Origin: Sinorhizobium chiapasense
Lineage (GTDB): Bacteria > Pseudomonadota > Alphaproteobacteria > Rhizobiales > Rhizobiaceae
Length of the DNA: 64,000 nucleotides
Assembly: GCF_036488675.1 (NCBI RefSeq)
Contig: NZ_CP133152.1
Span: 744,001-808,000 of the forward strand
Reading direction: 5' to 3'
This document shows positions 1 to 64,000 of the stretch, piece after piece (position 1 is the stretch's first letter; the number at the start of each line of letters is the position of its first letter). The translations under genes were made by a program, and so were the position numbers. The notes under the pieces were generated by a model, which did not search any database, was not told the DNA's origin, and worked only from the letters and a program-made list of their open reading frames with translations.

Positions 1-548
1 CCGGTTTCTGTCGGCCCCGCGGCAATTGCATTGACGCGAATTCCATGGGGTGCAAGTTCAAGCGCCCAGCAGCGCGTGAGATGCTCGACCGCCGCCTTGC
101 TCGCAGCATAGTGCGAAAGGCCCGCAGCAGCCTTGTGCCCGTAGGTGCTGGAGATGTTGATGATCGCTCCGCCCCTGTCGCTCAAATGCGGAAGCGCTGC
201 GGCGGCCAAAAGACTGGGACCCACCACGTTGACAGCGAAAATGTCCTTTATACGCTCCTCCGTTGCGTCCGCGAGCGGCATAATGCCACCGGCACCGGCG
301 TTGTTGATCAGAACATCCAGCCTCCCCCAAAGACCGATTGCTTCCTCAACCGTCCGCTAGGCGTCAGCCGCCTTCGCTACATCGGCAATAATTCCCCTGA
401 TATTTGCCGATTGGGCGCAGACTTCATCAAGTCCTGGCTGACGCCGCGCGGTTATCAGAACGCGCGCGCCAAGTGTTGCTAATGTAATAGCCACTTCGCG
501 TCCGATGCCGGAACTGCCACCCGTTGCGATTGTTACAAGATCGCGCAT
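1..548 (-). pseudogene. Short-chain dehydrogenase/reductase, amber-interrupted, 3' end outside window
   Basis: This is a classical SDR (NAD(P)-dependent oxidoreductase) read leftward from an ATG at 548 preceded by an AAAGG box. The N-terminal cofactor motif TGGSSGIG is followed by a normal Rossmann start, but the frame meets a TAG at 359-357 after about 63 codons. Beyond that codon the same frame stays open to the window edge and encodes the rest of the fold: LINNAGAG, the INISS serine region and the catalytic YAASK. Only one sense codon is lost, so this looks like a point nonsense mutation (for example CAG or TGG to TAG) rather than decay. The C-terminus lies beyond position 1. Substrate unknown. 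Readthrough or a sequencing error are alternatives. Confidence 0.8.
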
Positions 549-909
549 TAATAAACCTTTTCGCTGGATCGTGGTCGTCATTGGCAACAACTGAACTTTA
601 CCACATGAACGATTTGCTCTTCATTCCTGCAAACAGGAACAAGACTGATCTATCATAAGCGGAATTTTCTATTAGCCATCTACAAGGCACGTCGCCTTTG
701 CCGCTTTGTCTTGAATGACCTCGCGAACGCCCACGGAGACCGAACCAGCGGGTGTCCCTGTGTGACGAACTATCCAACCCACACTTAGGTACATCTACAG
801 TCGGCAGACCGAGACGCTCATGTTGGCGAGCGCTCAACGACGTCGTGATGAGCACGAGCATGAAAACCAACTGACACGCATCGCCGCCTTGCCGGTGTAG
901 GAGAAAGCA

Positions 910-1884
910 ATGGATCCAAATAACAACCAGACCACGCGCCGCGGCGTAATGACCGCCGGGCTCGGCCTCGCCACCGCAGCAGCGCTTCCCGTGGCGTCGG
1001 CGGCACCAGCCGCAGCTGCGCCCGCGTCTTCCGGCGGGAGCGGCACATTGCGCGCTAACAGGGTCGCCACCACTGACGGGGTGGAGATCTTTTACAAGGA
1101 TTGGGGGTCCAGAGATGGGCAGCCCATCATGTTTCATCACGGTTGGCCGCTCAGCTCCGACGATTGGGACGCGCAACTGCTTTTCTTTATGGAGAAGGGC
1201 TATCGGGTCGTCGCCCACGATCGACGGGGGCATGGCCGATCGAGCGATGTAAACGACGGCCACGACATGGACCATTACGCAAGCGACGCCGCGGCCGTGG
1301 TCGAGCATCTGGATCTTCGCAATACGATCCACGTGGGCCACTCGACGGGAGGTGGTGAAGCGACCCGCTACGTGGCCCGCCACGGCAAGGGGCGCGCGGC
1401 TAAGCTGGTTCTCATTGGCGCAGTGCCCCCTCTCATGGTCAAAACGCCCGCAAACCCCGGTGGGCTGCCCGTTGAAGTCTTCGACGGTTTCAGGAAAGCG
1501 CTGTTGGCGAGCCGCAGCCAGCTTTACCGGGATTTCGCAAGCGGACCGTTCTACGGATACAATCGCCCCGGTGCGGCCCCTTCGAATTCGGTGATCGAGA
1601 ACTGGTGGCGGCAAGCAATGATGGGCAGCACAAAGGCCCAATATGACGGCATCAAGGCATTCTCGGAGACTGACTTCACCGAAGACCTCAAGGACATCGA
1701 TGTGCCGACCCTCATCATGCACGGCGATGACGACCAGGTCGTTCCGATCGCCGACTCCGCCCTCTTGTCCGCCAAGCTTCTCAAGAACAACGTTCTCAAG
1801 GTGTACAAAGGGCTTCCCCACGGCATGGCAACGACCCATGCCGAAGTAATCAATCGGGACATCCTCGAATTTATCAGCGCGTAA
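910..1884 (+). CDS. Tat-exported alpha/beta hydrolase, non-haem chloroperoxidase family
   Basis: A 324-residue alpha/beta hydrolase. The N-terminus has a twin-arginine signal ([10 protein letters not shown], Arg10-Arg11, then an Ala-rich hydrophobic stretch ending near residue 40), so export to the periplasm is expected. The oxyanion region HHGWPLSS (about 76-83), nucleophile elbow GHSTGG with Ser145, acid Asp in HGDDDQ (about 273-275) and catalytic His304 in GLPHG match the cofactor-free haloperoxidase/esterase family. The physiological reaction is likely ester or lactone hydrolysis; the 'chloroperoxidase' name reflects perhydrolase side activity in the family. The ATG at 910 follows an AGGAGA box. 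It stands alone and converges with the nsrR-like gene. The Tat leader is the only unusual point, since most relatives are cytoplasmic. Confidence 0.85.
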
Positions 1885-1904
1885 CGCGCCAACGACGTAA
1901 TTAC

Positions 1905-1927
1905 AGCCCCCAGTGATGCTGGGGGCT
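1905..1927. terminator. Hairpin between convergent genes
   Basis: A perfect 9-bp stem AGCCCCCAG/CTGGGGGCT with a 5-nt loop lies between the hydrolase stop and the convergent nsrR-like stop. There is no clear T-run on either side, so intrinsic termination is plausible but unproven; it may serve both directions. Confidence 0.45.
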
Positions 1928-1938
1928 CCCAATACCCG

Positions 1939-2358
1939 CTAAGCCGCCCGCAGCAATACCTGGAGGTCGCGCTTTCGCCGGAGGAGATCGGCGATGGTGT
2001 ACTTCTCAAACACTGAGACAAAGGCTCTCGTCGCCTCCGACAGAATTGGCGGAAGACTGCAGGCCGGAGCTATCAGGCAGCCGGAACACTCGACAAGGTC
2101 AGTCAGGCCCTCCGTATGTCTGAGGAGGGCTCCCAGGTTCATTTCGTCTGCGGACCTGGCAAGCTGGATCCCACCATTTCTTCCGCGCGTGGATTTAATG
2201 AATCCGGCGCTCGCAAGGTCCTGCACAATCTTCATCAGGTGGTTCTGAGAGATGTCGAACGCTTCCGCAATCTCGCGTATGGAGCAGACGTCGGCTTCAC
2301 GTGCGCCCAGGTATGTCAGCGTCCGGATCGCGTAGTCCGTATATCGCGTCAGCCTCAT
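1939..2358 (-). CDS. nsrR: Rrf2-family NO-sensing repressor, NsrR-like
   Basis: A 139-residue Rrf2-family regulator. An N-terminal winged helix-turn-helix (MRLTRYTDYAIRTL, then IAEAFDISQNHLMKIV) is followed by a cluster-binding loop with Cys91, Cys94 and Cys100 (ECSGC...PAC). In NsrR such cysteines hold an Fe-S cluster that reacts with NO and releases DNA. The ATG at 2358 has GTGAGG just upstream; an in-frame upstream extension to 2427 would run through the operator and is rejected. The gene diverges from the haemoglobin-fusion/hmp operon, with a perfect palindrome of NsrR-site type between them, so it probably represses that operon and itself. The C-x2-C spacing is slightly shorter than in E. 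coli NsrR. IscR or RirA are less likely given the neighbours. Confidence 0.85.
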   Translation of the reverse strand: MRLTRYTDYAIRTLTYLGAREADVCSIREIAEAFDISQNHLMKIVQDLASAGFIKSTRGRNGGIQLARSADEMNLGALLRHTEGLTDLVECSGCLIAPACSLPPILSEATRAFVSVFEKYTIADLLRRKRDLQVLLRAA

Positions 2359-2387
2359 GTCCTCACCTGCGTCAAAACGCCTGCCCG

Positions 2388-2416
2388 AAAAAGATGCATT
2401 TGAATAGCATCTTTTT
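2388..2416. promoter_or_regulatory. Candidate NsrR operator
   Basis: A perfect 10-bp inverted repeat AAAAAGATGC / GCATCTTTTT separated by 9 nt lies between the divergent nsrR-like and haemoglobin-fusion genes. The AAGATGCATTT half closely resembles the NsrR half-site known from enterobacteria. Position and sequence together suggest NO-responsive control of both directions. Confidence 0.75.
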
Positions 2417-2463
2417 GCGCTGCGCAATAGATGTATCCCAGAAGCATGTTATGGAGGCTTGCG

Positions 2464-3144
2464 GTGGAAAGAGCAGAACTCGACGAACGCGAAATTCCGA
2501 AAATTCTGGAGCGGTTTTACGAGCGCGTGCGAGCCGACGCCGAGCTTGGCCCGGTCTTCGCGGTTGTCGCGGATTGGGACGAGCACCTTGGCCGGCTGTC
2601 GGAATTCTGGTCGTCGGTGATGCTGACGACAGGCCTATACAAAGGAAACCCTGTCTCCATGCACATGATCCACGCCGAACGGATCCGTCCGGAAATGTTC
2701 GATCGCTGGCTGGCTCTGTGGCGTCTGACGACCTCCGAGATGTTGCCGCAGTCCCTCGCGATCGCGATGCAAGCCAAAGCCGCGCGCATAGCATCGCGGT
2801 TGTCCCGCGCAATTCACCCACAGTCACCACAAGCACGCTCGGAGCAACCGACCAATGCAGGAGAGCCCTGCAGTCCGTATAGGGTCACCTCCGTGTTCGA
2901 CGAGGTTTCTTTACCTCGAGCCTTGCTTCAGTCGCATACGCTCAAACCCGGAACCTGGGGTGTAATTCGTGTCCACGACGGCGCAGTGAAGTATCGTGCC
3001 GATGGCGCGACGCACACGATCCTTCTTGATCGCAACAGACCGGGGGTCGTTCCTCCGGAAGTTCCCCATCGCCTTGAGCTTGCGGGGCCCGTCAATTTGC
3101 GGATCGAGTTCTACGATCGCAACCCAAGCCTTGAAATCCGCTAA
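2464..3144 (+). CDS. Group III truncated haemoglobin fused to DUF1971 (YeaR-like) domain
   Basis: A two-domain protein of 226 residues. Residues 1-120 form a truncated haemoglobin of the group III type: helix ILERFYERVRADAELGPVF, then FWSSVMLTTGLYKG, with the likely proximal His68/His70 before the PEMFDRWLALW segment. After a Pro/Ser/Gln-rich linker (about 119-140), residues 141-226 match the small beta-barrel DUF1971 domain of YeaR (TWGVIRVHDGAVKYR, PGVVPPEVPHRLE). The GTG at 2464 is chosen because TGGAGG lies 6 nt upstream; an ATG at 2446 is possible. It is co-transcribed with hmp 19 nt downstream and sits behind the NsrR-like palindrome. A role in NO or nitrite stress is inferred: trHb binds NO/O2, and yeaR is NO-induced and NsrR-controlled in E. 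coli. The fusion itself is the notable point. Confidence 0.85.
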   Translation: MERAELDEREIPKILERFYERVRADAELGPVFAVVADWDEHLGRLSEFWSSVMLTTGLYKGNPVSMHMIHAERIRPEMFDRWLALWRLTTSEMLPQSLAIAMQAKAARIASRLSRAIHPQSPQARSEQPTNAGEPCSPYRVTSVFDEVSLPRALLQSHTLKPGTWGVIRVHDGAVKYRADGATHTILLDRNRPGVVPPEVPHRLELAGPVNLRIEFYDRNPSLEIR

Positions 3145-3163
3145 GAGAAGGAAAGGACCTCTT

Positions 3164-4378
3164 ATGCCACGTCCGCTGTCACCGCAGACAATCGAGCTCG
3201 TGAAACAGAGCGCGCCGGCGCTCGCCGCGCATGGCGCAGAAATTACCAAGCGCATGTATACGCTGCTCTTTCAGGATGAACATATCCGAGGGCTCTTCAA
3301 CCACGCCAATCAAGGCGAGAAGGGATCGCAAGTGCACGCCCTTGCGGCTGCGATCCTCGCCTATGCCGAAAATATCGAAAACCTCGCGGTTCTCGGTCCG
3401 GCAATCGAACGCATCGCACACAAGCACATCGGCTATCACATCCTGCCCGAGCACTATCCGTTTGTGGCCAAGGCGCTGCTATCGGCGATTGCAGATGTTC
3501 TCGGGGACGCGGCCTCTCCGGCCTTGCTTGATGCCTGGGGCGAGGCCTATTGGTTTCTCGCCGACGTGTTGAAGGAGCGCGAAGCCGAGATCCGCGCCGA
3601 CTTCGACAGAAGGTCAGGTGGCTGGAATGGATGGAGAACATTCGCGATAGCCGAGAGGCGGAAGGAGAGCGACGTTGTTACTTCCTTCATACTTCGGCCG
3701 ACGGACGGCCAACCAGTCGTCAGGCACAGGCCGGGTCAGTACCTGACGTTCCGTTTCCGCCTCGCCGACGGTTCCGACGTCAAGCGCAATTACTCGATTT
3801 CCAGCGGTCCCAATGACGAGTACTACCGGATTTCCGTCAAACGTGAAGCGCAGGGTCAGGGCGGCTCGAAATTTCTGCACGACCACGCAGAGGTCGGCAC
3901 CGTGCTCGAGGTTACCCCTCCTGCAGGGGACTTCTTCCTCCCGGATGAACCAAGCCGGCCGGTTGTTCTTCTGTCGGGCGGAGTTGGGCTCACACCGATG
4001 GTGAGCATGCTCGAGGCGATTGCCTCCGACTATCCCGAATTGGAGGCACACTACGTCCACGGTGCGCTCAACAGTTCGACGCACGCGATGGACCGCCATG
4101 TTCAATCACTCGCCAAAACACACGGCGGTGTCACGGTCCGGACATTCTACAGCGAGCCTGGCTCGGGCGATGCGGCGGGCTATTCGCACGACCATGATGG
4201 TTTCATCACGGCAAACTGGCTGCGGGAGAATACGCCCTTCGCGTCGGCGGACTTTTACCTCTGCGGTCCCAAGCCCTTCTTGCGTTCCTTGGTCGGTGAT
4301 CTGGCCCGCGCGGGCGTTCCGAGTGAACGCGTTCACTTCGAACTCTTCGGGCCTGCAGACGAACAAATCGCCGCCTGA
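3164..4378 (+). CDS. hmp: Flavohaemoglobin (nitric oxide dioxygenase)
   Basis: A 404-residue Hmp converting NO and O2 to nitrate with NAD(P)H in the cytoplasm. The globin domain (1-140) carries proximal His88 in IAHKHIGYH. The ferredoxin-reductase-like FAD domain (about 150-260) has the flavin motif RNYSIS, and the NAD domain (about 265-404) has GGVGLTPMVSML and the C-terminal YLCGPKPFL. Length is normal for Hmp. The ATG at 3164 follows AAAGGACC; an upstream in-frame start at 2996 would overlap the previous gene and is rejected. It is the second gene of the NsrR-linked operon. Confidence 0.95.
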   Translation: MPRPLSPQTIELVKQSAPALAAHGAEITKRMYTLLFQDEHIRGLFNHANQGEKGSQVHALAAAILAYAENIENLAVLGPAIERIAHKHIGYHILPEHYPFVAKALLSAIADVLGDAASPALLDAWGEAYWFLADVLKEREAEIRADFDRRSGGWNGWRTFAIAERRKESDVVTSFILRPTDGQPVVRHRPGQYLTFRFRLADGSDVKRNYSISSGPNDEYYRISVKREAQGQGGSKFLHDHAEVGTVLEVTPPAGDFFLPDEPSRPVVLLSGGVGLTPMVSMLEAIASDYPELEAHYVHGALNSSTHAMDRHVQSLAKTHGGVTVRTFYSEPGSGDAAGYSHDHDGFITANWLRENTPFASADFYLCGPKPFLRSLVGDLARAGVPSERVHFELFGPADEQIAA

Positions 4379-4384
4379 TGCCTC

Positions 4385-4409
4385 CGCCGGGGCCTCACAA
4401 GCCCCGGCG
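4385..4409 (+). terminator. Hairpin downstream of hmp
   Basis: A 9-bp perfect stem CGCCGGGGC/GCCCCGGCG with a 7-nt loop starts 6 nt after the hmp stop. The following sequence is pyrimidine-rich but not a clean T-run, so it is a probable weak or Rho-aided terminator. Confidence 0.5.
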
Positions 4410-4532
4410 TCCTTCCCCGCGGGTCTTCACCATTGAGACGTCGGCAAGTCTGTTTGCGGAATGCCCCAGTGTTACCGTACGCCTGTCATTACTCTTGTAG
4501 GACAGCGTTCAAGCCAATGCAGAAGGCGACAG

Positions 4533-4853
4533 ATGCATCTGGATCGGCAAAATAGGAAGCGGCGAGTCGCGGCGCTATACACTCAAGTGGCCGCGGACTA
4601 TGCCGAGCTCGGGCCGCCGCTTTTCGCGCATGCCGGCGGAAGGCTGGTGGAGATTGCCGGGGTAGCACCGGCTGATCGGGTGCTGGATGTGGCTACCGGG
4701 AGAGGCGCCGTGCTCTTCCCCGCCGCTGAGCGCATCGGTCCGAGCGGCCAAGTCGTCGGTATGACGCTCGGGACCAATCATTACCCTCCTCGGACGCCTC
4801 ACTGTTTCAATGATGCGGGTCCAGGGATCCCGGGACCCCAAACCAACGTTTAG
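4533..4853 (+). pseudogene. N-terminal fragment of a SAM-dependent methyltransferase (UbiE type)
   Basis: The reading frame from ATG 4533 gives a UbiE-like class I methyltransferase start: AALYTQVAADYAELGPPLF, then VAPADRVLDVATGRGAVLFPAAERIG, which is motif I with the SAM-binding acid-glycine loop. Family resemblance ends abruptly after VVGM (about 4762), where the acidic residue at the end of strand beta-2 should follow; the remaining ~30 codons look unrelated. About one third of a normal 250-residue protein is present, so it is a truncated remnant and unlikely to be an active methyltransferase. Nothing in the next 500 bases resembles the missing part. Confidence 0.6.
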
Positions 4854-4982
4854 TTACGCACGCATGCATTTCTGCGTACTCTAGCAACGTGGCGTGCACC
4901 AGTTGATCACAAGGATGGCTTCCCTCCCCGTCCTAAGGCGGCAAGTCCTCCCCCTTCCCCCCCGCCGCGGTGCAGCCAACTT

Positions 4983-5017
4983 GGCCGCCCCTCACCTTCG
5001 AAGGGGCGGCCATTTTT
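4983..5017 (+). terminator. Strong rho-independent-type terminator
   Basis: A perfect 10-bp GC-rich stem GGCCGCCCCT/AGGGGCGGCC with a 9-nt loop is followed by ATTTTT. No intact gene precedes it on the plus strand; it may be the surviving terminator of the eroded methyltransferase region. The rest of 4854-5371 shows no gene I can support. Confidence 0.65.
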
Positions 5018-5371
5018 CAACCCACGAGACCCTCTCTCCTCATATGGCGATCTGCAAACCGTTCCCGAAGACTGTCATGTCTACCCTGGCAGGCGAAGCG
5101 CGTGACGCATGGTTTATCCGGCTTGTCGGCACACCTGTCGCTACGACCGAACGCAGGTGACACTGTGCCATAGTCTGTTCAGAGTAATCGACCTCTGATC
5201 TTGAAACCGGCATTGGCCTCGCCGAGCTTGGATAGCGATCCGCGGATAGCTGCATGTTGCCGGGGAATGGGTGCGAGCCCGTTCCGCACACGCGTCTTTG
5301 GTTTGGGCCGAATATCCGGCAATCGCCCAAGGCCGCGGCGGCATTCGGGGGAATGCAGTCAGGGTGAGCGG

Positions 5372-5764
5372 CTAATCCGTATGATCACCGCCGTTGTGAT
5401 CGCTGACTGCGGACTCAAGCATCGCAACCAACTGATCGGAGTCAATGGGCTTGGACAGAACACCTCGAGCGCCACCTTGCCTGGCAGCCGTCGTTAGCCG
5501 CTGATCACGAAAGGCCGTCATGAATATAAGCGGCGTTCGGACGCCCTTGCCGTTCAATATTTCCAACAACTGCAGCCCGTCGATGCCGGGCATTTTGACG
5601 TCGGAAACAATGCAGTGAATTGGGTAATGACTATAAAGTTCGAGGAATTCCGACGCCGACGGAAAAGCGATGGCTTCGTAGCCCAATGACTCCAACATAT
5701 CCTTCATCGATTCGCGGATGGCGTCATCGTCATCAATAACAGCGATGGTGCATGACTGACTCAA
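5372..5764 (-). CDS. Receiver-only response regulator, FixJ/CheY-like
   Basis: A stand-alone receiver domain of about 130 residues with no output domain. The acidic pocket DDDD (11-14), phospho-acceptor Asp55 in VSDVKMPG, switch Thr83 in FMTAF and Lys105 in LSKPID are all present. I place the start at a TTG (5764) directly before SQSCTIAVIDDDD. The frame stays open to an ATG at 5869, but that 35-residue extension is not receiver-like; the Shine-Dalgarno sequence at the TTG is weak, so the start is uncertain. It diverges from a PAS histidine kinase about 0.8 kb away, the likely partner, as single-domain receivers often sit beside PAS kinases in rhizobia. Confidence 0.8.
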   Translation of the reverse strand: MSQSCTIAVIDDDDAIRESMKDMLESLGYEAIAFPSASEFLELYSHYPIHCIVSDVKMPGIDGLQLLEILNGKGVRTPLIFMTAFRDQRLTTAARQGGARGVLSKPIDSDQLVAMLESAVSDHNGGDHTD

Positions 5765-6585
5765 GAACCTGACTCTAATTCGGAAACTACTTAGGCAGAA
5801 GGCCAATCCTTCATACCGTGACTTGCTCAGGCGAAAACTGAATTCCACCCAAGCCGGAAGATACAACAAGTCGCCCGCGTTTCGAAATGCGATGCTACAT
5901 TCATCTCTGGGCTCGGGACATCCCTACCAATGGATACGCCGGAAGAAGCTGACATTTCACACTCCGCATGCTGGCAGACGGGCCGAAACGCTAACATTGG
6001 TTGCCCGCATTTGTTCAGGGGTATGGTGCGTCTTTCTCCCGACATCCAGGAGACGCGGCCAACGCATACCATACTCCAATCATGTGAATTGCCGGGCGTC
6101 CTCCTTCAGTCCCGTCGCAAAACTATCACATCGAGACCCGCATTCCGACTAAACGAAAGATTAGGTTGTCAAAATCTTGGCCCACACTCAGGCCGCCCGT
6201 TCACCAGTCTGACGCGTATGGGCAGTAGGTGGGATGCTGCTTTCCGTTGAAACGAGTGATCGCACATTTGCTCGAAGCGACCTCCATGTCGACCCGCACG
6301 CGCATCTTGCCCGGCGAGTCCACAAGTGACGGATAATCGCTTCGTCACGTCGCCGTGCCCTGCACGGATCCCGCGAGGTGCGGCTGGACAATGTCGGGAC
6401 TAATATAGGTCGCGTGAGTTCGCCAACCCAGATATTGAGAACAGGTGCTATAAGAAGCGCTGATAGGCCCCGCAGCGCCGGCGCCTTTCGAGCGCACAAC
6501 AGTCGCTGCATGCATTTATCCTTGAATCGGTTCCGGTCCAGGGAAACGTGCAAAGGGTTTTCTTGTCCGGCAGGAGCAGCCGATC
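5765..6585. other. Intergenic region without recognisable gene
   Basis: About 0.8 kb between the divergent receiver gene and the PAS kinase. Short open frames exist on both strands but none has a recognisable domain or a convincing ribosome-binding site. It presumably carries both promoters; I see no strong hairpin or palindrome. Confidence 0.5.
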
Positions 6586-8958
6586 ATGATAGCAATGCTT
6601 CCGCAACAGCGCGCAGCCCTCATGCTCACGGTATCCTTCGTCGGGATCGCCGCGTCCTGGTTGACGACGACACCGTCTGGCCTGCTGGCTCCGGTTGCCG
6701 CGCTGTTCTTCTATGCGCATCGCCGGACGGCTCCGCTGCTGCTGGCGCTGTTGGCGATCGCATTCGCCGGCTCGATGCTGGCCGCGTTCTTCCTTTCGGA
6801 CGGCATGCGCGATGTCGCATCGTCGTCGGCGGCGTTCTTTGCTGTGGCGCTGTGCATCGGAGCAGTCATCGCCGCCAGCATGTCGGCGTCTTTCGACGCC
6901 GACGCACCGGGAGCGGTGATGCGGAGCACGCCGGGCGAAGGAACTTCCGCTCGTATCAACAAATGGCGCGAAAGCATAACTGGCGCCGGTTACGAGGAAG
7001 GGACTGCGCACGACGGGCCGCCATCCCCGAGCATCGAGAAGACCGAAGAGGCGTTGCGCGCGCGAGAACGGGAGCTTTCGCAGCTCATCGACATGGTTCC
7101 GAGCCATCTCTGGCGGCTGACGCCCGACGGCGAGCCGACCTTCTTCAACAGGCGGATGGTGGACTTTCTCGGCATGGACGTAACCGACACGGACAAGCCG
7201 GGCACGAGCCGGCTGGAGGTGGTCATAGGAAGCGTCCATCCGGACGATGCAACAGAGCTCAGGGACGCCCTTAGCCGTTGCCTGGTCACGGGCGAGGGCT
7301 TTGCCATGCGGTATCGCCTGCGGCGCGCCGACGGCGCCTACCGCTGGATGTCGAGCCGCGCCGAGCCATTGCGAGATCAAGACGGACGCATCGTCCAGTG
7401 GTACGGCCTCTGCCACGACATAGACGACCAGGTGCACGCTGAGGAGGCGCTGCGGCGTAGCGAGCGCCAGTTGCAGCAGCTCATAGACGCCGTGCCAGCA
7501 CTCATCTGGTGCACGACGCCAGAAGGAATACCTTGCTACCTCAACAAGCGAGTCACGGATGTGACCGGCATCCGTCTGAAGGATTTGATCGCGCCTGACG
7601 GCTCGCGATACCTGACGGTCGTCCACCCGGATGACCGGGACGCGGTGGACCGCGGGCTCGCACGCTCATTCGAGACGGGCGAGTCCTTCGTGGGGAGATA
7701 TCGTCAGCGCCGATCCGACGGCGCCTGTCGTTGGGTCGAGAGTCGCGCGGAGCCCTTGCGTGACGAGTCCGGCGCGATCATCCAGTGGTATGGCGTGTCC
7801 GTCGACATCGACGACCTGATAGGGGCGCAGGAGGCGTTGCGCGACCGGGAGCGCGAGCTTTCGCAGCTCGTCGACATGGTTCCGAGTCTGCTCTGGCGGC
7901 TGACGGCGAACGGCGAGCCAACCTTCTTCAACGAGCGTATGGTCGATTTCCTCGGCATGGACGTATCGGATGCGGACAAACCGGGGATGAGCCGACTGGA
8001 GACGGTCATAGAGACCGTCATCCATCCAGATGAGAAAGCGGAGCTCAGCAATGTCCTCAGCCGTTGCCTCGTGACCGGCAAGGGCTTCGCAATGCGGTAT
8101 CGTCTGCGTCGTGCGGATGGGGTGTATCGCTGGATGTCGGGCCGCGCCGAGCCACTGCGAGATGACAGCGGACACATTGTCCAGTGGTTCGGCCTCTGTC
8201 ACGACATCGACGATCAGTTCCGCGCCGAAGAGGCGCTGCGGCGCACCTCCGACAGGCTCGCGCAGGCGACCCGGGTGGCAAGCCTGGCCGAGCTTTCCGC
8301 CTCGCTCGCTCACGAAGTGAACCAGCCGCTGGCCGCGATCGTCGCCAGTTCCCACGCATGCCACCATTGGCTGTCCGCCGAACCTCCGAACGTCGAACGT
8401 GCGAAGATCACGGCCGAGCGCATCATCCGGAGTGCCGGCTCGGCGGCGGATGTCATCAGCCGCATTCGCGCTCTCTTCCGTCCGGCGGCGCAAGACAGGT
8501 CGCCGGAGGACGTCAACCATCTGATCGGCGAAGTGTGCCGGCTGATGGCTGGCGAGATCGCCGCAAAGGACGTTCGCATCAGGACGAATCTCGAGCCGGA
8601 TCTACCGCCGGTCGCGCTCGATCGCGTCCAGGTGCAGCAGGTGTTGGTGAACCTGATCCGGAACGGAATCGAGGCGATGGACGCCGTGGTTGACGCCTCT
8701 CGCGCGCTCCAGATACGCTCATGCCGTGACGGCTTGAACGCGATTCGCGTCGAGGTTCGCGATGCCGGGACGGGTTTCAAGGACGCCGAGCGCGCCTTCG
8801 AGCCGTTCTTCACGACCAAGCCGCACGGGATGGGTATGGGGCTTTCGATCTGCCGTTCGATCATTGACTCACATGGGGGCCGCCTCTGGTCGGCCGATAA
8901 CCAGACGCACGGGGCGACCGTCGCCTTCACGCTTCCGTTGGGCCTCAGTACATTATAG
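6586..8958 (+). CDS. Membrane-anchored triple-PAS sensor histidine kinase
   Basis: A 790-residue hybrid-free histidine kinase. Residues 1-110 are hydrophobic with about three membrane segments (ALMLTVSFVGIAASWL, LLLALLAIAFAGSMLAAFF, AAFFAVALCIGAVIAAS). Three PAS/PAC units follow at about 155-290, 291-415 and 416-553. The dimerisation H-box SLAHEVNQPLAAI carries phospho-acceptor His576. The ATPase domain shows the N-box LVNLIRNGIEAM, then DAGTGF, FTTKPHGMGMGLSI and the G2 region. PAS1 and PAS3 are near-duplicates. The ATG at 6586 has AGGAG upstream. The likely partner is the receiver-only protein encoded divergently. Signal unknown; no haem-binding FixL-type residues are obvious. Confidence 0.9.
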   Translation: MIAMLPQQRAALMLTVSFVGIAASWLTTTPSGLLAPVAALFFYAHRRTAPLLLALLAIAFAGSMLAAFFLSDGMRDVASSSAAFFAVALCIGAVIAASMSASFDADAPGAVMRSTPGEGTSARINKWRESITGAGYEEGTAHDGPPSPSIEKTEEALRARERELSQLIDMVPSHLWRLTPDGEPTFFNRRMVDFLGMDVTDTDKPGTSRLEVVIGSVHPDDATELRDALSRCLVTGEGFAMRYRLRRADGAYRWMSSRAEPLRDQDGRIVQWYGLCHDIDDQVHAEEALRRSERQLQQLIDAVPALIWCTTPEGIPCYLNKRVTDVTGIRLKDLIAPDGSRYLTVVHPDDRDAVDRGLARSFETGESFVGRYRQRRSDGACRWVESRAEPLRDESGAIIQWYGVSVDIDDLIGAQEALRDRERELSQLVDMVPSLLWRLTANGEPTFFNERMVDFLGMDVSDADKPGMSRLETVIETVIHPDEKAELSNVLSRCLVTGKGFAMRYRLRRADGVYRWMSGRAEPLRDDSGHIVQWFGLCHDIDDQFRAEEALRRTSDRLAQATRVASLAELSASLAHEVNQPLAAIVASSHACHHWLSAEPPNVERAKITAERIIRSAGSAADVISRIRALFRPAAQDRSPEDVNHLIGEVCRLMAGEIAAKDVRIRTNLEPDLPPVALDRVQVQQVLVNLIRNGIEAMDAVVDASRALQIRSCRDGLNAIRVEVRDAGTGFKDAERAFEPFFTTKPHGMGMGLSICRSIIDSHGGRLWSADNQTHGATVAFTLPLGLSTL
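7048..7458 (+). repeat. PAS unit copy 1 (duplicated at 7831-8244)
   Basis: This stretch encodes PAS1-PAC of the kinase and is repeated in frame 783 bases downstream with high similarity at DNA and protein level (for example ELSQLIDMVPS versus ELSQLVDMVPS, and MRYRLRRADG in both). Copy 2 has one extra codon near the VI(H)PD motif. PAS2, lying between, is clearly more divergent, so the pattern is A-B-A'. Confidence 0.85.
7831..8244 (+). repeat. PAS unit copy 2 (duplicate of 7048-7458)
   Basis: Second copy of the duplicated PAS-PAC segment, sharing the GEPTFFN, MVDFLGMDV and RCLVTG segments with copy 1. It directly precedes the dimerisation helix, so it is the proximal sensor unit of the kinase. 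Confidence 0.85.
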
Positions 8959-8980
8959 GGACACAGCTATACGGTAGCGA

Positions 8981-10341
8981 TTATCTGCGCAGGCTTTGGA
9001 TTCCGAGTTCGCTCCACATCCATCGGAAATCGTACGTTGCCATTGGATCGGCAGGATCTGGCTGTTTTGCCGAGCGATTCTCGAGGTACTTAAGCCACTC
9101 GACCGTCTTTTCACGACCTTTTGCGGTCTTGACGGCTTCGCGGGGAGAGACGTTTCCCAGCATTCCAACTGGCTGATCGAGCGTGGCCCGATATTGCTTG
9201 TCGAGCAAGTCGTGAACGATCTGTTTGGCTATCTCCGGCGGCAGGTCTGGCCACGAGCGCTCTCATCGCGTGCGGGGCGTTCGGCCATCATTTGGTCGAC
9301 AGTTCGAATTTCGGTGAGCGGTGCTTTCGTGAGATCACCCAATGCGGCCTGCACAAGCACCGTACCTTTCTGTGCTCTGACGACAGAGTTTGTCGACAGG
9401 TGCAAGGTGCGACCCTTCAACTCGATATTGCCAAGGATACGTGCGCCATCTTCCATAGTCGTATCCCAGGCAAGATTGCCAGCTTTGCCAGCCGTGAGAA
9501 CGCCGTTCGGTTTGTCTGCGAGCCAGTTCCAGAATTTTGGGTTCTCTTGCCACAGCCCCTTGATGGTATTCAGGCGCGCCGCGATATCCTTCTGCGTGAC
9601 GCCGGATATCAAGGGAAAGCGGACGTCATGGAATATGATCTCGTCGCCGTCGCCATTTTCGAAAATGGCATCCTCCATGCGCATCGTTCGATCTAGCATG
9701 TCGAATAGCCACGACAGAGTGAACACGGGAGCTGCCGGCTGCAGCTCTTCGTCTGTTAGTGCTGGGAGCTTTTTTATTTTTTTCTTTCCAATGATTGCTC
9801 GTAACCCATCGAACAGCGCTTCGGACGCCTCCGGCGTGAACGGTAACAATCCACCGCCTATCACGGTCTTACCTGCAACCGAGACAACTCTTGCAGCAAT
9901 GCGATCCCATTGCTGCAGTGTTTTGGTGGCGGTTCCTTCGCTGATGAGGACGGGATCTCCGCCACGAATGAGATCGCGGGCCATCAGCGACTTCCCCGGC
10001 ACGACGTCACTGACTTCGTAGAGGCTCATGACGGAGGAGCGTAACGCTTTCATATAGGCCTTGGCCTGCGCGCCTTCCTTCCAGCCCCGTCGCTTGAGAT
10101 ATTCATCGACGATATTGCCACCCTCGGCCTCAAAATCCTGAGTGAGGAAGTCCTCGAAAGCGCAGCCCCAGAGAGTCATCGCCCAGTGATCACCAAGCAT
10201 CTCGGCCAGATCGTCGAACTCCATGTCGCCGATATCGAGCACCGGCCCGAAATGATCGTCGAAAACCTCTTCAAAGCAATCGCGCCATTCATCACGAGCG
10301 AGGAACTTCATCAGACCTTTGAGGTCATGGCTGGTGGGCAT
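8981..10341 (-). pseudogene. Transposon passenger gene of unknown function, frameshifted near the 3' end
   Basis: Frame 1 runs from ATG 10341 to a stop at 9229 (370 residues), but its last ~10 residues look wrong. From about 9260 to 8981 a second frame continues naturally (WPDLPPEIAKQIVHDLLDKQY ... to a TAA at 8981), so a one-base indel near 9240-9262 has split a protein of about 450 residues. The N-terminal part is acidic (EEVFDDHFGPVLDIGDMEFDDLAEML); the tail (QPVGMLGNVSPREAVKTAKGRE) resembles a short C-terminal motif of SEC-C/DUF2384-like proteins, a weak match. Its start overlaps tnpR by 17 bases on the same strand, suggesting translational coupling. I do not recognise a function. If the shift is genuine, programmed frameshifting is a remote alternative. 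Confidence 0.65.
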
Positions 10342-10915
10342 GGTCTTTTCCCGTTCGTTGCCGGTACTCGGCGATGATTCTCGATACCGTTGGTTGGCTC
10401 ACTTCGTACAGTCGTGCCATTTCGGCTGCTGATTTGCGTCCGGACAAGACGCTTTCAACGATTTCCAGCCGTTTCTTCTCGTTCAACTTTCTGCGGCGTC
10501 CGCCGATCCGGCCTTCGGCACGGGCCTGGGCAAGGCCAGCGGTCGTGCGTTCGTGGATCATAGCGCGTTCGAATTCGGCAAAGGATCCGACCATTTGCAT
10601 CATCATGCGGCCTGCCGCCGTCGTCGTATCGATCGCCTCGGTGAGAGAACGAAAGCCGGCGCCGGCCGACGTCATCCTGTCCATGAGGTGAAGCACGTCC
10701 TTGAGCGACCGAGATAGACGATCAAGCTTCCAGACAACGACGGTGTCGCCGTCGCGCAATTGATCAAGCATGCGATGCAGCTCCGGACGGTCCCAGCGAC
10801 CGCCGGAGGCTTTCTCCTCGAATACCTTCTTGCATCCCGCATCGGCGAGTGCGCGGGACTGGGCCTTGTTCGATTGCTCGTCGCCTTTGCTCACCCGGGC
10901 ATAGCCGATCAGCAT
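10325..10915 (-). CDS. tnpR: Tn3-type serine resolvase
   Basis: A 196-residue small serine recombinase that resolves transposon cointegrates. The N-terminus MLIGYARVSKGDEQS contains the catalytic serine region (YARVS), followed by KLDRLSRSLKDVLHL and the E-helix FAEFERAMIHERTTAGLAQARAEGR, then a C-terminal helix-turn-helix (SAAEMARLYEVSQPTVSRII). The ATG at 10915 has AAGGA upstream. It diverges from tnpA across a 129-base gap that should hold the res site and both promoters, and overlaps the passenger gene downstream. Confidence 0.95.
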   Translation of the reverse strand: MLIGYARVSKGDEQSNKAQSRALADAGCKKVFEEKASGGRWDRPELHRMLDQLRDGDTVVVWKLDRLSRSLKDVLHLMDRMTSAGAGFRSLTEAIDTTTAAGRMMMQMVGSFAEFERAMIHERTTAGLAQARAEGRIGGRRRKLNEKKRLEIVESVLSGRKSAAEMARLYEVSQPTVSRIIAEYRQRTGKDHAHQP

Positions 10916-11044
10916 GGAGGTTCCTTTCGCAAACGGCCGTTTATGCAAGTTCGCCGGCATCACCGACGATTCATGGTGAAGCGCCTTTCATAATCCTCTT
11001 TCAAAATGGCGCTGTAAGGCAAGGGGTTTTTGAAAGGAACAGGA
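10916..11044. promoter_or_regulatory. Putative res site / divergent tnpR-tnpA promoter region
   Basis: The gap between divergent tnpR and tnpA holds a 12-bp palindrome AAACGGCCGTTT (10931-10942) and a 34-bp dyad bounded by AGCGCC and GGCGCT (10980-11013). The dyad length fits a resolvase-binding subsite. Assignment as res rests on position and symmetry only. Confidence 0.5.
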
Positions 11045-14008
11045 ATGCCAGCCCGGATATCGATGACCAAGAAGCAGCGGGACGCGCTGTTGGCGTTGCC
11101 AGAGACGGAAGATGAGGTGCTGCGTCACTATACCCTTGCTTCCGATGATCTCGCCGCAATTGCTCAATGCAGAACGCCCGAGACCAGGCTGAGCTACGCG
11201 CTGCAACTTTGCTGTCTGCGTTTTCCAGGCCGAAATTTCCGCCGCGGCGAACTACTGCCGGGTATCATGCTTGATCATATTGCCGAGCAGCTCGAGGCCG
11301 ACACTGATGCGATCGCGCTGTTTGCCCGCCGCGGCGCCACCCGGTACGAGCAACTGGCAACGATCAAGCAGCGTCATGGCTTCGGCGACTTCACCAAGCC
11401 CGAGCGAGTCGAACTTGCCGCTTGGGCGGAGCGTGAAGCCGTCGGTCTGACCGACGGCCGCGTCCTGCTCGATCGGCTGATCGAACGGATGCGGGCGGAA
11501 AAGATCATCATCCCTGGCATCAGCGTGGTCGAACGCTTGGCCGCCTCGGCGATGCATGCAGCGGAGAGCGCAACAATCGCCAAGATCGGCACTCTTCTGT
11601 CGGACAAGCAGCGCCGGCAGCTTGATGCGCTTTTGGCAGACAAGACGCATATCCGCCAAAGCCGCTTGGCATGGCTGCGCGCGCCGGCCTCCCGGGTTGG
11701 CGGCAGGTCGCTGGCCGAGCTCCTCGACAAGCTCGATCTTATCCGGGGAATCATCGGTGATGCACCGACGCGTCTGCCTTCGCATCTCAATCCCCGTATG
11801 GCCCAAATGGCCAAGGAAGGCGCCCTCTATACGGCGCAAGCCTTCCAACAGATGGGTTCGGCCCGGCGGCATGCCGTCATGATCGCGACGTTGAACGAGC
11901 TTGCGATCACACTGACCGATGCCGCGCTGGCTATGTTCCAGTCGCTCGTCGGCCGTGCCAATCTGCGCGCTCGAAAGCGGCTTGAAGAGACAATTGCCGC
12001 CTCCGCCGAACAGGGCCGCATCCGGCTTCTTCGCATTGCCGACGTCCTCGATGCCTTGGTGACGGCCGCGAAGACCGAAGGCAACATCACCGCCGCCGTC
12101 ACCGCGATCGCACCGCTCGAGACCGTTGAAGCCGACGCCGCCGTCATTCGGCGCACCGTCCGCCCCGGAAAACCGGAAGTGCTCGGTGAGCTCTCTCATG
12201 AATATCGTGTTTTCAAGCGGATCGGCGCGCGATTTCTGGCGAGTTTCACATTTGAAGGTGGTCGTGCCTCGCAGCCGTTGCTCGCGGCGATCACAGTCTT
12301 GAGCGGCCTCGGCGGTGACTGGCGGAGACCATTGCCCACCAATGTGCCGCTCGGCCATATCGAGCGACGCTGGTTGCGACATGTCTTCAAAGACGCCTCG
12401 ATTGACCGCACCTATTACGAACTGGCCACTTACTTCACCTTGGCCAACGCGCTTGCCAGCGGTGGTGTGTGGGTTCCGACATCGAGGATTCATCGTTCGC
12501 TTGAAACGCTTCTGACGCCGGCTTCACCTGCGACAAATCTCCTCCCCGGGCGGCTTCCGCCCGCTGCGGCCTTCAACGCCGAAAGCTATCTTGAACTACG
12601 GATGGCCGAACTCGACGCTGCACTTCTGGCAACAGCCCGCGGATTGCCAGGCAAGGACGCCGCGATGTTCACCGGCGGCAAGCTTCGCTTCCCGAAAGAG
12701 CCGAAGGAAAGCAGCGAAGTCGACCAGACCCGCAGCTTCACGACCGCCCTCTACACTATGATGCCGCGCGTGCGGATCACCGATCTGCTCGATCAGGTCG
12801 ACCGCTGGACTGAGTTCGCAAGCCATTTCACGCATGTCTCAACCGGATTGCCACCCGCTGACATGCGCGCCTTCATGGCCGCGTTGATTGCCGAGGCGAC
12901 AAATCTTGGCCTGTCACGCATGGCCGAGATTTGCGGAACGGTAACCCGAAGGGCCTTGCTGCGAATGCAGATGTGGCACATGCGCGAGGACACCTTCCGC
13001 GCGGCGCTCGCCAGCCTTACCGATGCGATCCATGCCGAGCCGCTGTCCGCCTGGTTTGGCGAAGGTTGGCGAGCATCGGCCGACGGTCAGGCGTTCTATC
13101 TCGGAGGCCCGGGCGAGGCCGGAGGCTCCGTTAATGCGCATTACGGCCGCGATCCGATCGTCAAAATCTACACCACGATCACCGACCGCTACGCGCCGCT
13201 CCACCAAAAGGTCATCGCCGGAACCGCCGGAGAGGCGATCCACGCACTGGACGGAATTCTCGGGCATGAGAGCAACGTCAATGTCGCCGCGCTTCATGTC
13301 GATGGCGGCGGGGTGTCAGACATCGTCTTTGCCGTCCTGCATCTGCTGGGGCTATCCTTCGAACCCCGTATTCCGCGCCTGTCGGATCGCAAGCTCTACG
13401 CTTTCGAACCGAAAACGCGATACGGCCGACTGGCGCCCCTGTTCGGACAGCGCCTCGATGCCGGGCTGATACGTGCTCACTCCGACGATATTCACAAGGT
13501 GATCCGGGCGCTCACGGACCGGGCCGTGACGCCGTCGCTCATCCTGAAGAAGCTCGCCGCTTACCGGCACCAGAACAGTCTGGCGGCGGCACTGCGCGAA
13601 ATCGGGCGAATCGAACGCACTCTGTTCACCTTGCGCTGGTTCGAGGATCCCAACCTCCGCCAGCTCGTCACCGCAGAAGTCAACAAGGGCGAGGCCAGAA
13701 ACACGCTCGCCCGGGCGGTCGCAATCCATCGCCTGGGTCGCTTTCGTGACCGCAGCCACGAAAACCAGGCAAGCCGCGCGGCAGCCCTCAATCTTGTCAC
13801 CGCCGCCATCATCCTCTTCAACTGTCGCTATCTCGGCCGCATCATCCAGGTGTTGCGCCAACGCGGTAAACCATTCGATGAACAGATGATCCCCCAGCTT
13901 TCTCCATTGGGCTGGGACCATATCAACATCACCGGGGATTATGTCTGGTCCGACGATTTGGCGGTCGACGACGAGGGCTTTCTGCCGCTCAGGCTGGGAG
14001 CCCTATGA
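11045..14008 (+). CDS. tnpA: Tn3-family transposase
   Basis: A 987-residue DDE transposase of the Tn3 family catalysing replicative transposition. It begins with the DUF4158-type N-terminal domain (MTKKQRDALLALPETEDEVLRHYTL, SYALQLCCLRFPGR) and ends in the catalytic Tn3 domain (NAHYGRDPIVKIYTTITDRY, NVAALHVDGGGVSDIVFAVLHLLG, RTLFTLRWFEDPNLR, LSPLGWDHINITGDY). Length is normal. The ATG at 11045 is preceded by AGGAACAGG; a TTG 15 bases upstream is less likely. No interruption was seen, so it appears intact. Confidence 0.95.
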   Translation: MPARISMTKKQRDALLALPETEDEVLRHYTLASDDLAAIAQCRTPETRLSYALQLCCLRFPGRNFRRGELLPGIMLDHIAEQLEADTDAIALFARRGATRYEQLATIKQRHGFGDFTKPERVELAAWAEREAVGLTDGRVLLDRLIERMRAEKIIIPGISVVERLAASAMHAAESATIAKIGTLLSDKQRRQLDALLADKTHIRQSRLAWLRAPASRVGGRSLAELLDKLDLIRGIIGDAPTRLPSHLNPRMAQMAKEGALYTAQAFQQMGSARRHAVMIATLNELAITLTDAALAMFQSLVGRANLRARKRLEETIAASAEQGRIRLLRIADVLDALVTAAKTEGNITAAVTAIAPLETVEADAAVIRRTVRPGKPEVLGELSHEYRVFKRIGARFLASFTFEGGRASQPLLAAITVLSGLGGDWRRPLPTNVPLGHIERRWLRHVFKDASIDRTYYELATYFTLANALASGGVWVPTSRIHRSLETLLTPASPATNLLPGRLPPAAAFNAESYLELRMAELDAALLATARGLPGKDAAMFTGGKLRFPKEPKESSEVDQTRSFTTALYTMMPRVRITDLLDQVDRWTEFASHFTHVSTGLPPADMRAFMAALIAEATNLGLSRMAEICGTVTRRALLRMQMWHMREDTFRAALASLTDAIHAEPLSAWFGEGWRASADGQAFYLGGPGEAGGSVNAHYGRDPIVKIYTTITDRYAPLHQKVIAGTAGEAIHALDGILGHESNVNVAALHVDGGGVSDIVFAVLHLLGLSFEPRIPRLSDRKLYAFEPKTRYGRLAPLFGQRLDAGLIRAHSDDIHKVIRALTDRAVTPSLILKKLAAYRHQNSLAAALREIGRIERTLFTLRWFEDPNLRQLVTAEVNKGEARNTLARAVAIHRLGRFRDRSHENQASRAAALNLVTAAIILFNCRYLGRIIQVLRQRGKPFDEQMIPQLSPLGWDHINITGDYVWSDDLAVDDEGFLPLRLGAL

Positions 14009-14366
14009 TCCCTGTGAAATTAGGGACGTGGAATGGCGTGGCCGCATGACGGTCGCAACGACATCACCAACGGCTGGAGTCGACCCGTTGCGGTCATCCG
14101 GCTCCAAGTACCGAATGACAAAAAAGGCACGTCAAGGCGGACGTTGATTTCTGCCTTAAGTCGGCTTCAAGCAGTCGCTCAGAAATTCGATGAAGCGTTG
14201 CGTCGTTGCCAAAGCAGGCGCGTTTCGATGGCGGCGAAGACAGAGCGGCGGCGACGATTTCCTCCGCCAGAAGCGCGATGCCTAACGTCGGTGTTGAGCC
14301 GGCGTTCTCATCGCATCGGATGCAAGGAGACGCGAAGGGCGAGCAGGCGGTCACATTACTCAGGCG
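14009..14366. other. Transposon right flank, no gene recognised
   Basis: About 360 bases between tnpA and the Gfo/Idh/MocA stop. It should contain the right end of the Tn3 element and a boundary to older sequence. The heptamer TAGGGAC occurs here (14021-14027) and at the left flank (8957-8963), which may be chance. No coding sequence is supported. Confidence 0.4.
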
Positions 14367-15404
14367 TCAGTTCAACTCGATACGTTCTCCCGTTGCCGCC
14401 GAGCGTTTTACCGCATCGACTACCCTCAAGGTTTCGAGCCCCTCACGCCCGCTGACAAGCGGCGGTTCGTCTCGGCGGATCACCTTGCAGAACTGCCTGA
14501 TCTGCAGAACGAGCGGGTCCTCGTCGTCGACCTCGATACGCGTTTGGTCAAATGGTTCCCACCAACTCCGTTTACCAGGATTGCGCCAGACCTCGAGCGA
14601 CGGAACAGCCAGCGACCCGTGCGTTCCTCCAATCATGTAACAGGATTGCTCGGTTTTGGGGTAAGCCGGATTCTCTCCGGTTGTCATCTCCCAGCTCCAC
14701 GGTGCGACCACCGCGTCCGAGACTGTCGCAGTTCCCAAAACTCCATTCTTGAACTCGATCAGGATCACGGCCGTTTCCTCAACTGCGTTGCCGCGCACCG
14801 CGTTGGACTCGCGTGCTTGAACCGCAGCCACATCGCCGAAGAGGTAGCGCAGATTATCGACATCGTGGATGAGATTGAGGAAAACCGGCCCCGCACCGCG
14901 CTCACGACGCCACGAGATGTCGAAGTAGTCGTCGGGCTTGAATAGCCAGAACATCGCATTGACAACAAGAACGCGGCCGAGCTTCCCGCTTTCGATGATT
15001 TCCTTTGCCTTATGCATCACCGGATTGTGTCGGCGGTGATGGCCGGTCAAAAGAGGAACACCTTTTGCCTCAGCCGCTGCGATCAGCTTTTCCCCGGATA
15101 TAATGTCGTCGGCGATAGGCTTCTCGATGAGCGCGGGAACGCCGACTTCAATGGCTTCCAACCCGTTCTGGACGTGAGCCGGGTTGGGCGTAGCCACGAT
15201 GATCCCATCAGGTCGGTCTGCGGCAATCATGTCTGCGAAGCTTGTAAACCACTTCACGCCCGCTTCCTTGGCAATGGTCTCGCCAACCGGCGCGGGATCG
15301 ACCACGGCACTGAGTTGCGCCGAGGGCTCGGCCAGGACGTGCTGAATATGGCGCTTACCGATAAGGCCTGCCCCAACTACGGCCAGCTTAACCCGTTGGG
15401 TCAT
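14367..15404 (-). CDS. Gfo/Idh/MocA-family NAD(P)-dependent dehydrogenase
   Basis: A 345-residue oxidoreductase with an N-terminal Rossmann fold (KLAVVGAGLIGKRHI), the family EKP motif (ALIEKPIADD, about residue 95) and the GHHRRHNP segment, followed by the C-terminal alpha/beta domain with LIHDVDNLRYLFG, where the catalytic His lies. Members oxidise polyols, inositols, sugars or quinate-like hydroxyls. The ATG at 15404 is chosen because GAGGTG precedes it; a GTG at 15410 is possible. It is the last gene of a ten-gene operon starting at the GntR regulator, 7 nt after aroQ, which suggests a hydroaromatic substrate such as a quinate-type cyclitol (inference). Confidence 0.85.
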   Translation of the reverse strand: MTQRVKLAVVGAGLIGKRHIQHVLAEPSAQLSAVVDPAPVGETIAKEAGVKWFTSFADMIAADRPDGIIVATPNPAHVQNGLEAIEVGVPALIEKPIADDIISGEKLIAAAEAKGVPLLTGHHRRHNPVMHKAKEIIESGKLGRVLVVNAMFWLFKPDDYFDISWRRERGAGPVFLNLIHDVDNLRYLFGDVAAVQARESNAVRGNAVEETAVILIEFKNGVLGTATVSDAVVAPWSWEMTTGENPAYPKTEQSCYMIGGTHGSLAVPSLEVWRNPGKRSWWEPFDQTRIEVDDEDPLVLQIRQFCKVIRRDEPPLVSGREGLETLRVVDAVKRSAATGERIELN

Positions 15405-15411
15405 GGTCACC

Positions 15412-15861
15412 TCAGCCCTTGCCCGCCGCCTTGATCATTGTCGCCGCGCGCCGAATGCCAAGCTGGTATCCTTCTGTTCCAAGGCCGCAAATCACGCCGT
15501 CCGCGCGGTGCGAAACGAACGAATGGTGTCGGAAGCTTTCGCGCTTGTGCACATTGGAGATGTGGATCTCGATCACAGGCCCTTCAAATGTGTTCAGAGC
15601 GTCAAGGATGGCGAGTGAGGTATGGGTGAAGGCCGCCGGATTGATGACGATGCCCGCACCGTCCTCGCGCGCCTCATGAATCCAATCGATGATCTCGTAT
15701 TCCCGGTTGCTCTGATGAAAGCGGATTTCATGGCCGAGTTCGGCTGCCAGTTTGCGGCAGTCCGCCTCTACGTCGGTGAGCGTTTCATGCCCGTAGATGT
15801 GCGGCTGGCGTTTGCCAAGCAGGTTGAGGTTTGGTCCATTGAGAACGTAGATCAGGCTCAT
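15412..15861 (-). CDS. aroQ: Type II 3-dehydroquinate dehydratase
   Basis: A 149-residue AroQ that dehydrates 3-dehydroquinate to 3-dehydroshikimate. The sequence has the family start [21 protein letters not shown], with catalytic Arg and Tyr, then [25 protein letters not shown] and [17 protein letters not shown], including catalytic His. Length is typical for the dodecameric enzyme. Its place in a catabolic operon with AroE, a TIM-barrel protein and an ABC importer suggests a degradative role in quinate/shikimate use rather than aromatic amino acid synthesis. Confidence 0.95.
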
Positions 15862-15894
15862 AGCATAGTGTCCTTCTTGAGCACGTCGTCCTGG

Positions 15895-16263
15895 TCAGAC
15901 GAACGCGATTGCTTGCACAGCAAAATCAGGGTCCGACTCGTAGAGATCTGCGCGCAAGCCGAGCCTTCCCGCTTTGAGAGCAGGCGCGGCGATCGCCCGC
16001 GCGGCGTCGAGAACGGCGGTGAGAAGCTTCTGCTTGGTCTCTGCAGTACGACCCGGTGCCATCCGCACGATGATTTGGATGAAATGATTATCGACATGCT
16101 CATCGCCCACGCAGGAGTATGTCGCCTCCCGCGCAAGCGTGCGCACGGCGGAAGGTTTCACAAGGCCGCCATCGCGAACGCAGCGATGCACGGTGAGCGT
16201 CAGCCGGTCCATGGCTACATGCTCGCCTGCGCCCCGGCTATAATCGATGATGATATGCGGCAT
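15895..16263 (-). CDS. 5-carboxymethyl-2-hydroxymuconate isomerase-like protein
   Basis: A 122-residue tautomerase-superfamily protein. It starts MPHIIIDYSRG with the N-terminal catalytic Pro2, continues AMDRLTLTVHRCVRDGGL, the ATYSCVGDEHVDNHFIQIIVRMAPGR segment and a C-terminal DLYESDPDFAVQAIAF, matching CHM isomerase of homoprotocatechuate degradation. The ATG at 16263 has GGAG upstream; the longer frame upstream is a shadow of aroE. It is tightly packed between aroE and aroQ. Its actual substrate may be another ring-fission tautomer, since no homoprotocatechuate extradiol dioxygenase is present here. Confidence 0.85.
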   Translation of the reverse strand: MPHIIIDYSRGAGEHVAMDRLTLTVHRCVRDGGLVKPSAVRTLAREATYSCVGDEHVDNHFIQIIVRMAPGRTAETKQKLLTAVLDAARAIAAPALKAGRLGLRADLYESDPDFAVQAIAFV

Positions 16264-16277
16264 TTGGGATCTCCCCA

Positions 16278-17144
16278 TCAGGCCGACAGGCGGCACAAGT
16301 CCGTAAAATGACGGGACATGCGCTCTGCGTCGGGTGTTATCCCGGTGAACAATTCGAACGCCGCTGCTGCCTGATAGACCGTCATGCCGCCGCCACGAAG
16401 GGTCCGGCAGCCTTTTCTTTCGGCGAGAGCAAGGAGCTCTGTGACGAGCGGCATATAGACGATGTCGGCTGCCCAATGCCGTGGCAGAAGCCATTCCGCG
16501 TCGATCGGCAAACCAGGATGGCTCTTCATACCCGTCGGCGTCGCGTGGATGAGGCCGTCCGCGGAGCGCAGGGCGCTGCCGACATCTGTCGTGGCACGAG
16601 CACAATCCCTTGAGAACCGATCGTTCAACTGCCCAGCCAAGGTTTCTGCCCGTTTCGAATCCTGGTCAAAGACCGATAATCTCTCAATACCGAGCTTGAT
16701 TGCGGCATGCGCCACGGCGACACCGGCGCCGCCGGCGCCAAGCAGGACGGCATGCGACTTCGCGACGTCCGGAAGGCCGCACTGGAAATTCTCGTAGAAA
16801 CCGTACCAATCAGTGTTGTGGCCGATCCTCTCGCCGTTGCGAAAGACCACGGTGTTGACCGCACCGAGCATCTCCGCATCCTCGGAAAGGCGATTGAGGT
16901 GGGCGATCACCGTCTGCTTGCACGGATGTGTAATGTTGCTCCCGGCAAAACCGCGCCGCTCTTCCTCGTCGAGGAGGTCCGGCAGCGCCGAGGCGGGAAG
17001 GCCTCGTTCGGAAAAGTCAAGAAGCTCGTAACGGTAATCGAGGCCCTGGTGTCGAGCCTCCGTTTCGTGGAGGGCCGGGGACTTTGACATTTGGATGTCG
17101 GCACCGATCAGTCCCACAAGGAATTTCTTGTCGTGCATTGGCAT
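16278..17144 (-). CDS. aroE: Shikimate/quinate 5-dehydrogenase
   Basis: A 288-residue AroE/YdiB-family NAD(P)-dependent dehydrogenase interconverting shikimate and 3-dehydroshikimate, or quinate and 3-dehydroquinate. The substrate motif SKSPALHE and the catalytic Lys/Asp pair (NITHPCKQ and GHNTDWYGF) are intact, as is the nucleotide-binding LLGAGGAGVAVAHA. The C-terminus has GGGMTVYQAAAAFELFTG. The start may be ATG 17144 or, better spaced from a GAAGG box, ATG 17138. Lying with aroQ and an importer, it is likely a catabolic isoform. Confidence 0.92.
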   Translation of the reverse strand: MPMHDKKFLVGLIGADIQMSKSPALHETEARHQGLDYRYELLDFSERGLPASALPDLLDEEERRGFAGSNITHPCKQTVIAHLNRLSEDAEMLGAVNTVVFRNGERIGHNTDWYGFYENFQCGLPDVAKSHAVLLGAGGAGVAVAHAAIKLGIERLSVFDQDSKRAETLAGQLNDRFSRDCARATTDVGSALRSADGLIHATPTGMKSHPGLPIDAEWLLPRHWAADIVYMPLVTELLALAERKGCRTLRGGGMTVYQAAAAFELFTGITPDAERMSRHFTDLCRLSA

Positions 17145-17156
17145 CGCCTTCGAACG

Positions 17157-17918
17157 TCAGTGGTGGGCCAGGATTTCGCCAAGGAAGGTTTTCGTGCGTT
17201 GGTGCTTGGGCGACTTGAAGAAGACTTCCGGCTCGGCCTCTTCGACGATTTCTCCGGAGGCCATGAAGATGACGCGATCAGCGACCTGGCGGGCAAACCC
17301 CATTTCGTGCGTGACACAGATCATCGTCATGCCGTCACGGGCGAGCCCGATCATGGTGTCGAGCACCTCCTTCACCATTTCAGGATCGAGGGCAGAGGTC
17401 GGTTCGTCGAAGAGCATGACCTTCGGCTCCATGCAGAGCGCGCGAGCGATGGCAACGCGTTGCTGTTGTCCGCCAGATAGCTGCGCAGGATACTTTTCCG
17501 CCTGGTCAAGGATTCGAACCCGCTCGAGATATTTTCGAGCCAGTTGCTCTGCGCCAGTGCGGCTTGTGCCTCGAACACGCATCGGGGCGAGTGTACAGTT
17601 CTGAAGTACGGTCATGTGGGGGAAGAGATTGAAGCTCTGGAAGACCATTCCCACTTCGCGACGTATCGCATCGACGGATTTGGTGCTTCCGTCCAGTACC
17701 TGACCCTCGACGACGATCTTGCCTTCCTCGATCGTTTCGAGGGCATTGATGCAGCGGATTAACGTTGATTTTCCGGAGCCTGACGGCCCGCAGAGGACGA
17801 TTTTTTCGCCTTTGCGGACCGACAGACTGATGGATTTCAAGGCATGGAAAGCGCCGTACCACTTCTGCACGTCCTCAAGGGAAATCAGCGTCGGTTGATC
17901 GTTTGCGGAATTGAGCAC
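17157..17918 (-). CDS. Polar-amino-acid-type ABC transporter ATPase
   Basis: A 253-residue importer ATPase (GlnQ/HisP type). Walker A is [10 protein letters not shown]-loop [14 protein letters not shown], signature [15 protein letters not shown], Walker [15 protein letters not shown] and the switch His lies in [16 protein letters not shown] chose GTG 17918 because GGAGGG sits 4 nt upstream; an ATG at 17930 has no clear ribosome-binding site. It is encoded directly downstream of its binding protein and permeases. The substrate is probably a small carboxylate or hydroaromatic, judging by the operon, rather than an amino acid. Confidence 0.92.
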
Positions 17919-17937
17919 GGAACCCTCCATTTGGGCT

Positions 17938-18762
17938 TTAGTTGACGCTGAACGGGATGTTCGGAATGGATTCCGGGAACTGCGGCAGATCGATCGCCAT
18001 CCACTTCTTCGTGATGGCGGCAAGCTCACCATTGGACTTGATTTTGTCGATGAAGGCGTTGACGGCTTCGTTCCAGTCCTTCTCGCCGAGACGGGTCCCG
18101 ACGCCGTTGTAGGTCGTCAGAAAGTCGATCTTGCGCTCATAGGTGCCGGCACTCGCCGCATCCAGACGCTGACCATAGAACTGGTTGCCGCCAACTGCCT
18201 TTACCTGTCCGGAGATCAGAGCCTGGATGGTTGCGGCGTCGTCATCAAAGCGGCGAACCGTTGCGGTGGATCCGACGGCGTCCGTTACTGCCTTATCCTG
18301 CGAGCTGGACTTCGGAACGCCGATCTCCCATCCCGCAACGTCTTCAGGCTTCGTAACCGTGTCGGACTTCGCGGCATAAAGCGAAATCGTGTTGGCGGCG
18401 TAGGGCTTGCTGTATTGAATTGATTTCGCGCGTTCTTCCGTCATCGCCATCGTTGCAAACAGGATCTCGACTTTGCCGGTCGTAAGCGCCGGAATTCGGT
18501 TGGCAACGGCGAGCGGCTGGAATTGAACCTTCACGCCCAATTCCTTGGCAAAAAGGTTGGCGACGTCAGCGTCGAAGCCGTCCTGCAGGCCGCTTGTGTT
18601 GACGAACCCCCAAGGCGCATTGTCGCCCTGGATGCCGACCACAAGCGTGCCCTTGGCCTTGATTTCCTCCACACTTGCCGCAGAGGCGGTGGCAGCGCCA
18701 ACTATGGCGAAGGCAACGGCGGCCAGTGCAAGTCCGAGAAAATTCCTACGATTGCTATGCAT
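17938..18762 (-). CDS. PAAT-family substrate-binding protein
   Basis: A 274-residue periplasmic binding protein (SBP_bac_3). A signal peptide ([25 protein letters not shown]) ends near residue 28. The core [44 protein letters not shown] and [12 protein letters not shown] is typical of amino-acid-type receptors. The ATG at 18762 has GGAGGAG upstream. Co-transcribed with two permeases and the ATPase. The ligand-pocket motif for alpha-amino groups was not checked; operon context suggests a hydroaromatic acid. Confidence 0.92.
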
Positions 18763-18804
18763 GCTTATTCTCCTCCTCCAGAGTTTTTGCTTCCAGCGAA
18801 GCGG

Positions 18805-19455
18805 TTAGCGGGCAGCTTTCGCCATCCGTTTTTCGAGACCACTTCCGGCATGGGAGAGCGGCCAGCAAATGATGAAGTAGATTGCGCCGACGATCCCGAA
18901 GACGAGCAGCGGACGATAGGTCTGGTTTGAAATGATCTGGCCAGCACGAGTCAGTTCAATGAAGCCGACGATTGCTGCCAGCGACGTGCCCTTGATGAGC
19001 TGGACAAGGAAGCCGATCGTGGCCGGCATCGATATTTTCAGGGCCTGCGGCAGGATGACGTCTTTCATCCGCGAGACATAATGCAGACCGAGGGCGTTGG
19101 CGGCTTCCGTCTGGCCCTTCGGCACAGCCTCGATGGAGCCGCGCCAGATCTCGCCCAGGAAAGCACTGGCATGGAGCGTGAAGGCGATTGCGACCGCGAT
19201 CCACGCGTTGACCTCGATGCCCAACAGCGCAACGCCGTAATAGACAACGAAGAGCTGCATCAGAAGGGGCGTGCCCTGGAAAACGCCGATATAGCTTGCG
19301 GTGATCGTCCGGGCGACTTTCGTCTTTGAGGTGCGCAACAGCGCGATCAGGATCCCGAATATCCCCCCACCGATGAACCCCACGATCGCGAGCAGCACGG
19401 TCCACTTCAAACCCTGCATCAAAAAGAAGAATTCATTTTCGCCGATGGGACCCAT
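18805..19455 (-). CDS. PAAT-family ABC permease 2
   Basis: A 216-residue His/Glu/Gln/Arg-type permease with about five membrane helices. The conserved cytoplasmic EAA loop is visible (EAANALGLHYVSRMKDVILPQALKISMP). ATG 19455 has a strong AGGAGG box. It pairs with the permease 9 nt upstream to form the heterodimeric channel. Confidence 0.92.
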   Translation of the reverse strand: MGPIGENEFFFLMQGLKWTVLLAIVGFIGGGIFGILIALLRTSKTKVARTITASYIGVFQGTPLLMQLFVVYYGVALLGIEVNAWIAVAIAFTLHASAFLGEIWRGSIEAVPKGQTEAANALGLHYVSRMKDVILPQALKISMPATIGFLVQLIKGTSLAAIVGFIELTRAGQIISNQTYRPLLVFGIVGAIYFIICWPLSHAGSGLEKRMAKAAR

Positions 19456-19464
19456 GGCTGCCTC

Positions 19465-20133
19465 CTATCGCGTCGGGTAGTTGAAGTAGTGGCGAGAAAT
19501 GAGGGCAAAGAGGCCCATCATCAGCGTCGAAATAACCAGGTAGACAGCGGTCACCGTGAAATACACTTCGAAGCTGCGGAAGGTGTCTGACTCGATTCGC
19601 TGAGCTGCCGAGGTCAGCTCGTAGGCGGCGATTGACGTGCAGACAGAGGTTGTCAGAGTGAGCATGATGAATTGGCTGGTAAGCGAGGGATAAATCGCCC
19701 GAAGTGCCGGCTTGAGCACGATGAGCCGGAAGACGTCCGCCTTGTGCAGTCCGAGGGCGAAGCCAGCCTCGATCTGGCCACGCGACACGCTCTCGACCCC
19801 ACCTCGGATGATTTCGATCGCGTACGCGCCACCGTTGATGCCGAGAGCAATTATGGCCGTGACAGTCGGATTGAGGCGGATGCCCATGAGAGGAAGGGCA
19901 AAATATATGAAGAAGATCTGCACCAGGAATGGCGTATTACGCACGACCTCGACGAACACGATAACGAGAGTGCGCGTGATGTCGCTCTTTGAAGTCCTGG
20001 CAACGACGCCCAGGATTCCGATGACGAGTGCGAGAAGCATCCCGGCCAGCGAAAGGCCGAGCGTCCCAAACGAAGCCCATAGCAATTCCGGGGCGCGGTC
20101 GAGGACCGCACCGAAATCAAACGTATAAGTCAT
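19465..20133 (-). CDS. PAAT-family ABC permease 1
   Basis: A 222-residue permease of the same family, with hydrophobic segments at about 18-44, 55-80, 88-110 and 185-210, and the EAA-type loop (EAGFALGLHKADVFRLIVLKPALRAIYP). ATG 20133 follows AGGAAG. First of the two permease genes; it follows the TIM-barrel gene by about 45 nt in the same operon. Confidence 0.92.
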   Translation of the reverse strand: MTYTFDFGAVLDRAPELLWASFGTLGLSLAGMLLALVIGILGVVARTSKSDITRTLVIVFVEVVRNTPFLVQIFFIYFALPLMGIRLNPTVTAIIALGINGGAYAIEIIRGGVESVSRGQIEAGFALGLHKADVFRLIVLKPALRAIYPSLTSQFIMLTLTTSVCTSIAAYELTSAAQRIESDTFRSFEVYFTVTAVYLVISTLMMGLFALISRHYFNYPTR

Positions 20134-20179
20134 GTATGACTTCCTCCTCCCGACCGGCTCGCGCCGCGTCGGCGCCGGA

Positions 20180-21001
20180 TCAATGATCCGGTCTCAGTAG
20201 TCCCACTGCGCTGTCATGCAGATGCTTCAGATGTGCCTGCGGGTCTACCGACCCGACGAGCGGCACTTCAACCGAGATAGCGGCGCTATGCTTGGCTGCG
20301 GTCCAAAGCTCCATCAACGGCAGTTCGCCTTCGCCGGGAGCGAGCCTGCCACTTCTCGCCTCGGCGATCATTGCGTCCGATGAGTTGGGAGCAGGCCCGC
20401 GGACGTCGCAAAGCTGGACGTGTTTTACCTTCCCGGCATTTGCGCGGAGCTCGTCGATCGAGGCGCCGTTTCGGAAGAAGTGAATCCCGTCAACGAGGGC
20501 ACCAGCGTTCTCTGCTCCACAGGAATTCACGACCGCAACACTGTCGCCAAAGGTTCTTACCGTCCGCCAGCCCATGTTTTCGATGTCGACTGACATGCCA
20601 TATCGCGCCGCGAGGGCGCAAAACTCAGAAAGGTTTGTGGCAAGACGGCCGCCGTCTCGATCATCGCCGCAAACACTCAGCCGGCGCGCCCCTATGTTCG
20701 CAGCGGCTGCCACGGTCGCCTCATGGGAGGCCGCAACGAAGTTGTCGTCGATCACGAAGAACTCGATATCGAACACCTTGATGCCTTCGCTATCGGCAAC
20801 TGTCTTGAACTCCTGGACCCTCTGGCTGCCCACCGGCAACTCGTAGAAAGGGGCTCCGGGAAAGGCAGGGTGCAGACGCAGACCTATCGACGCAAAACCC
20901 GCCCGAGCAGCCATCACGGCGAATTCCTTGGGCGGCAGCGCGATGGATGAAAAATGTGCCACGCCCAGTTCAAGGCTCGGTCCTGGCGTCGCGACGGTCA
21001 T
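20180..21001 (-). CDS. Xylose-isomerase-like TIM-barrel protein, possible 3-dehydroshikimate dehydratase
   Basis: A 273-residue sugar phosphate isomerase/epimerase-family TIM barrel. Metal-ligand-like acids appear in strand segments (FDIEFFVID, SVDIENMGW, HVQLCDVRGP, ISVEVPL). The family includes the bacterial 3-dehydroshikimate dehydratases AsbF/QuiC, which make protocatechuate. With AroE and AroQ in the same operon that reaction would complete a quinate/shikimate-to-protocatechuate route; this is inference, as isomerases and epimerases share the fold. ATG 21001 overlaps the GntR stop by one base (TGATG), indicating coupling; the frame extends upstream to 21079 but only inside the GntR gene. 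Confidence 0.75.
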   Translation of the reverse strand: MTVATPGPSLELGVAHFSSIALPPKEFAVMAARAGFASIGLRLHPAFPGAPFYELPVGSQRVQEFKTVADSEGIKVFDIEFFVIDDNFVAASHEATVAAAANIGARRLSVCGDDRDGGRLATNLSEFCALAARYGMSVDIENMGWRTVRTFGDSVAVVNSCGAENAGALVDGIHFFRNGASIDELRANAGKVKHVQLCDVRGPAPNSSDAMIAEARSGRLAPGEGELPLMELWTAAKHSAAISVEVPLVGSVDPQAHLKHLHDSAVGLLRPDH

Positions 21002-21738
21002 CACGAGATCCCCTTTGTCGCGAGGTGATCGCGCAGATTGGTTCCCGTGCGGTGGACATGCTGACGCAACATATCGCACGCATAGTCCAGATCCCGCGCG
21101 ACGGCTCCTTGCGCAATCTCACTGTGCTCCTGGCTGACGTTGCGGTCACCTGACGTGCGGGTCAGAAACACCCGGCGATAACGGTCGTTGAGATTAAGAA
21201 GCAATCTGCAAAAATGGAGCAGGATCGGCTTCCCGCAGCCAGAGATGAGTGTCAGATGAAATTCGCGGTGGAGTTCTTCCCAGCGCTCCAGTGTCTCTGG
21301 CCGAGCCGCGTCGCGCTCGGTGCGGTTAAGGCGATGCAGCGCGCGCATGACGTTGCCCTCCCACTCCACATCGCCGAGCCGCATGGACTCGCGAAGCGCA
21401 AAGACTTCAAACTCTTCGCGCAGGGTGGTGATCTCTTCCAGATTGGCCAAGGAAATTGATGAAACGCGGTAGCCGCGATTGTCCTCGAACTCCACCAGAC
21501 CGTCCGATATCAGCCGCGCCAACCCTTCACGCAGCGGACTGAGGCTCACGTTGAACGTCTTGCGCGCCTTGTCGAGATTGATCTTGCTGCCGGCCTGAAG
21601 CTCGCCGGAGATGATCGCCTCACGAAGACGGGATGCAAGCTGGCTCCCAATTGTGTTTTTGCCGTCGTCGAGAAAGCCAGAAGACGATGGGGCATCTTCT
21701 GTCGTCGGAGCAAATGCGCCGTCGTCATCCGGTACCAT
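21001..21738 (-). CDS. GntR-family regulator, FadR/FCD subfamily
   Basis: A 245-residue regulator. A winged helix-turn-helix (about 30-95: ASRLREAIISGELQAGSKINL, LSPLREGLARLISDGLVEFEDNRGYRV) is followed by an alpha-helical FCD ligand domain (REEFEVFALRESMR, LHREFHLTLISGC). The ATG at 21738 lies 3 nt after GGAGGA. It is the first gene of the leftward ten-gene operon and diverges from the dioxygenase operon, so it is probably a repressor responding to a carboxylic acid intermediate and controlling both directions. Confidence 0.9.
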   Translation of the reverse strand: MVPDDDGAFAPTTEDAPSSSGFLDDGKNTIGSQLASRLREAIISGELQAGSKINLDKARKTFNVSLSPLREGLARLISDGLVEFEDNRGYRVSSISLANLEEITTLREEFEVFALRESMRLGDVEWEGNVMRALHRLNRTERDAARPETLERWEELHREFHLTLISGCGKPILLHFCRLLLNLNDRYRRVFLTRTSGDRNVSQEHSEIAQGAVARDLDYACDMLRQHVHRTGTNLRDHLATKGIS

Positions 21739-21765
21739 TGTTCCTCCCAAGGCTCCCCCGAACTA

Positions 21766-21786
21766 ATTGTCGATGATCGATACAAT
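21766..21786. promoter_or_regulatory. Candidate GntR operator 1
   Basis: An inverted repeat ATTGT...ACAAT (21 bp overall, with CGAT half-sites inside) lies about 30 nt upstream of the GntR start. ATTGT/ACAAT arms are common in FCD-subfamily operators. It would suit autoregulation of the leftward operon. Confidence 0.45.
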
Positions 21787-21947
21787 AAACGATTATTCGT
21801 GTCAACTTGAGAACGCTGCAATCTGTACAAAGTTAAGCCTCAGCTTCCTATTCGCAAACAATATGTAGTTTAATCAACTCATTGCATGCCGCCATCCTGT
21901 TTCTTTTGGTTTATTGGCGCCGCGAGAATGTACGTCGGCCTTGACAG

Positions 21948-21959
21948 ATAATCGATTAT
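21948..21959. promoter_or_regulatory. Candidate GntR operator 2 / promoter palindrome
   Basis: A perfect 12-bp palindrome ATAATCGATTAT lies about 35 nt upstream of the dioxygenase ATG, in an AT-rich stretch that may be its promoter. A related half CGATTATT occurs at 21791-21798 near operator 1, linking the two sites. Confidence 0.45.
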
Positions 21960-21992
21960 TTTGATAGTCGGGTAAATCGGGAGGTAGCCCAC

Positions 21993-22886
21993 ATGGTGAT
22001 CAAAACTGAAAGCGATCTGACGCCAGCCGTCCTCGCGGTGATGAATCGCACTGAAGACCCCCGCCTGCGAGAAATCCTCGTCGCGATGGTCAAGCATCTT
22101 CATGCCTTCGTGCGCGAGGTTCGACTGACGGAGGTCGAGTTTCGGGAGGCGACAGCCATGCTGAATGAAATCGGGAAGCTGCATACTGATCACCACAACG
22201 AGTTTGTGCTGATGGCCGGTTCTCTTGGCGTGTCTTCACTTGTCTGCCTGCTGAACAATGGCGACAGAGGACAGACTGAGACCTCCCAGTCGCTGTTGGG
22301 CCCATTCTGGCGCCTCAACTCTCCGCGAGTCGAAAATGGCGGGTCGATCATCCGATCCGAGACGCCGGGCACTCCCTTGTTCGTGCATGCCAAGGTCGTT
22401 GACCGCGACGGTAAGCCAATTGCCGGCGCCGAAGTGGATGTGTGGCATGCATCTCCCGTCGGTCTTTATGAAAACCAGGACCCGGACCAGGCCGAGATGA
22501 ACTTGCGCGGCAAATTCATGACCGACGAGCAAGGCCGGTTCTGGTTCAGGACCGTCAAGATGGTCGGGTATCCGATACCGGTCGATGGCGTTGTCGGACG
22601 CCTGCTCAAAGCTCAGGGACGCCATCCGTACCGACCAGCGCACCTGCACGCACTGATCTTCAAGCACGGATACAAGACGCTGATTTCCCAGGTCTTCGAC
22701 CCCAGCGACCCGAACATCGACTCCGATGTTCAGTTCGGTGTCACGGCAGCGCTGACCGGCGACTTCATTCGTCATGAGGAGCCCCATCCGACCGAAGCGG
22801 ATATTCCTGGTCCGTGGTTCTCGCTCGACTACACCTATGTCATGGAGCCCGGCGAAGCCGTTTTGCCGCGTCCCCCGATCAAATAA
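21993..22886 (+). CDS. Intradiol ring-cleavage dioxygenase, hydroxyquinol/catechol 1,2-dioxygenase type
   Basis: A 297-residue non-haem Fe(III) dioxygenase that ortho-cleaves catecholic rings. The N-terminal helical dioxygenase_N domain (about 1-105) is of the catechol/hydroxyquinol type, not the protocatechuate 3,4-dioxygenase type. Iron ligands fit Tyr159 (VGLYENQ), Tyr193 (VGYPIPVDG), His217 and His219 (RPAHLHAL), with the spacing of known enzymes. The segment AGAEVDVWHASP is conserved. First gene of a rightward operon with hydratase and aldolase, divergent from the GntR operon. Hydroxyquinol is a reasonable substrate guess; catechol is the alternative. Confidence 0.9.
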   Translation: MVIKTESDLTPAVLAVMNRTEDPRLREILVAMVKHLHAFVREVRLTEVEFREATAMLNEIGKLHTDHHNEFVLMAGSLGVSSLVCLLNNGDRGQTETSQSLLGPFWRLNSPRVENGGSIIRSETPGTPLFVHAKVVDRDGKPIAGAEVDVWHASPVGLYENQDPDQAEMNLRGKFMTDEQGRFWFRTVKMVGYPIPVDGVVGRLLKAQGRHPYRPAHLHALIFKHGYKTLISQVFDPSDPNIDSDVQFGVTAALTGDFIRHEEPHPTEADIPGPWFSLDYTYVMEPGEAVLPRPPIK

Positions 22887-22910
22887 ATCACGATCAGCAG
22901 AGCAAACGAT

Positions 22911-23693
22911 ATGATCACCGAAGAAGAACGTCGGGCCGCGGCAGACGCGCTGCTCAAAGCTGAAATCGAGCGGAAGCCGATCGTACAGCCTAGCGAGACC
23001 TACAAGAACCTCGAACTCGAGGACGCCTACCGGATTCAGGCTTTGTGGGCGGAGGCGAGGGTGGCCAAGGGCGCACGGATCGTCGGGCATAAGATTGGCC
23101 TGACGTCACGCGCAATGCAGATGGCTTCGAAGATGACGGAGCCAGACTACGGCTGCATTCTTGACGATGCGCTTTACAACGACGGAGCGCAGATCAGGGC
23201 TGACTTGTTTATCAAGCCGCGCCTCGAGGTCGAGCTGGCCTTTGTTATGGGTGAGGATCTCGTCGGGCCCGGCACCAGGATCTATGACGTCATGCGTGCG
23301 ACCGAGTTCGTTGTCCCGGCGCTCGAGATCATCGACTACCGGACCGAGGTCCCTCGAGCGATCACCGATACCATTGCGGACAACGCGGCTTTCGGCGCCC
23401 TCGTCGTTGGCGGCCGTATAATTCGCCCGATGGACATTGATATCCGTTGGGTCGGAGCGACTCTTTCCAAGAACGGCATCATCGAGGAGTCGGGCGTGTC
23501 GGCGGCGATCATGGGACATCCGGCAGCCGGCATCGCGTGGCTGGTCAACAAACTTCATGCTGTGGGCGGTGGCCTGAAGAAGGGACAAATAGTCCTGGCC
23601 GGCTCCTTCACGCGTCCTGTCGATATCGCGAAAGGTGATGTCATTCAGGCCGACTATGGCCCTGTTGGCTCCATCGGCGTGTCGTTCGTGTGA
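22911..23693 (+). CDS. hpaH: 2-oxo-hept-3-ene-1,7-dioate hydratase (HpaH-like)
   Basis: A 260-residue FAH-fold vinylpyruvate hydratase. Typical segments are [23 protein letters not shown], the metal-binding acid run [12 protein letters not shown] with [10 protein letters not shown], and the C-terminal [12 protein letters not shown]. In homoprotocatechuate degradation HpaH hydrates the 2-oxohept-3-enedioate before aldol cleavage. It starts 24 nt after the dioxygenase and ends 8 nt before the aldolase gene. The operon's ring-cleaving enzyme is intradiol, so the real substrate may differ from the textbook one. Confidence 0.88.
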
Positions 23694-23701
23694 GGTGCCA
23701 G

Positions 23702-24493
23702 ATGGAACATCCTGTCAATCGGTTCAAGCGGAAGCTCCTTGCTGGTCAAAGTCAGATCGGCCTGTGGTGTGGCCTGCCGGGAAACTACGCCGCGGAAATC
23801 GTCGCGCCTTCAGGTTTCGATTGGCTCCTGTTCGACACGGAACATTCTCCGGGTGACGTTCTGACCGTCCTGCCACAATTGCAAGCGGTCGCACCATACG
23901 ACGTTTCCCCAGTCGTCCGCCCGGCCATCAACGACCCCGTTCTCATCAAACGTTTCCTGGATATTGGCGTTCAGACACTGCTCATTCCCTACATTCAGAA
24001 CGCGGAAGAGGCGAAAGCCGCAGTCGCGGCGGTGCGATATCCTCCGGATGGAATTCGTGGTGTTTCTGCCCTGACGCGCGCCACTCGTTTCGGCCGAGTT
24101 GCGAACTATGCGCAAAATGCGGAACGGGAAATTTGCCTGTTGCTGCAAGTTGAGACGCGGGAAGCGCTTGGCAACCTCGAGTCGATTGCCTCGGTAGAGG
24201 GAGTGGATGGGGTATTCGTAGGACCGGCAGATCTAGCAGCGAGTTTCGGACACAGGGGCCAACCGAGCCACCCGGAAGTGGTCGATGCAATTGTCGACGC
24301 GATTGAACGCCTGAAAGCGTTGGGCAAACCTGCGGGCATTCTTACCCCGGATGAGAAGTTCGCGGCACGGTGCATCTCACTGGGAACACTATTTACTGCC
24401 GTTGGTGTCGATGTCGCTGTTCTGGCAAGGGGATCGGAAGCACTCGCGGCACGATTTGCATCGCAAGGAGCGTACCGCGATGCCGGAACGTGA
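23702..24493 (+). CDS. hpaI: HpcH/HpaI-type class II aldolase
   Basis: A 263-residue 4-hydroxy-2-oxo-heptane-1,7-dioate aldolase homologue releasing pyruvate. It has the catalytic-His segment FDTEHSPGD, the [10 protein letters not shown] strand, metal-ligand Glu in [10 protein letters not shown] and Asp in [15 protein letters not shown] 23702 is preceded by GAGGTG; an in-frame start at 23690 overlaps the hydratase stop. Acts after the HpaH-like hydratase in the cytoplasm. Confidence 0.9.
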
Positions 24494-25163
24494 TGAACTC
24501 CTCACTGAAATCGCACCGACGGGAGTCATCAGAGCGGCGGTCAACATGTCGAATGCCGCACTTGTCCAACTCGATCCAGTGACAGGCGTTCTAACAGGGC
24601 CGAGCGCGCAGATCGCGATCGCACTTGCGGCAGAACTCGACTGCAGTTTGTCGCTGGTCCGATACGGATCGGCCGCTGACATTCTCGCGGCTGCCGAAGG
24701 CAACGAGTGGGACGTTGCATTCATTGCTTCCGATCCGTCACGTGCCGACAGGTTCTCCTTCTCGCCCCCCTATACCACGGTGACCGCCAGCTTTCTGGTG
24801 TCAGACAGTAGCCCGCTGGGCAGCGTCGAGCATGTCGACGTCAAAGGGGTACGCATTGCCGCCGCCAGAACCGCTGCGTATACAAAGCAGCTTGAGCGAC
24901 AGATTAGAAATGCAATCCTCCTCCATACCGAAAATCCCGCCTCCGCCCTGGACATGCTTGTATCCTCCCAGTGCGATGCGGCAGCGGGCTTGACCGAGTC
25001 CCTGTCACGTTTCTGCGAAGAGAATCCAGGTTTCCGCCTTGTTGAGGGGACATTCTCGAAAGTGCCTCAGGCGATCGCTGTGCATCGGAGGTGCGTTCAC
25101 GCTTCAACCTTCCTGTCGGACTTCATCCAGCAGCATTGCAGTGCGGGTAAGCCGAGCAATTGA
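24480..25163 (+). CDS. Leaderless periplasmic-binding-fold (SBP_bac_3) protein
   Basis: A 227-residue protein with the fold of amino-acid ABC receptors ([70 protein letters not shown]), but no signal peptide: it starts [18 protein letters not shown] 24480 overlaps the aldolase end by 14 nt and has AAGGAG at good spacing inside it, so translation is coupled. The longer frame starting at 24351 lies within hpaI. Without a leader it should be cytoplasmic, perhaps sensing or buffering a pathway acid. A lost leader is an alternative, but the coupled start argues against it. Confidence 0.75.
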
Positions 25164-25361
25164 AGCAGTTGGCGGGACACGCGAGGGAGCCACCGCAGTC
25201 CACCCTGGTGAGACCTACATGAACAAGCAGAATCGACCCTAAGCGGCCGGCGGCACCCGCACCAGGAACGACACGGTTCGGCGCAAAGCAGACAACGCGC
25301 TGGTGAAGGCGGCGATGATCGGAGATCAGCCCAGGCGGCCTTCCCACCTGAAAGCTTTCGA

Positions 25362-25901
25362 TCAATCTACAAGCAGAGCGACCGCTTCTTCCCAATTGGC
25401 TACCCGCCGGGGATAGTCAACCGTCAGATTGTGTGGTGCTGAAAACAGGATGCCCTTGCCCTGGAAGCGAGTGAAGTGGCGAACGTTGTCGTCGATTAGG
25501 AAGTCGGCAGCGAGGATGCTCTTATCCCCGCAGAACACAATGTTGAGCGCCGGGATGAACGGGAAATGCTTCTGCAGCCATGCGAACTTCGACGCACAAG
25601 AAGCCGGGTACTCCATAGCTGCCGTCGTGATGAAAATCTCGAACTTTTCCGTCAGCTTCGACAACGCTGCTTGGCTTCCTGGCATCACGTCGAAGACCCC
25701 GAAGACGTCACCCCGGTGAAGCAACGCTTCCAGTGCTTCGTCGTGTTCAGGTGCAACAAGCTTCTTCAGCGAGTTGCTTGCGATCTCGTCCGGCGACCAC
25801 TGGTAGCCGTACTTCTCCACATACCATGTGGTATGGTGTGCATTGGCGTCAGCGATAACCTCGTCCATGTCGACGGCTACGCGGGGCTTATGAGTTTTCA
25901 A
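25362..25901 (-). CDS. 5'(3')-deoxyribonucleotidase, NT5C-like HAD phosphatase
   Basis: A 179-residue HAD-superfamily phosphatase like cytosolic deoxynucleotidases. Motif I is VAVDMDEVIADANA (nucleophile Asp11, acid Asp13), motif II Thr is in IFITTAAMEYP, the motif III Lys is in CGDKS, and motif IV is DFLIDDNVRHF. It would dephosphorylate (d)NMPs. Isolated: 25164-25361 upstream of its stop has no gene I can support, and its start faces a non-coding 0.5 kb. Confidence 0.85.
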   Translation of the reverse strand: MKTHKPRVAVDMDEVIADANAHHTTWYVEKYGYQWSPDEIASNSLKKLVAPEHDEALEALLHRGDVFGVFDVMPGSQAALSKLTEKFEIFITTAAMEYPASCASKFAWLQKHFPFIPALNIVFCGDKSILAADFLIDDNVRHFTRFQGKGILFSAPHNLTVDYPRRVANWEEAVALLVD

Positions 25902-26427
25902 AACGGTCTCCTATCGCTCAGGCCTCGCGTATCACACCTGTTGGTCTTTTGGTACGGGAAACCTCGGAAATCAGGCGCACAACTGGCGGCCGAGCTTTGT
26001 GACGTCCGCGTCCGATAGACCCCGGAGGGCTGGTGGACGACCAGAGGTGGACGACGCCCTTGCCATTTCCGAGCAAGTGGAGCTGTAGCACTCAAGGCCG
26101 GCGGAGGCGAAAGTTCGACCCATTGCTGCCGCTCGTGGATACGGCCGGTATGTCGTGCATGGCTCGCGAAGCGGACGTTCACCTTTCTTGGCAAGCTTCG
26201 TCCTTGGAACAACTGTCGCTGCAGTGGTGTGCTAATCGCAACCGGGGGACCTGCAAACCCGTCTCCCCTCACGCCATAGACTCGTGCGCATTGTATCTAA
26301 TTTCGAGACAATGCGGCTCATTTTCATCGCCTACTGCGATCATCCGATCCGGATTAGGTTTCTGCTCACACCAGTTGACCATCAACATGGAAACGGTGGA
26401 CGAAACGTCAAACATCGGAGAACTGCC
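25902..26427. other. Intergenic region without recognisable gene
   Basis: Half a kilobase between the divergent nucleotidase and metallo-hydrolase genes. Open frames on both strands lack recognisable domains and overlap one another. It presumably holds both promoters. Confidence 0.4.
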
Positions 26428-27393
26428 ATGCTCACCCGTAGAGGCCTCATCAAGAGCGCAGCGGCGCTCGTCGCGGCGGGAACCGTTTCGGGCGGGTTCA
26501 CCCCGGCCCTCGCGAAGGCGCCCTTTCAACCTTTCCAGGCTCCCGGCTTTTACAGAATGAAGCTTGGGAACTTCGAACTGACGGCGCTTTCGGACGGTAC
26601 TATTCCGTTGCCTCTTCCGGAGCTTTACACAAACACCGATGCCGAAGATGCGCGCAGAGCGCTGGCCGCGGCGTTCATGGGCACGCCCACAGATACGTCG
26701 GTCAACGCCTTCCTCGTCAACACGGGGGATAGGCTGGTGCTGATCGACGCCGGCACGGGCGCCTATCTCGATGGTGCGCTCGGCGAGCTCGTCGCCAATC
26801 TCGAGGCGGCCGGCTACAAAGCGGACCAGATTGACGATGTCATCCTGACGCATATCCATACCGACCATTCCGGCGGGCTGACGATCAAAGGCAAGCCGGT
26901 GTTCGCCAACGCGACCGTTCACGTCAACAAGCGTGAACATGATTTCTGGATGGAAACGCCTGTGGGGAGCCGACCGGCGAATGTGCCGCTGAGCTATTTC
27001 GTCGAGGCTCATGAGAGTCTAGGCCCCTATGCGGAAGCCGGCAGGGTTCGGACTTTCGCCGATAATGCCGGAATCTTGCCGGGCATCGGCTCGATCCTGC
27101 GGGCCGGGCACACGCCGGGGCACAGCTCGATCGTCGTGGAAAGCGCAGGCGCAAAGATCGTTTTCTGGGGCGACATTACCCATGGAAACGTGCTTCAGTT
27201 CGACGAGCCGGACGTGGCGATCCAGTTCGATACGGATCAGGCCGAGGCCATTCGTGCTAGGGAGGCGGCCTTCGCGCATGCGACCGACGGCAAATACCTG
27301 GTGGCCGGCGCTCACATTGCCTTTCCGGGCATCGGCCATGTTCGCCGCGATGCGACCAATTACGAATGGGTTCCCGTCAACTATGCCTCTTGA
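26428..27393 (+). CDS. Tat-exported metallo-beta-lactamase-fold hydrolase
   Basis: A 321-residue MBL-fold enzyme. The leader LTRRGLIKSAAALVAAGTVSGG (Arg4-Arg5, cleavage near ALA-KA, residue 29) is a twin-arginine signal. The zinc motif THIHTDHSGGL, the later GHTPGHSSIV, FWGDITH and the C-terminal GAHIAFPGIGH provide the two-metal site. Lactonase/quorum-quenching-like and sulfatase-like proteins share this architecture; the substrate is unknown. ATG 26428 has CGGAG upstream; the frame open from 26284 is upstream sequence. Converges with a LysR regulator. Confidence 0.88.
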   Translation: MLTRRGLIKSAAALVAAGTVSGGFTPALAKAPFQPFQAPGFYRMKLGNFELTALSDGTIPLPLPELYTNTDAEDARRALAAAFMGTPTDTSVNAFLVNTGDRLVLIDAGTGAYLDGALGELVANLEAAGYKADQIDDVILTHIHTDHSGGLTIKGKPVFANATVHVNKREHDFWMETPVGSRPANVPLSYFVEAHESLGPYAEAGRVRTFADNAGILPGIGSILRAGHTPGHSSIVVESAGAKIVFWGDITHGNVLQFDEPDVAIQFDTDQAEAIRAREAAFAHATDGKYLVAGAHIAFPGIGHVRRDATNYEWVPVNYAS

Positions 27394-27406
27394 AAACGAT
27401 CCATCG

Positions 27407-27436
27407 CGGCGCAACGGAGCGGAGCCCGTTGCGCCG
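27407..27436. terminator. Hairpin between convergent MBL and LysR genes
   Basis: A perfect 11-bp stem CGGCGCAACGG/CCGTTGCGCCG with an 8-nt loop starts 13 nt after the hydrolase stop. No T-run follows, so efficiency is uncertain. Confidence 0.45.
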
Positions 27437-27554
27437 GGTTCATGTCTGGGCGGCAGCGATCGCCATCTATCCCTTCAATAGGCCCTGTGCGACCAACTGA
27501 TTGCGACCACCCGGAACAAGAAGCCTCCTCACCATGCCCCTGCCGCAGAGCCGA

Positions 27555-28490
27555 TCAGTGCGAAGCAGCCGCATTCTCGTCGCGGATCTCAGTGAGGTTC
27601 AACCTCGGCACCAGAAAGTCGAGGAACGCCCTGACCTTTGGCGGCTGGATACGTCCGCCGGCTCTCATCGCGTAAAGCGTGGGGGCCGGCCCGGACCATT
27701 CGGGCAGCACGTGGACGAGACGTCCTGCCGCGACGTCCGCCCTGACACGGAGATGACTGGTCATTTGCAGACCCTCGCCGGCCAGTAGAAAGCCATGCAA
27801 TTCTTCAGGATCGCTGGCCACCGCAACGGGGCGTACCGGGAACTCGTTGCGCCGCCCCTCGCGCGTCAGAGGCCAGGCGTGGACCGGCTTGTCGAAATAG
27901 AACTGTGTCAACAGGCAACCATGATTTACGAGCTCTGCCGGGGTCGAAGGGCTTCCGTGCCTTTCAAGATAAGCGGGAGCCGCATATATGCCCATTGGCA
28001 GATCGCCAAGCCGGCGGGCAATGAGCGAGGAATCGGGCAAGGAGCCCTCCCACAGACGCAGCGCGATATCAATATCCTTGGCAACGACATCCAGCACCTC
28101 ATGGGCCAAAAGCAACTGCGGATAGACATCCGGGTAGAACCTTCTGAATTCGCTGAGCACCGGCGCTAGAATGCGCGTCGACAACCAGTGTGGCGATGTG
28201 ATCCTGAGCCAGCCCTTGGGATGTTGCTGCAGCTCGGCCACGGCGCTTTCGGCATCTTCGATATCTTTGAGCAAGCCCTCGCACCGTTGGAAATAGATCG
28301 TGCCAGCTTCGGTGAGCTTCAGGCTGCGCGTTGTCCTGTGGAGAAGCTGGGCCCCTAACCGCGCCTCCAGTTCCTGAACCTTGCGGCTGATCCGCGTCTT
28401 CGGCGTTCGCAGCGCCCGCGCGGCACCGGTGAAGCTGCCCTCCTGCACGACTTTCACGAACGCCGCCGTGTCGCTGAAGTCACGCAGCAT
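27555..28490 (-). CDS. LysR-family transcriptional regulator
   Basis: A 311-residue LTTR. The N-terminal helix-turn-helix reads FVKVVQEGSFTGAARALRTPKTRISRKVQELE, then LGAQLLHRTTRSLKLTEAG. The effector domain starts near residue 90 (GWLRITSPHWLSTRIL). It belongs to the DsdC/AaeR-like group in which HTH residues are followed by 'HRTTR'. Convergent with the MBL hydrolase, so a regulatory link is possible but not shown. The 557 bases upstream hold its promoter. Confidence 0.9.
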   Translation of the reverse strand: MLRDFSDTAAFVKVVQEGSFTGAARALRTPKTRISRKVQELEARLGAQLLHRTTRSLKLTEAGTIYFQRCEGLLKDIEDAESAVAELQQHPKGWLRITSPHWLSTRILAPVLSEFRRFYPDVYPQLLLAHEVLDVVAKDIDIALRLWEGSLPDSSLIARRLGDLPMGIYAAPAYLERHGSPSTPAELVNHGCLLTQFYFDKPVHAWPLTREGRRNEFPVRPVAVASDPEELHGFLLAGEGLQMTSHLRVRADVAAGRLVHVLPEWSGPAPTLYAMRAGGRIQPPKVRAFLDFLVPRLNLTEIRDENAAASH

Positions 28491-29047
28491 GGACCACCCC
28501 CCATTTACCCCGAATTCGGGACAAGGAAGGCCGATTTCGCCGGATAATCAAGCGAATTCACGTCCTCTATGTCTCGATTGTCCCAATTTTGATGAAGGCC
28601 GAGGGAGGATGGGAAAGGGCAAACCTGAACGGGACCAGTCTCGGGAGGCGCTGTCCCCATCCCGCCTGCAATCCTTCGGCGCGCCGAGCCCGGTGCACGA
28701 ACTGCAGCTTTCCATACGTCGGAGACATTTGGGTCCAGGTCCGACCCGCTCCGGACCTTAAGTGAGGCAAGTCGAGGGTCGGCCTTGCGGCGAAAAGCGG
28801 TTAATCGACGAACCCGACGCGGTGCCGGCTGGCGCAGCGCATCGGCGGCGCCAATCAGTGCCGCACGGCCAATTGTTCGACGAGAACATGATCAGCACCA
28901 GGATCAGCTAGACGAACGTCGGCACTCCGCGCCCACCGATCGACCTGTTGCATTTTGTGAGGCTCGGCTCACCGAAGGTGCACCGACTGGGCTGGTGGGT
29001 GCCTGCATCCGGTGTGGACGGCGGGGCTGATGACGGACGGGTCGCCA
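28491..29047. other. Intergenic region without recognisable gene
   Basis: About 560 bases between the LysR start and the 3' end of the ATP-citrate-lyase-like operon. Short frames only; nothing recognised. Base composition rises in GC towards the lyase genes. Confidence 0.4.
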
Positions 29048-31759
29048 TCAAACCACGAAGCCGCACGCTGACGCGGGCGTGCGGGTGTCCATGTTGCGCC
29101 CCCGGTTCAGGTGGTCGTCGATCTCGGCGGCGGCGCCGATCATCCGGCCGTAGAGAAAGACGGTGAAGGCCGCGGTCTCGAGGTCGCGCTCGCTGAGCCG
29201 CCCGGTTTGGTAGTCGGACCAGAGCAAGGCGAGAAGCAGCGCCGCGATCACCGCGTCGACGTTGACGCAGAAGACGTAAGGCGACGCCTCGTGCTCATAG
29301 AGCGCCTGCACCAGCTCGCGGTAAAAGGCGTGGAACACGTTGTAGCGTCCGTGCCGCGCCATGTACTCGGCGATGAAGCGCTCCCGCGGGTCGTAGTTGA
29401 TCGGCTTGCCCTTGAACACCGGGTGGTGCACGCCGGGCAGCGCGCGCAGCTCGGCGCCGAGCTCCTTGGCCGCCTTCTTCTCGTGCCGGTAGCGCTTCGC
29501 GAAGGCGGTCGCCATCGCCTTGAGGTCGAGGCCGTGGGCGGGATCGGCCGGGTCCGTGAGCCCCGTCTCCTTGAACTGCTCGAGCAGGAAGGCGATGCCT
29601 TCGTAGCCGTTGCCTCCGTGGCTGTAGCCGGTATGGGTCAGGAAGCCGACCATCGCCTTATTGATCTGCATGCGCGCGGGCGTCTGTGGCCCGTCCGCCG
29701 AGACCGCGCCCTTGGCACCCTGCGCCGAGATCGACCCAGGGCCGTTCGAAATCAGGAGCCCGACGAGCATCTGTAGCGGCAGCGCCTCCTCGGGCGTGGG
29801 CTTCTTTCCAGTCATGGCGAGGAAGCAGAGGTCGGCCATCGTCCATTGCCCAAAGCGCTCGTCGCGGGGGATGCCCCATAGCGAGCCCGGCCGGTGGTGC
29901 TCGCCGGGGATCGTCGCGCCGACCATGACGCCATAGAGCCGCAGGTACCAGGGCAGTGTCTCGGCGGTAAGGCGCGAGATGCGCTTGCGCATCAGCGGCC
30001 CCCAGGCGATCGTCGTGGCGATGGCCGCGAGAATTGCGTCCCGCGACAACCGGCCGCCGAGGCCCCCAAGGAACTTCAGGAACGCCGACCTGCCTCCGCG
30101 GGCCGCGATCGCCGCCAGCATGGCCTCTGGACGCGGGTCGGCTGCCTCGGCCTCGGTGGCCAGGAAAAGCGCCCGGGTGGCGTCGTCGCAGACAATCCCC
30201 GAGGCGTCGAATTCCTCGTCGCGCCCGTCCCTAAGGCCCGAATGGGCGAAGAGCCCGATCAGTGCCCGGGTACAGCCGAGCGCCCGCTCCACGCGCTTTG
30301 GCCCGACGATGGCGGCCGCGGTTGCCATCACCGCATTCGGAGCATTGCCGGCCTCCCGCGCTGCGTCGGCGGCGACAAGGATCGGGTCGCCGACTAGGTT
30401 GACCTCGGCTGCGACCGCGACGTCGAGTATCGCCCGGTCGTTCTCGGTGGCGATCTCGTGCACGAGCGGCAGGGCGAAGGTCGCCTCCAGCGGCTCAAGC
30501 GCGAGATCGAGCACTGAATGGCCGTGCACGCTCGTCACCTGGGTTTTCGGGTCCATGACCGACGCGCCGGACTTGTCCTTCATGTTCTGCCGCGCGACCA
30601 CCGCCCCGACCTGGGCGCCGAGCGCGGCGATCTGGCCGGCGTAGGGCTCGGGCGCGGTGACGGCCGGCATGGCGAGTTCGGGCGGCAGCCGCAGGCCCTG
30701 GTCGTTGGCGACCCAGGGCTTTAGCGCGAGGTCCCCACGCGGTGCGAAGTCGGGCGCGGCGCCGTTGAGCGCCATCACCGCGGTGAGGGCGGCGGGGATG
30801 TCGGCGATGTTGGTGACGACGGCGCCCTTCGCGGACACGACCGGGTTCTCGGGCGTGAAGAGGCCAGGCACGCCGAAGGCCTCCATGAACCAGCGCTCCT
30901 TGTCCTCGGCGCTGTCGCCCGTGCCGGCCATCGCGCCGGCATGCCCGACGGCACGGGTCAGCTTCGACTTCCAGCGGCCGACGACGCAGGCGACGACGGG
31001 CTTCGTCCAGTCGATGCCCTGCTCGTAGTAGCCGCCGGGTTCGGCATAGAGCACCGCCGCCTTGGAACGGTCGTCGTTGCCGAAGGCGTGGGCGAAGTCG
31101 GGCGCGGCGTAGTGGATGTAGACGTCTTTGCCGGAGGAGACGAGCGTCGTCGTGCCCCAGCCCGCAGTGCCGAGATACTGGGCGATCGTCGTGGTGAAGC
31201 CGCCGGAGTTCGAGAAGATCGCGACCGAGCCTTTGAGCAGCGACTCCTCTGGCTTGTCGCCGCCGAGCGCGCCGCCGATGCGCACGCGGTTCCACGAATC
31301 GGCGACGCCGAGGCAGTTGCCGCCGATGATGTCGATGCCGTTCGCCTGAGCCATCGCCCGAATCTCGCGGGCGTCGTGCACGGAGATCTTCTCGGTGATG
31401 ATGACGATCTTGCGCAAGCCCGGGTTCACCCGCACGAGCTCGGCCACGCCGTCGCGCACGCCCGACGGCGGCAGGTAGACGACGCCGGTGTCGAAGGCGT
31501 GGCCGGCGTCGAGCCCCTCGCGCACGTTGTTGAAGACCGGGATGTCGCCCACGGGCGTCTTCAGCACCTGCCCGCCGCGGCCGGGCGAGGTGCCGAAGAC
31601 CACGTTGCCGCCGGAGAAGGCGTGGCTCGTCGGCGTGACCTGACGCGACTCGCCGCCGAGGATGTTGAGTACGCAGACCCGGTCGTCGCGGGTCGCGATA
31701 TCGGCCAGTGACCGGAGGCCGAGGAAATAGGGAAAGCCTTCGATGCCTTTGTGATACAT
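29048..31759 (-). CDS. ATP-citrate lyase-like large subunit (SCS-alpha + citrate-synthase domains)
   Basis: A 903-residue fusion. Residues 1-330 resemble succinyl-CoA synthetase alpha (CoA-binding NNVREGLDAGHAFDTGVVYLPP region, GGNCLG, AIFSNSGGFTTT) with the phospho-His273 in VGHAGAMAGT. The C-terminal ~290 residues resemble citrate synthase: LLISNGPGSISAQG, catalytic-type His779 in PGVHHPVFKG and Asp835 in NVDAVIAALL. This is the domain order of AclA, which with AclB cleaves citrate with ATP and CoA to acetyl-CoA and oxaloacetate. Canonical AclA has ~610 residues; here about 270 extra residues (~330-600) lie in the middle and look like a second, degenerate citrate-synthase half. ATG 31759 has GAGGGG upstream; the frame continuing to 32410 is the shadow of the next gene. 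Longer 'type II' forms are known from a few bacteria. Confidence 0.8.
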   Translation of the reverse strand: MYHKGIEGFPYFLGLRSLADIATRDDRVCVLNILGGESRQVTPTSHAFSGGNVVFGTSPGRGGQVLKTPVGDIPVFNNVREGLDAGHAFDTGVVYLPPSGVRDGVAELVRVNPGLRKIVIITEKISVHDAREIRAMAQANGIDIIGGNCLGVADSWNRVRIGGALGGDKPEESLLKGSVAIFSNSGGFTTTIAQYLGTAGWGTTTLVSSGKDVYIHYAAPDFAHAFGNDDRSKAAVLYAEPGGYYEQGIDWTKPVVACVVGRWKSKLTRAVGHAGAMAGTGDSAEDKERWFMEAFGVPGLFTPENPVVSAKGAVVTNIADIPAALTAVMALNGAAPDFAPRGDLALKPWVANDQGLRLPPELAMPAVTAPEPYAGQIAALGAQVGAVVARQNMKDKSGASVMDPKTQVTSVHGHSVLDLALEPLEATFALPLVHEIATENDRAILDVAVAAEVNLVGDPILVAADAAREAGNAPNAVMATAAAIVGPKRVERALGCTRALIGLFAHSGLRDGRDEEFDASGIVCDDATRALFLATEAEAADPRPEAMLAAIAARGGRSAFLKFLGGLGGRLSRDAILAAIATTIAWGPLMRKRISRLTAETLPWYLRLYGVMVGATIPGEHHRPGSLWGIPRDERFGQWTMADLCFLAMTGKKPTPEEALPLQMLVGLLISNGPGSISAQGAKGAVSADGPQTPARMQINKAMVGFLTHTGYSHGGNGYEGIAFLLEQFKETGLTDPADPAHGLDLKAMATAFAKRYRHEKKAAKELGAELRALPGVHHPVFKGKPINYDPRERFIAEYMARHGRYNVFHAFYRELVQALYEHEASPYVFCVNVDAVIAALLLALLWSDYQTGRLSERDLETAAFTVFLYGRMIGAAAEIDDHLNRGRNMDTRTPASACGFVV

Positions 31760-31770
31760 GTCCGTCCCCC

Positions 31771-33054
31771 TCAGGCCGCCGCGGCCTTGAGCCCCAGCGT
31801 CGCGGCGATCTCGTCGCGGCCGCCAGCGCGCATCCACGTGTCGATGCGCTTGGCGTAGTTCACGACCTCGGAGATCGCGCTGTCGAAGCCGAAGAAGCGG
31901 TAGGGTAGGCCGAGGGACTCCAGCGTCTCGGCGAGGTTGCCCATACCGCGCACCAGGTTCGGACCGCCGCGTCCTACGACGACGTAGAGCGGCGTCGGCC
32001 CGTGCGCGGCGAAATATTCGCGCAGCGCGTCGCCCATGCCGCGGAAGGTCTCGAGGATGTCGGTGTTGTTCGACTTGCCGCCGATGATGAAGAGTACGTT
32101 GGCCTGGGCGAGGAAGTGCCGGTAGCAGATCGAGGCCACCGCCTTCATCTTCTCGTAGGGCGGGTTGCCGCCGAAGTCCGACGAGATGATCGCCGCCTCG
32201 CCCAGCACCTCGGTGACGAGGCTGTTGGCGCCGCCGCCGAAGGTCGGGGCAAGGATGGTGCCGCTCTCGTTGATCACGAAGACGTCCGACTGGCCCTGGT
32301 GGGTGCGGAGTTGGTTCACCTCCTGCTCGAAGGCAGAGATGTCTGCCGCGAAAAGCTGGTCCGGCAGCCCGAGCCGACCCACGCGCGGATCGTCGCGGTC
32401 GAAGCCGCACTTGAAGTCGCAGGCCACCGGCGTCAACCGCCCGTCGCGCCCGGGACGCATCCGGATCGGATTCAACTCCAGCGTCGTCATGCCGTAGTGG
32501 TGCATCAGCTCCCAGAGCTTCGGCAGGTGCTGCACCAGCGGCGAGATGATCTCCCGCGGCGCGCCAATGTCCGTCAGCGCGTTCGCCACCACAAAGGCCT
32601 TGAGCCCCGTGAGCGCCTCGAAGGGCACGGTGGCGATGTCGGACTTATCGAGATCCTCGATGTCCACGCCGCCGCGGTGGGTCAGCGTCATGGTCGGCGC
32701 GCGGAAATGCGTGTCGTCGGTGATGGCGAAATAGACCTCGTGCTCGGCGGGAATGCCGGCCTCGAAGGTCACGCCGTTCGCCTTGGCGAAGGCGTTGCCA
32801 TGGCGGTGCTTGGCGAAGTAAAGCCGCTCCTTTTCGGCGAGCGCGGTCTTGAGGTCCCGAGCCTTGCCGATTAGTCCCGCCTTGCCCTTCTTGCCGACAC
32901 CGCCGCGGAAGACCGGCTTGACGAAGATCAGGCCGTGGCGGGCGATCAGGTCCTGGATCGCGTCTTCGCCGGCGTCAGGCCCGAGCACCTCGGACACGGG
33001 GAAGTCGACGTGGCCGAGCAGCCTCGATCCGTAGAGCATTCCGTTGAGTTGCAT
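31771..33054 (-). CDS. ATP-citrate lyase-like small subunit (ATP-grasp, SCS-beta type)
   Basis: A 427-residue AclB-like protein. An ATP-grasp domain (about 1-240: GLIFVKPVFRGGVGKKGKAGLIG, then EVYFAITDDTHFRAPTMTLTHRGGVDIE and TTLELNPIRM) is followed by an SCS-beta-type CoA-ligase domain (VINESGTILAPTFGGGANSLVTEVLG, ISSDFGGNPPYEKM, FIIGGKSNNTDI). It would form the ATP-dependent phosphorylation half of citrate lyase and feed the large subunit encoded 11 nt downstream. ATG 33054 follows GGGGAG. Preceded by a 187-nt gap after the ABC permease, which may contain its own promoter. Malate- or succinate-CoA ligase is the alternative, but the partner's citrate-synthase domain favours citryl-CoA chemistry. 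Confidence 0.8.
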   Translation of the reverse strand: MQLNGMLYGSRLLGHVDFPVSEVLGPDAGEDAIQDLIARHGLIFVKPVFRGGVGKKGKAGLIGKARDLKTALAEKERLYFAKHRHGNAFAKANGVTFEAGIPAEHEVYFAITDDTHFRAPTMTLTHRGGVDIEDLDKSDIATVPFEALTGLKAFVVANALTDIGAPREIISPLVQHLPKLWELMHHYGMTTLELNPIRMRPGRDGRLTPVACDFKCGFDRDDPRVGRLGLPDQLFAADISAFEQEVNQLRTHQGQSDVFVINESGTILAPTFGGGANSLVTEVLGEAAIISSDFGGNPPYEKMKAVASICYRHFLAQANVLFIIGGKSNNTDILETFRGMGDALREYFAAHGPTPLYVVVGRGGPNLVRGMGNLAETLESLGLPYRFFGFDSAISEVVNYAKRIDTWMRAGGRDEIAATLGLKAAAA

Positions 33055-33241
33055 AGCCGTTCTCCCCAATGACCGAGGCGCGGTTCGGTCGTTTGACCTG
33101 TGGGCACTCAAGGTACGGCCGAGTCGATGGAAGGACAAGGTTAGGCTCAGACGCTCGCGGCAACAGCGTCCAGCTAGCCTCAGTTCCGTCGTCGCCTCGG
33201 TCGGCCGGCCGGCATCATTGCCGCCCGGCCGTCGGCGCCCG

Positions 33242-34018
33242 TCAGGTAGCCCGGCTCTCGGTCGAGTGCGGGCTCCACTTGATCAGCCGGGCCTCGGCGA
33301 TGTCGAGGATGCGGTCGATTATCAGTACGAATACAGCGAGGATGATGATGCCGGCGAAGACGCCGACCGCGTCGAAGTTGCCTTCCGCCTGAGCGATCAG
33401 ATAGCCAAGCCCGGCGGAGGAGCCGAGATACTCGCCGATAATCGCCCCGACGACGGCAAAGCCGACCGAAGTGCGCAAGGAAGACAGAATCCAGCTTGCC
33501 GCTGCGGGGAAGTAGACGTGGGTCAGCAGGCTCGAGCGCTTGGCCCCGAGAATTCGCGCGTTCGCCAGCACTACCGGGTTGACTTCCCGCACGCCCTGCA
33601 TGGCGTTGAAGAAGGTGATGAAGAACACCAGCGTCACCGATAGCGCCACCTTCGACCAGAGCCCGAGGCCGAGCCAGAGCACGAAGATCGGAGCGAGCAC
33701 CACGCGGGGGATGGCGTTCAGTGCCTTTATGAACGGGTCGAGGATGCGATAGGCGCCACGGCTAAGCCCTAGCCAGACGCCGGCCGCCACGCCGAGGGCG
33801 GTACCAATCACGTATCCGAGCACCGTCTCGGTGAGCGTGATCGACACGTGCCTGTAGAAGCCTGGGTCGATGATCCAGGCCACGATCTGCTTCATGATGC
33901 CGAAGGGGGCAGGGAAGAAGAAGACATCGATCACTCCGGCTTCCACGCCGAGCTGCCAGCCGCCGACAATGACGACCAGCAGTCCCAGCTGGATCATACG
34001 TTCAGTCATGGCGTTCAT
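33242..34018 (-). CDS. TauT/NitT-type ABC permease
   Basis: A 258-residue SsuC/TauC/NitT-family permease with about six hydrophobic helices (LGLLVVIVGGWQLG at the start) and the EAA-like loop (NARILGAKRSSLLTHVYFPAAASWILSSLR). ATG 34018 has GGAG 7 nt upstream and overlaps the ATPase end by 17 nt. Works with the ATPase and binding protein encoded upstream. Members move sulfonates, nitrate, aromatic acids and pyrimidine precursors; here the substrate is likely a di- or tricarboxylate. Confidence 0.9.
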   Translation of the reverse strand: MNAMTERMIQLGLLVVIVGGWQLGVEAGVIDVFFFPAPFGIMKQIVAWIIDPGFYRHVSITLTETVLGYVIGTALGVAAGVWLGLSRGAYRILDPFIKALNAIPRVVLAPIFVLWLGLGLWSKVALSVTLVFFITFFNAMQGVREVNPVVLANARILGAKRSSLLTHVYFPAAASWILSSLRTSVGFAVVGAIIGEYLGSSAGLGYLIAQAEGNFDAVGVFAGIIILAVFVLIIDRILDIAEARLIKWSPHSTESRAT

Positions 34019-34832
34019 AGCTTTTCTCCACTTCGCCGCGCAGCGATGACCAGATGTTGCGATAAAGATCCATGAAGCGTGGATCGAGCTTGATTTCAGC
34101 GACGTCGCGCGGGCGTTCAAGATCGACGGGGAAGCTGTCGATCACACGCGAGCGTGGTCCGGCGGCAAGCACCACGACTCGATCACCGAGAGCAATTGCC
34201 TCCTCGAGGTCGTGTGTGATCATCACCACGGCGCGCCGTTCCTCCTGCCAAAGCCGCAACAGCTCGTTCTGCATCAGGTGGCGGGTATGGATATCGAGCG
34301 CGGAGAAGGGCTCGTCCATCAGGATGACCTTGGGGCCGGTGATCAGCGCCTGGGCCATCTGGACGCGCTTGCGCTGACCGCCGGAAAGCTGATGGGGATA
34401 GCGATGTTCGAAGCCCTTGAGGCCGACTTTCGCCAGCCATCGCATCGACTGCCCGCGGCGTTCGGCAGCGCCGACACCCTTGAACATGGGACCGAGTTCC
34501 ACGTTTTCGATCGCGGTCTTCCACGGAAGCAATGCATCCTGCTGGAAGAGATAACCGATGTCGTTCTGGATCCCGCGCACCGGCTGCCCATCGATTGATA
34601 CAGTGCCACTCGCTGGTTTCAGCAGGCCGGCAATCGCATTGAGTATTGTGCTCTTGCCGCAGCCGGTGGGGCCAACGATGGCGAGGAACTCGCCATCGGC
34701 GACTTTCAGGTTCACATCCTGCACGGCCACGTAGGCGCCGAAGGCCATGGTGACCGAGTCGAGGGAAACCATCGACTTTGCTTGATGCGGACTGTCCGTC
34801 GGGGATGCGGTTTTCACTACGGCCAATGCCAT
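34002..34832 (-). CDS. TauT/NitT-type ABC ATPase
   Basis: A 276-residue SsuB/TauB-like ATPase. Walker A GPTGCGKST, Q-loop IGYLFQQDALLPWKT, signature LSGGQRKRVQMAQAL, Walker B VILMDEPFSALD and switch His in MITHDLEEAI are present. It begins 12 nt after the binding-protein stop and overlaps the permease gene. The first ~20 residues before SMVSLDSVTMAFG are a variable extension. Confidence 0.92.
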   Translation of the reverse strand: MALAVVKTASPTDSPHQAKSMVSLDSVTMAFGAYVAVQDVNLKVADGEFLAIVGPTGCGKSTILNAIAGLLKPASGTVSIDGQPVRGIQNDIGYLFQQDALLPWKTAIENVELGPMFKGVGAAERRGQSMRWLAKVGLKGFEHRYPHQLSGGQRKRVQMAQALITGPKVILMDEPFSALDIHTRHLMQNELLRLWQEERRAVVMITHDLEEAIALGDRVVVLAAGPRSRVIDSFPVDLERPRDVAEIKLDPRFMDLYRNIWSSLRGEVEKSYERHD

Positions 34833-34844
34833 GACCTCCTCCTG

Positions 34845-35846
34845 TCAGTTGGCGGCGACGTTCGGGACTTTGCCGACGAACTCGTTCGTGTAGGTTTTCG
34901 TAAGGTCGATTTCAGCCGCCGCGACTTTTTCGTTGAAGCTCTTCAGGACGGCGAGCGGAGTCTTGATATCTTCCTCGTTGATACGGCCGTCCTTCGAGAA
35001 GATCGCCTTCGCGTTCTCTACCGCCTTGACGTAGGTGTCACGATCGCCGGAGATAAACTCCTTCGGGAGCTTGTCGACGATCTCTTCAGCGGAGTGGCTA
35101 TTCATCCACTCGAGCGCTTTGACCGTCGCATTCGTGACCTTCTGGATGGTCTCCGGATTTTCCTCGATATAGCTCTGTGTGGCATAGAGGACGGAGGTTG
35201 GGTAAATCCCGCCATAGATCGCCTTGGCACCGTCGTCGCTGCGCCCGTCGATCAGGATCTTGCCGACGCCCTTGGCCTCGATGAAGGTCGCTGCCGGGTC
35301 GTAGTTGACGAGGAGGTCGACCTTGCCCTGTTCAAGGGCCGCGACGGCGGCAGACCCGGAGCCAACGCCGATTAGCGAGACGTCGTCCGCGGACAAGCCG
35401 TTGCGCTGCAGGTAATAGCGGACGAAAAAGTCGGAAGACGAACCCGGCGAAGTGATCCCGACTTTTGCACCTTTGATCGTTTCTGGTTTTGCCGGGTCGA
35501 ACGTGCTGTCCTTGCCGCCAGCCAGCACGAGCCCGGAATTGCGGGCGAGCTGCACGAAGGCCACGACAGACTTCTTCTGCGACTGCATCTGGATCGTATG
35601 GTCGTAAAAGCCAACGGCGATATCCGTCGAGCCGGCAACAAGCGCCTGCAGCGTCTTCGACCCGCCCGATGCGAAGTTTTCGACGGTCACCTCCAGGCCT
35701 TCCTTTTCATAAAGGCCGAGCCCTTGGGCGACCGGAAAGGGAAGATTGTTGAGGTTGTAAGAGCCGACGCTGATGCGGACCGGATCCGCGAACGCGGAAC
35801 CGGCAAACGCGACGGTTGCCGCGAGGGCGAGCATGAGCTTGCGCAT
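34845..35846 (-). CDS. TauT/NitT-type ABC substrate-binding protein
   Basis: A 333-residue periplasmic receptor. A Sec signal peptide (MRKLMLALAATVAFAGSAFA, cleavage after residue 20) precedes the SsuA/THI5-like core: NNLPFPVAQGLGLYEKEGLEV, SGGSKTLQALVAGSTDIAVGFYDHTI and GITSPGSSSDFFVRYYL. It follows the isomerase gene by 45 nt. Ligand unknown; sulfonate, aromatic acid or tricarboxylate. Confidence 0.9.
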   Translation of the reverse strand: MRKLMLALAATVAFAGSAFADPVRISVGSYNLNNLPFPVAQGLGLYEKEGLEVTVENFASGGSKTLQALVAGSTDIAVGFYDHTIQMQSQKKSVVAFVQLARNSGLVLAGGKDSTFDPAKPETIKGAKVGITSPGSSSDFFVRYYLQRNGLSADDVSLIGVGSGSAAVAALEQGKVDLLVNYDPAATFIEAKGVGKILIDGRSDDGAKAIYGGIYPTSVLYATQSYIEENPETIQKVTNATVKALEWMNSHSAEEIVDKLPKEFISGDRDTYVKAVENAKAIFSKDGRINEEDIKTPLAVLKSFNEKVAAAEIDLTKTYTNEFVGKVPNVAAN

Positions 35847-35891
35847 GATATTCTCCTCCTGTTGGTGGCGCCCTCCCGGCGGCCACGGTCA

Positions 35892-36974
35892 TTATGCCGC
35901 GCAACCCAGTTGCGTGACAGGTTTTGCGAATACATGTCCTTCGAACAGCCGGCGGGCGGTGCGAAGAATTCCAGCGACGACTTTGCCGTCCCTTTCATAC
36001 AGTTTGACGTCCAGGTGGCCGCTTGGGTGCTCTATGGAAAGCACGACTGGAGGGGCACGCACGCCGATCAGAAGCGAAGCGACTGTATCCCGGCTGATAC
36101 AGGCTGTGGCGATCCCTACGGCGCCCGTGGTTGCGAGCGACGGATGACATTGACGCGGCATGAAATACCGTACGCTGATGTCGCCTCCCGACCTTGGCCG
36201 GGAAATGAGCACCGGCTTCGGCGTTACCTGATTGCGGACGTCTCCAAGGCCCATCCGTTCGCCGGCAGCGATCCGCAGCTTTTCCAGCCGTCCTAGCAAT
36301 TCCTTATCAGCATTGAGTTCAGTCGCTGACTCGAAGCCGCTTGCGCCGATAGAGTCTGCCTCGATCAACATCATCGGCATTGCACAATCGATGCAGGTGA
36401 CAGCCACACCATCGATCAAGTCGACTGGCTTGCCAGTGGGAAAGAGCTGTCCGGTACGAGCCCCCGCTGCGTCCATGAAGGTCAGTGCGATCGGCGCTGC
36501 ACGGCCGGGCACGCCATCGATTGCAGCTTCCCCGAGATAGGAGACGCTGCCGTTTGGAGTGGGAACTTCGGCCTCGATCAGCTTGCTGGTGTTGACGTTA
36601 TGGATCCGGACGAGCGTCGTTTCTCCACGAACCGGGACAAGTCCAGCTTCGATGGCAAACGGGCCGACCGCAGCCAGCATGTTGCCGCAGTTCGGGGAGG
36701 TGTCGACAATCTGTTGGTCGACCCGCACCTGGGCAAAGAGATAATCCACGTCGGCGCCAGGAATGCTGGCAGGTCCGACGATGGCCACCTTGCTGGTGAC
36801 CGGGTTGCCGCCACCGATGCCGTCGATCTGCAACGGATGACCTGACCCCATGACGGACAGCAGGATCTTGTCACGCGGGTCAGCAGCCGCGGGAAGATCG
36901 CTTGCCAAGAAGAACGGACCCTTTGAGGTGCCGCCTCTCATCAGAACGCAAGGGATCGCCAACAGGTCATTCAT
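35892..36974 (-). CDS. PrpF/GalD-family cis-trans isomerase or tautomerase
   Basis: A 360-residue PrpF-superfamily protein (diaminopimelate-epimerase-like fold). The start MNDLLAIPCVLMRGGTSKG is the family hallmark, followed by GIGGGNPVTSKVAI and the catalytic Cys region TSPNCGNMLAAVG. Relatives isomerise 2-methylaconitate (PrpF) or tautomerise 4-oxalomesaconate (GalD); PrpF also acts on trans-aconitate. ATG 36974 is preferred over 36989 by comparison with the family N-terminus. First gene of the operon that continues into the importer and the citrate-lyase-like enzyme, and divergent from a LysR gene. That context favours an aconitate-type substrate over gallate, as no GalA/GalB/GalC is near. 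Confidence 0.82.
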   Translation of the reverse strand: MNDLLAIPCVLMRGGTSKGPFFLASDLPAAADPRDKILLSVMGSGHPLQIDGIGGGNPVTSKVAIVGPASIPGADVDYLFAQVRVDQQIVDTSPNCGNMLAAVGPFAIEAGLVPVRGETTLVRIHNVNTSKLIEAEVPTPNGSVSYLGEAAIDGVPGRAAPIALTFMDAAGARTGQLFPTGKPVDLIDGVAVTCIDCAMPMMLIEADSIGASGFESATELNADKELLGRLEKLRIAAGERMGLGDVRNQVTPKPVLISRPRSGGDISVRYFMPRQCHPSLATTGAVGIATACISRDTVASLLIGVRAPPVVLSIEHPSGHLDVKLYERDGKVVAGILRTARRLFEGHVFAKPVTQLGCAA

Positions 36975-37045
36975 CGCTTGTGCTTCCATCGCAATTATGT
37001 CATCGCCGTATCAATCAGCGCTCTTTGATCTAATTATCGGAAGAG

Positions 37046-37064
37046 GCATTTATTTGTGAAATGC
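37046..37064. promoter_or_regulatory. Candidate LysR-type operator
   Basis: The inverted repeat GCATTT-N7-AAATGC, containing the T-N11-A pattern, lies 24 nt before the LysR ATG and about 70 nt before the divergent isomerase gene. Its position suits autoregulation and activation of the isomerase operon. Confidence 0.5.
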
Positions 37065-37088
37065 TAAGAATCAGGGGATTGATGCAAA

Positions 37089-37988
37089 ATGAGCATTAAT
37101 TGCGAGATCCTTGACCTTCGAGCCTTCCTGAGCGTCGTAGAGTTGGAGAGCTTTCATCGCGCGGCCGATGCCCTGCATCTGTCACAGCCCGCGTTGAGCC
37201 GCCGCATTCAAAAACTGGAGCAGGTTATCGGAGCGCCCCTCTTGGAACGGACAACCAGGCATGTATCGGCGACGGCTCTCGGCACAGAGCTCGTGCCGCT
37301 CGTCCGACGGATGCTGGAGGAGTTCGATGGTTCGCTGTTCGCCGTCCGTGACGTTGGATCCAATCGAGGCGGATTGGTGACGATCGCGTGCCTCCCCACC
37401 GCCGCATTCTATTTTCTGCCGACCGTCATCCGCCAGTTCAATGAGGAGTATCCGAACATCCGCTTTCGTATCCTCGACTTGCCAGCGACCGACGGTCTTC
37501 AAGCAGTGGCACGCGGCGAGGTAGAGTTCGGCATAAATATCATGGGCACATCGGATCCGGACCTGACCTTCGAGCGGCTCGCGGAAGACCCCTTCGTGCT
37601 GGCAGCGCGCAGCGATCACCCCCTCGCCGCCAAGCCCGCGGTCGGCTGGGCAGAGCTTGAGCCCTACCATCTGATTACCGTTCATCGATCGAGCGGCAAC
37701 CGAACCTTGCTGGATGCGGCCCTGGCAAAATCGAATATCAAGCTTCGCTGGTTCTACGAGGTGACCCATCTGTCCACCTCCCTCGGTCTGGTGGAGGCCG
37801 GCCTCGGAATTTCGGTCCTGCCGCGCATGGCGACTCCGCAGGATGACCATCCGTTCTTGATCACACGCCCGATTGGCGATCCGGAGGTATCACGCACAAT
37901 CGGCGTGGTTCGCCGTCGCGGCGGCACCTTGTCGCCGGCGGCAGAGCGATTTCTCAAGATGCTGATGGGCGTATGGGGGAGTGATTGA
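37089..37988 (+). CDS. LysR-family regulator of the isomerase/importer/lyase operon
   Basis: A 299-residue LTTR. The HTH reads LRAFLSVVELESFHRAADALHLSQPALSRRIQKLE, then APLLERTTRHVSATALG. The effector domain begins GLVTIACLPTAAFYFLPTVIRQF. It is transcribed away from the PrpF/GalD-like gene with a 114-nt intergenic region, the classic LTTR arrangement, so it probably activates that operon in response to the imported acid or an intermediate. Confidence 0.92.
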   Translation: MSINCEILDLRAFLSVVELESFHRAADALHLSQPALSRRIQKLEQVIGAPLLERTTRHVSATALGTELVPLVRRMLEEFDGSLFAVRDVGSNRGGLVTIACLPTAAFYFLPTVIRQFNEEYPNIRFRILDLPATDGLQAVARGEVEFGINIMGTSDPDLTFERLAEDPFVLAARSDHPLAAKPAVGWAELEPYHLITVHRSSGNRTLLDAALAKSNIKLRWFYEVTHLSTSLGLVEAGLGISVLPRMATPQDDHPFLITRPIGDPEVSRTIGVVRRRGGTLSPAAERFLKMLMGVWGSD

Positions 37989-38544
37989 GGATGGTTCAAA
38001 AAGCCCCGGTCGAGTGGCTGGGTGAGCAGAGCAAGCCTCGTTCCAGCACATGACCGGTCTGCGCCCGCATCCCGATGGCCGGCTGTCTCGACCGGTTGCG
38101 GGTCCGCTTTCCACTCGGTCAGGTTCTGGCCATGTCGTCTTCCAACCTGACGGGCGAGGAGCCGAAGGAGAAAAATGATCTGAGGCCTGTTATGACGGCT
38201 GCCGTTCACTGCTTTGTCGCACAGCGGTCGCTCAGCACCATCCCAACGAACTTCAGCAACCCACCCTTCCGTGACGGATCGGAACCGGAAAGATCGACCT
38301 AAGCCGTCAATCGCCGAAAGCGCTTGAGATGTCCGGTACTGGCCCCAAAATCGGACCTTCGCGCGTCTGCGTTCCCAATCGAGGAAACGGCATTTTGCCC
38401 AAGGCAGTCACGTGGTGTTAGACATACCCGGGTGCTCGAGCCCGCGCCGGCCCTCGACTGAAATAACGGGGATATCCGATCGAGGACCAAGTTGCTGTGA
38501 GGCTCGCGCGGGTATTATCTTGCCGTTGCAGAAGCCGTAGAGGC
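37989..38544. other. Intergenic region without recognisable gene
   Basis: About 555 bases between the LysR stop and the GNAT stop. Small open frames on both strands show no recognisable family. It may be eroded sequence separating two catabolic islands. Confidence 0.4.
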
Positions 38545-39438
38545 TTAACCAAGGGCGTGGCTTGCCAGACCGTAGAGGCTTGGCCCTGGTACCACGTCCG
38601 CGCGGCCTTTGCCCCGACGGGACATTGAGAGCACAGTGTCGAAGACGGTCAGGCCCGATTGGGAGAGAAATGTGGCGAAAGTGCCGGTCTCGACCGGTGT
38701 GTCGAGCCTCAGAAATTTGTTTTCGTGGGCGGCGACATGCTGCCGGATAACTGCGATGGCGTCCGCATCAGATTCTGCCACGACCGGGCCAATGACATAG
38801 CCCCTGCCAAAAGGACGGCAAAGCGCCAAAGCGTACAGCTGACCGCCGCGAAACAAGCCGTAACCTATGGATTGTGCGAAGAGCTTGCCCATCAGCACCG
38901 CCCTCGAAACGCCGAATGCCCCTGTATCCAGCTCGACGACAGCGGCAAGGTCCTCCCCTTCCAGTCGCCGGACCACGGACTGTTCCGTTGGCGGAGTCAA
39001 ATCGGTCAGCCGGCGGACAATGCCCTGGCATTGGTATATGGTTCGCACGGGCTGGAAACCGAGCGAATGATAAAGACGATGGGCAGCCCTCGTCGCATTG
39101 AGCCTGAGATTGCGTCCCCGGCAATCCGAGAGCACGTGGTCCATGAGCCACCGTGCGGTGCCGTTTGTCTGCAGCCTAGGGGAAGTGATCACCATGCCTA
39201 TGGTGGCGAAATCGTCACCGTGCGGGAACCACATGGCCGAACCTGTTAGCCTGCCAATTTCATCGCGTGCAACGTAGCCGTGGCCGCACTCCCGTAGAAA
39301 CTGCAAGTCCTCGGAACGGAGAGGCCACCCGACGGAAACGGACAAGGCATGCAACTGCTCGAGATTGGCGCCCTCGATTCCCGCCACATGCATTTTGAAG
39401 CTGTCGATCAATTTAGATTCGGCTGCCGGTGCGTCCAC
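38545..39438 (-). CDS. Two-domain GNAT N-acetyltransferase (GNAT + Acetyltransf_18), copy 1
   Basis: A 297-residue acetyltransferase. The N-terminal GNAT fold contains the strand MVITSPRLQTNGTARWLMDHVL and NATRAAHRLYHSLGFQPV, where acetyl-CoA binds. The C-terminal half (from about 150: VVRRLEGEDLAAVVELDTGAFGVSRAVLM, LCRPFGRGYVIGPVVAES, RLDTPVETG) is the Acetyltransf_18/DUF1248 domain. A paralogue of the same architecture is at 49353-50189. I chose GTG 39438, 6 nt after GGGAGG; ATGs at 39456 or 39486 lack a ribosome-binding site. Divergent from the ArgE-like gene across 334 nt with no other feature seen. The acetylated substrate is unknown, probably an amino compound. Confidence 0.82.
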   Translation of the reverse strand: MDAPAAESKLIDSFKMHVAGIEGANLEQLHALSVSVGWPLRSEDLQFLRECGHGYVARDEIGRLTGSAMWFPHGDDFATIGMVITSPRLQTNGTARWLMDHVLSDCRGRNLRLNATRAAHRLYHSLGFQPVRTIYQCQGIVRRLTDLTPPTEQSVVRRLEGEDLAAVVELDTGAFGVSRAVLMGKLFAQSIGYGLFRGGQLYALALCRPFGRGYVIGPVVAESDADAIAVIRQHVAAHENKFLRLDTPVETGTFATFLSQSGLTVFDTVLSMSRRGKGRADVVPGPSLYGLASHALG

Positions 39439-39772
39439 TCCTTGCCTCCCCGCCATTGTTTTTGCTTTCGCCTCGTGTTCGCCCATACAGTTCCGCGCAA
39501 GCCGCGGCGAGAGCTTTTCTTGCTCACAATAGGACCTCACGCTCGACACGATTCGCTTGAGAGTGCATTGCGCGCACAACAATCGTCCGAATTCGACGCG
39601 CTTTCGGCATGTAAATCATGCGCAGGCTTCTAAGGTACTTAGCGAGAAGCGAGCCGGCGGTCGCTTGCCTATCATCTCATGCACGGTGACGCGTGGATAC
39701 CAAACCCTTTCGTTGTGAACGCATGATCCACGGCATCGATCTCGACAAGCCGGGCATGTTGCGAGGGCACCA

Positions 39773-40897
39773 ATGCAGGCAGCGGAAATCCTGGAGAAGC
39801 TCGTTGGCTTTCGCTCCGTTGTGGGCCTACCTAATGAAGACATAGTGGCTTGGATCCGCGGCTATCTGGAAAGCCACGGCATTGCCGTGGCGGTGCTTCC
39901 CGGCCCAGAGGGTGATCGGTCCAATCTTTTCGCCACGATCGGTCCAATGGACGTGTCTGGCTATATTCTCTCAGGCCATATGGACGTGGTCCCAGCCGCA
40001 GAAAGCGGCTGGACGAGCGATCCCTTCCGCCTTCGCGCCGAGGCAGACAGACTCTATGGCCGCGGTACCACTGACATGAAGGGGTTCCTTGCTGCCGTTC
40101 TCGCCGCCGTTCCGAGCCTTGCGGCAATGCCGCTTCGCCGGCCGCTGCACCTCGCCTTCTCTTATGATGAGGAGGCCGGCTGCCGCGGCGTGCCACACAT
40201 GATCCCACGCCTGCCGGAACTTTGCCGCGAACCGCTAGGCGCGATCATCGGCGAGCCGAGCGGTATGCGCGCCATCCGTGCCCACAAGGGCAAGGCGGCG
40301 GCCCGGCTGATGGTCAGGGGGCGTTCCGGGCATTCTTCACGCCCGGATCTGGGGCTGAATGCGATTCATGGCGTAGCGGGCGTCCTGACCCAAGCGGTCG
40401 CAGAAGCCGACCGGCTGACCCAGGGCCCCTTCGCGCATGTCTTCGAACCGCCCTACTCTTCCCTGCAGATTGGAACGGTAAAGGGCGGCCAGGCGGTCAA
40501 CATCATTCCGGATAGCTGCGAGGTCGAGTTCGAGGCGCGAGCGATTTCCGGTATCGACCCGGCGGAACTGCTCGCGCCGGTGCGAAAGACCGCCGAGGCC
40601 CTGGCGGCACAGGGCTTCGAGGTGGAGTGGCAGGAACTCAGTGCCTATCCCGCGCTTTCGCTTGAACCTCACGCCCTGCTGGCGGCACTGCTCGAGGAAT
40701 TGACCGGCCTCGCGCCTCTCCCCGCGGTCAGCTACGGCACGGAGGCGGGCCTTTTTCAACGCGCCGGCATCGACGCGATCATCTGTGGTCCCGGCGAGAT
40801 CGGCCGCGCTCACAAGCCGGATGAGTACATCCTGGTCGACGAACTCTTGGCCTGTCAGACGATGGTCGAAGCGCTCGGCGCCCGCTGCAGCGCCTGA
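39773..40897 (+). CDS. argE: ArgE/DapE-family amidohydrolase (acetylornithine deacetylase-like)
   Basis: A 374-residue M20 metallopeptidase-fold deacylase. Zinc-site motifs SGHMDVVPA, RGTTDMKGFLA, SYDEEAGCRG and the C-terminal GTEAGLFQRAG with GRAHKPDEYI are intact; the dimerisation domain (HKGKAAARLMVRGRSGHSSRP) is present. Such enzymes remove acetyl, formyl or succinyl groups from amino acids. It begins a rightward operon of catabolic genes opposite a GNAT gene, so it may deacylate an N-acylated pathway intermediate rather than serve arginine synthesis. Confidence 0.85.
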   Translation: MQAAEILEKLVGFRSVVGLPNEDIVAWIRGYLESHGIAVAVLPGPEGDRSNLFATIGPMDVSGYILSGHMDVVPAAESGWTSDPFRLRAEADRLYGRGTTDMKGFLAAVLAAVPSLAAMPLRRPLHLAFSYDEEAGCRGVPHMIPRLPELCREPLGAIIGEPSGMRAIRAHKGKAAARLMVRGRSGHSSRPDLGLNAIHGVAGVLTQAVAEADRLTQGPFAHVFEPPYSSLQIGTVKGGQAVNIIPDSCEVEFEARAISGIDPAELLAPVRKTAEALAAQGFEVEWQELSAYPALSLEPHALLAALLEELTGLAPLPAVSYGTEAGLFQRAGIDAIICGPGEIGRAHKPDEYILVDELLACQTMVEALGARCSA

Positions 40898-40918
40898 GAC
40901 CTCAGGGAGAGACGCGCG

Positions 40919-41842
40919 ATGACCTTCCTCTTTAACTCCGATGCGAAACGTGGTGCGATTTTCGCCGAAGTATTCGCGCGTGAACTGCCCGACATTCCTT
41001 TTGCCATGGATCCGGCGACGGTTAATCCCGATGCTGTGCGCTACCTGATCACCTGGACGGTGCAGGACGATCTCGCGCGCTATCGAAACCTCGAAATCCT
41101 CTTCTCGATCGGTGCCGGCGTCGACCAGTTTCGCATCGATGCCGTGCCGCCGCGTGTGCAGGTGGTGCGCATGGTCGAGGACGGCATCGTCCGGATGATG
41201 CAGGAATATGTGACGCTTGCCGTGCTCGCGCTTCACCGCAACCTGCCGGCCTATCTCGAGCAGCAGCGGGGCGAGAGTTCGCAGGCCATTGCACCGGTGC
41301 AGGCGGCCGAACGCCGCGTCGGCGTGCTTGGCCTCGGCATGCTCGGAACTGCAGCACTCGATCGGCTGAAGCCTTTCGGTTTTCCGCTCTCCGGCTGGAG
41401 CCGCAGTCCGCACGAAATCGAGGGTGTGAGATGCCTGAGCGGCCGGAACGGTCTCGATGCCTTGCTGGGCTCGACCGACATTCTCATCTGCCTCCTGCCG
41501 CTGACCGACGAGACACGCGGCCTCCTAAATGCCCAACTCTTCGCCAGGCTCCCGGCCGGTGCGGCGCTCGTCCAAGTCGGTCGCGGCCCTCAACTCGATC
41601 ATGAGGCACTTCTGGAGGCGCTCGACAACGGGCATCTCTCCGGCGCCATGATCGATGTAACCGACCCGGAACCGCTCCCTCCTGGTCATCCCTTCTGGAC
41701 TCACCCGAAGATCCTGCTGACGCCGCACATCGCGAGCGTCACCCAGCCGGAAACCGCCGCCAAAGCCGTGATCGAGAACATCAAACGGCACCGGTCAGGT
41801 CTCCAGCCGGTCGGACTGGTCGACCGCCGCCGCGGCTACTAG
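40919..41842 (+). CDS. ghrA: 2-hydroxyacid dehydrogenase, glyoxylate/hydroxypyruvate reductase A type
   Basis: A 307-residue D-2-hydroxyacid dehydrogenase of the GhrA subfamily. The NAD(P) fold [16 protein letters not shown], the [17 protein letters not shown] segment, catalytic Arg in [10 protein letters not shown], Glu in [15 protein letters not shown] and His in [10 protein letters not shown] are present. It reduces 2-oxo acids such as glyoxylate or hydroxypyruvate. It is 21 nt downstream of the ArgE-like gene. Confidence 0.88.
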
Positions 41843-41970
41843 GGCGCGTCGCACCGAATCGCGGCCATGCGAAGCGCTTTACGTCTTTGTTTTCATGCAC
41901 GTCGTCGTCCCGAACTCCTGCACAGCTTCGGGCGACATGCATTAAGTTCTAAACCGAGGAAAGGAAAACC

Positions 41971-42324
41971 ATGTCGCTCTTGAAAACCATCGAGAACAAC
42001 CCCTCTTTCGCGCCGCGCGAGTCTAGCCCCGTCCCTGAACGTCTGATCTCCGGCAATCCTTCTTTCAAGACCTGGGCCCAGGACGTCGCCCGCGGGGAGA
42101 TGATCCATACCGGCGTCTGGGAAGCGACCCCCGGCGAGACACGCTCGATCAAGGGCGAGACCTTCGAGTTCTGCCATATTCTTTCCGGCGTCGTCGAACT
42201 CACGCCGGAAAACGGGGAGCCGGTCGTCTATAAGAGCGGCAACAGCTTCGTCATGAAGCCGGGTTTCGTCGGCATCTGGAAGACCATCGAGACAGTGCGC
42301 AAGATCTACGTGACTGTGATGTGA
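41971..42324 (+). CDS. Small cupin (DUF861/EutQ-like) protein
   Basis: A 117-residue single-domain cupin. The barrel shows TGVWEATPGETRSIKGETFEFCHILSG (with the conserved Glu and His-containing strand) and SGNSFVMKPGFVGIWKTIETVRKIYV, as in the cupin_3 family often found beside amino-acid and ureide catabolism genes. Function unknown; metal binding is plausible. A good AGGAAAGG box precedes the ATG at 41971. About 130 nt separate it from ghrA. Confidence 0.8.
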   Translation: MSLLKTIENNPSFAPRESSPVPERLISGNPSFKTWAQDVARGEMIHTGVWEATPGETRSIKGETFEFCHILSGVVELTPENGEPVVYKSGNSFVMKPGFVGIWKTIETVRKIYVTVM

Positions 42325-42692
42325 CGCAGATGACGCGCGACCCGATCGTCTTCGAGGTCTCGCAAGAGCTATTCTCAGCACATCTACTGAAGGTGGCACG
42401 CTCGCTGGTCTTTGGGCGTGTCATTACCGACCACACCGTCTCCTCTTGACCATGTGACGTCTCTCCGCTGCCGGCCATCGCGGCGGAGCTTTCTCTCGGC
42501 TTGCCGCGCCCCCCTCGGAGCGCCTGCAACACCTTGCCGACGCGTCGCACGGCTACGTCCGAGTGACCGCCGAAGATTTGACTGTCGTGCCGCCGAAAAC
42601 GTAATTTTCCGCCGCCTTGGCATCGCCAGTCGATGCATGCTGCTCGCGTTCCTCCACTAGCTTTGGGTTTGAACCCATGCCGAGGACGCACG
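42325..42692. other. Intergenic region with one unrecognised 39-codon frame
   Basis: About 370 bases. A 39-residue frame at 42330-42449 (MTRDPIVFEVSQELFSAH...) starts just after the cupin stop with no clear homology; it may be a gene remnant. Nothing else is recognised before the aldehyde dehydrogenase. Confidence 0.35.
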
Positions 42693-44168
42693 ATGACACT
42701 CAGCTTTGATCCGGACAGTCTCTCCCTGCCCATCGGGCACTTTATCGGCGGTCGGCTGGTGCCGGCCGAAGGCGTCATCGACATGCATCGCCCCTCCGAC
42801 GGCGAGCTTTATGCAGGGTGCCCGCTTGCGGATGAGGTGCTCGTCGACCGCGCCGTCGAAACTGCCAAGAAGGCGCTCAAGGCGAGCAACTGGGGCGGCG
42901 CGCGGCCACGCGAGCGCACAGTCGTGCTGCAGCGCTGGGCCGACCTGATCGAAAAGGAAGCAGGAACCCTAGCCAAGCTCGAGGCGCTTTCCTCCACTCG
43001 CCCCGTTGGCCATCTCGTCGCCGGCGATATCGCCGTCAGCGCCGAGCAGATCCGCTTCTTCGCGGAATTCGCCGACAAGGAAGGAAGCGATGTCGTACCA
43101 ACCGACGACGCGAGTCTCGGCATGATCATGACAGAGCCCTATGGCGTGGTCGGCGCGATAACGCCCTGGAACTTTCCCGTCTCCATGGCCGCCTGGAAGC
43201 TCGGACCCGCGCTCGCGGCCGGCAATGCGGTGGTGCTGAAACCCTCGGAAATGACGCCGTTCTCGACGATCTACATCTCCGAGCTCGCGATCCGCGCCGG
43301 CCTGCCCGCTGGCCTCATCAACATCGTTCTCGGGGATGGGCCGGTAACCGGCACTGCGATCACCGGCCATCCGGACATCGCCAAGGTGAGCTTCACCGGC
43401 TCGACCGGCGCGGGCTCCACCATCATGGCCAACATCGCCCGCACCGGTGTGAAGCCGATGACGCTGGAACTCGGCGGAAAGAGCCCACAACTGGTCTTCG
43501 CCGATGCCGATCTCGATAAGGCCGCCGCGGCGATCGCCCAGAGCATCCTCTCCAATGCGGGCCAGGCCTGCGTCGCCGGCTCCCGCATGATCGTCGAGGA
43601 AAGCGTCGCCGCCCGGCTCGCAGAGGCGATCGTCGCCCGCATGAAGGCTGCGAAGGCGGGGCCGACATGGGACGAGGCAACCGAATACTCGCCCATCATC
43701 TCCAAGCGCCAGTTGAACCGCATCGACGGCATCGTCGAGGCGGCCGTGGCGGCTGGCGGCGAATGTCTGTTCGGCGGGCGCCAAATGGATGCGCCAGGTT
43801 ACTTCTACCAACCGACGCTGATTGCCGTGCGCGACGGCTCCTCACCAGCAATAACCGAGGAGATTTTCGGACCCGTCCTCACCTTGCAGACCTTCACGGA
43901 CGAGGAGGAGGCGCTGGCGCTTGCCGACCATCCGACCTACGGCCTTGCCGCCGGCCTCTTCACCCGCGACCTGTCGCGCGCCTTAAGGCTGACGCGACGG
44001 CTCCAGGCCGGCACCGTCTGGATCAACCGCTATAGCCGCTCGCGCGATCACATACTGCCGACCGGCGGCTACAAGCGCTCCGGCGTCGGCAAGGATCTCG
44101 GACGCGAGGCATACCAAGCCAACCGCAAGAGCAAGAGCGTTCTCATCAGCCTTGAGGAGCCTCAATGA
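42693..44168 (+). CDS. NAD(P)-dependent aldehyde dehydrogenase 1
   Basis: A 491-residue ALDH. The N-box TPWNFPVSMAAWKLGPALAAGN, SFTGSTGAGSTIM, the general-base Glu in LELGGKSPQLVF and the catalytic Cys in NAGQACVAGSR are all intact, as is the C-terminal GGYKRSGVGKDLGREAY. ATG 42693 follows GAGGA; an upstream in-frame ATG at 42633 is not preferred. The stop overlaps the next gene's ATG (ATGA). It likely oxidises a semialdehyde made by an amine oxidase or aminotransferase in this region. Confidence 0.9.
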   Translation: MTLSFDPDSLSLPIGHFIGGRLVPAEGVIDMHRPSDGELYAGCPLADEVLVDRAVETAKKALKASNWGGARPRERTVVLQRWADLIEKEAGTLAKLEALSSTRPVGHLVAGDIAVSAEQIRFFAEFADKEGSDVVPTDDASLGMIMTEPYGVVGAITPWNFPVSMAAWKLGPALAAGNAVVLKPSEMTPFSTIYISELAIRAGLPAGLINIVLGDGPVTGTAITGHPDIAKVSFTGSTGAGSTIMANIARTGVKPMTLELGGKSPQLVFADADLDKAAAAIAQSILSNAGQACVAGSRMIVEESVAARLAEAIVARMKAAKAGPTWDEATEYSPIISKRQLNRIDGIVEAAVAAGGECLFGGRQMDAPGYFYQPTLIAVRDGSSPAITEEIFGPVLTLQTFTDEEEALALADHPTYGLAAGLFTRDLSRALRLTRRLQAGTVWINRYSRSRDHILPTGGYKRSGVGKDLGREAYQANRKSKSVLISLEEPQ

Positions 44169-45208
44169 AATCCTATTCGATCGCACTCATCCCCGGCGAT
44201 GGGATTGGCCAGGACGTAACGGATGCGACCTGGCAGGTTCTTTCGACCGTTGCCAGACATTCAGGCTTCTCGCTCACCGGCACGCCCTTTCCGTGGTCCT
44301 GCGCCTTTTACAAGGAAACGGGCGCGATGATGCCGGCGGAGGGCATAGAAATCCTGCGCCGCTTCGATGCGATCCTGCTCGGCGCCGTCGGCTGGCCGGC
44401 GGAGGTGCCGGATTCCGTCTCACTGCATGGCCTGCTCCTGCCGATCCGCAAGGCCTTCGTGCAATATGCCAATATCCGGCCCCACCGGCTGCTGCCGGGA
44501 GTCCAAGGTCCGTTGAAGGCGGAAAATTTCGACATCCTCTGCATCCGCGAGAATACCGAGGGCGAATATTCCGGTGCCGGCGGCCGCGTGCATCAGGGAA
44601 CAGTCGATGAAGTCGCGGTCGAGACCTCGATCTTCACCCGCACAGGCGTCGAACGGATCCTGCGCTTCGGCTTCGAACAGGCACGTCAGCGTCGCGGCAA
44701 GCTCGCTTCGGTCACCAAGTCGAACGCCCAGAAATACTCGATGGTATTCTGGGACGAGATCACGCGAGAGCTCGCCGCCGAATACGCGGATGTGGAGGTG
44801 ACAAGCTATCACATCGACGCCATGGCCGCGCGCATCGTTATGGCGCCCGAGAGCCTCGATGTCGTGGTCGCCTCGAACCTCTTCGGCGACATCCTGACCG
44901 ATCTCGGTGCGGCGATTCAAGGCGGCCTCGGCTTTGCCGCCTCCGCCAACATCAACCCCGATCGAAACGCGCCTTCGATGTTCGAGCCGGTGCATGGATC
45001 CGCTCCGGACATCGCCCATCTCGGCATCGCCAATCCCATCGCCTCCATCTGGTCCGGCGCCATGATGCTCGAGCATCTCGGGGAAAGAGAGGCAGGGCGG
45101 AGGGTCATGGACGCGCTCGAAACAACGACCGCCCGCGGCATCGGCACGGTGCCGGGAAAAGACAGAACCGAAACCATTACCGCGGCGGTTGTCGCCGCAC
45201 TCGACTGA
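44165..45208 (+). CDS. ttuC: Tartrate dehydrogenase/D-malate dehydrogenase family (TtuC-like)
   Basis: A 347-residue beta-decarboxylating dehydrogenase. It has IALIPGDGIGQDV, the NIRPHRLLPGV arginine region, CIRENTEGEYSGAGG (the tartrate/D-malate signature in place of the isopropylmalate loop), TKSNAQKYSMVFWDE and DILTDLGAAIQGGLG. TtuC-type enzymes act on tartrate, D-malate or related 2-hydroxydiacids. Translationally coupled to the upstream aldehyde dehydrogenase and 18 nt before the next one. Confidence 0.88.
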   Translation: MKSYSIALIPGDGIGQDVTDATWQVLSTVARHSGFSLTGTPFPWSCAFYKETGAMMPAEGIEILRRFDAILLGAVGWPAEVPDSVSLHGLLLPIRKAFVQYANIRPHRLLPGVQGPLKAENFDILCIRENTEGEYSGAGGRVHQGTVDEVAVETSIFTRTGVERILRFGFEQARQRRGKLASVTKSNAQKYSMVFWDEITRELAAEYADVEVTSYHIDAMAARIVMAPESLDVVVASNLFGDILTDLGAAIQGGLGFAASANINPDRNAPSMFEPVHGSAPDIAHLGIANPIASIWSGAMMLEHLGEREAGRRVMDALETTTARGIGTVPGKDRTETITAAVVAALD

Positions 45209-45226
45209 TTCCAGGAGGGACAGCAC

Positions 45227-46681
45227 ATGAAATTGAAGGACAACGAACTTTTCCGGCAATCCGGGCTGATCGGCGGGGAGTGGATCGATGCCGGTTCTGG
45301 TTTGGTCGTCGAGGTGATCGAGCCGGCCAGCCAGGCGGTCCTCGGCACCGTCCCGGACATGGGAACGGACGAAACCCGCGCCGCGATCGAGGCGGCGAAT
45401 GCCGCCTTCGGGCCCTGGAAGAAGAAGACGCATGCTGAACGCGCCGCGCTGCTCGAGCGCTGGTATGCGCTGATGATCGAAAATCTCGAGGATCTCGCGC
45501 TGCTGCTGACGATGGAACAGGGCAAGCCGCTCGACGAAGCGCGCGTCGAGATCCGCTACGGCGCTTCCTTCGTCAAATGGTTCGCGGAGGAAGCGCGGCG
45601 CATCGGCGGCCACACCATCCCCTCGCCGACGCCGGACCGCCGCATCGTCGTGCTGAAGGAAGCGGTCGGCGTCTGCGCCATCGTGACGCCATGGAACTTC
45701 CCGAACGCGATGATCACCCGCAAAGTGGCACCTGCGTTGGCGGCCGGCTGCACGGTGGTCATCAAGCCTTCGGAATTCACGCCCTTTTCGGCGCTCGCCC
45801 TCGGCGTGCTTGCCGAGCGCGCCGGTATTCCGGCCGGCGTCATCAACATCGAGACCGGCATGCCGACGGCAATCGGCAATGAGTTCATGGCGAACGAGAC
45901 GGTTCGCAAGATCTCCTTCACCGGCTCGACGCGTGTCGGGTCGCTTCTGATGCGTGGTGCCGCAGACAGCATCAAGCGTCTCTCCCTCGAACTCGGCGGC
46001 AATGCCCCCTTCATCGTCTTCGACGACGCCGATCTCGATCTCGCGGTTGAAGGCGCGATCGCATCAAAATTCCGCAATGGCGGGCAGACCTGCGTCTGCG
46101 CCAACCGCATCCTGGTGCAGGCCGGCGTCTACGACGCCTTCGCGGAGAAGCTCGCTGCTCGCGTCAACGCGATGAAGGTCGGTCCAGGCATAGAGCCCGG
46201 CATTGCGATTGGCCCGATGATCAACGAGGCGGCGATCGAGAAGATCAACCGCCATGTCGAGGACGCGCTTGCCAAAGGGGCGAAGGTCGCGGCGCGAGGC
46301 AAATCGCTGCCGGAGGGCAGGCAATACACCGCCCCGATCGTGCTGACCGGTGCCACGACCGACATGCTGCTCGCCAGCGAAGAGACTTTCGGCCCCGTTG
46401 CCCCGCTCTTCCGTTTCGAGACGGAAGAAGAGGCGATCGCGATCGCCAACGGCACGCCGTTCGGCCTAGCTGCCTATTTCTACACGGAAAGCCTCAAGCG
46501 CTCCTGGCGCGTGGCGGAAGCGCTCGAATTCGGCATGGTCGGTCTCAACACCGGCGCCATCTCCACCGAAGTCGCCCCCTTCGGCGGGGTCAAGCAATCC
46601 GGCCTTGGCCGAGAGGGCGCCCAAATCGGCATCGAGGAGTATCTCGAGATGAAGAGCTTTCACATTGGTGGGCTGGGATAG
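45227..46681 (+). CDS. gabD: Succinate-semialdehyde dehydrogenase-like aldehyde dehydrogenase
   Basis: A 484-residue ALDH close to GabD. Diagnostic runs are TMEQGKPLDEARVEI, VTPWNFPNAMITRKVAPALAAGC, SFTGSTRVGSLLMR, base Glu in LELGGNAPFIVF and nucleophile Cys in NGGQTCVCANR, with the C-terminal APFGGVKQSGLGREG. GabD normally oxidises succinate semialdehyde to succinate; a C4/C5 semialdehyde fits this amino-compound region. Strong AGGAGGG box before ATG 45227. Last gene of its operon, followed by a terminator. Confidence 0.9.
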   Translation: MKLKDNELFRQSGLIGGEWIDAGSGLVVEVIEPASQAVLGTVPDMGTDETRAAIEAANAAFGPWKKKTHAERAALLERWYALMIENLEDLALLLTMEQGKPLDEARVEIRYGASFVKWFAEEARRIGGHTIPSPTPDRRIVVLKEAVGVCAIVTPWNFPNAMITRKVAPALAAGCTVVIKPSEFTPFSALALGVLAERAGIPAGVINIETGMPTAIGNEFMANETVRKISFTGSTRVGSLLMRGAADSIKRLSLELGGNAPFIVFDDADLDLAVEGAIASKFRNGGQTCVCANRILVQAGVYDAFAEKLAARVNAMKVGPGIEPGIAIGPMINEAAIEKINRHVEDALAKGAKVAARGKSLPEGRQYTAPIVLTGATTDMLLASEETFGPVAPLFRFETEEEAIAIANGTPFGLAAYFYTESLKRSWRVAEALEFGMVGLNTGAISTEVAPFGGVKQSGLGREGAQIGIEEYLEMKSFHIGGLG

Positions 46682-46753
46682 ATCCCAGCGATTTGGGATT
46701 GGTCGATGCAAAATCGTAGTGCGTTCGATTCCGAGGCCGGCCCTACTTTCCTT

Positions 46754-46785
46754 ACCTGAAGCGTGTGAAGCGCTTCAGGTTTTTT
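46754..46785 (+). terminator. Rho-independent terminator after the gabD-like gene
   Basis: A perfect 10-bp stem ACCTGAAGCG/CGCTTCAGGT with a 7-nt loop is followed immediately by a run of T. It closes the rightward operon beginning at the ArgE-like gene. The rest of 46682-47078 shows no gene. Confidence 0.85.
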
Positions 46786-47078
46786 CTATTCTGCAATGCA
46801 ACCATCACATGCAGGTTTAGCTAGAGCAGAATCCGACCTGATAGAATCGCCGCGGGGCTAACATGCCCGCTCCCCCTCTGCCCCTGCCGGACATCTCCCC
46901 CACAACGGAGCAAGGGCGATTTTCCGCCCAACCAGCACCCGCTCGCGCATCGTTGAGTTCGGGCGACTTTGGCACTTGCAAGCTTTCCGGATTTTTGTGC
47001 CGCCACAGTCCGTTCGGATGCGGCTCTAAATCTGAAAGCAAAAGAACGCGGCACCTACTCGGTCCGCACCCTTCTTCA

Positions 47079-48353
47079 TTACTGGATTCTGTCCAGCATC
47101 TTATAATAGATGCCGACCAGCGGCAGGAACCAGGGCTTGCCGAAGTGTCCTGGCACCGCAGGCCATTCGAGACCCTCCAGCGGATTTCGGTCCGGCCGAT
47201 CGAGGATCGCGTCCGCAATGATCATGCCGAGATGTGTTGAAAGCTGCGCGCCATGGCCGGAATAGCCCATGGCGTACCAGACGCCATCGTGATAGCCGGC
47301 GCGGGGGAAGCGGTCCTTGGTCATGTCGACGAGGCCGCCCCAGCAATAGTCGATCTCGACATGGGCCAGTTGCGGGAAGATCTCGGCGAGGCTTGCCTTG
47401 AGGATGGCGCCGCTTTTCGCGTCCGACTGTTGGTCGGATGTCGCCGAGAAGCGGGCGCGGCCGCCGAAGATCAAGCGGTTGTCGGGTGAAAGCCTGAAGT
47501 AATTGCCGATGTTCATCGACGTGACGCAGGTGCGGTTACCCGGCATGGTCGCCACGATCTCCGCCGCTGTCAGCGGTCGGGTGGCGATTATGAAGCTGCC
47601 TACGGCGATGATGCGGCGGCGGAAATAGCCAAAGGTCGAAGGCGTGTAGGCGCCGGTGGCGACAAGCACTGCATCCGCATTGACGCTGCCCCGCGGTGTT
47701 TTCAGGTGATGACGGCTGCCCGCCTGTCGATGTTCTGTTACGGCCGCCTGCTCGAAGATCGTGGCGCCGTGGCGTTGGGCCGCCTCGGCGAGGCCGACGA
47801 CGTAGCGGCCCATATGCATCATTGCGCTCTTCTTCGAGAGCATGGCGCCGAAGAAGGGCGCGCCGACTTCCTGCTTCAGGTCGTCTGCGCTGAGAAGCGC
47901 GGTATCGGAATCGACCTCCGCGTGCACGGCTTCGAAGTTGCGGGCGATGGCGTCAAAATGCTGGGGCTTGGAGGCGAGCTTCAGCTTGCCGGCGCGGCGG
48001 AAACTGCACTCGATTCCCTCGTCCGCGATTAACGCCTCAATCGTGTCGATCGAGTCGTCGAGCGCCTTGTAAAGAGCGATCGCCCGCTCCTTGCCGAGCT
48101 CCGCCTTGGCCGCCAGATAGCTATGCGCAAGTCCGTTGTTGAGGTGCCCACCATTGCGGCCGGAGGCGCCCCAGCCGACCCTCTCCGCCTCCAGCACGAC
48201 GACTTTGGCGCCAGCCTTGGCGAGCTGCCGAGCAGCAGCGAGGCCGGTGAAGCCGCCGCCGATAACGGCGACGTCGAAATGGCCATCGACCGCACTCTGA
48301 GCAGCCCCGGCGAAGGCCGGGGCGGTGTCGTGCCAGTAGGACAGGAATTTCAT
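47079..48353 (-). CDS. FAD-dependent amine/amino-acid oxidoreductase (DAO family, PuuB-like)
   Basis: A 424-residue DAO-family flavoprotein. The FAD fold FDVAVIGGGFTGLAAARQLA and EAERVGWGASGRNGGHLNNG (typical of gamma-glutamylputrescine oxidase-type enzymes) lead into a substrate domain ending GGLVDMTKDRFPRAGYHDGVWYAMGYSGHGAQLSTHLG. It would oxidise an amine or amino acid to an aldehyde or oxo acid with H2O2. ATG 48353 has a GAAGG box; the frame extends upstream only into the HAD gene. Encoded 16 nt after the HAD hydrolase on the same strand. Confidence 0.88.
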   Translation of the reverse strand: MKFLSYWHDTAPAFAGAAQSAVDGHFDVAVIGGGFTGLAAARQLAKAGAKVVVLEAERVGWGASGRNGGHLNNGLAHSYLAAKAELGKERAIALYKALDDSIDTIEALIADEGIECSFRRAGKLKLASKPQHFDAIARNFEAVHAEVDSDTALLSADDLKQEVGAPFFGAMLSKKSAMMHMGRYVVGLAEAAQRHGATIFEQAAVTEHRQAGSRHHLKTPRGSVNADAVLVATGAYTPSTFGYFRRRIIAVGSFIIATRPLTAAEIVATMPGNRTCVTSMNIGNYFRLSPDNRLIFGGRARFSATSDQQSDAKSGAILKASLAEIFPQLAHVEIDYCWGGLVDMTKDRFPRAGYHDGVWYAMGYSGHGAQLSTHLGMIIADAILDRPDRNPLEGLEWPAVPGHFGKPWFLPLVGIYYKMLDRIQ

Positions 48354-48369
48354 GGCGATGCGCCTTCTC

Positions 48370-49038
48370 TCAGAGCCCGACGACGCCCGGCAGGCCGGAG
48401 ATGTCGGCAATCTCCACGTAGCCGTAATAGGGGTTGGCCGGCTCGTGGCCACGATTGACCCACACCTTGTTCTTGATGCCGAGGTCATGCGCCGACATCA
48501 GGTCGTAGCGGAAGGAGGACGAGCAGTGCAGAATGTCCTCCGGGCCGCAGCCCAGCATGTCGAACATGTATTCGAAGGCCTTGAAGCGGGGCTTGTAGGC
48601 CTGCGCCTGTTCGGCAGTGTAGACCGCATGAAACGGGGCGCCGAGCTTTTCGACATTCGACATGATCTGCGAATTCATCGCATTCGAGAGGATCACCAGG
48701 GGTATTTCCTTGGCGACCTTGGCGAGCCCCGCCGGCACGTCCGCATGAGGACCCCAGGTCGGAACGCGCGCATAGACCACCTTCGCGGCTTCATCGCGGA
48801 ATTTAATGCCGTTGCGTTTGCAGGTCCGTTCAAGCGAGTTGTGTACCACCTCCACATAGGGCTTCCAGTCGCCCAGGATCTCGTCCAGGCGATAAGCCGC
48901 GAAATTCTTGATGAATTCAGCCATGCGCGCCTCGTCGAGTTGCTCCCCATAGAGGTCGCGCGCCGCTTCCGCCATCTGGAAGTTCGTCAGCGTGCCGTAG
49001 CAGTCGAAGGTGATGTATTTCGGACGGAAGGTCGTCAT
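48370..49038 (-). CDS. HAD-superfamily hydrolase, haloacid dehalogenase type II-like, copy 1
   Basis: A 222-residue HAD hydrolase. Motif I FDCYGTLTNFQ gives the nucleophile Asp, motif II the Ser in VILSNAMNS, and Lys in YKPRFKAF and the acidic/hydrophobic CSSSFRYDLMSAHDLGI complete the site. The family annotation is 'haloacid dehalogenase type II', but many members in amino-compound clusters lack dehalogenase evidence. ATG 49038 with AAGGA 7 nt upstream is chosen. Co-directional with the PuuB-like oxidase; a related copy is at 51822. Confidence 0.85.
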   Translation of the reverse strand: MTTFRPKYITFDCYGTLTNFQMAEAARDLYGEQLDEARMAEFIKNFAAYRLDEILGDWKPYVEVVHNSLERTCKRNGIKFRDEAAKVVYARVPTWGPHADVPAGLAKVAKEIPLVILSNAMNSQIMSNVEKLGAPFHAVYTAEQAQAYKPRFKAFEYMFDMLGCGPEDILHCSSSFRYDLMSAHDLGIKNKVWVNRGHEPANPYYGYVEIADISGLPGVVGL

Positions 49039-49352
49039 GTGCATATCCTTGAGAGAGCGGGACCGGGTATGTGTAAGGATCATAGGCCCGGCCCCGTCCG
49101 CGCCTCGCCTGATTTGGCGGCGTTCGAAGCAGATTCTATCGTATCGAAAGGCGGCTTTGGCAGAAGGTTGCGCGACACGTCCGGCCCGCATAGGCTTTTC
49201 CGGCTCCGACATCCCCCGACGCCGTTGTTGCCAGCATAAGATGCGGCGGCCGCCAAGAGCAAAGCTATAAGATACCGCGCGCACCACAGCCTTCAGACGA
49301 TCTGCCGGGCGGCACTCCTTCAGACTTGCGGGCAGGAAATGAAGGAAATGCC

Positions 49353-50189
49353 ATGCAGACAAGTCAGATCGATATTGCCGCTTTCGAGCCTGAGCATCTG
49401 GAAGCCGCCGTCGAGCTCTCCCGGCAGGCGGGCTGGCCGCATCGGCGAGAAGACTGGCAGATGGCGCTCGCCTTGAGCGAAGGCGTGGTCGCGGTCGAAC
49501 ACGGCCGGGTCGTCGGCACCGTGCTTGTTACACTGTACAAGGCGGATTGCGCGACCATCAACATGGTCATAGTCGACGAGACGATGCGCGGCCGCGGCCT
49601 CGGTCGCAAGCTGATGGATGCCGCGTTGGGGCTCGCGGGCGATCGCCCGCTCAGACTCGTGGCGACGACCGAGGGCTTGCCGCTCTATGAAAAGCTCGGC
49701 TTCCGCGAGACTGGTCGCGTGCTGCAGCATCAGGGCATCGTCGGAGAAATCCCCGCGCCCGGGGAAACGGAGCCTGCGGCCGCGGCCGACATCGAAGCGA
49801 TCGTCGCGCTCGACCGCCTCGCGTTCGGCGCCGACCGTGAAGAGCTGGTGGCCTATCTCGCCAAGGTCGGCGCATTCGCGGTGACCCGCCGGAACGGCCA
49901 CGTCTCCGGCTTCGGCGCCATCCGCCCCTTTGGCCGCGGTGAAGTCATAGGCCCCGTCGTGGCCGGCAGCCGCAATGACGCCAAGGCGCTCGTTCGGCAT
50001 TTCATCGCCCTCAGACCCGGCCGTTTTCTCCGGGTCGACACCACTGCCGACGCGGCCATTTCGCCCTGGCTTGCCGAAAATGGGCTCGCCCATGTCGGTG
50101 GGGGCGTCGCCATGATGAAGCCGCCGATTCAACGCGCCGCCGACGCGGCCGCTACTACCTTCGCCCTCGCCAACCAGGCGCTCGGCTGA
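49353..50189 (+). CDS. Two-domain GNAT N-acetyltransferase (GNAT + Acetyltransf_18), copy 2
   Basis: A 278-residue paralogue of the GNAT protein at 38545-39438. The acetyl-CoA motif is VDETMRGRGLGRKLMDAAL, followed by LYEKLGFRETGRV; the C-terminal domain shows LDRLAFGADREELVAYL, IRPFGRGEVIGPVVAGS and RVDTTADAAI. ATG 49353 follows AAGGA. It lies 13 nt before the aminotransferase, heading the operon that ends with the ABC importer, so N-acetylation of an imported amino compound is plausible. Confidence 0.88.
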   Translation: MQTSQIDIAAFEPEHLEAAVELSRQAGWPHRREDWQMALALSEGVVAVEHGRVVGTVLVTLYKADCATINMVIVDETMRGRGLGRKLMDAALGLAGDRPLRLVATTEGLPLYEKLGFRETGRVLQHQGIVGEIPAPGETEPAAAADIEAIVALDRLAFGADREELVAYLAKVGAFAVTRRNGHVSGFGAIRPFGRGEVIGPVVAGSRNDAKALVRHFIALRPGRFLRVDTTADAAISPWLAENGLAHVGGGVAMMKPPIQRAADAAATTFALANQALG

Positions 50190-50202
50190 TCCGGAGATCG
50201 TC

Positions 50203-51579
50203 ATGTACAGCAATTCCCTCATAGAACTCGATCGCGCCCACCTCGTCCACCCGGTTGCCTCCTATCGCGGCCATGAAAAACTCGGCGTACGCGTGCTCGC
50301 TTCGGCCAAGGGCGCGACGGTCACCGACGCATCGGGCAAGCAACTGATCGACGGCTTTGCCGGTCTCTGGTGCGTCAATGCCGGCTATGGCCATGAAGCG
50401 ATCGTCGAAGCGGCGGCCCGCCAGATGCGCGAGCTTCCCTACGCCACAGCCTATTTCGGACTCGGCTCCGAGCCCGCGATCCGGCTCGCTTCGGAGCTTG
50501 CGGAGCGCGCGCCGGGCGATCTCAACCACGTCTATTTCACGCTCGGTGGTTCCGACGCCGTCGACAGCACCATCCGCTTCATCCGCTACTATTGGATTGC
50601 CCGTGGCGAGCCGCAACGCGATCAGTTCATCTCGGTCGAACAGGGCTATCACGGCTCATCGACCGTCGGCGCCGGCCTGACGGCGTTACCGGCCTTCCAT
50701 GCCGGCTTCGGCATTCCCTTCGACTGGCAGCACAAAATTCCGTCCCACTATGCCTACCGCAATCGGGTCGGTGAAGACCCGCAGGCGATCATCGAGGCCT
50801 CGCTGGCCGCACTCCGGCGCAAGGTCGAGGAAATCGGTCCCGAGCGCGTCGCCGCCTTCTATGCCGAACCGATTCAGGGCTCAGGCGGCGTGCTGGTCCC
50901 GCCTAAGGGCTGGATGAAGGCGATGCGCGAGCTCTGCCGCGAACTCGGCATTCTCTTCGTTGCCGACGAGGTGATCACCGGCTTCGGCCGCACCGGGCCG
51001 CTCTTTGCCTCAACCGAGGACGAGATCGTGCCGGATTTCATCACCACGGCCAAAGGCCTTACGTCCGGCTATGTGCCGATGGGGGCCGTCTTCATGGCCG
51101 ACCACGTCTATCAGACGATCGCCGACGGCGCCGGCGCTTCCACCGTCGGCCACGGCTACACCTACTCGGCGCATCCGGTCAGCGCCGCTGTCGGCCTCGA
51201 GGTGCTGAAGCTCTACGAGAACGGCCTCTTGGAAAACGGTGTCAAGGCCGGTGCTCGGCTGATGGAAGGTCTCGAAAGCTTGAGGGACCACCCGCTCGTC
51301 GGCGATGTACGCGGCCGCGGGATGCTGGCTGCCATTGAGCTCGTCGTCGACAAGGCGAGGAAGACCCCGTTGCCGGCAGCCGCGGAGCCGGCGCGCCGCA
51401 TTTTCGACCGTGCCTGGGAAAACGGTCTCGTCATTCGCGCCTTCGCCAACGGCGTGCTGGGCTACGCGCCGCCGCTCTGCTGCACCGAAGCGGAGATCGA
51501 CGCGATCGTCGAGCGCACTCGTGCGACGCTCGACGAGACATTGGAAGATCCAGATGTCCGCCAGGCGTTGAAGGCCTGA
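50203..51579 (+). CDS. Class III PLP-dependent aminotransferase
   Basis: A 458-residue omega-aminotransferase-type enzyme. The family runs LIDGFAGLWCVNAGYGHEAI, GGSDAVDSTIRFIRYYW, the pyridine-N Asp in FVADEVITGFGRTG and the Schiff-base Lys in TTAKGLTSGYVPMGA are present. Relatives transaminate putrescine, beta-alanine, taurine or GABA with pyruvate or 2-oxoglutarate. It follows the GNAT gene closely. The amino-group donor is unknown; the semialdehyde produced could feed the nearby aldehyde dehydrogenases. Confidence 0.9.
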   Translation: MYSNSLIELDRAHLVHPVASYRGHEKLGVRVLASAKGATVTDASGKQLIDGFAGLWCVNAGYGHEAIVEAAARQMRELPYATAYFGLGSEPAIRLASELAERAPGDLNHVYFTLGGSDAVDSTIRFIRYYWIARGEPQRDQFISVEQGYHGSSTVGAGLTALPAFHAGFGIPFDWQHKIPSHYAYRNRVGEDPQAIIEASLAALRRKVEEIGPERVAAFYAEPIQGSGGVLVPPKGWMKAMRELCRELGILFVADEVITGFGRTGPLFASTEDEIVPDFITTAKGLTSGYVPMGAVFMADHVYQTIADGAGASTVGHGYTYSAHPVSAAVGLEVLKLYENGLLENGVKAGARLMEGLESLRDHPLVGDVRGRGMLAAIELVVDKARKTPLPAAAEPARRIFDRAWENGLVIRAFANGVLGYAPPLCCTEAEIDAIVERTRATLDETLEDPDVRQALKA

Positions 51580-51821
51580 TGGACACGGGACGCGATATAT
51601 CGCGGAACCGTCATATTCGAAATTTTGTGCCGCGCCGTGGCGCCTTTTCGGAGACTCCGGCGCGGCATAGCTGCCAAACTCAACGAAGAAAAGCGGCCGG
51701 ATCCCAGCAAATGCGGCCCTTTCCAACAAGAGCGGGGAAAATATCCCGCCGACGGGAACAGAATATTCTTCTTCAAGAAGTCAGCGTTCCGGCCCGGAAC
51801 GCGAAAACTGGGGATTTCGAC

Positions 51822-52535
51822 GTGCGCAAGAACCTTCCGGAATTCAAATACATGACCTTCGACGTCGTCGGCACCCTGATCGACTTTGAAGGCGGCCTCA
51901 AGGATTGTCTCGCCGGTATCGCCGCCGAGGCCGATGTGGCGATCGACGGCGAGGAGGCGCTGAGCCTCTACCGAGCGGCGCGCTACTCAAAAGACGCCGA
52001 TCTCTTCCCGGACGACCTTGTACGCGTCTATCTCGAGATCGCACCTAAGCTCGGCCTCCCGGCCGAACGGAAATGTGGCGAGCGTCTCAGGGACTCGGCG
52101 ACGAACTGGAAGGCTTTCGCCGACAGCGCCGACGCGCTGGCGGGCCTTGCGAAGAACTACCGGCTCGTCGCGATGACCAATGCCCGCCGCTGGGCTTTCG
52201 ATTTCTTCGCCAAGGAGCTGGGCAATCCCTTCTACGCCGCCTTCACCGCGGACGATACCGGCACCGAAAAGCCGGACCCAGTCTTCTTCGAGAAGGTCTT
52301 CGAGTTCGTCGACTCGGAAGGAAATTCAAAGGACGACATCCTGCACGTCGCCCAGAGCCAGTACCACGACATCGGCATTTCACGGAAGCTTGGGCTGACC
52401 AATTGCTGGATCGAGCGTCGCCACACTCAGAAGGGCTATGGCGGGACGATCGAGCCCTCCGAATTCACCGAGCCCGATTACCATTTCACCTCCATGGCCG
52501 GCCTTGCCGATGCTGTGGCCGTCGCACGTAGCTGA
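51822..52535 (+). CDS. HAD-superfamily hydrolase, haloacid dehalogenase type II-like, copy 2
   Basis: A 237-residue HAD hydrolase. Motif I is TFDVVGTLIDFEGG, with Val where copy 1 has Tyr after the nucleophile Asp; motif II Thr/Asn is in AMTNARRWAF, Lys in GTEKPDPVFF and the acidic end in VAQSQYHDIGISRKLGL. I chose GTG 51822 because a GGGGA box precedes it and the frame upstream to 51579 is not protein-like. It lies between the aminotransferase and the importer. Distinct in sequence from the copy at 48370, so not a recent duplicate. Confidence 0.8.
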   Translation: MRKNLPEFKYMTFDVVGTLIDFEGGLKDCLAGIAAEADVAIDGEEALSLYRAARYSKDADLFPDDLVRVYLEIAPKLGLPAERKCGERLRDSATNWKAFADSADALAGLAKNYRLVAMTNARRWAFDFFAKELGNPFYAAFTADDTGTEKPDPVFFEKVFEFVDSEGNSKDDILHVAQSQYHDIGISRKLGLTNCWIERRHTQKGYGGTIEPSEFTEPDYHFTSMAGLADAVAVARS

Positions 52536-52605
52536 CCAGTTCACCGGATCGGGTCCAAGCCCACGGAAGACGGGCAGCCCGCCAACAGACGAAAAGGGGA
52601 ATGAC

Positions 52606-54216
52606 ATGAACGACAAAATCACCAATTGGACCGGATCCGACGACGCCATGGTCGAAAACGCCATCCGCCGCGGAGCGACACGCCGTGAACTGCTGCAGAT
52701 GATGCTCGCCGGTGGCGTTGCCCTCTCCGCCGGCAGTCTCGTGCTCGGCCGCGCCTCCCATGCTGTTGCTGCGGCGCCGGTCTCCGGCGGCGCGCTCAAG
52801 GCGGCCGGCTGGTCGTCCTCGACCGCCGACACGCTCGACCCGGCCAAAGCATCGCTCTCCACCGACTATGTCCGCTGCTGCTCCTTCTACAACCGTCTCA
52901 CCTTCCTCGATAAAAGCGGCACCCCGCAGATGGAGTTGGCCGAGGCGATCGAGTCCAAGGATGCGAAGACCTGGACGGTCAAGCTGAGGAGCGGCGTCAC
53001 TTTCCATGATGGCAAGCCGCTGACCGCCGACGATGTGATCTTCTCGCTGAAACGCCATCTCGATCCGTCCGTCGGTTCGAAGGTCGCCAAGATCGCCGCG
53101 CAGATGACGGGCTTCAAGGCCGTCGACAAGCAGACGGTCGAGATCATGCTCGCCAATCCGAACGCCGATCTGCCGACCATCCTCTCGATGCATCACTTCA
53201 TGATCGTCGCCGACGGCACCACCGACTTCTCCAAGGGGAACGGCACCGGCGCTTTCGTGAGAGAAGTCTTTGAGCCCGGCGTGCGCTCGGTCGGCATCAA
53301 GAACAAGAACTACTGGAAGTCCGGCCCGCACGTCGATTCCTTCGAATATTTCGCGATCAGCGACGATAGCTCCCGCGTCAATGCGCTGCTCTCCGGCGAT
53401 ATCCACTTGGCCGCTACGATCAATCCGCGCTCGATGCGCCTGGTCGAGAGTCAAGGCGACGGCTTCGTCCTGTCGAAGACCACTTCGGGCAACTACACCA
53501 ATCTCAACATACGCATGGACATGGAGCCCGGCAGCAAACGGGACTTCGTTGAGGGCATGAAGTACCTGGTCAATCGCGAGCAGATCGTCAAGTCAGCGCT
53601 CCGCGGCCTCGGAGAAGTCGGCAACGACCAGCCGGTTTCGCCGGCCAACTTCTACCATAATGGCGACCTGAAGCCGCGGGCGTTCGATCCGGAGAAGGCG
53701 AAATTCCATTTCGAGAAGGCCGGTCTCCTCAGCCAGTCAATCCCTGTGATCGCTTCCGAGGCGGCAAACTCCTCGATCGACATGGCAATGATCATCCAGG
53801 CCTCCGCCGCCGAGATCGGCCTGAAGCTTGACGTTCAACGCGTTCCGGCCGACGGCTATTGGGACAATTATTGGCTCAAGGCGCCGGTTCATTTCGGCAA
53901 CATCAACCCGCGTCCGACACCGGACATCCTGTTCTCGTTGCTCTATACTTCGGAAGCGCCGTGGAACGAGAGCCAGTACAAGTCGGAGAAGTTCGACAAG
54001 ATGCTGATCGAGGCGCGCGGCTCGCTCGACCAGGAGAAGCGCAAGGCGATCTACAACGAGATGCAGGTGATGGTCGCCAACGAGGCCGGCACTATCATTC
54101 CGGCCTATATCTCCAATGTCGACGCGATCACCGCCAAGCTCAAGGGCTTGGAAGCCAACCCGCTTGGCGGCCAGATGGGTTATGCCTTCGCGGAGTATGT
54201 CTGGCTCGAAGCCTGA
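52606..54216 (+). CDS. Dpp/opine-type ABC substrate-binding protein with Tat leader
   Basis: A 536-residue SBP_bac_5 receptor. It has a long N-region with the twin-arginine-like leader GATRRELLQMMLAGGVALSAGSLVLG (about 24-49), then the DppA-type core: STADTLDPAKASLSTDYVRCCSFYNRLTF, AKTWTVKLRSGVTFHDGKPLTADDVIFSLKRHLD. Ligands of the family are peptides, opines, nickel or amino compounds. ATG 52606 follows AAAGGGGA. First of four importer genes. Tat export of a receptor of this family is common in rhizobia. Confidence 0.9.
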   Translation: MNDKITNWTGSDDAMVENAIRRGATRRELLQMMLAGGVALSAGSLVLGRASHAVAAAPVSGGALKAAGWSSSTADTLDPAKASLSTDYVRCCSFYNRLTFLDKSGTPQMELAEAIESKDAKTWTVKLRSGVTFHDGKPLTADDVIFSLKRHLDPSVGSKVAKIAAQMTGFKAVDKQTVEIMLANPNADLPTILSMHHFMIVADGTTDFSKGNGTGAFVREVFEPGVRSVGIKNKNYWKSGPHVDSFEYFAISDDSSRVNALLSGDIHLAATINPRSMRLVESQGDGFVLSKTTSGNYTNLNIRMDMEPGSKRDFVEGMKYLVNREQIVKSALRGLGEVGNDQPVSPANFYHNGDLKPRAFDPEKAKFHFEKAGLLSQSIPVIASEAANSSIDMAMIIQASAAEIGLKLDVQRVPADGYWDNYWLKAPVHFGNINPRPTPDILFSLLYTSEAPWNESQYKSEKFDKMLIEARGSLDQEKRKAIYNEMQVMVANEAGTIIPAYISNVDAITAKLKGLEANPLGGQMGYAFAEYVWLEA

Positions 54217-54301
54217 TGAAGCGAACGGTCGGGGTTGCAGCCGCGCCGCCGCAGCTCCGACCCTTTGGTTTTGAAATCTCGAATCCCGAAAGGGAACGCG
54301 C

Positions 54302-55252
54302 GTGAACAACCGTGTCCTATCGCTTGTCCTGAGCAGGCTGCTCATCGCCCTGATCACGCTGGTGATCGTTTCCTTCGCCGTCTTCTTTGCGACGACTCTA
54401 CTGCCGGGAGACACGGCGACGATCCTGCTCGGCCAGGCCGCCACCCCGGAGGCCGTCGAAGGTCTGCGCAAGGCCATGCATCTCGACGAGCCGGCGATCT
54501 TCCGTTTCCTGCGCTGGATCGTCGGCTTGCTGCAGGGTGACCTCGGCACTTCCTATGCCAATGAGATGCCGGTCGCGGATCTAATCGGCGGGCGCTTCGT
54601 TAACACGCTGCAGCTCGCGGGCGTCACCGCGCTCTTCTCCGTGCCGATCGCGCTGACGCTCGGCATCACCGCGGCGATGCTACGTGGCTCGCTGTACGAC
54701 CGCGCCGTCACCGTGCTGACGATCGGCGTCATCTCCGTGCCGGAATTCATGATAGCGACCTCCGCGGTCTTGATCTTCGCCGTCTATCTGAAATGGCTTC
54801 CGGCCCTCTCCTTCGCCAATGAAGTCACGTCGCTGACGGACCTCCTGCGTATCTATGCCATGCCGGTGATCACCCTTACCTTCGTCATCTCGGCGCAAAT
54901 GATCCGTATGACCCGGGCAGCGGTGATCGAGACGCTCAACACACCCTATGTGGAGATGGCCTTGCTTAAGGGCGCCTCGCGGCCGCGCGTCGTATTTCGG
55001 CACGCGCTGCCGAACGCGCTGGGACCGATCGTCAACGCGGTCGCGCTTTCGCTCTCATACCTGCTCGGCGGTGTCATCATCGTCGAGACGATCTTCAACT
55101 ATCCAGGTATTGCCAAGCTGATGGTGGACGCCGTCGCCACCCGCGACCTGCCGCTGATCCAGAGCTGCGCGATGATCTTCTGCCTCGGCTACCTGCTCCT
55201 AATCACGACGGCCGACATCATCGCCATCCTTTCCAATCCGAGGCTCCGATGA
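54302..55252 (+). CDS. Dpp-type ABC permease, DppB-like
   Basis: A 316-residue integral membrane permease. The N-terminal helix LSRLLIALITLVIVSFAVFFATTLLPGD is the DppB hallmark, and the EAA loop reads EMALLKGASRPRVVFRHALPNALGPI. The start is GTG 54302 with AAGGGA upstream. Its stop overlaps the DppC-like ATG (ATGA). Confidence 0.9.
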   Translation: MNNRVLSLVLSRLLIALITLVIVSFAVFFATTLLPGDTATILLGQAATPEAVEGLRKAMHLDEPAIFRFLRWIVGLLQGDLGTSYANEMPVADLIGGRFVNTLQLAGVTALFSVPIALTLGITAAMLRGSLYDRAVTVLTIGVISVPEFMIATSAVLIFAVYLKWLPALSFANEVTSLTDLLRIYAMPVITLTFVISAQMIRMTRAAVIETLNTPYVEMALLKGASRPRVVFRHALPNALGPIVNAVALSLSYLLGGVIIVETIFNYPGIAKLMVDAVATRDLPLIQSCAMIFCLGYLLLITTADIIAILSNPRLR

Positions 55253-56112
55253 CAATGACCAGTTCTGAGACCAAGTCTGACCGGATGTCCAGAACCCGGC
55301 TCGGCTATCGCTTCAACATCATCGGCATGATCGGTCTCGCGGTTATCCTTTTGTGGGCGTTGATCGCGATCTTCGCGCCGCTGATCATCCCCTACCCGGT
55401 GGGCGAAATCGTCGACCTCGACTATTTCGGCCCGATGAGCCGCGACTTCTGGCTCGGCTCCGATTATCTCGGCCGCGACATGCTCTCGCGAATCCTGATG
55501 GGCGCCCGCTATACGGTAGGCATCTCGCTTGCGGCGGTTACGATCGCCTGCTTCAGCGGCGTGGTGCTCGGCATGATCGCAGCGGTCGACGGCGGCTGGC
55601 TCGACACGGTGCTGAGCCGCTTCCTCGACGCCCTCAATTCGATCCCAAGCAAGCTGTTCGGCCTCGTGGTCGTCGCTGCCGTCGGCTCCTCCATTCCCGT
55701 GCTGATCCTGACGCTGTCGGTGATCTACATCCCCGGCGCCTACCGTTTCGCCCGCGCACTTGCCGTCAATATCAACGCGATGGATTTCATCACCGTCGCC
55801 CGCATCCGCGGCGAAAGCACCCTCTATCTCATCCGCTCGGAAATCCTGCCGAACATCGTCGGGCCGGTACTTGCCGACTTAGGCATCCGCTTCGTCTTCA
55901 TCGTTCTCCTGCTCTCCGGCCTCTCCTTCCTCGGCCTTGGCGTCCAGCCGCCCTATGCCGACTGGGGGGCTCTCGTGCGCGAGAACATCGGCGGCCTGCC
56001 CTTTGGCGCACCGGCGGTGATGGCACCCTCCTTTGCGATCGCCAGCCTCACCATCAGCGTCAACCTGCTGATCGACAACCTGCCCAAGAAGATCCGCGAT
56101 CGGAGCGAATGA
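55249..56112 (+). CDS. Dpp-type ABC permease, DppC-like
   Basis: A 287-residue permease. An N-terminal OppC-type helix (GMIGLAVILLWALIAIFAPLIIPYP) precedes FWLGSDYLGRDMLSRILMGARYT, the diagnostic DppC segment, and the EAA-type loop IRGESTLYLIRSEILPNIVGPVL. Both ends overlap neighbours by 4 nt, implying coupled translation. Confidence 0.92.
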   Translation: MTMTSSETKSDRMSRTRLGYRFNIIGMIGLAVILLWALIAIFAPLIIPYPVGEIVDLDYFGPMSRDFWLGSDYLGRDMLSRILMGARYTVGISLAAVTIACFSGVVLGMIAAVDGGWLDTVLSRFLDALNSIPSKLFGLVVVAAVGSSIPVLILTLSVIYIPGAYRFARALAVNINAMDFITVARIRGESTLYLIRSEILPNIVGPVLADLGIRFVFIVLLLSGLSFLGLGVQPPYADWGALVRENIGGLPFGAPAVMAPSFAIASLTISVNLLIDNLPKKIRDRSE

Positions 56113-57767
56113 TGGTCAATCTCGTAGAAATCCGCGACCTGAAGGTCGAAGCCACCACCGATTCCGGTCGCCGCGTCGAGATCATTAACGGCGTCAGCTT
56201 CGACATCGCCGAAGGCGAGATCGTGGCGCTGATCGGCGAAAGCGGCTCCGGCAAGACCACGATCGCGCTCACGCTGATGGGCCATGCCCGCCCCGGCTGT
56301 CGCATCTCCGGCGGCAGCGTCTCCGTCGCCGGAAAGGACATGGTGACGCTCAGCGAAAAGCAGCGCGCCAGGGTGCGCGGCGTCGAGGTCGCCTATGTGC
56401 CGCAATCCGCCGCCGCCGCCTTCAACCCGGCCGCCACGATCATGGACCAGGTGATCGAGGTCACCCGCATCCATGGGATCATGTCGTCCGACGAGGCGCG
56501 CGCCCGCGCGGTGGATCTCTTCCGGGCGCTGTCGCTGCCAGAGCCCGAGACGATTGGCAGCCGCTATCCGCACCAGGTTTCCGGCGGCCAGTTGCAGCGG
56601 CTTTCAGCGGCGATGGCGTTGATCGGCGACCCGAAGCTCGTCATCTTCGACGAGCCGACGACGGCGCTCGACGTGACGACGCAAATCGAGGTGCTGCGCG
56701 CCTTCAAGTCGGTCATGAAGAAGGGCGGCATCGCCGGCGTTTACGTCTCGCATGACCTCGCCGTGGTCGCCCAGATCGCCGATCGGATCGTCGTCTTGAA
56801 AGGCGGCGAGACCAAGGAGATCGGTACGACCGAAGAGATCCTCGAGGGTGCAAAGCATCCCTATACGCGCGAGCTGCTGGCCGCCTTCGAGCCGAAACCG
56901 CGGGGTGCTGCAGGCTCGACCGACGGCGGTCCGGCCCCGCTGCTCGAAATCGAAAATCTCGTCGCAGGCTACGGCCAGAACCAAGCCGACGGCCTGCCCC
57001 TCGTGCGCGCCGTCGAGCATGTCAGTCTCAAGGTAGAGAAGGGGCGCAATCTTGGTATCATTGGCGAGTCCGGTTGCGGCAAGTCGACGCTCGCTCGCAC
57101 CATCGCCGGCATATTGCCGGCCGCTGTCGGCAAGATCGTCTTCGACGGCAAGGAACTTGGTCGCAGCGCCCGCGAGCGCTCGCGCGATGAACTGCGCGAA
57201 ATGCAGATCGTCTTCCAATACGCCGACACCGCGCTTAATCCGGCGAAATCCGTCGAGGACATCTTAGCCCGGCCACTTACCTTCTATCACCGAATGAATG
57301 CCAAGGCGCGCAGCGCACGCATCGACGAGTTGCTGGACATGGTGCGTCTGCCGCGCAACCTGCGTCATCGCCGCCCGGGCGAGCTTTCCGGCGGCCAGAA
57401 GCAGCGCGTCAACTTCGCCCGCGCGCTCGCCGCCGACCCGAAGCTGATCCTTTGCGACGAAATCACCTCGGCGCTCGATACGGTTGTCGCCGCCGCCGTC
57501 ATCGATCTCCTCAAGGAATTGCAGCGCGAGCTCGGTCTTTCCTACATCTTCATCAGCCATGACCTCTCGGTCGTGGAGGCGATCTGCGACGAGATTGTTG
57601 TGATGTATGGCGGCAGAAAGGTAGAGGAAATTACGCCGGCGAAGGTCAAGACGCCTGCGCATCCCTATTCGCAACTGCTCTTCTCGTCGGTGCCGAAACT
57701 CGATCCCGCCTGGCTCGACGCGCTTGAGCAGGATCCGGAGCTGGTCCGGGCCTATTGCCGGCGCTAA
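56109..57767 (+). CDS. Fused Dpp-type ABC ATPase (DppD-DppF in one chain)
   Basis: A 552-residue tandem ATPase. Half 1 (about 1-260) has Walker A GESGSGKTT, signature VSGGQLQRL and Walker B LVIFDEPTTALD. Half 2 (about 275-552) has GESGCGKST, LSGGQKQRV and LILCDEITSALD. It replaces separate DppD and DppF. Start ATG 56109 (or 56112) overlaps the permease stop; the longer frame beginning at 55353 is a shadow of dppC. Last gene of the operon that starts with the GNAT gene. Confidence 0.92.
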   Translation: MMVNLVEIRDLKVEATTDSGRRVEIINGVSFDIAEGEIVALIGESGSGKTTIALTLMGHARPGCRISGGSVSVAGKDMVTLSEKQRARVRGVEVAYVPQSAAAAFNPAATIMDQVIEVTRIHGIMSSDEARARAVDLFRALSLPEPETIGSRYPHQVSGGQLQRLSAAMALIGDPKLVIFDEPTTALDVTTQIEVLRAFKSVMKKGGIAGVYVSHDLAVVAQIADRIVVLKGGETKEIGTTEEILEGAKHPYTRELLAAFEPKPRGAAGSTDGGPAPLLEIENLVAGYGQNQADGLPLVRAVEHVSLKVEKGRNLGIIGESGCGKSTLARTIAGILPAAVGKIVFDGKELGRSARERSRDELREMQIVFQYADTALNPAKSVEDILARPLTFYHRMNAKARSARIDELLDMVRLPRNLRHRRPGELSGGQKQRVNFARALAADPKLILCDEITSALDTVVAAAVIDLLKELQRELGLSYIFISHDLSVVEAICDEIVVMYGGRKVEEITPAKVKTPAHPYSQLLFSSVPKLDPAWLDALEQDPELVRAYCRR

Positions 57768-57908
57768 GGCGCCGGCACGCTCCCCGCGGCACCTCTCCTC
57801 GGCCTGCCAGCCAGCTTTCGCCGCAAGCGGCGCGAAGGACGCTCGCAGCGATCCCGAGATTCCCGTTCCCAAGACGCACGCCAGCCCGTGCGAGCGGCGC
57901 GGAGCATC

Positions 57909-58385
57909 CTATAACCGAAACAGGCTGGTCAGCGGCATGTGCGCCTTGACGATCGGCGACTTCAAGACGACGAAACTGAAATATTTGTCGATGCCGACGT
58001 CCATGTCGGTGAGGCGCTCCATGATCGTCTGGTACTCGCCGATCCCGGCCGTGACAAACTTCAGAAGATAGTCGTAGCCGCCGGACACCAGATGGCATTC
58101 GATCACCTGGTCGACCTTGTCTATCGCCGCCAGGAACCGGGCAAAGTCGATCTGCCGGTGGTTCTTCAGCGTGATCTCGGTGAAGACCGTTAGGGTCTGC
58201 CCGAGCTTGCTGACGTTGATCTGCGCCGAATAGCCCTCAATGTAACCCTCCGACTGCAGCTTCTTCACCCGCATCAGACAGGGGCTCGGCGAGAGGTTGA
58301 CCAACTCGGCGAGTTCCACATTGGTGATGCGGCCATTCTTCTGCAGTTCGTACAGAATCTTGATGTCGATCCGGTCGAGTTTCAT
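57909..58385 (-). CDS. Lrp/AsnC-family transcriptional regulator
   Basis: A 158-residue Lrp/AsnC regulator: HTH domain KLDRIDIKILYELQKNGRITNVELAELVNLSPSPCLMRVKKLQ, then the RAM effector domain (VIECHLVSGGYDYLLKFVTAGIGEYQ). ATG 58385 has AAAGG upstream. It diverges from the FAD oxidoreductase gene and lies beside the importer operon, so it is a good candidate regulator of both, with an amino acid as effector. Confidence 0.92.
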   Translation of the reverse strand: MKLDRIDIKILYELQKNGRITNVELAELVNLSPSPCLMRVKKLQSEGYIEGYSAQINVSKLGQTLTVFTEITLKNHRQIDFARFLAAIDKVDQVIECHLVSGGYDYLLKFVTAGIGEYQTIMERLTDMDVGIDKYFSFVVLKSPIVKAHMPLTSLFRL

Positions 58386-58621
58386 GGCGCGCCTTTCCCC
58401 TTGCTGATGTGGCCAACGGGGGGCAGCAGATTGTGCTGCGACTTTCCCAGCGATGACCTTAACACACTGGAGAGACGTGTCGATTTCGTTTGGCACAATG
58501 GGCCAAAGCAGAAAGGACGGCATTGCTCCTGCAAGACGGAATCTTCTGCTGCGCGCAGTCGCAGTCCGGCAACGCCGTTGCGCCAAAGCCGCTAGACTGT
58601 GGTCGTAACGGAGGTCACGCC

Positions 58622-59947
58622 ATGCCCGCACCGCTGAAACTCATCAACACAACGCCGCAGTTGCCCGAAGACGCCGATGCCGTCGTGATCGGCGGCGGCA
58701 TTGTCGGCGTGTTTGCGGCCTACTATCTTGCCCGCCGCGGATTGAAGATAGCCCTCGTCGAGAAGGGCCGGATCGGCGCGGAGCAGTCGAGCCGCAACTG
58801 GGGCTGGTGCCGCCAGCAGAACCGGGACGCCCGCGAATTGCCGATGGCGACGAAGAGCCTCGATCTTTGGGAGCGTTTCGCCGCCGAGAGCGGCGAGGAC
58901 ACCGGCTTCCGACGTTGCGGGCTGTTCTACCTCAGCAATAGCGAAGAGGAACTGGCCGGATGGGCCCGGTGGCGCGACTTTGCCCGTACGCTCGGCGTCA
59001 CAACGCATATGCTTGACAGTGCCGAGGCGACCGAACGCGGCCGCGCCACCGGAAAGCCATGGAAGGGGGGCGTCTTTTCGCCGACCGACGGCACCGCCGA
59101 TCCGGCAAGTGCAGCACCCGCGGTCGCGCGTGCGATCCTCAAGCTTGGCGGCACCGTGCATCAGTCCTGTGCCGCCCGCGGCATAGAGACAGAAGGCGGT
59201 CGCCTTTCCGGTGTCGTCACCGAGCATGGCACTATCCGTGCGAAGACGGCGATCCTTGCCGGCGGCGCCTGGGCCTCCTGCTTCTGCCGGCAGCTCGGCA
59301 TCCGTTTTCCCCAGGCGTCGGTCCGCTCGTCGATTCTTGCCGTCTCGCCAGGCGCCATCGGCCTTCCGGATGCGCTGCATACTGCCGCCGTTTCGGTGAC
59401 GCGCCGCGGGGACGGCGGCTACACGCTAGCCATCAGCGGCCGCGGCCGTGTCGATCCGACGCCGCAGCAATTGCGTTTCGCGCCGCAGTTTCTGCCGATG
59501 TTCGCCCGGCGCTGGCGCAGCCTTGCACCCGGCGGCCTCGAAGGCTTCCGTTCCGGTCACGAGAGCCTGACTCACTGGCGCCTCGATGCCCCGACGCCAA
59601 TGGAGCGCATGCGCATCCTTGATCCTGCAGTCGATAAGGCGACCGTTCGGCTTACCCATTCCCGCGCACTCGAGCTCCTGCCCGACCTGAAGAACACCAG
59701 TATCACCGCCGCATGGGCGGGCTATATCGACAGCACGCCGGACGGTGTGCCGGGCATCGGCGAAATCGCCGCCGTACCGGGATTCATCCTCGCCGCCGGC
59801 TTCAGCGGGCACGGCTTTGGTATCGGTCCGGGCGCGGGTCACCTGATCGCAGACATCGTCACCGGTGACGATCCACTCGTCGACGCCCGCCCCTATCATC
59901 CGGACCGCTTCCGAAAAGCTGCCTGGGGAAAAGTCGCTGATTTTTAG
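58622..59947 (+). CDS. FAD-dependent amino-acid oxidoreductase (DAO family)
   Basis: A 441-residue DAO-family flavoprotein. It has the FAD fold ADAVVIGGGIVGVFAAYYLARRG and EKGRIGAEQSSRNWGWCRQQNRD, a segment typical of D-amino-acid dehydrogenase/opine-oxidase-like proteins in Rhizobiales, and a C-terminal GFILAAGFSGHGFGIGPGAGHLIADIV. ATG 58622 follows GGAGG. Divergent from the Lrp regulator. It may oxidise the amino compound brought in by the adjacent importer. A 7-bp hairpin without T-run follows at 59952-59969. Confidence 0.88.
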   Translation: MPAPLKLINTTPQLPEDADAVVIGGGIVGVFAAYYLARRGLKIALVEKGRIGAEQSSRNWGWCRQQNRDARELPMATKSLDLWERFAAESGEDTGFRRCGLFYLSNSEEELAGWARWRDFARTLGVTTHMLDSAEATERGRATGKPWKGGVFSPTDGTADPASAAPAVARAILKLGGTVHQSCAARGIETEGGRLSGVVTEHGTIRAKTAILAGGAWASCFCRQLGIRFPQASVRSSILAVSPGAIGLPDALHTAAVSVTRRGDGGYTLAISGRGRVDPTPQQLRFAPQFLPMFARRWRSLAPGGLEGFRSGHESLTHWRLDAPTPMERMRILDPAVDKATVRLTHSRALELLPDLKNTSITAAWAGYIDSTPDGVPGIGEIAAVPGFILAAGFSGHGFGIGPGAGHLIADIVTGDDPLVDARPYHPDRFRKAAWGKVADF

Positions 59948-60181
59948 ATGAGGTCCCCGCGTGGGGACCAATCTGGGCAAGCGCCTCTTCCAACACTTTC
60001 GCCTAAGCTCGGAAAGACGCCGCCGCAACTCTCTGCCAAAGCCCCTATGCGATACAAAATAATATGCTTCAGCTCGCGGCGAATGCGGCCACTAGCCTCC
60101 CCGCTCTCCCACTATGGTGATTGCGGTACAGGGTGTGCCGTGCCGATGCATCCCATGAAGCCAAAAATCGAGAGGTCATGT

Positions 60182-61174
60182 ATGAAAACGCTGCTGCTTA
60201 AGAAGGATGAAGTAAGGCGGCTAATCGGTATGAAAGAAGTCATCGGCGCGGTGGAAGAGGCATACAAAGCCTTTAACAGTGATCAGGTGGAACAACCTGA
60301 TTATATAGGGATGCATCTCCCATCGCCTCGTGGGGAAATTGACTTCAAGCTTGGTTACTACAAAGCCAATGAAGTGATCTCCATGAAAGCATCTTCTGGT
60401 GGGTTCATTGATAACCCGACAGCACACAGTGTGCCTAGTGGCATGGGGACCATTCTCCTGTTTGATGCCAGGAGCTGTGCGTTGATTTGCATCATGGATG
60501 GAAGCTTGATCACTGGCCTCAGAACGGGGGCGTCTGGAGCAGTCTCCGTCAAAGCCCTAGCGAGGAAAAACGCCAGGACGATCGCATCGATCGGGACAGG
60601 AAATCAGGCAAGGATGCAAATTCGGGCGATCAACGAGATCATGAAAATTGAAGAGATCCATGCATGGGACAGTAATCCGGATACGCTTTCCAAATACAAG
60701 ACGGATATCGAAAGCGAATTTGGCATTCCTGTAATCATGGCAAACTCCAAAAAAGAAGCCGTTGAGCGGGCCGATATCTTGATTACGACGACCCGCGGGA
60801 AAGGGTCGCTTGTGGAAGCGGATTGGGTGAAGCCCGGTACACACATCGTTGCAATCGGTACGGATCAACGCGGCAAACAGGAGCTGGATCCGGAGCTCTT
60901 CAGGAACGCGAAAATCATCGTCGACTCGATTTCGCAATGCACAGAAAAGGGCGAGACCTGGCACCCGCTGAATAGAAACATCATCGCCAAAGGCGACATC
61001 CATGGCGAAATCGGAGAGATATTGTTGCGAAGGAAGCCGGGACGAGAAAGTGATGGCGAAATCACGATTTTCGATTCCACGGGGATGGCCATACAAGACA
61101 ATACGACAGCCAGCAAAATCTATCAGAACGCAATAGCCAATAACGTGGGCACGTTCTTTCAGTTTTTTGAGTGA
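60182..61174 (+). CDS. Ornithine cyclodeaminase/mu-crystallin family protein (EutC-like)
   Basis: A 330-residue NAD-dependent OCD-family protein. Substrate-site residues lie in [21 protein letters not shown] and [23 protein letters not shown], and the NAD fold is [18 protein letters not shown]. Members are ornithine cyclodeaminase, ketimine reductase, alanine dehydrogenase and EutC of ectoine use. ATG 60182 follows GAGAGG; the frame back to 59948 is not protein-like. The stop overlaps the dehydratase start (TGATG). More AT-rich third positions than its neighbours suggest separate acquisition. Confidence 0.85.
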
Positions 61175-62151
61175 TGGCTATGCGCAACTACCCCACCATT
61201 CAGGACATCCGTGAAGCTCAGCAACGGCTGAAACCGCACGTCAGGCACACGCCGCTATTGCGTGCGGACAAAATCGAGAAAGCGGCTGGTTGTCAGCTTT
61301 ATCTCAAACCCGAAACCCTGCAGATTACTGGCGCATTCAAAATTCGCGGCGCTCTAAACAAGGCACTTTCGCTCTCGAGAGAAGAGATCGCAAACGGCAT
61401 TATTGCGACCTCGTCGGGCAACCATGCCCAAGGGCTTGCTTATGCCGCCAGGATGCTGGGCGTAAAAGCGATATTGGTCCTTCCGGTCACCACACCCAAA
61501 ATCAAGATCGAGAACACCAAAGCCCTCGGGGCAGAAGTCATTCTTTTCGATGGCGACACCGCCGCCAGATGGAAAAAGGTGTATGAAATCGCTGAAGAAA
61601 ACAAATACGCGGCTGTTCACGCTTTTGAAGACCCCATCGTGATGGCCGGTCAGGGAACGATCGGCTGTGAAATCCTGCAGGACCTGGACGATGTAGATAC
61701 GGTCATCGTTCCCGTGGGCGGCGGAGGCCTAATCTCGGGAATCGCTACCGCCATAAAAGAAACGAAACCATCGGTTCGCGTTATCGGGGCAGAGCCTGCC
61801 TTGACACCGAAGTATTTTCACAGCCGGATAAACAAGGAGCGCACATCGCTTCCCTTAAAGAACACTATTGCGGATGGTTTGAGGATAAGCGTTCCGGGTC
61901 AAAACCCGTATCCGATTATCGAAAAGTATGTGGACGAGATTGTTCTTGTTGAAGACGAGCACATCATCGCCGGGATGCGTGCTCTTGCCAAGGATGCGAA
62001 ATTGATCGCTGAACCAGCCGCCTCGATTGGCGTCGGAGCACTGTTGGCGGGCACCATAGACGTCAAGCCCGATGAAAAAGTCTGTGCGGTGTTGTCTGGC
62101 GGGAACTGGGATCTACGCGACCTTGCCGAGATATACAATGTAGCGGGGTAA
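61174..62151 (+). CDS. Threonine/serine dehydratase-family PLP enzyme (EutB-like)
   Basis: A 325-residue fold-type II PLP enzyme. The Schiff-base Lys is in ITGAFKIRGALNKAL, followed by ATSSGNHAQGLAYAARMLG, the phosphate loop VPVGGGGLISGIATAI and the C-terminal AVLSGGNWDL. Typical catabolic threonine dehydratase length without an ACT domain. Pairing with an OCD-family gene mirrors eutB-eutC of ectoine catabolism, but eutD/eutE are absent; deamination of a 3-hydroxyamino acid to an oxo acid or ketimine precursor is the general expectation. ATG 61174 (or 61180). Confidence 0.88.
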   Translation: MAMRNYPTIQDIREAQQRLKPHVRHTPLLRADKIEKAAGCQLYLKPETLQITGAFKIRGALNKALSLSREEIANGIIATSSGNHAQGLAYAARMLGVKAILVLPVTTPKIKIENTKALGAEVILFDGDTAARWKKVYEIAEENKYAAVHAFEDPIVMAGQGTIGCEILQDLDDVDTVIVPVGGGGLISGIATAIKETKPSVRVIGAEPALTPKYFHSRINKERTSLPLKNTIADGLRISVPGQNPYPIIEKYVDEIVLVEDEHIIAGMRALAKDAKLIAEPAASIGVGALLAGTIDVKPDEKVCAVLSGGNWDLRDLAEIYNVAG

Positions 62152-62505
62152 TCAGTTCCAGCTTCGGTCAGTTCACCGCCCCGATCGCAGTTGAACGTCT
62201 GAGATCCTCATCGCCAAGCAAGATCTGCCGGTCCGGAATGCGGCCCGAACACGTCACTCGGCGATCAGCTTGGCGACGACCGCTTGCCACCCTATTGAGA
62301 AGTTCACCAGGCCGCGACCTGAATTGTGGGAGGCGTTTTCCAGCCGCGCCGGCATGGCCGGCATAAGCGGCCGCAGCGAGCCTCGGGAGCGGAGCAGCCG
62401 AAGGCAACCCGCGCCCGCCAGGTTGACCCGATGACGATCACTTGCGCCGAGTTCGGAGCTTTTTGAATGTGCTCTTCGTGGACGAGCAACAGAAAGGAAG
62501 CTCAC
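62152..62505 (+). ncRNA. Non-coding left end of an IS110 element, candidate bridge-RNA region
   Basis: About 350 non-coding bases precede the IS110 transposase. IS110-group elements carry their bridge RNA in this position. The stretch 62280-62430 is rich in short self-complementary segments (for example GCCGGC-AT-GGCCGGC near 62350 and GCGGCCGC near 62370), compatible with a structured RNA. The exact RNA ends and the IS left boundary could not be fixed by eye. Confidence 0.4.
62413..62426 (+). repeat. 14-nt direct repeat, left copy
   Basis: GCCCGCCAGGTTGA occurs here in the non-coding left part of the IS110 element and again, same orientation, at 63796-63809 beyond the transposase, 1383 bases apart. 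It may reflect the element's ends or a guide/target match. Confidence 0.5.
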
Positions 62506-63630
62506 ATGTCGGCGGGAAGGAAGTACATCGGCCTCGACGTTCATTAGGAGACGGTCGCCATTGCGGTGGCAGATGAAGGCAACGACCGGGAGGTTCGCTA
62601 TTTCGGCACGGTGGCGAACCGACCGGAAGCGTTGCACGCGGCGCTGAAGAAAATCGCCCAGGGCGGTTTCGAGCTTTGCGTCTGCTACGAATCCGGCCCT
62701 TGTGGGTTTGTCATCTATCGCTATCTCCGGAAAGTCGGGATTGACTGTACCGTCATATCGCCATCTACGATGCCGCGCCACGCGAGCGACCGGATCAAGA
62801 CCGACCGCAGGGATGCCCAGATGCTGGCCCGTCTGTTGCGCGCCGGCGAACTTGTTGCCGTCTGGGTTCCGGATGAGGCCCATGAGGCGATCCGGGACGT
62901 CGTGCGTGCGCGCCGACAGGCCAAGACAGACCTTTCCGCCGCAAAAGCGGCATTGAAGAGTTTCCTGTTGCGCCATGACCGGCGGTTCACCGGTAAATCG
63001 ATCTGGGGCAAGTCCTACTGGAACTGGTTGGCCGAGCTGACATTCGCGTTCCCACATCAGCAGTTTGTCTTCGAGGAATACAAGCGACGCATCCACGACC
63101 TCGAGGCATGTTGCGAGCGGCTGGAAGACGTCTTGGCCGAGGCGGTTTCGGGCTGGACGCTAGCGCCGATCGTCGAAGCGCTTCAGGCCTTGCGAGGTGT
63201 AAAATTGATTGCGGCCGTGACGCTTGTGGCGGAGATCGGCGATCTCCATCGCTTCACAAGTCCCAAACAGCTGATGGCATGGCTCGGTCTTGTTCCCGCC
63301 GAGCATTCGACCGGAAAGAGTATCAGGCGTGGGGAGATCACCCGGACCGGCAATGCCGCTGCCCGCACGATGCTAATCGAGTCCGCATGGCACTACAGGT
63401 TTCCCGCCAGGGAGGGACTGGCATTGCGACGGCGCAACACCGCAATCGCGCATGAGATCAACGCGATTGCGTGGAAAGCGCAGGTACGCCTTTGCGCCAA
63501 GTTCCGGCGCCTGGCTGCGGCAGGAAAACCGACGGTCAAAGTCGTCACGGCGGTCGCGCGAGAGCTTGCCGGCTTCATCTGGGATATCGCGCGGCAAACG
63601 CCTGTCGTTACCTCTGAGGTTCGAGGGTAG
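62506..63630 (+). pseudogene. IS110-family transposase with in-frame amber codon
   Basis: From ATG 62506 (AGAAAGGAAG upstream) the frame reads MSAGRKYIGLDVH, then TAG at 62545-62547, then ETVAIAVADEG and onward without interruption to 63630. IS110 proteins have GLDVHKE here, so a Lys codon AAG has become TAG. The rest is intact: DEDD RuvC-like N-domain (CYESGPCGFVIYRYL, KTDRRDAQMLARLLRAG) and the C-terminal transposase_20 domain (LRGVKLIAAVTLVAEIGD, GLVPAEHSTGKSIRRGEITRTGNAAARTMLIESAW). An internal start downstream of the amber would lose the first catalytic Asp11, so the element is probably inactive unless TAG is read through. Full length would be 374 residues. Confidence 0.88.
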
Positions 63631-64000
63631 CGCGCACAGGGCGAAGCTGGTCGGGGTTGCGCAGCCCGGAGCGCGCGGTTTGCAGGGAAAGGAAGCTGGG
63701 ATTTAAGGGGAAGGACATAGGACCTGGGTGGCGTGCTGCGCGGTCTGATCGACGTAGGACAATCCTCGATACGGCGCTGGGGCAGGAAATCCGATGCCCG
63801 CCAGGTTGAAGGAGGCAGGTCCACGACGGAACAGGGTCGTGCGGTAACCAATCCGCGGATGAGTGCATGATCAATCGTCGTCAGGCGACAGTCGCGCAGC
63901 ACACCAGCCAGGTCGTCATATTGCGTCAGCGCTGGCTTTGATGCGAGAATAAACACGTGCACATTCATCCGTGATCGTCATGAGAGCGCTGTAGGGTTTT
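63631..64000. other. IS110 right end and unassigned flank
   Basis: The right end of the IS110 element should lie in the first part of this stretch; no terminal inverted repeat is expected for the group. The second copy of the 14-nt repeat is at 63796-63809. A leftward frame starting at 63968 is open but shows no recognisable domain and then runs antisense to the transposase, so it is not called. Confidence 0.4.

Follow-up and report, generated by a model that had tools for sequence, protein, structure and literature searches.

A mobile gene set in Sinorhizobium chiapasense that probably imports and isomerizes a plant tricarboxylate and splits the resulting citrate

What does an operon do for a root-nodule-type bacterium when it joins a PrpF-superfamily isomerase and an ABC importer to an enzyme resembling ATP-citrate lyase? 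Such an operon lies in a 64,000-nucleotide stretch of Sinorhizobium chiapasense DNA (contig NZ_CP133152.1; hereafter the window), where it diverges from a LysR gene (Table 1). Our analysis suggests that this is a mobile gene set that probably imports and isomerizes a plant tricarboxylate and splits the resulting citrate, with trans-aconitate as the most likely imported acid. The pathway put forward in a first-pass annotation of the window thus stands as a well-supported hypothesis drawn from sequence. In this pathway, LysR would sense the substrate, the ABC importer would take up the plant tricarboxylate, and the PrpF-family enzyme would convert trans-aconitate to cis-aconitate. Hydration to citrate would fall to the unlinked housekeeping aconitase AcnA, which is present in the genome, as the first-pass annotation supposed, along with the citrate synthase GltA. 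The lyase, using ATP and CoA, would then cleave citrate to acetyl-CoA and oxaloacetate, and so yield a biosynthetic or storage precursor directly. Gene content and order, joint conservation, modular origin, unvarying catalytic residues and gene neighborhood are results of computation, from which the substrate, the direction, each reaction step and the regulation are inferred. We consider this complete route from trans-aconitate through cis-aconitate and citrate to be moderately probable as the function of the operon.

Table 1. Features of the operon and its divergent regulator, in window coordinates.
Feature	Position	Strand	Basis or remark
LysR-type regulator	37089-37988	+	Diverges from operon; HMM family match
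Divergent intergenic region, 114 nt	36975..37088	.	One sigma-70-like site, - strand, 37060-37033, 10/12
PrpF-superfamily isomerase, proposed aconitate isomerase	35892-36974	-	HMM; nearest solved relative YbhH
Periplasmic receptor, NMT1/NitT-TauT type	34845-35846	-	HMM
ABC importer ATPase	34002-34832	-	HMM
ABC importer permease	33242-34018	-	HMM
Junction of import cassette and lyase pair, 187 nt	33055..33241	-	No sigma-70-like site found
Small lyase subunit, ATP-grasp and citrate-binding domain, citryl-CoA-synthetase-like	31771-33054	-	HMM, motifs
Large lyase subunit, 903 aa	29048-31759	-	HMM, fold comparison, conserved residues

The six-gene content, the gene order, the divergence of LysR and the gaps of 45, 12, -17, 187 and 11 nt are all as first described, with the families confirmed by HMM. 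The same six operon genes occur in the same order in five further genomes (L039, L040, L042, L043 and L048), so the layout is not a product of chance. By blastn, a block at ~29.01-37.99 kb of the window matches L039, L040, L042, L043 and L131 at 87-94%, L131 probably being the same contig as L048; in L040 the match to the large-subunit gene is split in two pieces, and the gene may be interrupted. Counting the window, the full order of cassette and lyase is kept in six genomes of Sinorhizobium and Mesorhizobium, and one more record, S. fredii CCBAU 25509, agrees in how isomerase, receptor and large subunit are spaced, judged by hit positions only. The sigma-70-like site of the divergent intergenic region is weak evidence, since the region scanned holds 3 such sites against 1.1 expected.

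This conserved unit is two joined modules: a cassette of LysR, isomerase and ABC importer, and a high-GC lyase pair joined downstream. GC3 is 0.91 in the lyase pair and 0.66-0.83 in the cassette, and homology with a lyase-less copy in S. fredii GR64 stops at 33109, inside the 187-nt junction. The difference in GC and GC3 would also be expected if the halves were independent, the lyase pair having been inserted behind the cassette to serve a general supply of acetyl-CoA or of storage material (PHB). Each half does occur without the other, and in two 19-kb loci of the same genus, L132 and L133, the lyase pair stands with no tricarboxylate genes, which also counts against the trans-aconitate pathway. 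However, the halves are co-conserved in the six genomes, with 180-197 nt separating the permease alignment from that of the small subunit, and a scan gave no sigma-70-like site for the 187-nt gap, where a promoter, according to the first-pass annotation, would have set the two halves apart. Other genera also hold an analogous order: in L041, L055, L101 and L108, LysR diverges from PrpF, importer, small subunit and large subunit, with a tripartite tricarboxylate transporter replacing the ABC system, and L058 has a similar order and transporter with LysR out of view. We therefore regard independent halves as unlikely.

The joint unit still leaves the cassette's substrate to be argued for, and the isomerase is the natural place to begin. 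Read at first as PrpF/GalD-like, this protein does not score as PrpF proper: it falls under the cut-off of the 2-methylaconitate isomerase model TIGR02334 (209.8 bits against 440.55), and a role in the methylcitrate cycle was dropped on that ground. It does pass the NCBIfam model for 4-oxalomesaconate tautomerase, NF033377 (507.2 bits, cut-off 440), a result that counts against the trans-aconitate pathway. That score would suit a cassette that handles 4-oxalomesaconate or another ring-cleavage product of the gallate or protocatechuate 4,5-route, the lyase being an unrelated passenger, and genes resembling a catechol dioxygenase and an FAA hydrolase lie at 21993-23693 of the window. Yet in a search of the host genome for the dioxygenase and aldolase steps, the single LigB-family match scores under the cut-off for gallate dioxygenase (76.2 of 412 bits) and under that for protocatechuate 4,5-dioxygenase, and the LigK/PcmE aldolase likewise stays under its cut-off (132 bits against 304.5); the gallate route was dropped for this reason. 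Nor is any ring-cleavage gene annotated within 7 kb of five annotated lyase-less copies of the cassette, while 13 of the 20 lyase loci with a linked PrpF carry Tct or Tcu genes. A ring-cleavage role is thus quite improbable.

The isomerase residues K62 and C96 are kept in all 20 lyase-linked homologues. Among solved proteins, the isomerase is closest to E. coli YbhH (6otv), a protein of unproven function whose YbhD-YbhH-YbhI system has been linked to L-malate use (PMC9068703). That system resembles the cassette in that a LysR gene diverges from genes for a putative tricarboxylate transporter and a protein resembling OMA tautomerase, and differs, as described there, in its transporter and in having no lyase (PMC9068703). 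A closer parallel is the trans-aconitate system TarR-TarA-TarB of Bacillus velezensis, reported in 2024, in which only isomerase and importer are needed (PMC11495376). There, a regulator discussed among the LysR type shares a promoter with an operon that encodes an importer and an aconitate isomerase of the PrpF superfamily (PMC11495376), and the cassette has this same layout of LysR-type regulator, PrpF-superfamily isomerase and importer. By this analogy, we propose that the cassette isomerase is an aconitate isomerase, although some TarA homologues are nearly inactive as such in the published survey (PMC11495376). TarB is a single 458-aa membrane protein, whereas the cassette has a three-gene NMT1-type ABC system, and TarRAB is reported without a lyase, the term ‘citrate lyase’ occurring 0 times in the main text (PMC11495376). 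The first-pass annotation knew of no description of such a module; its regulator, isomerase and importer are in print as TarRAB, while in the open-licence PMC literature we found no description of such a lyase next to genes for the import of aconitate or tricarboxylates.

Receptors of the NMT1/NitT-TauT family are known for sulfonates, nitrate and the like, so the family of the cassette's receptor counts against trans-aconitate. The protein itself falls below the cut-off of the aliphatic sulfonate model SsuA, TIGR01728 (92.4 bits against 163.5), and sulfonate uptake was dropped; the closest solved protein is a ‘putative exported protein’. We fetched seven copies without lyase from rhizobial plasmids, and in all five that are annotated the LysR gene stands at the same place and no further catabolic gene is common to them. 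Importer and isomerase therefore seem sufficient, and the product of the isomerase should already be a central metabolite. The co-conservation of isomerase, importer and lyase proposed at the outset holds in the six genomes, but the lyase is not essential for feeding the substrate in and is better seen as an add-on. Any benefit from the lyase is a guess, because a TCA cycle already allows a cell to use aconitate with no ATP-citrate lyase.

The lyase itself, first described as ATP-citrate-lyase-like, is closer to the type II enzyme than to the classical one. Both subunits have citryl-CoA synthetase as their best match among solved sequences (that of Hydrogenobacter, 6hxq). The genes are adjacent, as in type II, with a small subunit of ATP-grasp and citrate-binding domains (PF16114 at 52, cut-off 26.8; PF08442 at 47.1, cut-off 29.5; PF24948 at 29.8, below 83) and a large subunit in which a succinyl/citryl-CoA-synthetase alpha-like region (residues ~18-352) is followed by a citrate-synthase-like region (~395-903) with an internal repeat. 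At 903 aa, the large subunit is far from the classical size of 617 aa in 6hxj_B, whose sequence match covers just residues 70-304, and its C-terminal ~500 residues are modeled as a full-length citrate synthase, a further predicted difference from the classical enzyme (6hxj, 6hxh). Profile comparisons gave no clear match for this region: the best match among PDB sequences has an E of 0.13, hhalign against the host's own GltA is not significant (Prob 2.3), and against an unlinked citryl-CoA lyase homologue it is weak (E 0.0017, Prob 15). Only the fold comparison saw citrate synthase, and the assignment therefore rests on structure and motifs. Classical ATP-citrate lyase is absent from the 50 matches listed for the isolated region, which does not imply its exclusion, and superposition of the complete model on human ATP-citrate lyase spans 14-897 at an rmsd of 20.7, so the likeness holds domain by domain.

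The predicted enzyme pairs an ATP-grasp small subunit with a large subunit that has a phosphohistidine CoA-ligase half and a citrate-synthase-like half, and its putative catalytic residues are conserved across the family. The small-subunit motifs NNTD and RGGPN are present in 88/88 homologues, and large-subunit residues H273, H714, H779, R792 and D835 in 89/89, with R872 in 88/89 (two of 91 sequences were dropped); we take their roles to be those suggested by motif matches to GltA and by citrate synthase and ligase chemistry. The small subunit was found at 88 of 91 loci, and at the other three (L047, L079 and L099) the large gene lies at most 555 nt from the end of the stretch. Taken together, the sequence and predicted structure suggest a resemblance to the type II enzyme rather than to that of green sulfur bacteria.

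The company that the lyase keeps bears on the reaction it performs. Among 91 loci, sampled with a bias toward close relatives, 60 have one or more genes of the TctA, TctC-type, TcuA, TcuB, TcuC-like, 2HCT or PrpF kind in the stretch covered, so an association with tricarboxylate genes is frequent; the 31 loci with none count against the trans-aconitate pathway. PrpF is present at 20 of the 91 loci, compared with 37 copies above the cut-off across 190 genomes of Alphaproteobacteria. Since other lyase loci hold TcuA (7), TcuB (7), a TcuC-like MFS protein (8) or a member of the 2HCT citrate-carrier family (6), the lyase family, taken together, has no fixed link to trans-aconitate, and the unit could mainly serve another tricarboxylate, such as citrate, tricarballylate-derived aconitate, or an analogue bearing a hydroxyl or methyl group. 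But citrate would require no isomerase, tricarballylate would require TcuA and TcuB, neither of which turned up in the 22.7 kb surrounding the window lyase, and the lyase-less cassettes share no further catabolic gene, making another main substrate somewhat unlikely. At 11 of the 91 loci there is instead a ModA-like protein, never together with PrpF. Such a protein is reportedly an aconitate isomerase in Pseudomonas sp. WU-0701, from a 2015 paper. As a lead, the ModA-like neighbor at Burkholderiales loci is possibly a second, unrelated aconitate isomerase; the name ‘aconitate isomerase’ is absent among the best 120 of 7966 matches around this neighbor (SBP11). Two other neighbor families were sampled, one (family 17) being a porin in two members tested (L121) and the other (family 15) TctC-like in one (L057). 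Searches with the lyase family gave 2936 and 2981 scored matches, and the best 120 of each bear the names CoA-binding protein, succinyl-CoA synthetase alpha subunit, the same with ‘/citrate synthase’, or hypothetical.

The published role of type II ATP-citrate lyase, in tubeworm symbionts and Thioflavicoccus, is reverse-TCA autotrophy (PMC3522073, PMC6315080), and the lyase could accordingly belong to a reverse TCA cycle, complete or partial, with the cassette as a coincidental neighbor. The likeness extends to a two-gene enzyme and to clusters of the same kind (kor, acn, idh, tfr-like) around three relatives, and rests on cluster descriptions rather than on the sequences of the published proteins (PMC3522073, PMC6315080). 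Those relatives (L098, L113 and L117, 60-62% identity) have Kor, isocitrate dehydrogenase, aconitase and fumarate-reductase-like genes around them, and KorA is nearby at three of the 91 loci. However, in the tree the reverse-TCA loci group in a single supported clade apart from the window lyase, cassette and lyase stand together in six genomes, and the host's heterotroph-type genome (96.81% complete) has an aconitate-type import cassette and 0 matches to POR_N or a KorA-type gene. Reverse TCA in this host was therefore dropped, and a part in such a cycle has only a very slight chance of being the explanation.

With cleavage of imported tricarboxylate as the preferred reading, a wider one comes into view. 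Type II ATP-citrate lyase has so far been discussed mainly for carbon-fixing bacteria. We tentatively suggest, at somewhat less than even confidence, that it is a second, separately built ATP-citrate lyase, made from citryl-CoA synthetase and a full-length citrate synthase rather than a short citryl-CoA-lyase module, and that horizontal transfer spreads it through heterotrophs, in whose tricarboxylate-use operons it does the cleaving. Unrelated importers, and possibly two unrelated aconitate isomerases (PrpF-type and ModA-like), would plug into such operons, with autotrophic use as one branch. If this is true, a large lyase family gains a testable function, a type II lyase gene by itself is no marker of CO2 fixation, and its presence should not be taken as proof of autotrophy. 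The predicted full citrate-synthase fold would bear on the kinship of citrate-cleaving and citrate-making enzymes. An NMT1-type ABC importer found in 54 plasmid records at an identity of at least 60% would be assigned a tricarboxylate, and the pathway would help to explain aconitate use by plant-associated bacteria.

The block lies on contig C5 of the 6.87-Mb Sinorhizobium chiapasense genome (744001-808000 for the whole window), and its six genes, their order and the gaps of 45, 12, -17, 187 and 11 nt proved exactly as the first-pass annotation had given them. HMM families place a PrpF-superfamily protein, an NMT1-type receptor, an ABC ATPase and a permease in the cassette, and an ATP-grasp/citrate-binding subunit and a CoA-binding/ligase subunit in the lyase. 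The initial reading of the isomerase as PrpF/GalD-like holds at the level of the superfamily (HMM), and the protein passes the 4-oxalomesaconate tautomerase cut-off, but it falls far under that of PrpF proper (NCBIfam). A site scan found no sigma-70-like site in the 187-nt gap; the divergent region has one, a weak signal, with 3 sites in the scanned region against 1.1 expected. Other genes near the block, and isolated features elsewhere, are listed in the table.

Coordinates of the block and of features observed beside it or beside related genes
Sequence	Position	Feature	Observation
Window	21993-22886	Catechol-dioxygenase-like gene	21993-25163 overall resembles an aromatic-degradation set
Window	22911-23693	FAA-hydrolase-like gene	
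Window	24351-25163	SBP_bac_3-type protein	
Window	26428-27393	Metallo-beta-lactamase-fold protein	Best NCBIfam match AidB quorum-quenching lactonase, 177.6 bits, below the 360 cut-off
Window	29048-31759 (-)	Lyase large subunit	903 aa
Window	31771-33054 (-)	Lyase small subunit	
Window	33055-33241	187-nt gap	Permease/small subunit junction
Window	37089-37988 (+)	LysR gene	
L121 (Azoarcus MAG)	1634-4001	Two Porin_4 porins between PrpF and lyase pair	May let the same substrate through the outer membrane
L033 (Aminobacter sp. MSH1 pUSP3)	13465-16210	Lyase pair on plasmid typed conjugative	Followed by annotated CBASS phospholipase and nucleotidyltransferase genes
NZ_CP141053.1 (Paracoccus denitrificans)	1468162-1468644	Isolated 161-residue large-subunit piece, 73.9% identity	Perhaps remnant of a lost lyase gene
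G000 (host genome), C1 (L125)	2401742-2402437	Unlinked citryl-CoA lyase homologue	Adjoins PaaK-like CoA ligase; possibly a separate CoA-ester cleavage route

The cassette of LysR gene, isomerase and importer also occurs without the lyase. Of 72,556 plasmid records searched by tblastn at 60% identity or more, 54 hold the receptor and 59 the isomerase; rhizobial records give the best matches. Seven lyase-unlinked copies were examined, five annotated (Rhizobium lentis, Agrobacterium larrymoorei, R. ruizarguesonis, Phyllobacterium sp. 628 and Rhizobium sp. BT04) and two unannotated (the second copy of S. fredii GR64, and NGR234); by tblastn all seven hold the isomerase and three importer genes and none holds lyase genes. 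All five annotated copies have a LysR gene diverging from tautomerase, receptor, ATPase and permease, amid flanking genes that vary and are common to R. lentis and BT04 only. By blastn, the window matches the lyase-less copies in a single block that begins at 33.11-33.28 kb and ends at 37.97-37.99 kb (74-97%), and the lyase-bearing loci L039, L040, L042, L043 and L131 in a single block that has the same end range but begins at 29.01-29.04 kb (87-94%); homology to the GR64 copy enters the 187-nt gap by 133 nt and ends there. The lyase genes have a GC content of 0.67-0.69 and a GC3 of 0.91, whereas the cassette genes have 0.59-0.62 and 0.66-0.83. The lyase-less copies, the ends of homology and the compositional contrast together indicate that the import-isomerise cassette was probably joined to a lyase pair of different origin.

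Isomerase, importer and lyase are co-conserved: besides the window, S. shofinae and two strains each of S. fredii and Mesorhizobium carry the joined block as one unit; a seventh record, S. fredii CCBAU 25509, agrees by match positions only. In G315, a genome of the window's genus, the block sits on a 15,104-base contig, matching in length the S. shofinae contig of L048. Within that genus 4 of 33 genomes carry the lyase; in two of the four, L132 and L133 (19 kb each), neither the cassette nor any of the other tricarboxylate genes tested accompanies it. One copy of the joined block, that of L040 (S. fredii CCBAU 45436), has a large-subunit gene that is matched as two separate pieces and may be interrupted; other strains have intact copies.

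A scan of named genomes gave 359 lyase relatives. The best 80, ten plasmid loci and the window itself form a set of 91 loci that is biased to the window's close relatives, not mutually independent and in places cut by contig ends. Neighbours were counted by tblastn (E 1e-10, half coverage), each family being named from one tested representative: small subunit (88 of 91), 2CSK_N sensor kinase (32), TctA (31), PrpF (20), TctC (19; TctA or any TctC type, 38), SBP_bac_1 (19), SBP11 (11), DctA (9), TcuC-like MFS (8), TcuA (7), TcuB (7), 2HCT (6), malic enzyme (6), D-2-hydroxyacid dehydrogenase (6), monomeric IDH (4) and KorA (3). At least one of TctA, TctC-type, TcuA, TcuB, TcuC-like, 2HCT and PrpF occurs in 60 of the 91 loci, and in 40 of the 56 having more than 5 kb either side of the large subunit; tblastn of the stretches found none of the seven in the other 31. 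These genes thin out with distance, from 0.110 per kb at up to 3 kb to 0.055 per kb at 6-10 kb. As a base rate for PrpF alone, 190 alphaproteobacterial genomes hold 37 over-cut-off copies, against 20 in 91 lyase stretches of at most 27 kb. A LysR gene diverging from PrpF, transporter, small and large subunit recurs with an ABC importer (window, L039, L040, L042, L043, L048) and with a tripartite transporter (L041, L055, L101, L108); L058 has the latter order with no LysR in view. On a lyase tree made by a quick method with SH-aLRT support and drawn from its midpoint, the PrpF label changes four times, at least two changes being forced by well supported branches.

PrpF and SBP11 never co-occur among the 91 loci. 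The SBP_bac_11 protein, ModA-like and of about 260 aa, lies in the lyase stretch of L036, L037, L038, L060, L062, L068, L106, L110, L114, L116 and L120, and directly follows an MFS gene, not ABC genes, in L036, L037, L038, L106 and L116 (named TcuC-like by the test on L037); it may be an aconitate isomerase unrelated to the PrpF type. A 4HBT-type thioesterase, which has no evident place in simple citrate cleavage, occurs in 20 of the 91 stretches, including L032, L035, L041, L045, L056, L057, L101 and L108.

In L098, L113 and L117 the lyase stands beside Kor subunits and monomeric IDH, with aconitase and fumarate-reductase-like genes also found among them, though not all in each. These clusters match those described for tubeworm symbionts and Thioflavicoccus (PMC6315080, PMC3522073), and the three loci group in a single clade (support 100), separate from the window. 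Putative membership of type II, the published reverse-TCA type, rests on this synteny and on 60-62% identity to the three loci. Because the tree is drawn from its midpoint, it gives no order of reverse-TCA and tricarboxylate use, and the cut to the best 80 of the 359 relatives may leave reverse-TCA members under-represented.

The isomerase's nearest solved relative is E. coli YbhH (410.7 bits), followed by LigU (336.6) and next by methylitaconate and methylaconitate isomerases. Its K62 and C96, kept in all 20 lyase-linked homologues, we take to be catalytic, an assumption to which solved LigU entries with a different residue in place of the lysine lend support. Should an importer and a single isomerase suffice, their product would be expected to be a central metabolite, as cis-aconitate is, and the cassette by itself would thus argue for trans-aconitate as substrate; this is the published logic of TarR-TarA-TarB of Bacillus velezensis, whose TarA is a PrpF-superfamily aconitate isomerase (PMC11495376). 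Some TarA homologues are nearly inactive according to the same paper, so homology is no proof of isomerase activity. Beside YbhH lie a divergently oriented LysR gene and a putative transporter of tricarboxylates (PMC9068703).

The host genome encodes one PrpF, one AcnA plus LeuC, and GltA as well as an unlinked citryl-CoA lyase homologue. No POR_N was found in it, which argues against reverse TCA in the host, and no gallate or protocatechuate 4,5-dioxygenase or LigK scored over its cut-off, which argues against a gallate route. This content fits a heterotroph able to hydrate cis-aconitate to citrate.

The pathway first proposed, from trans-aconitate import through cis-aconitate and citrate to cleavage, stays the best hypothesis, but the lyase is now read as a type II-like addition to a cassette that also occurs without it. 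Among the papers listed in searches of an open-access library, we saw none describing a type II lyase within an operon of this kind. As to why a bacterium with a TCA cycle would spend ATP on cleaving citrate, our guess is that it gains acetyl-CoA directly for storage or biosynthesis; another guess is that the lyase would relieve a build-up of aconitate and citrate.
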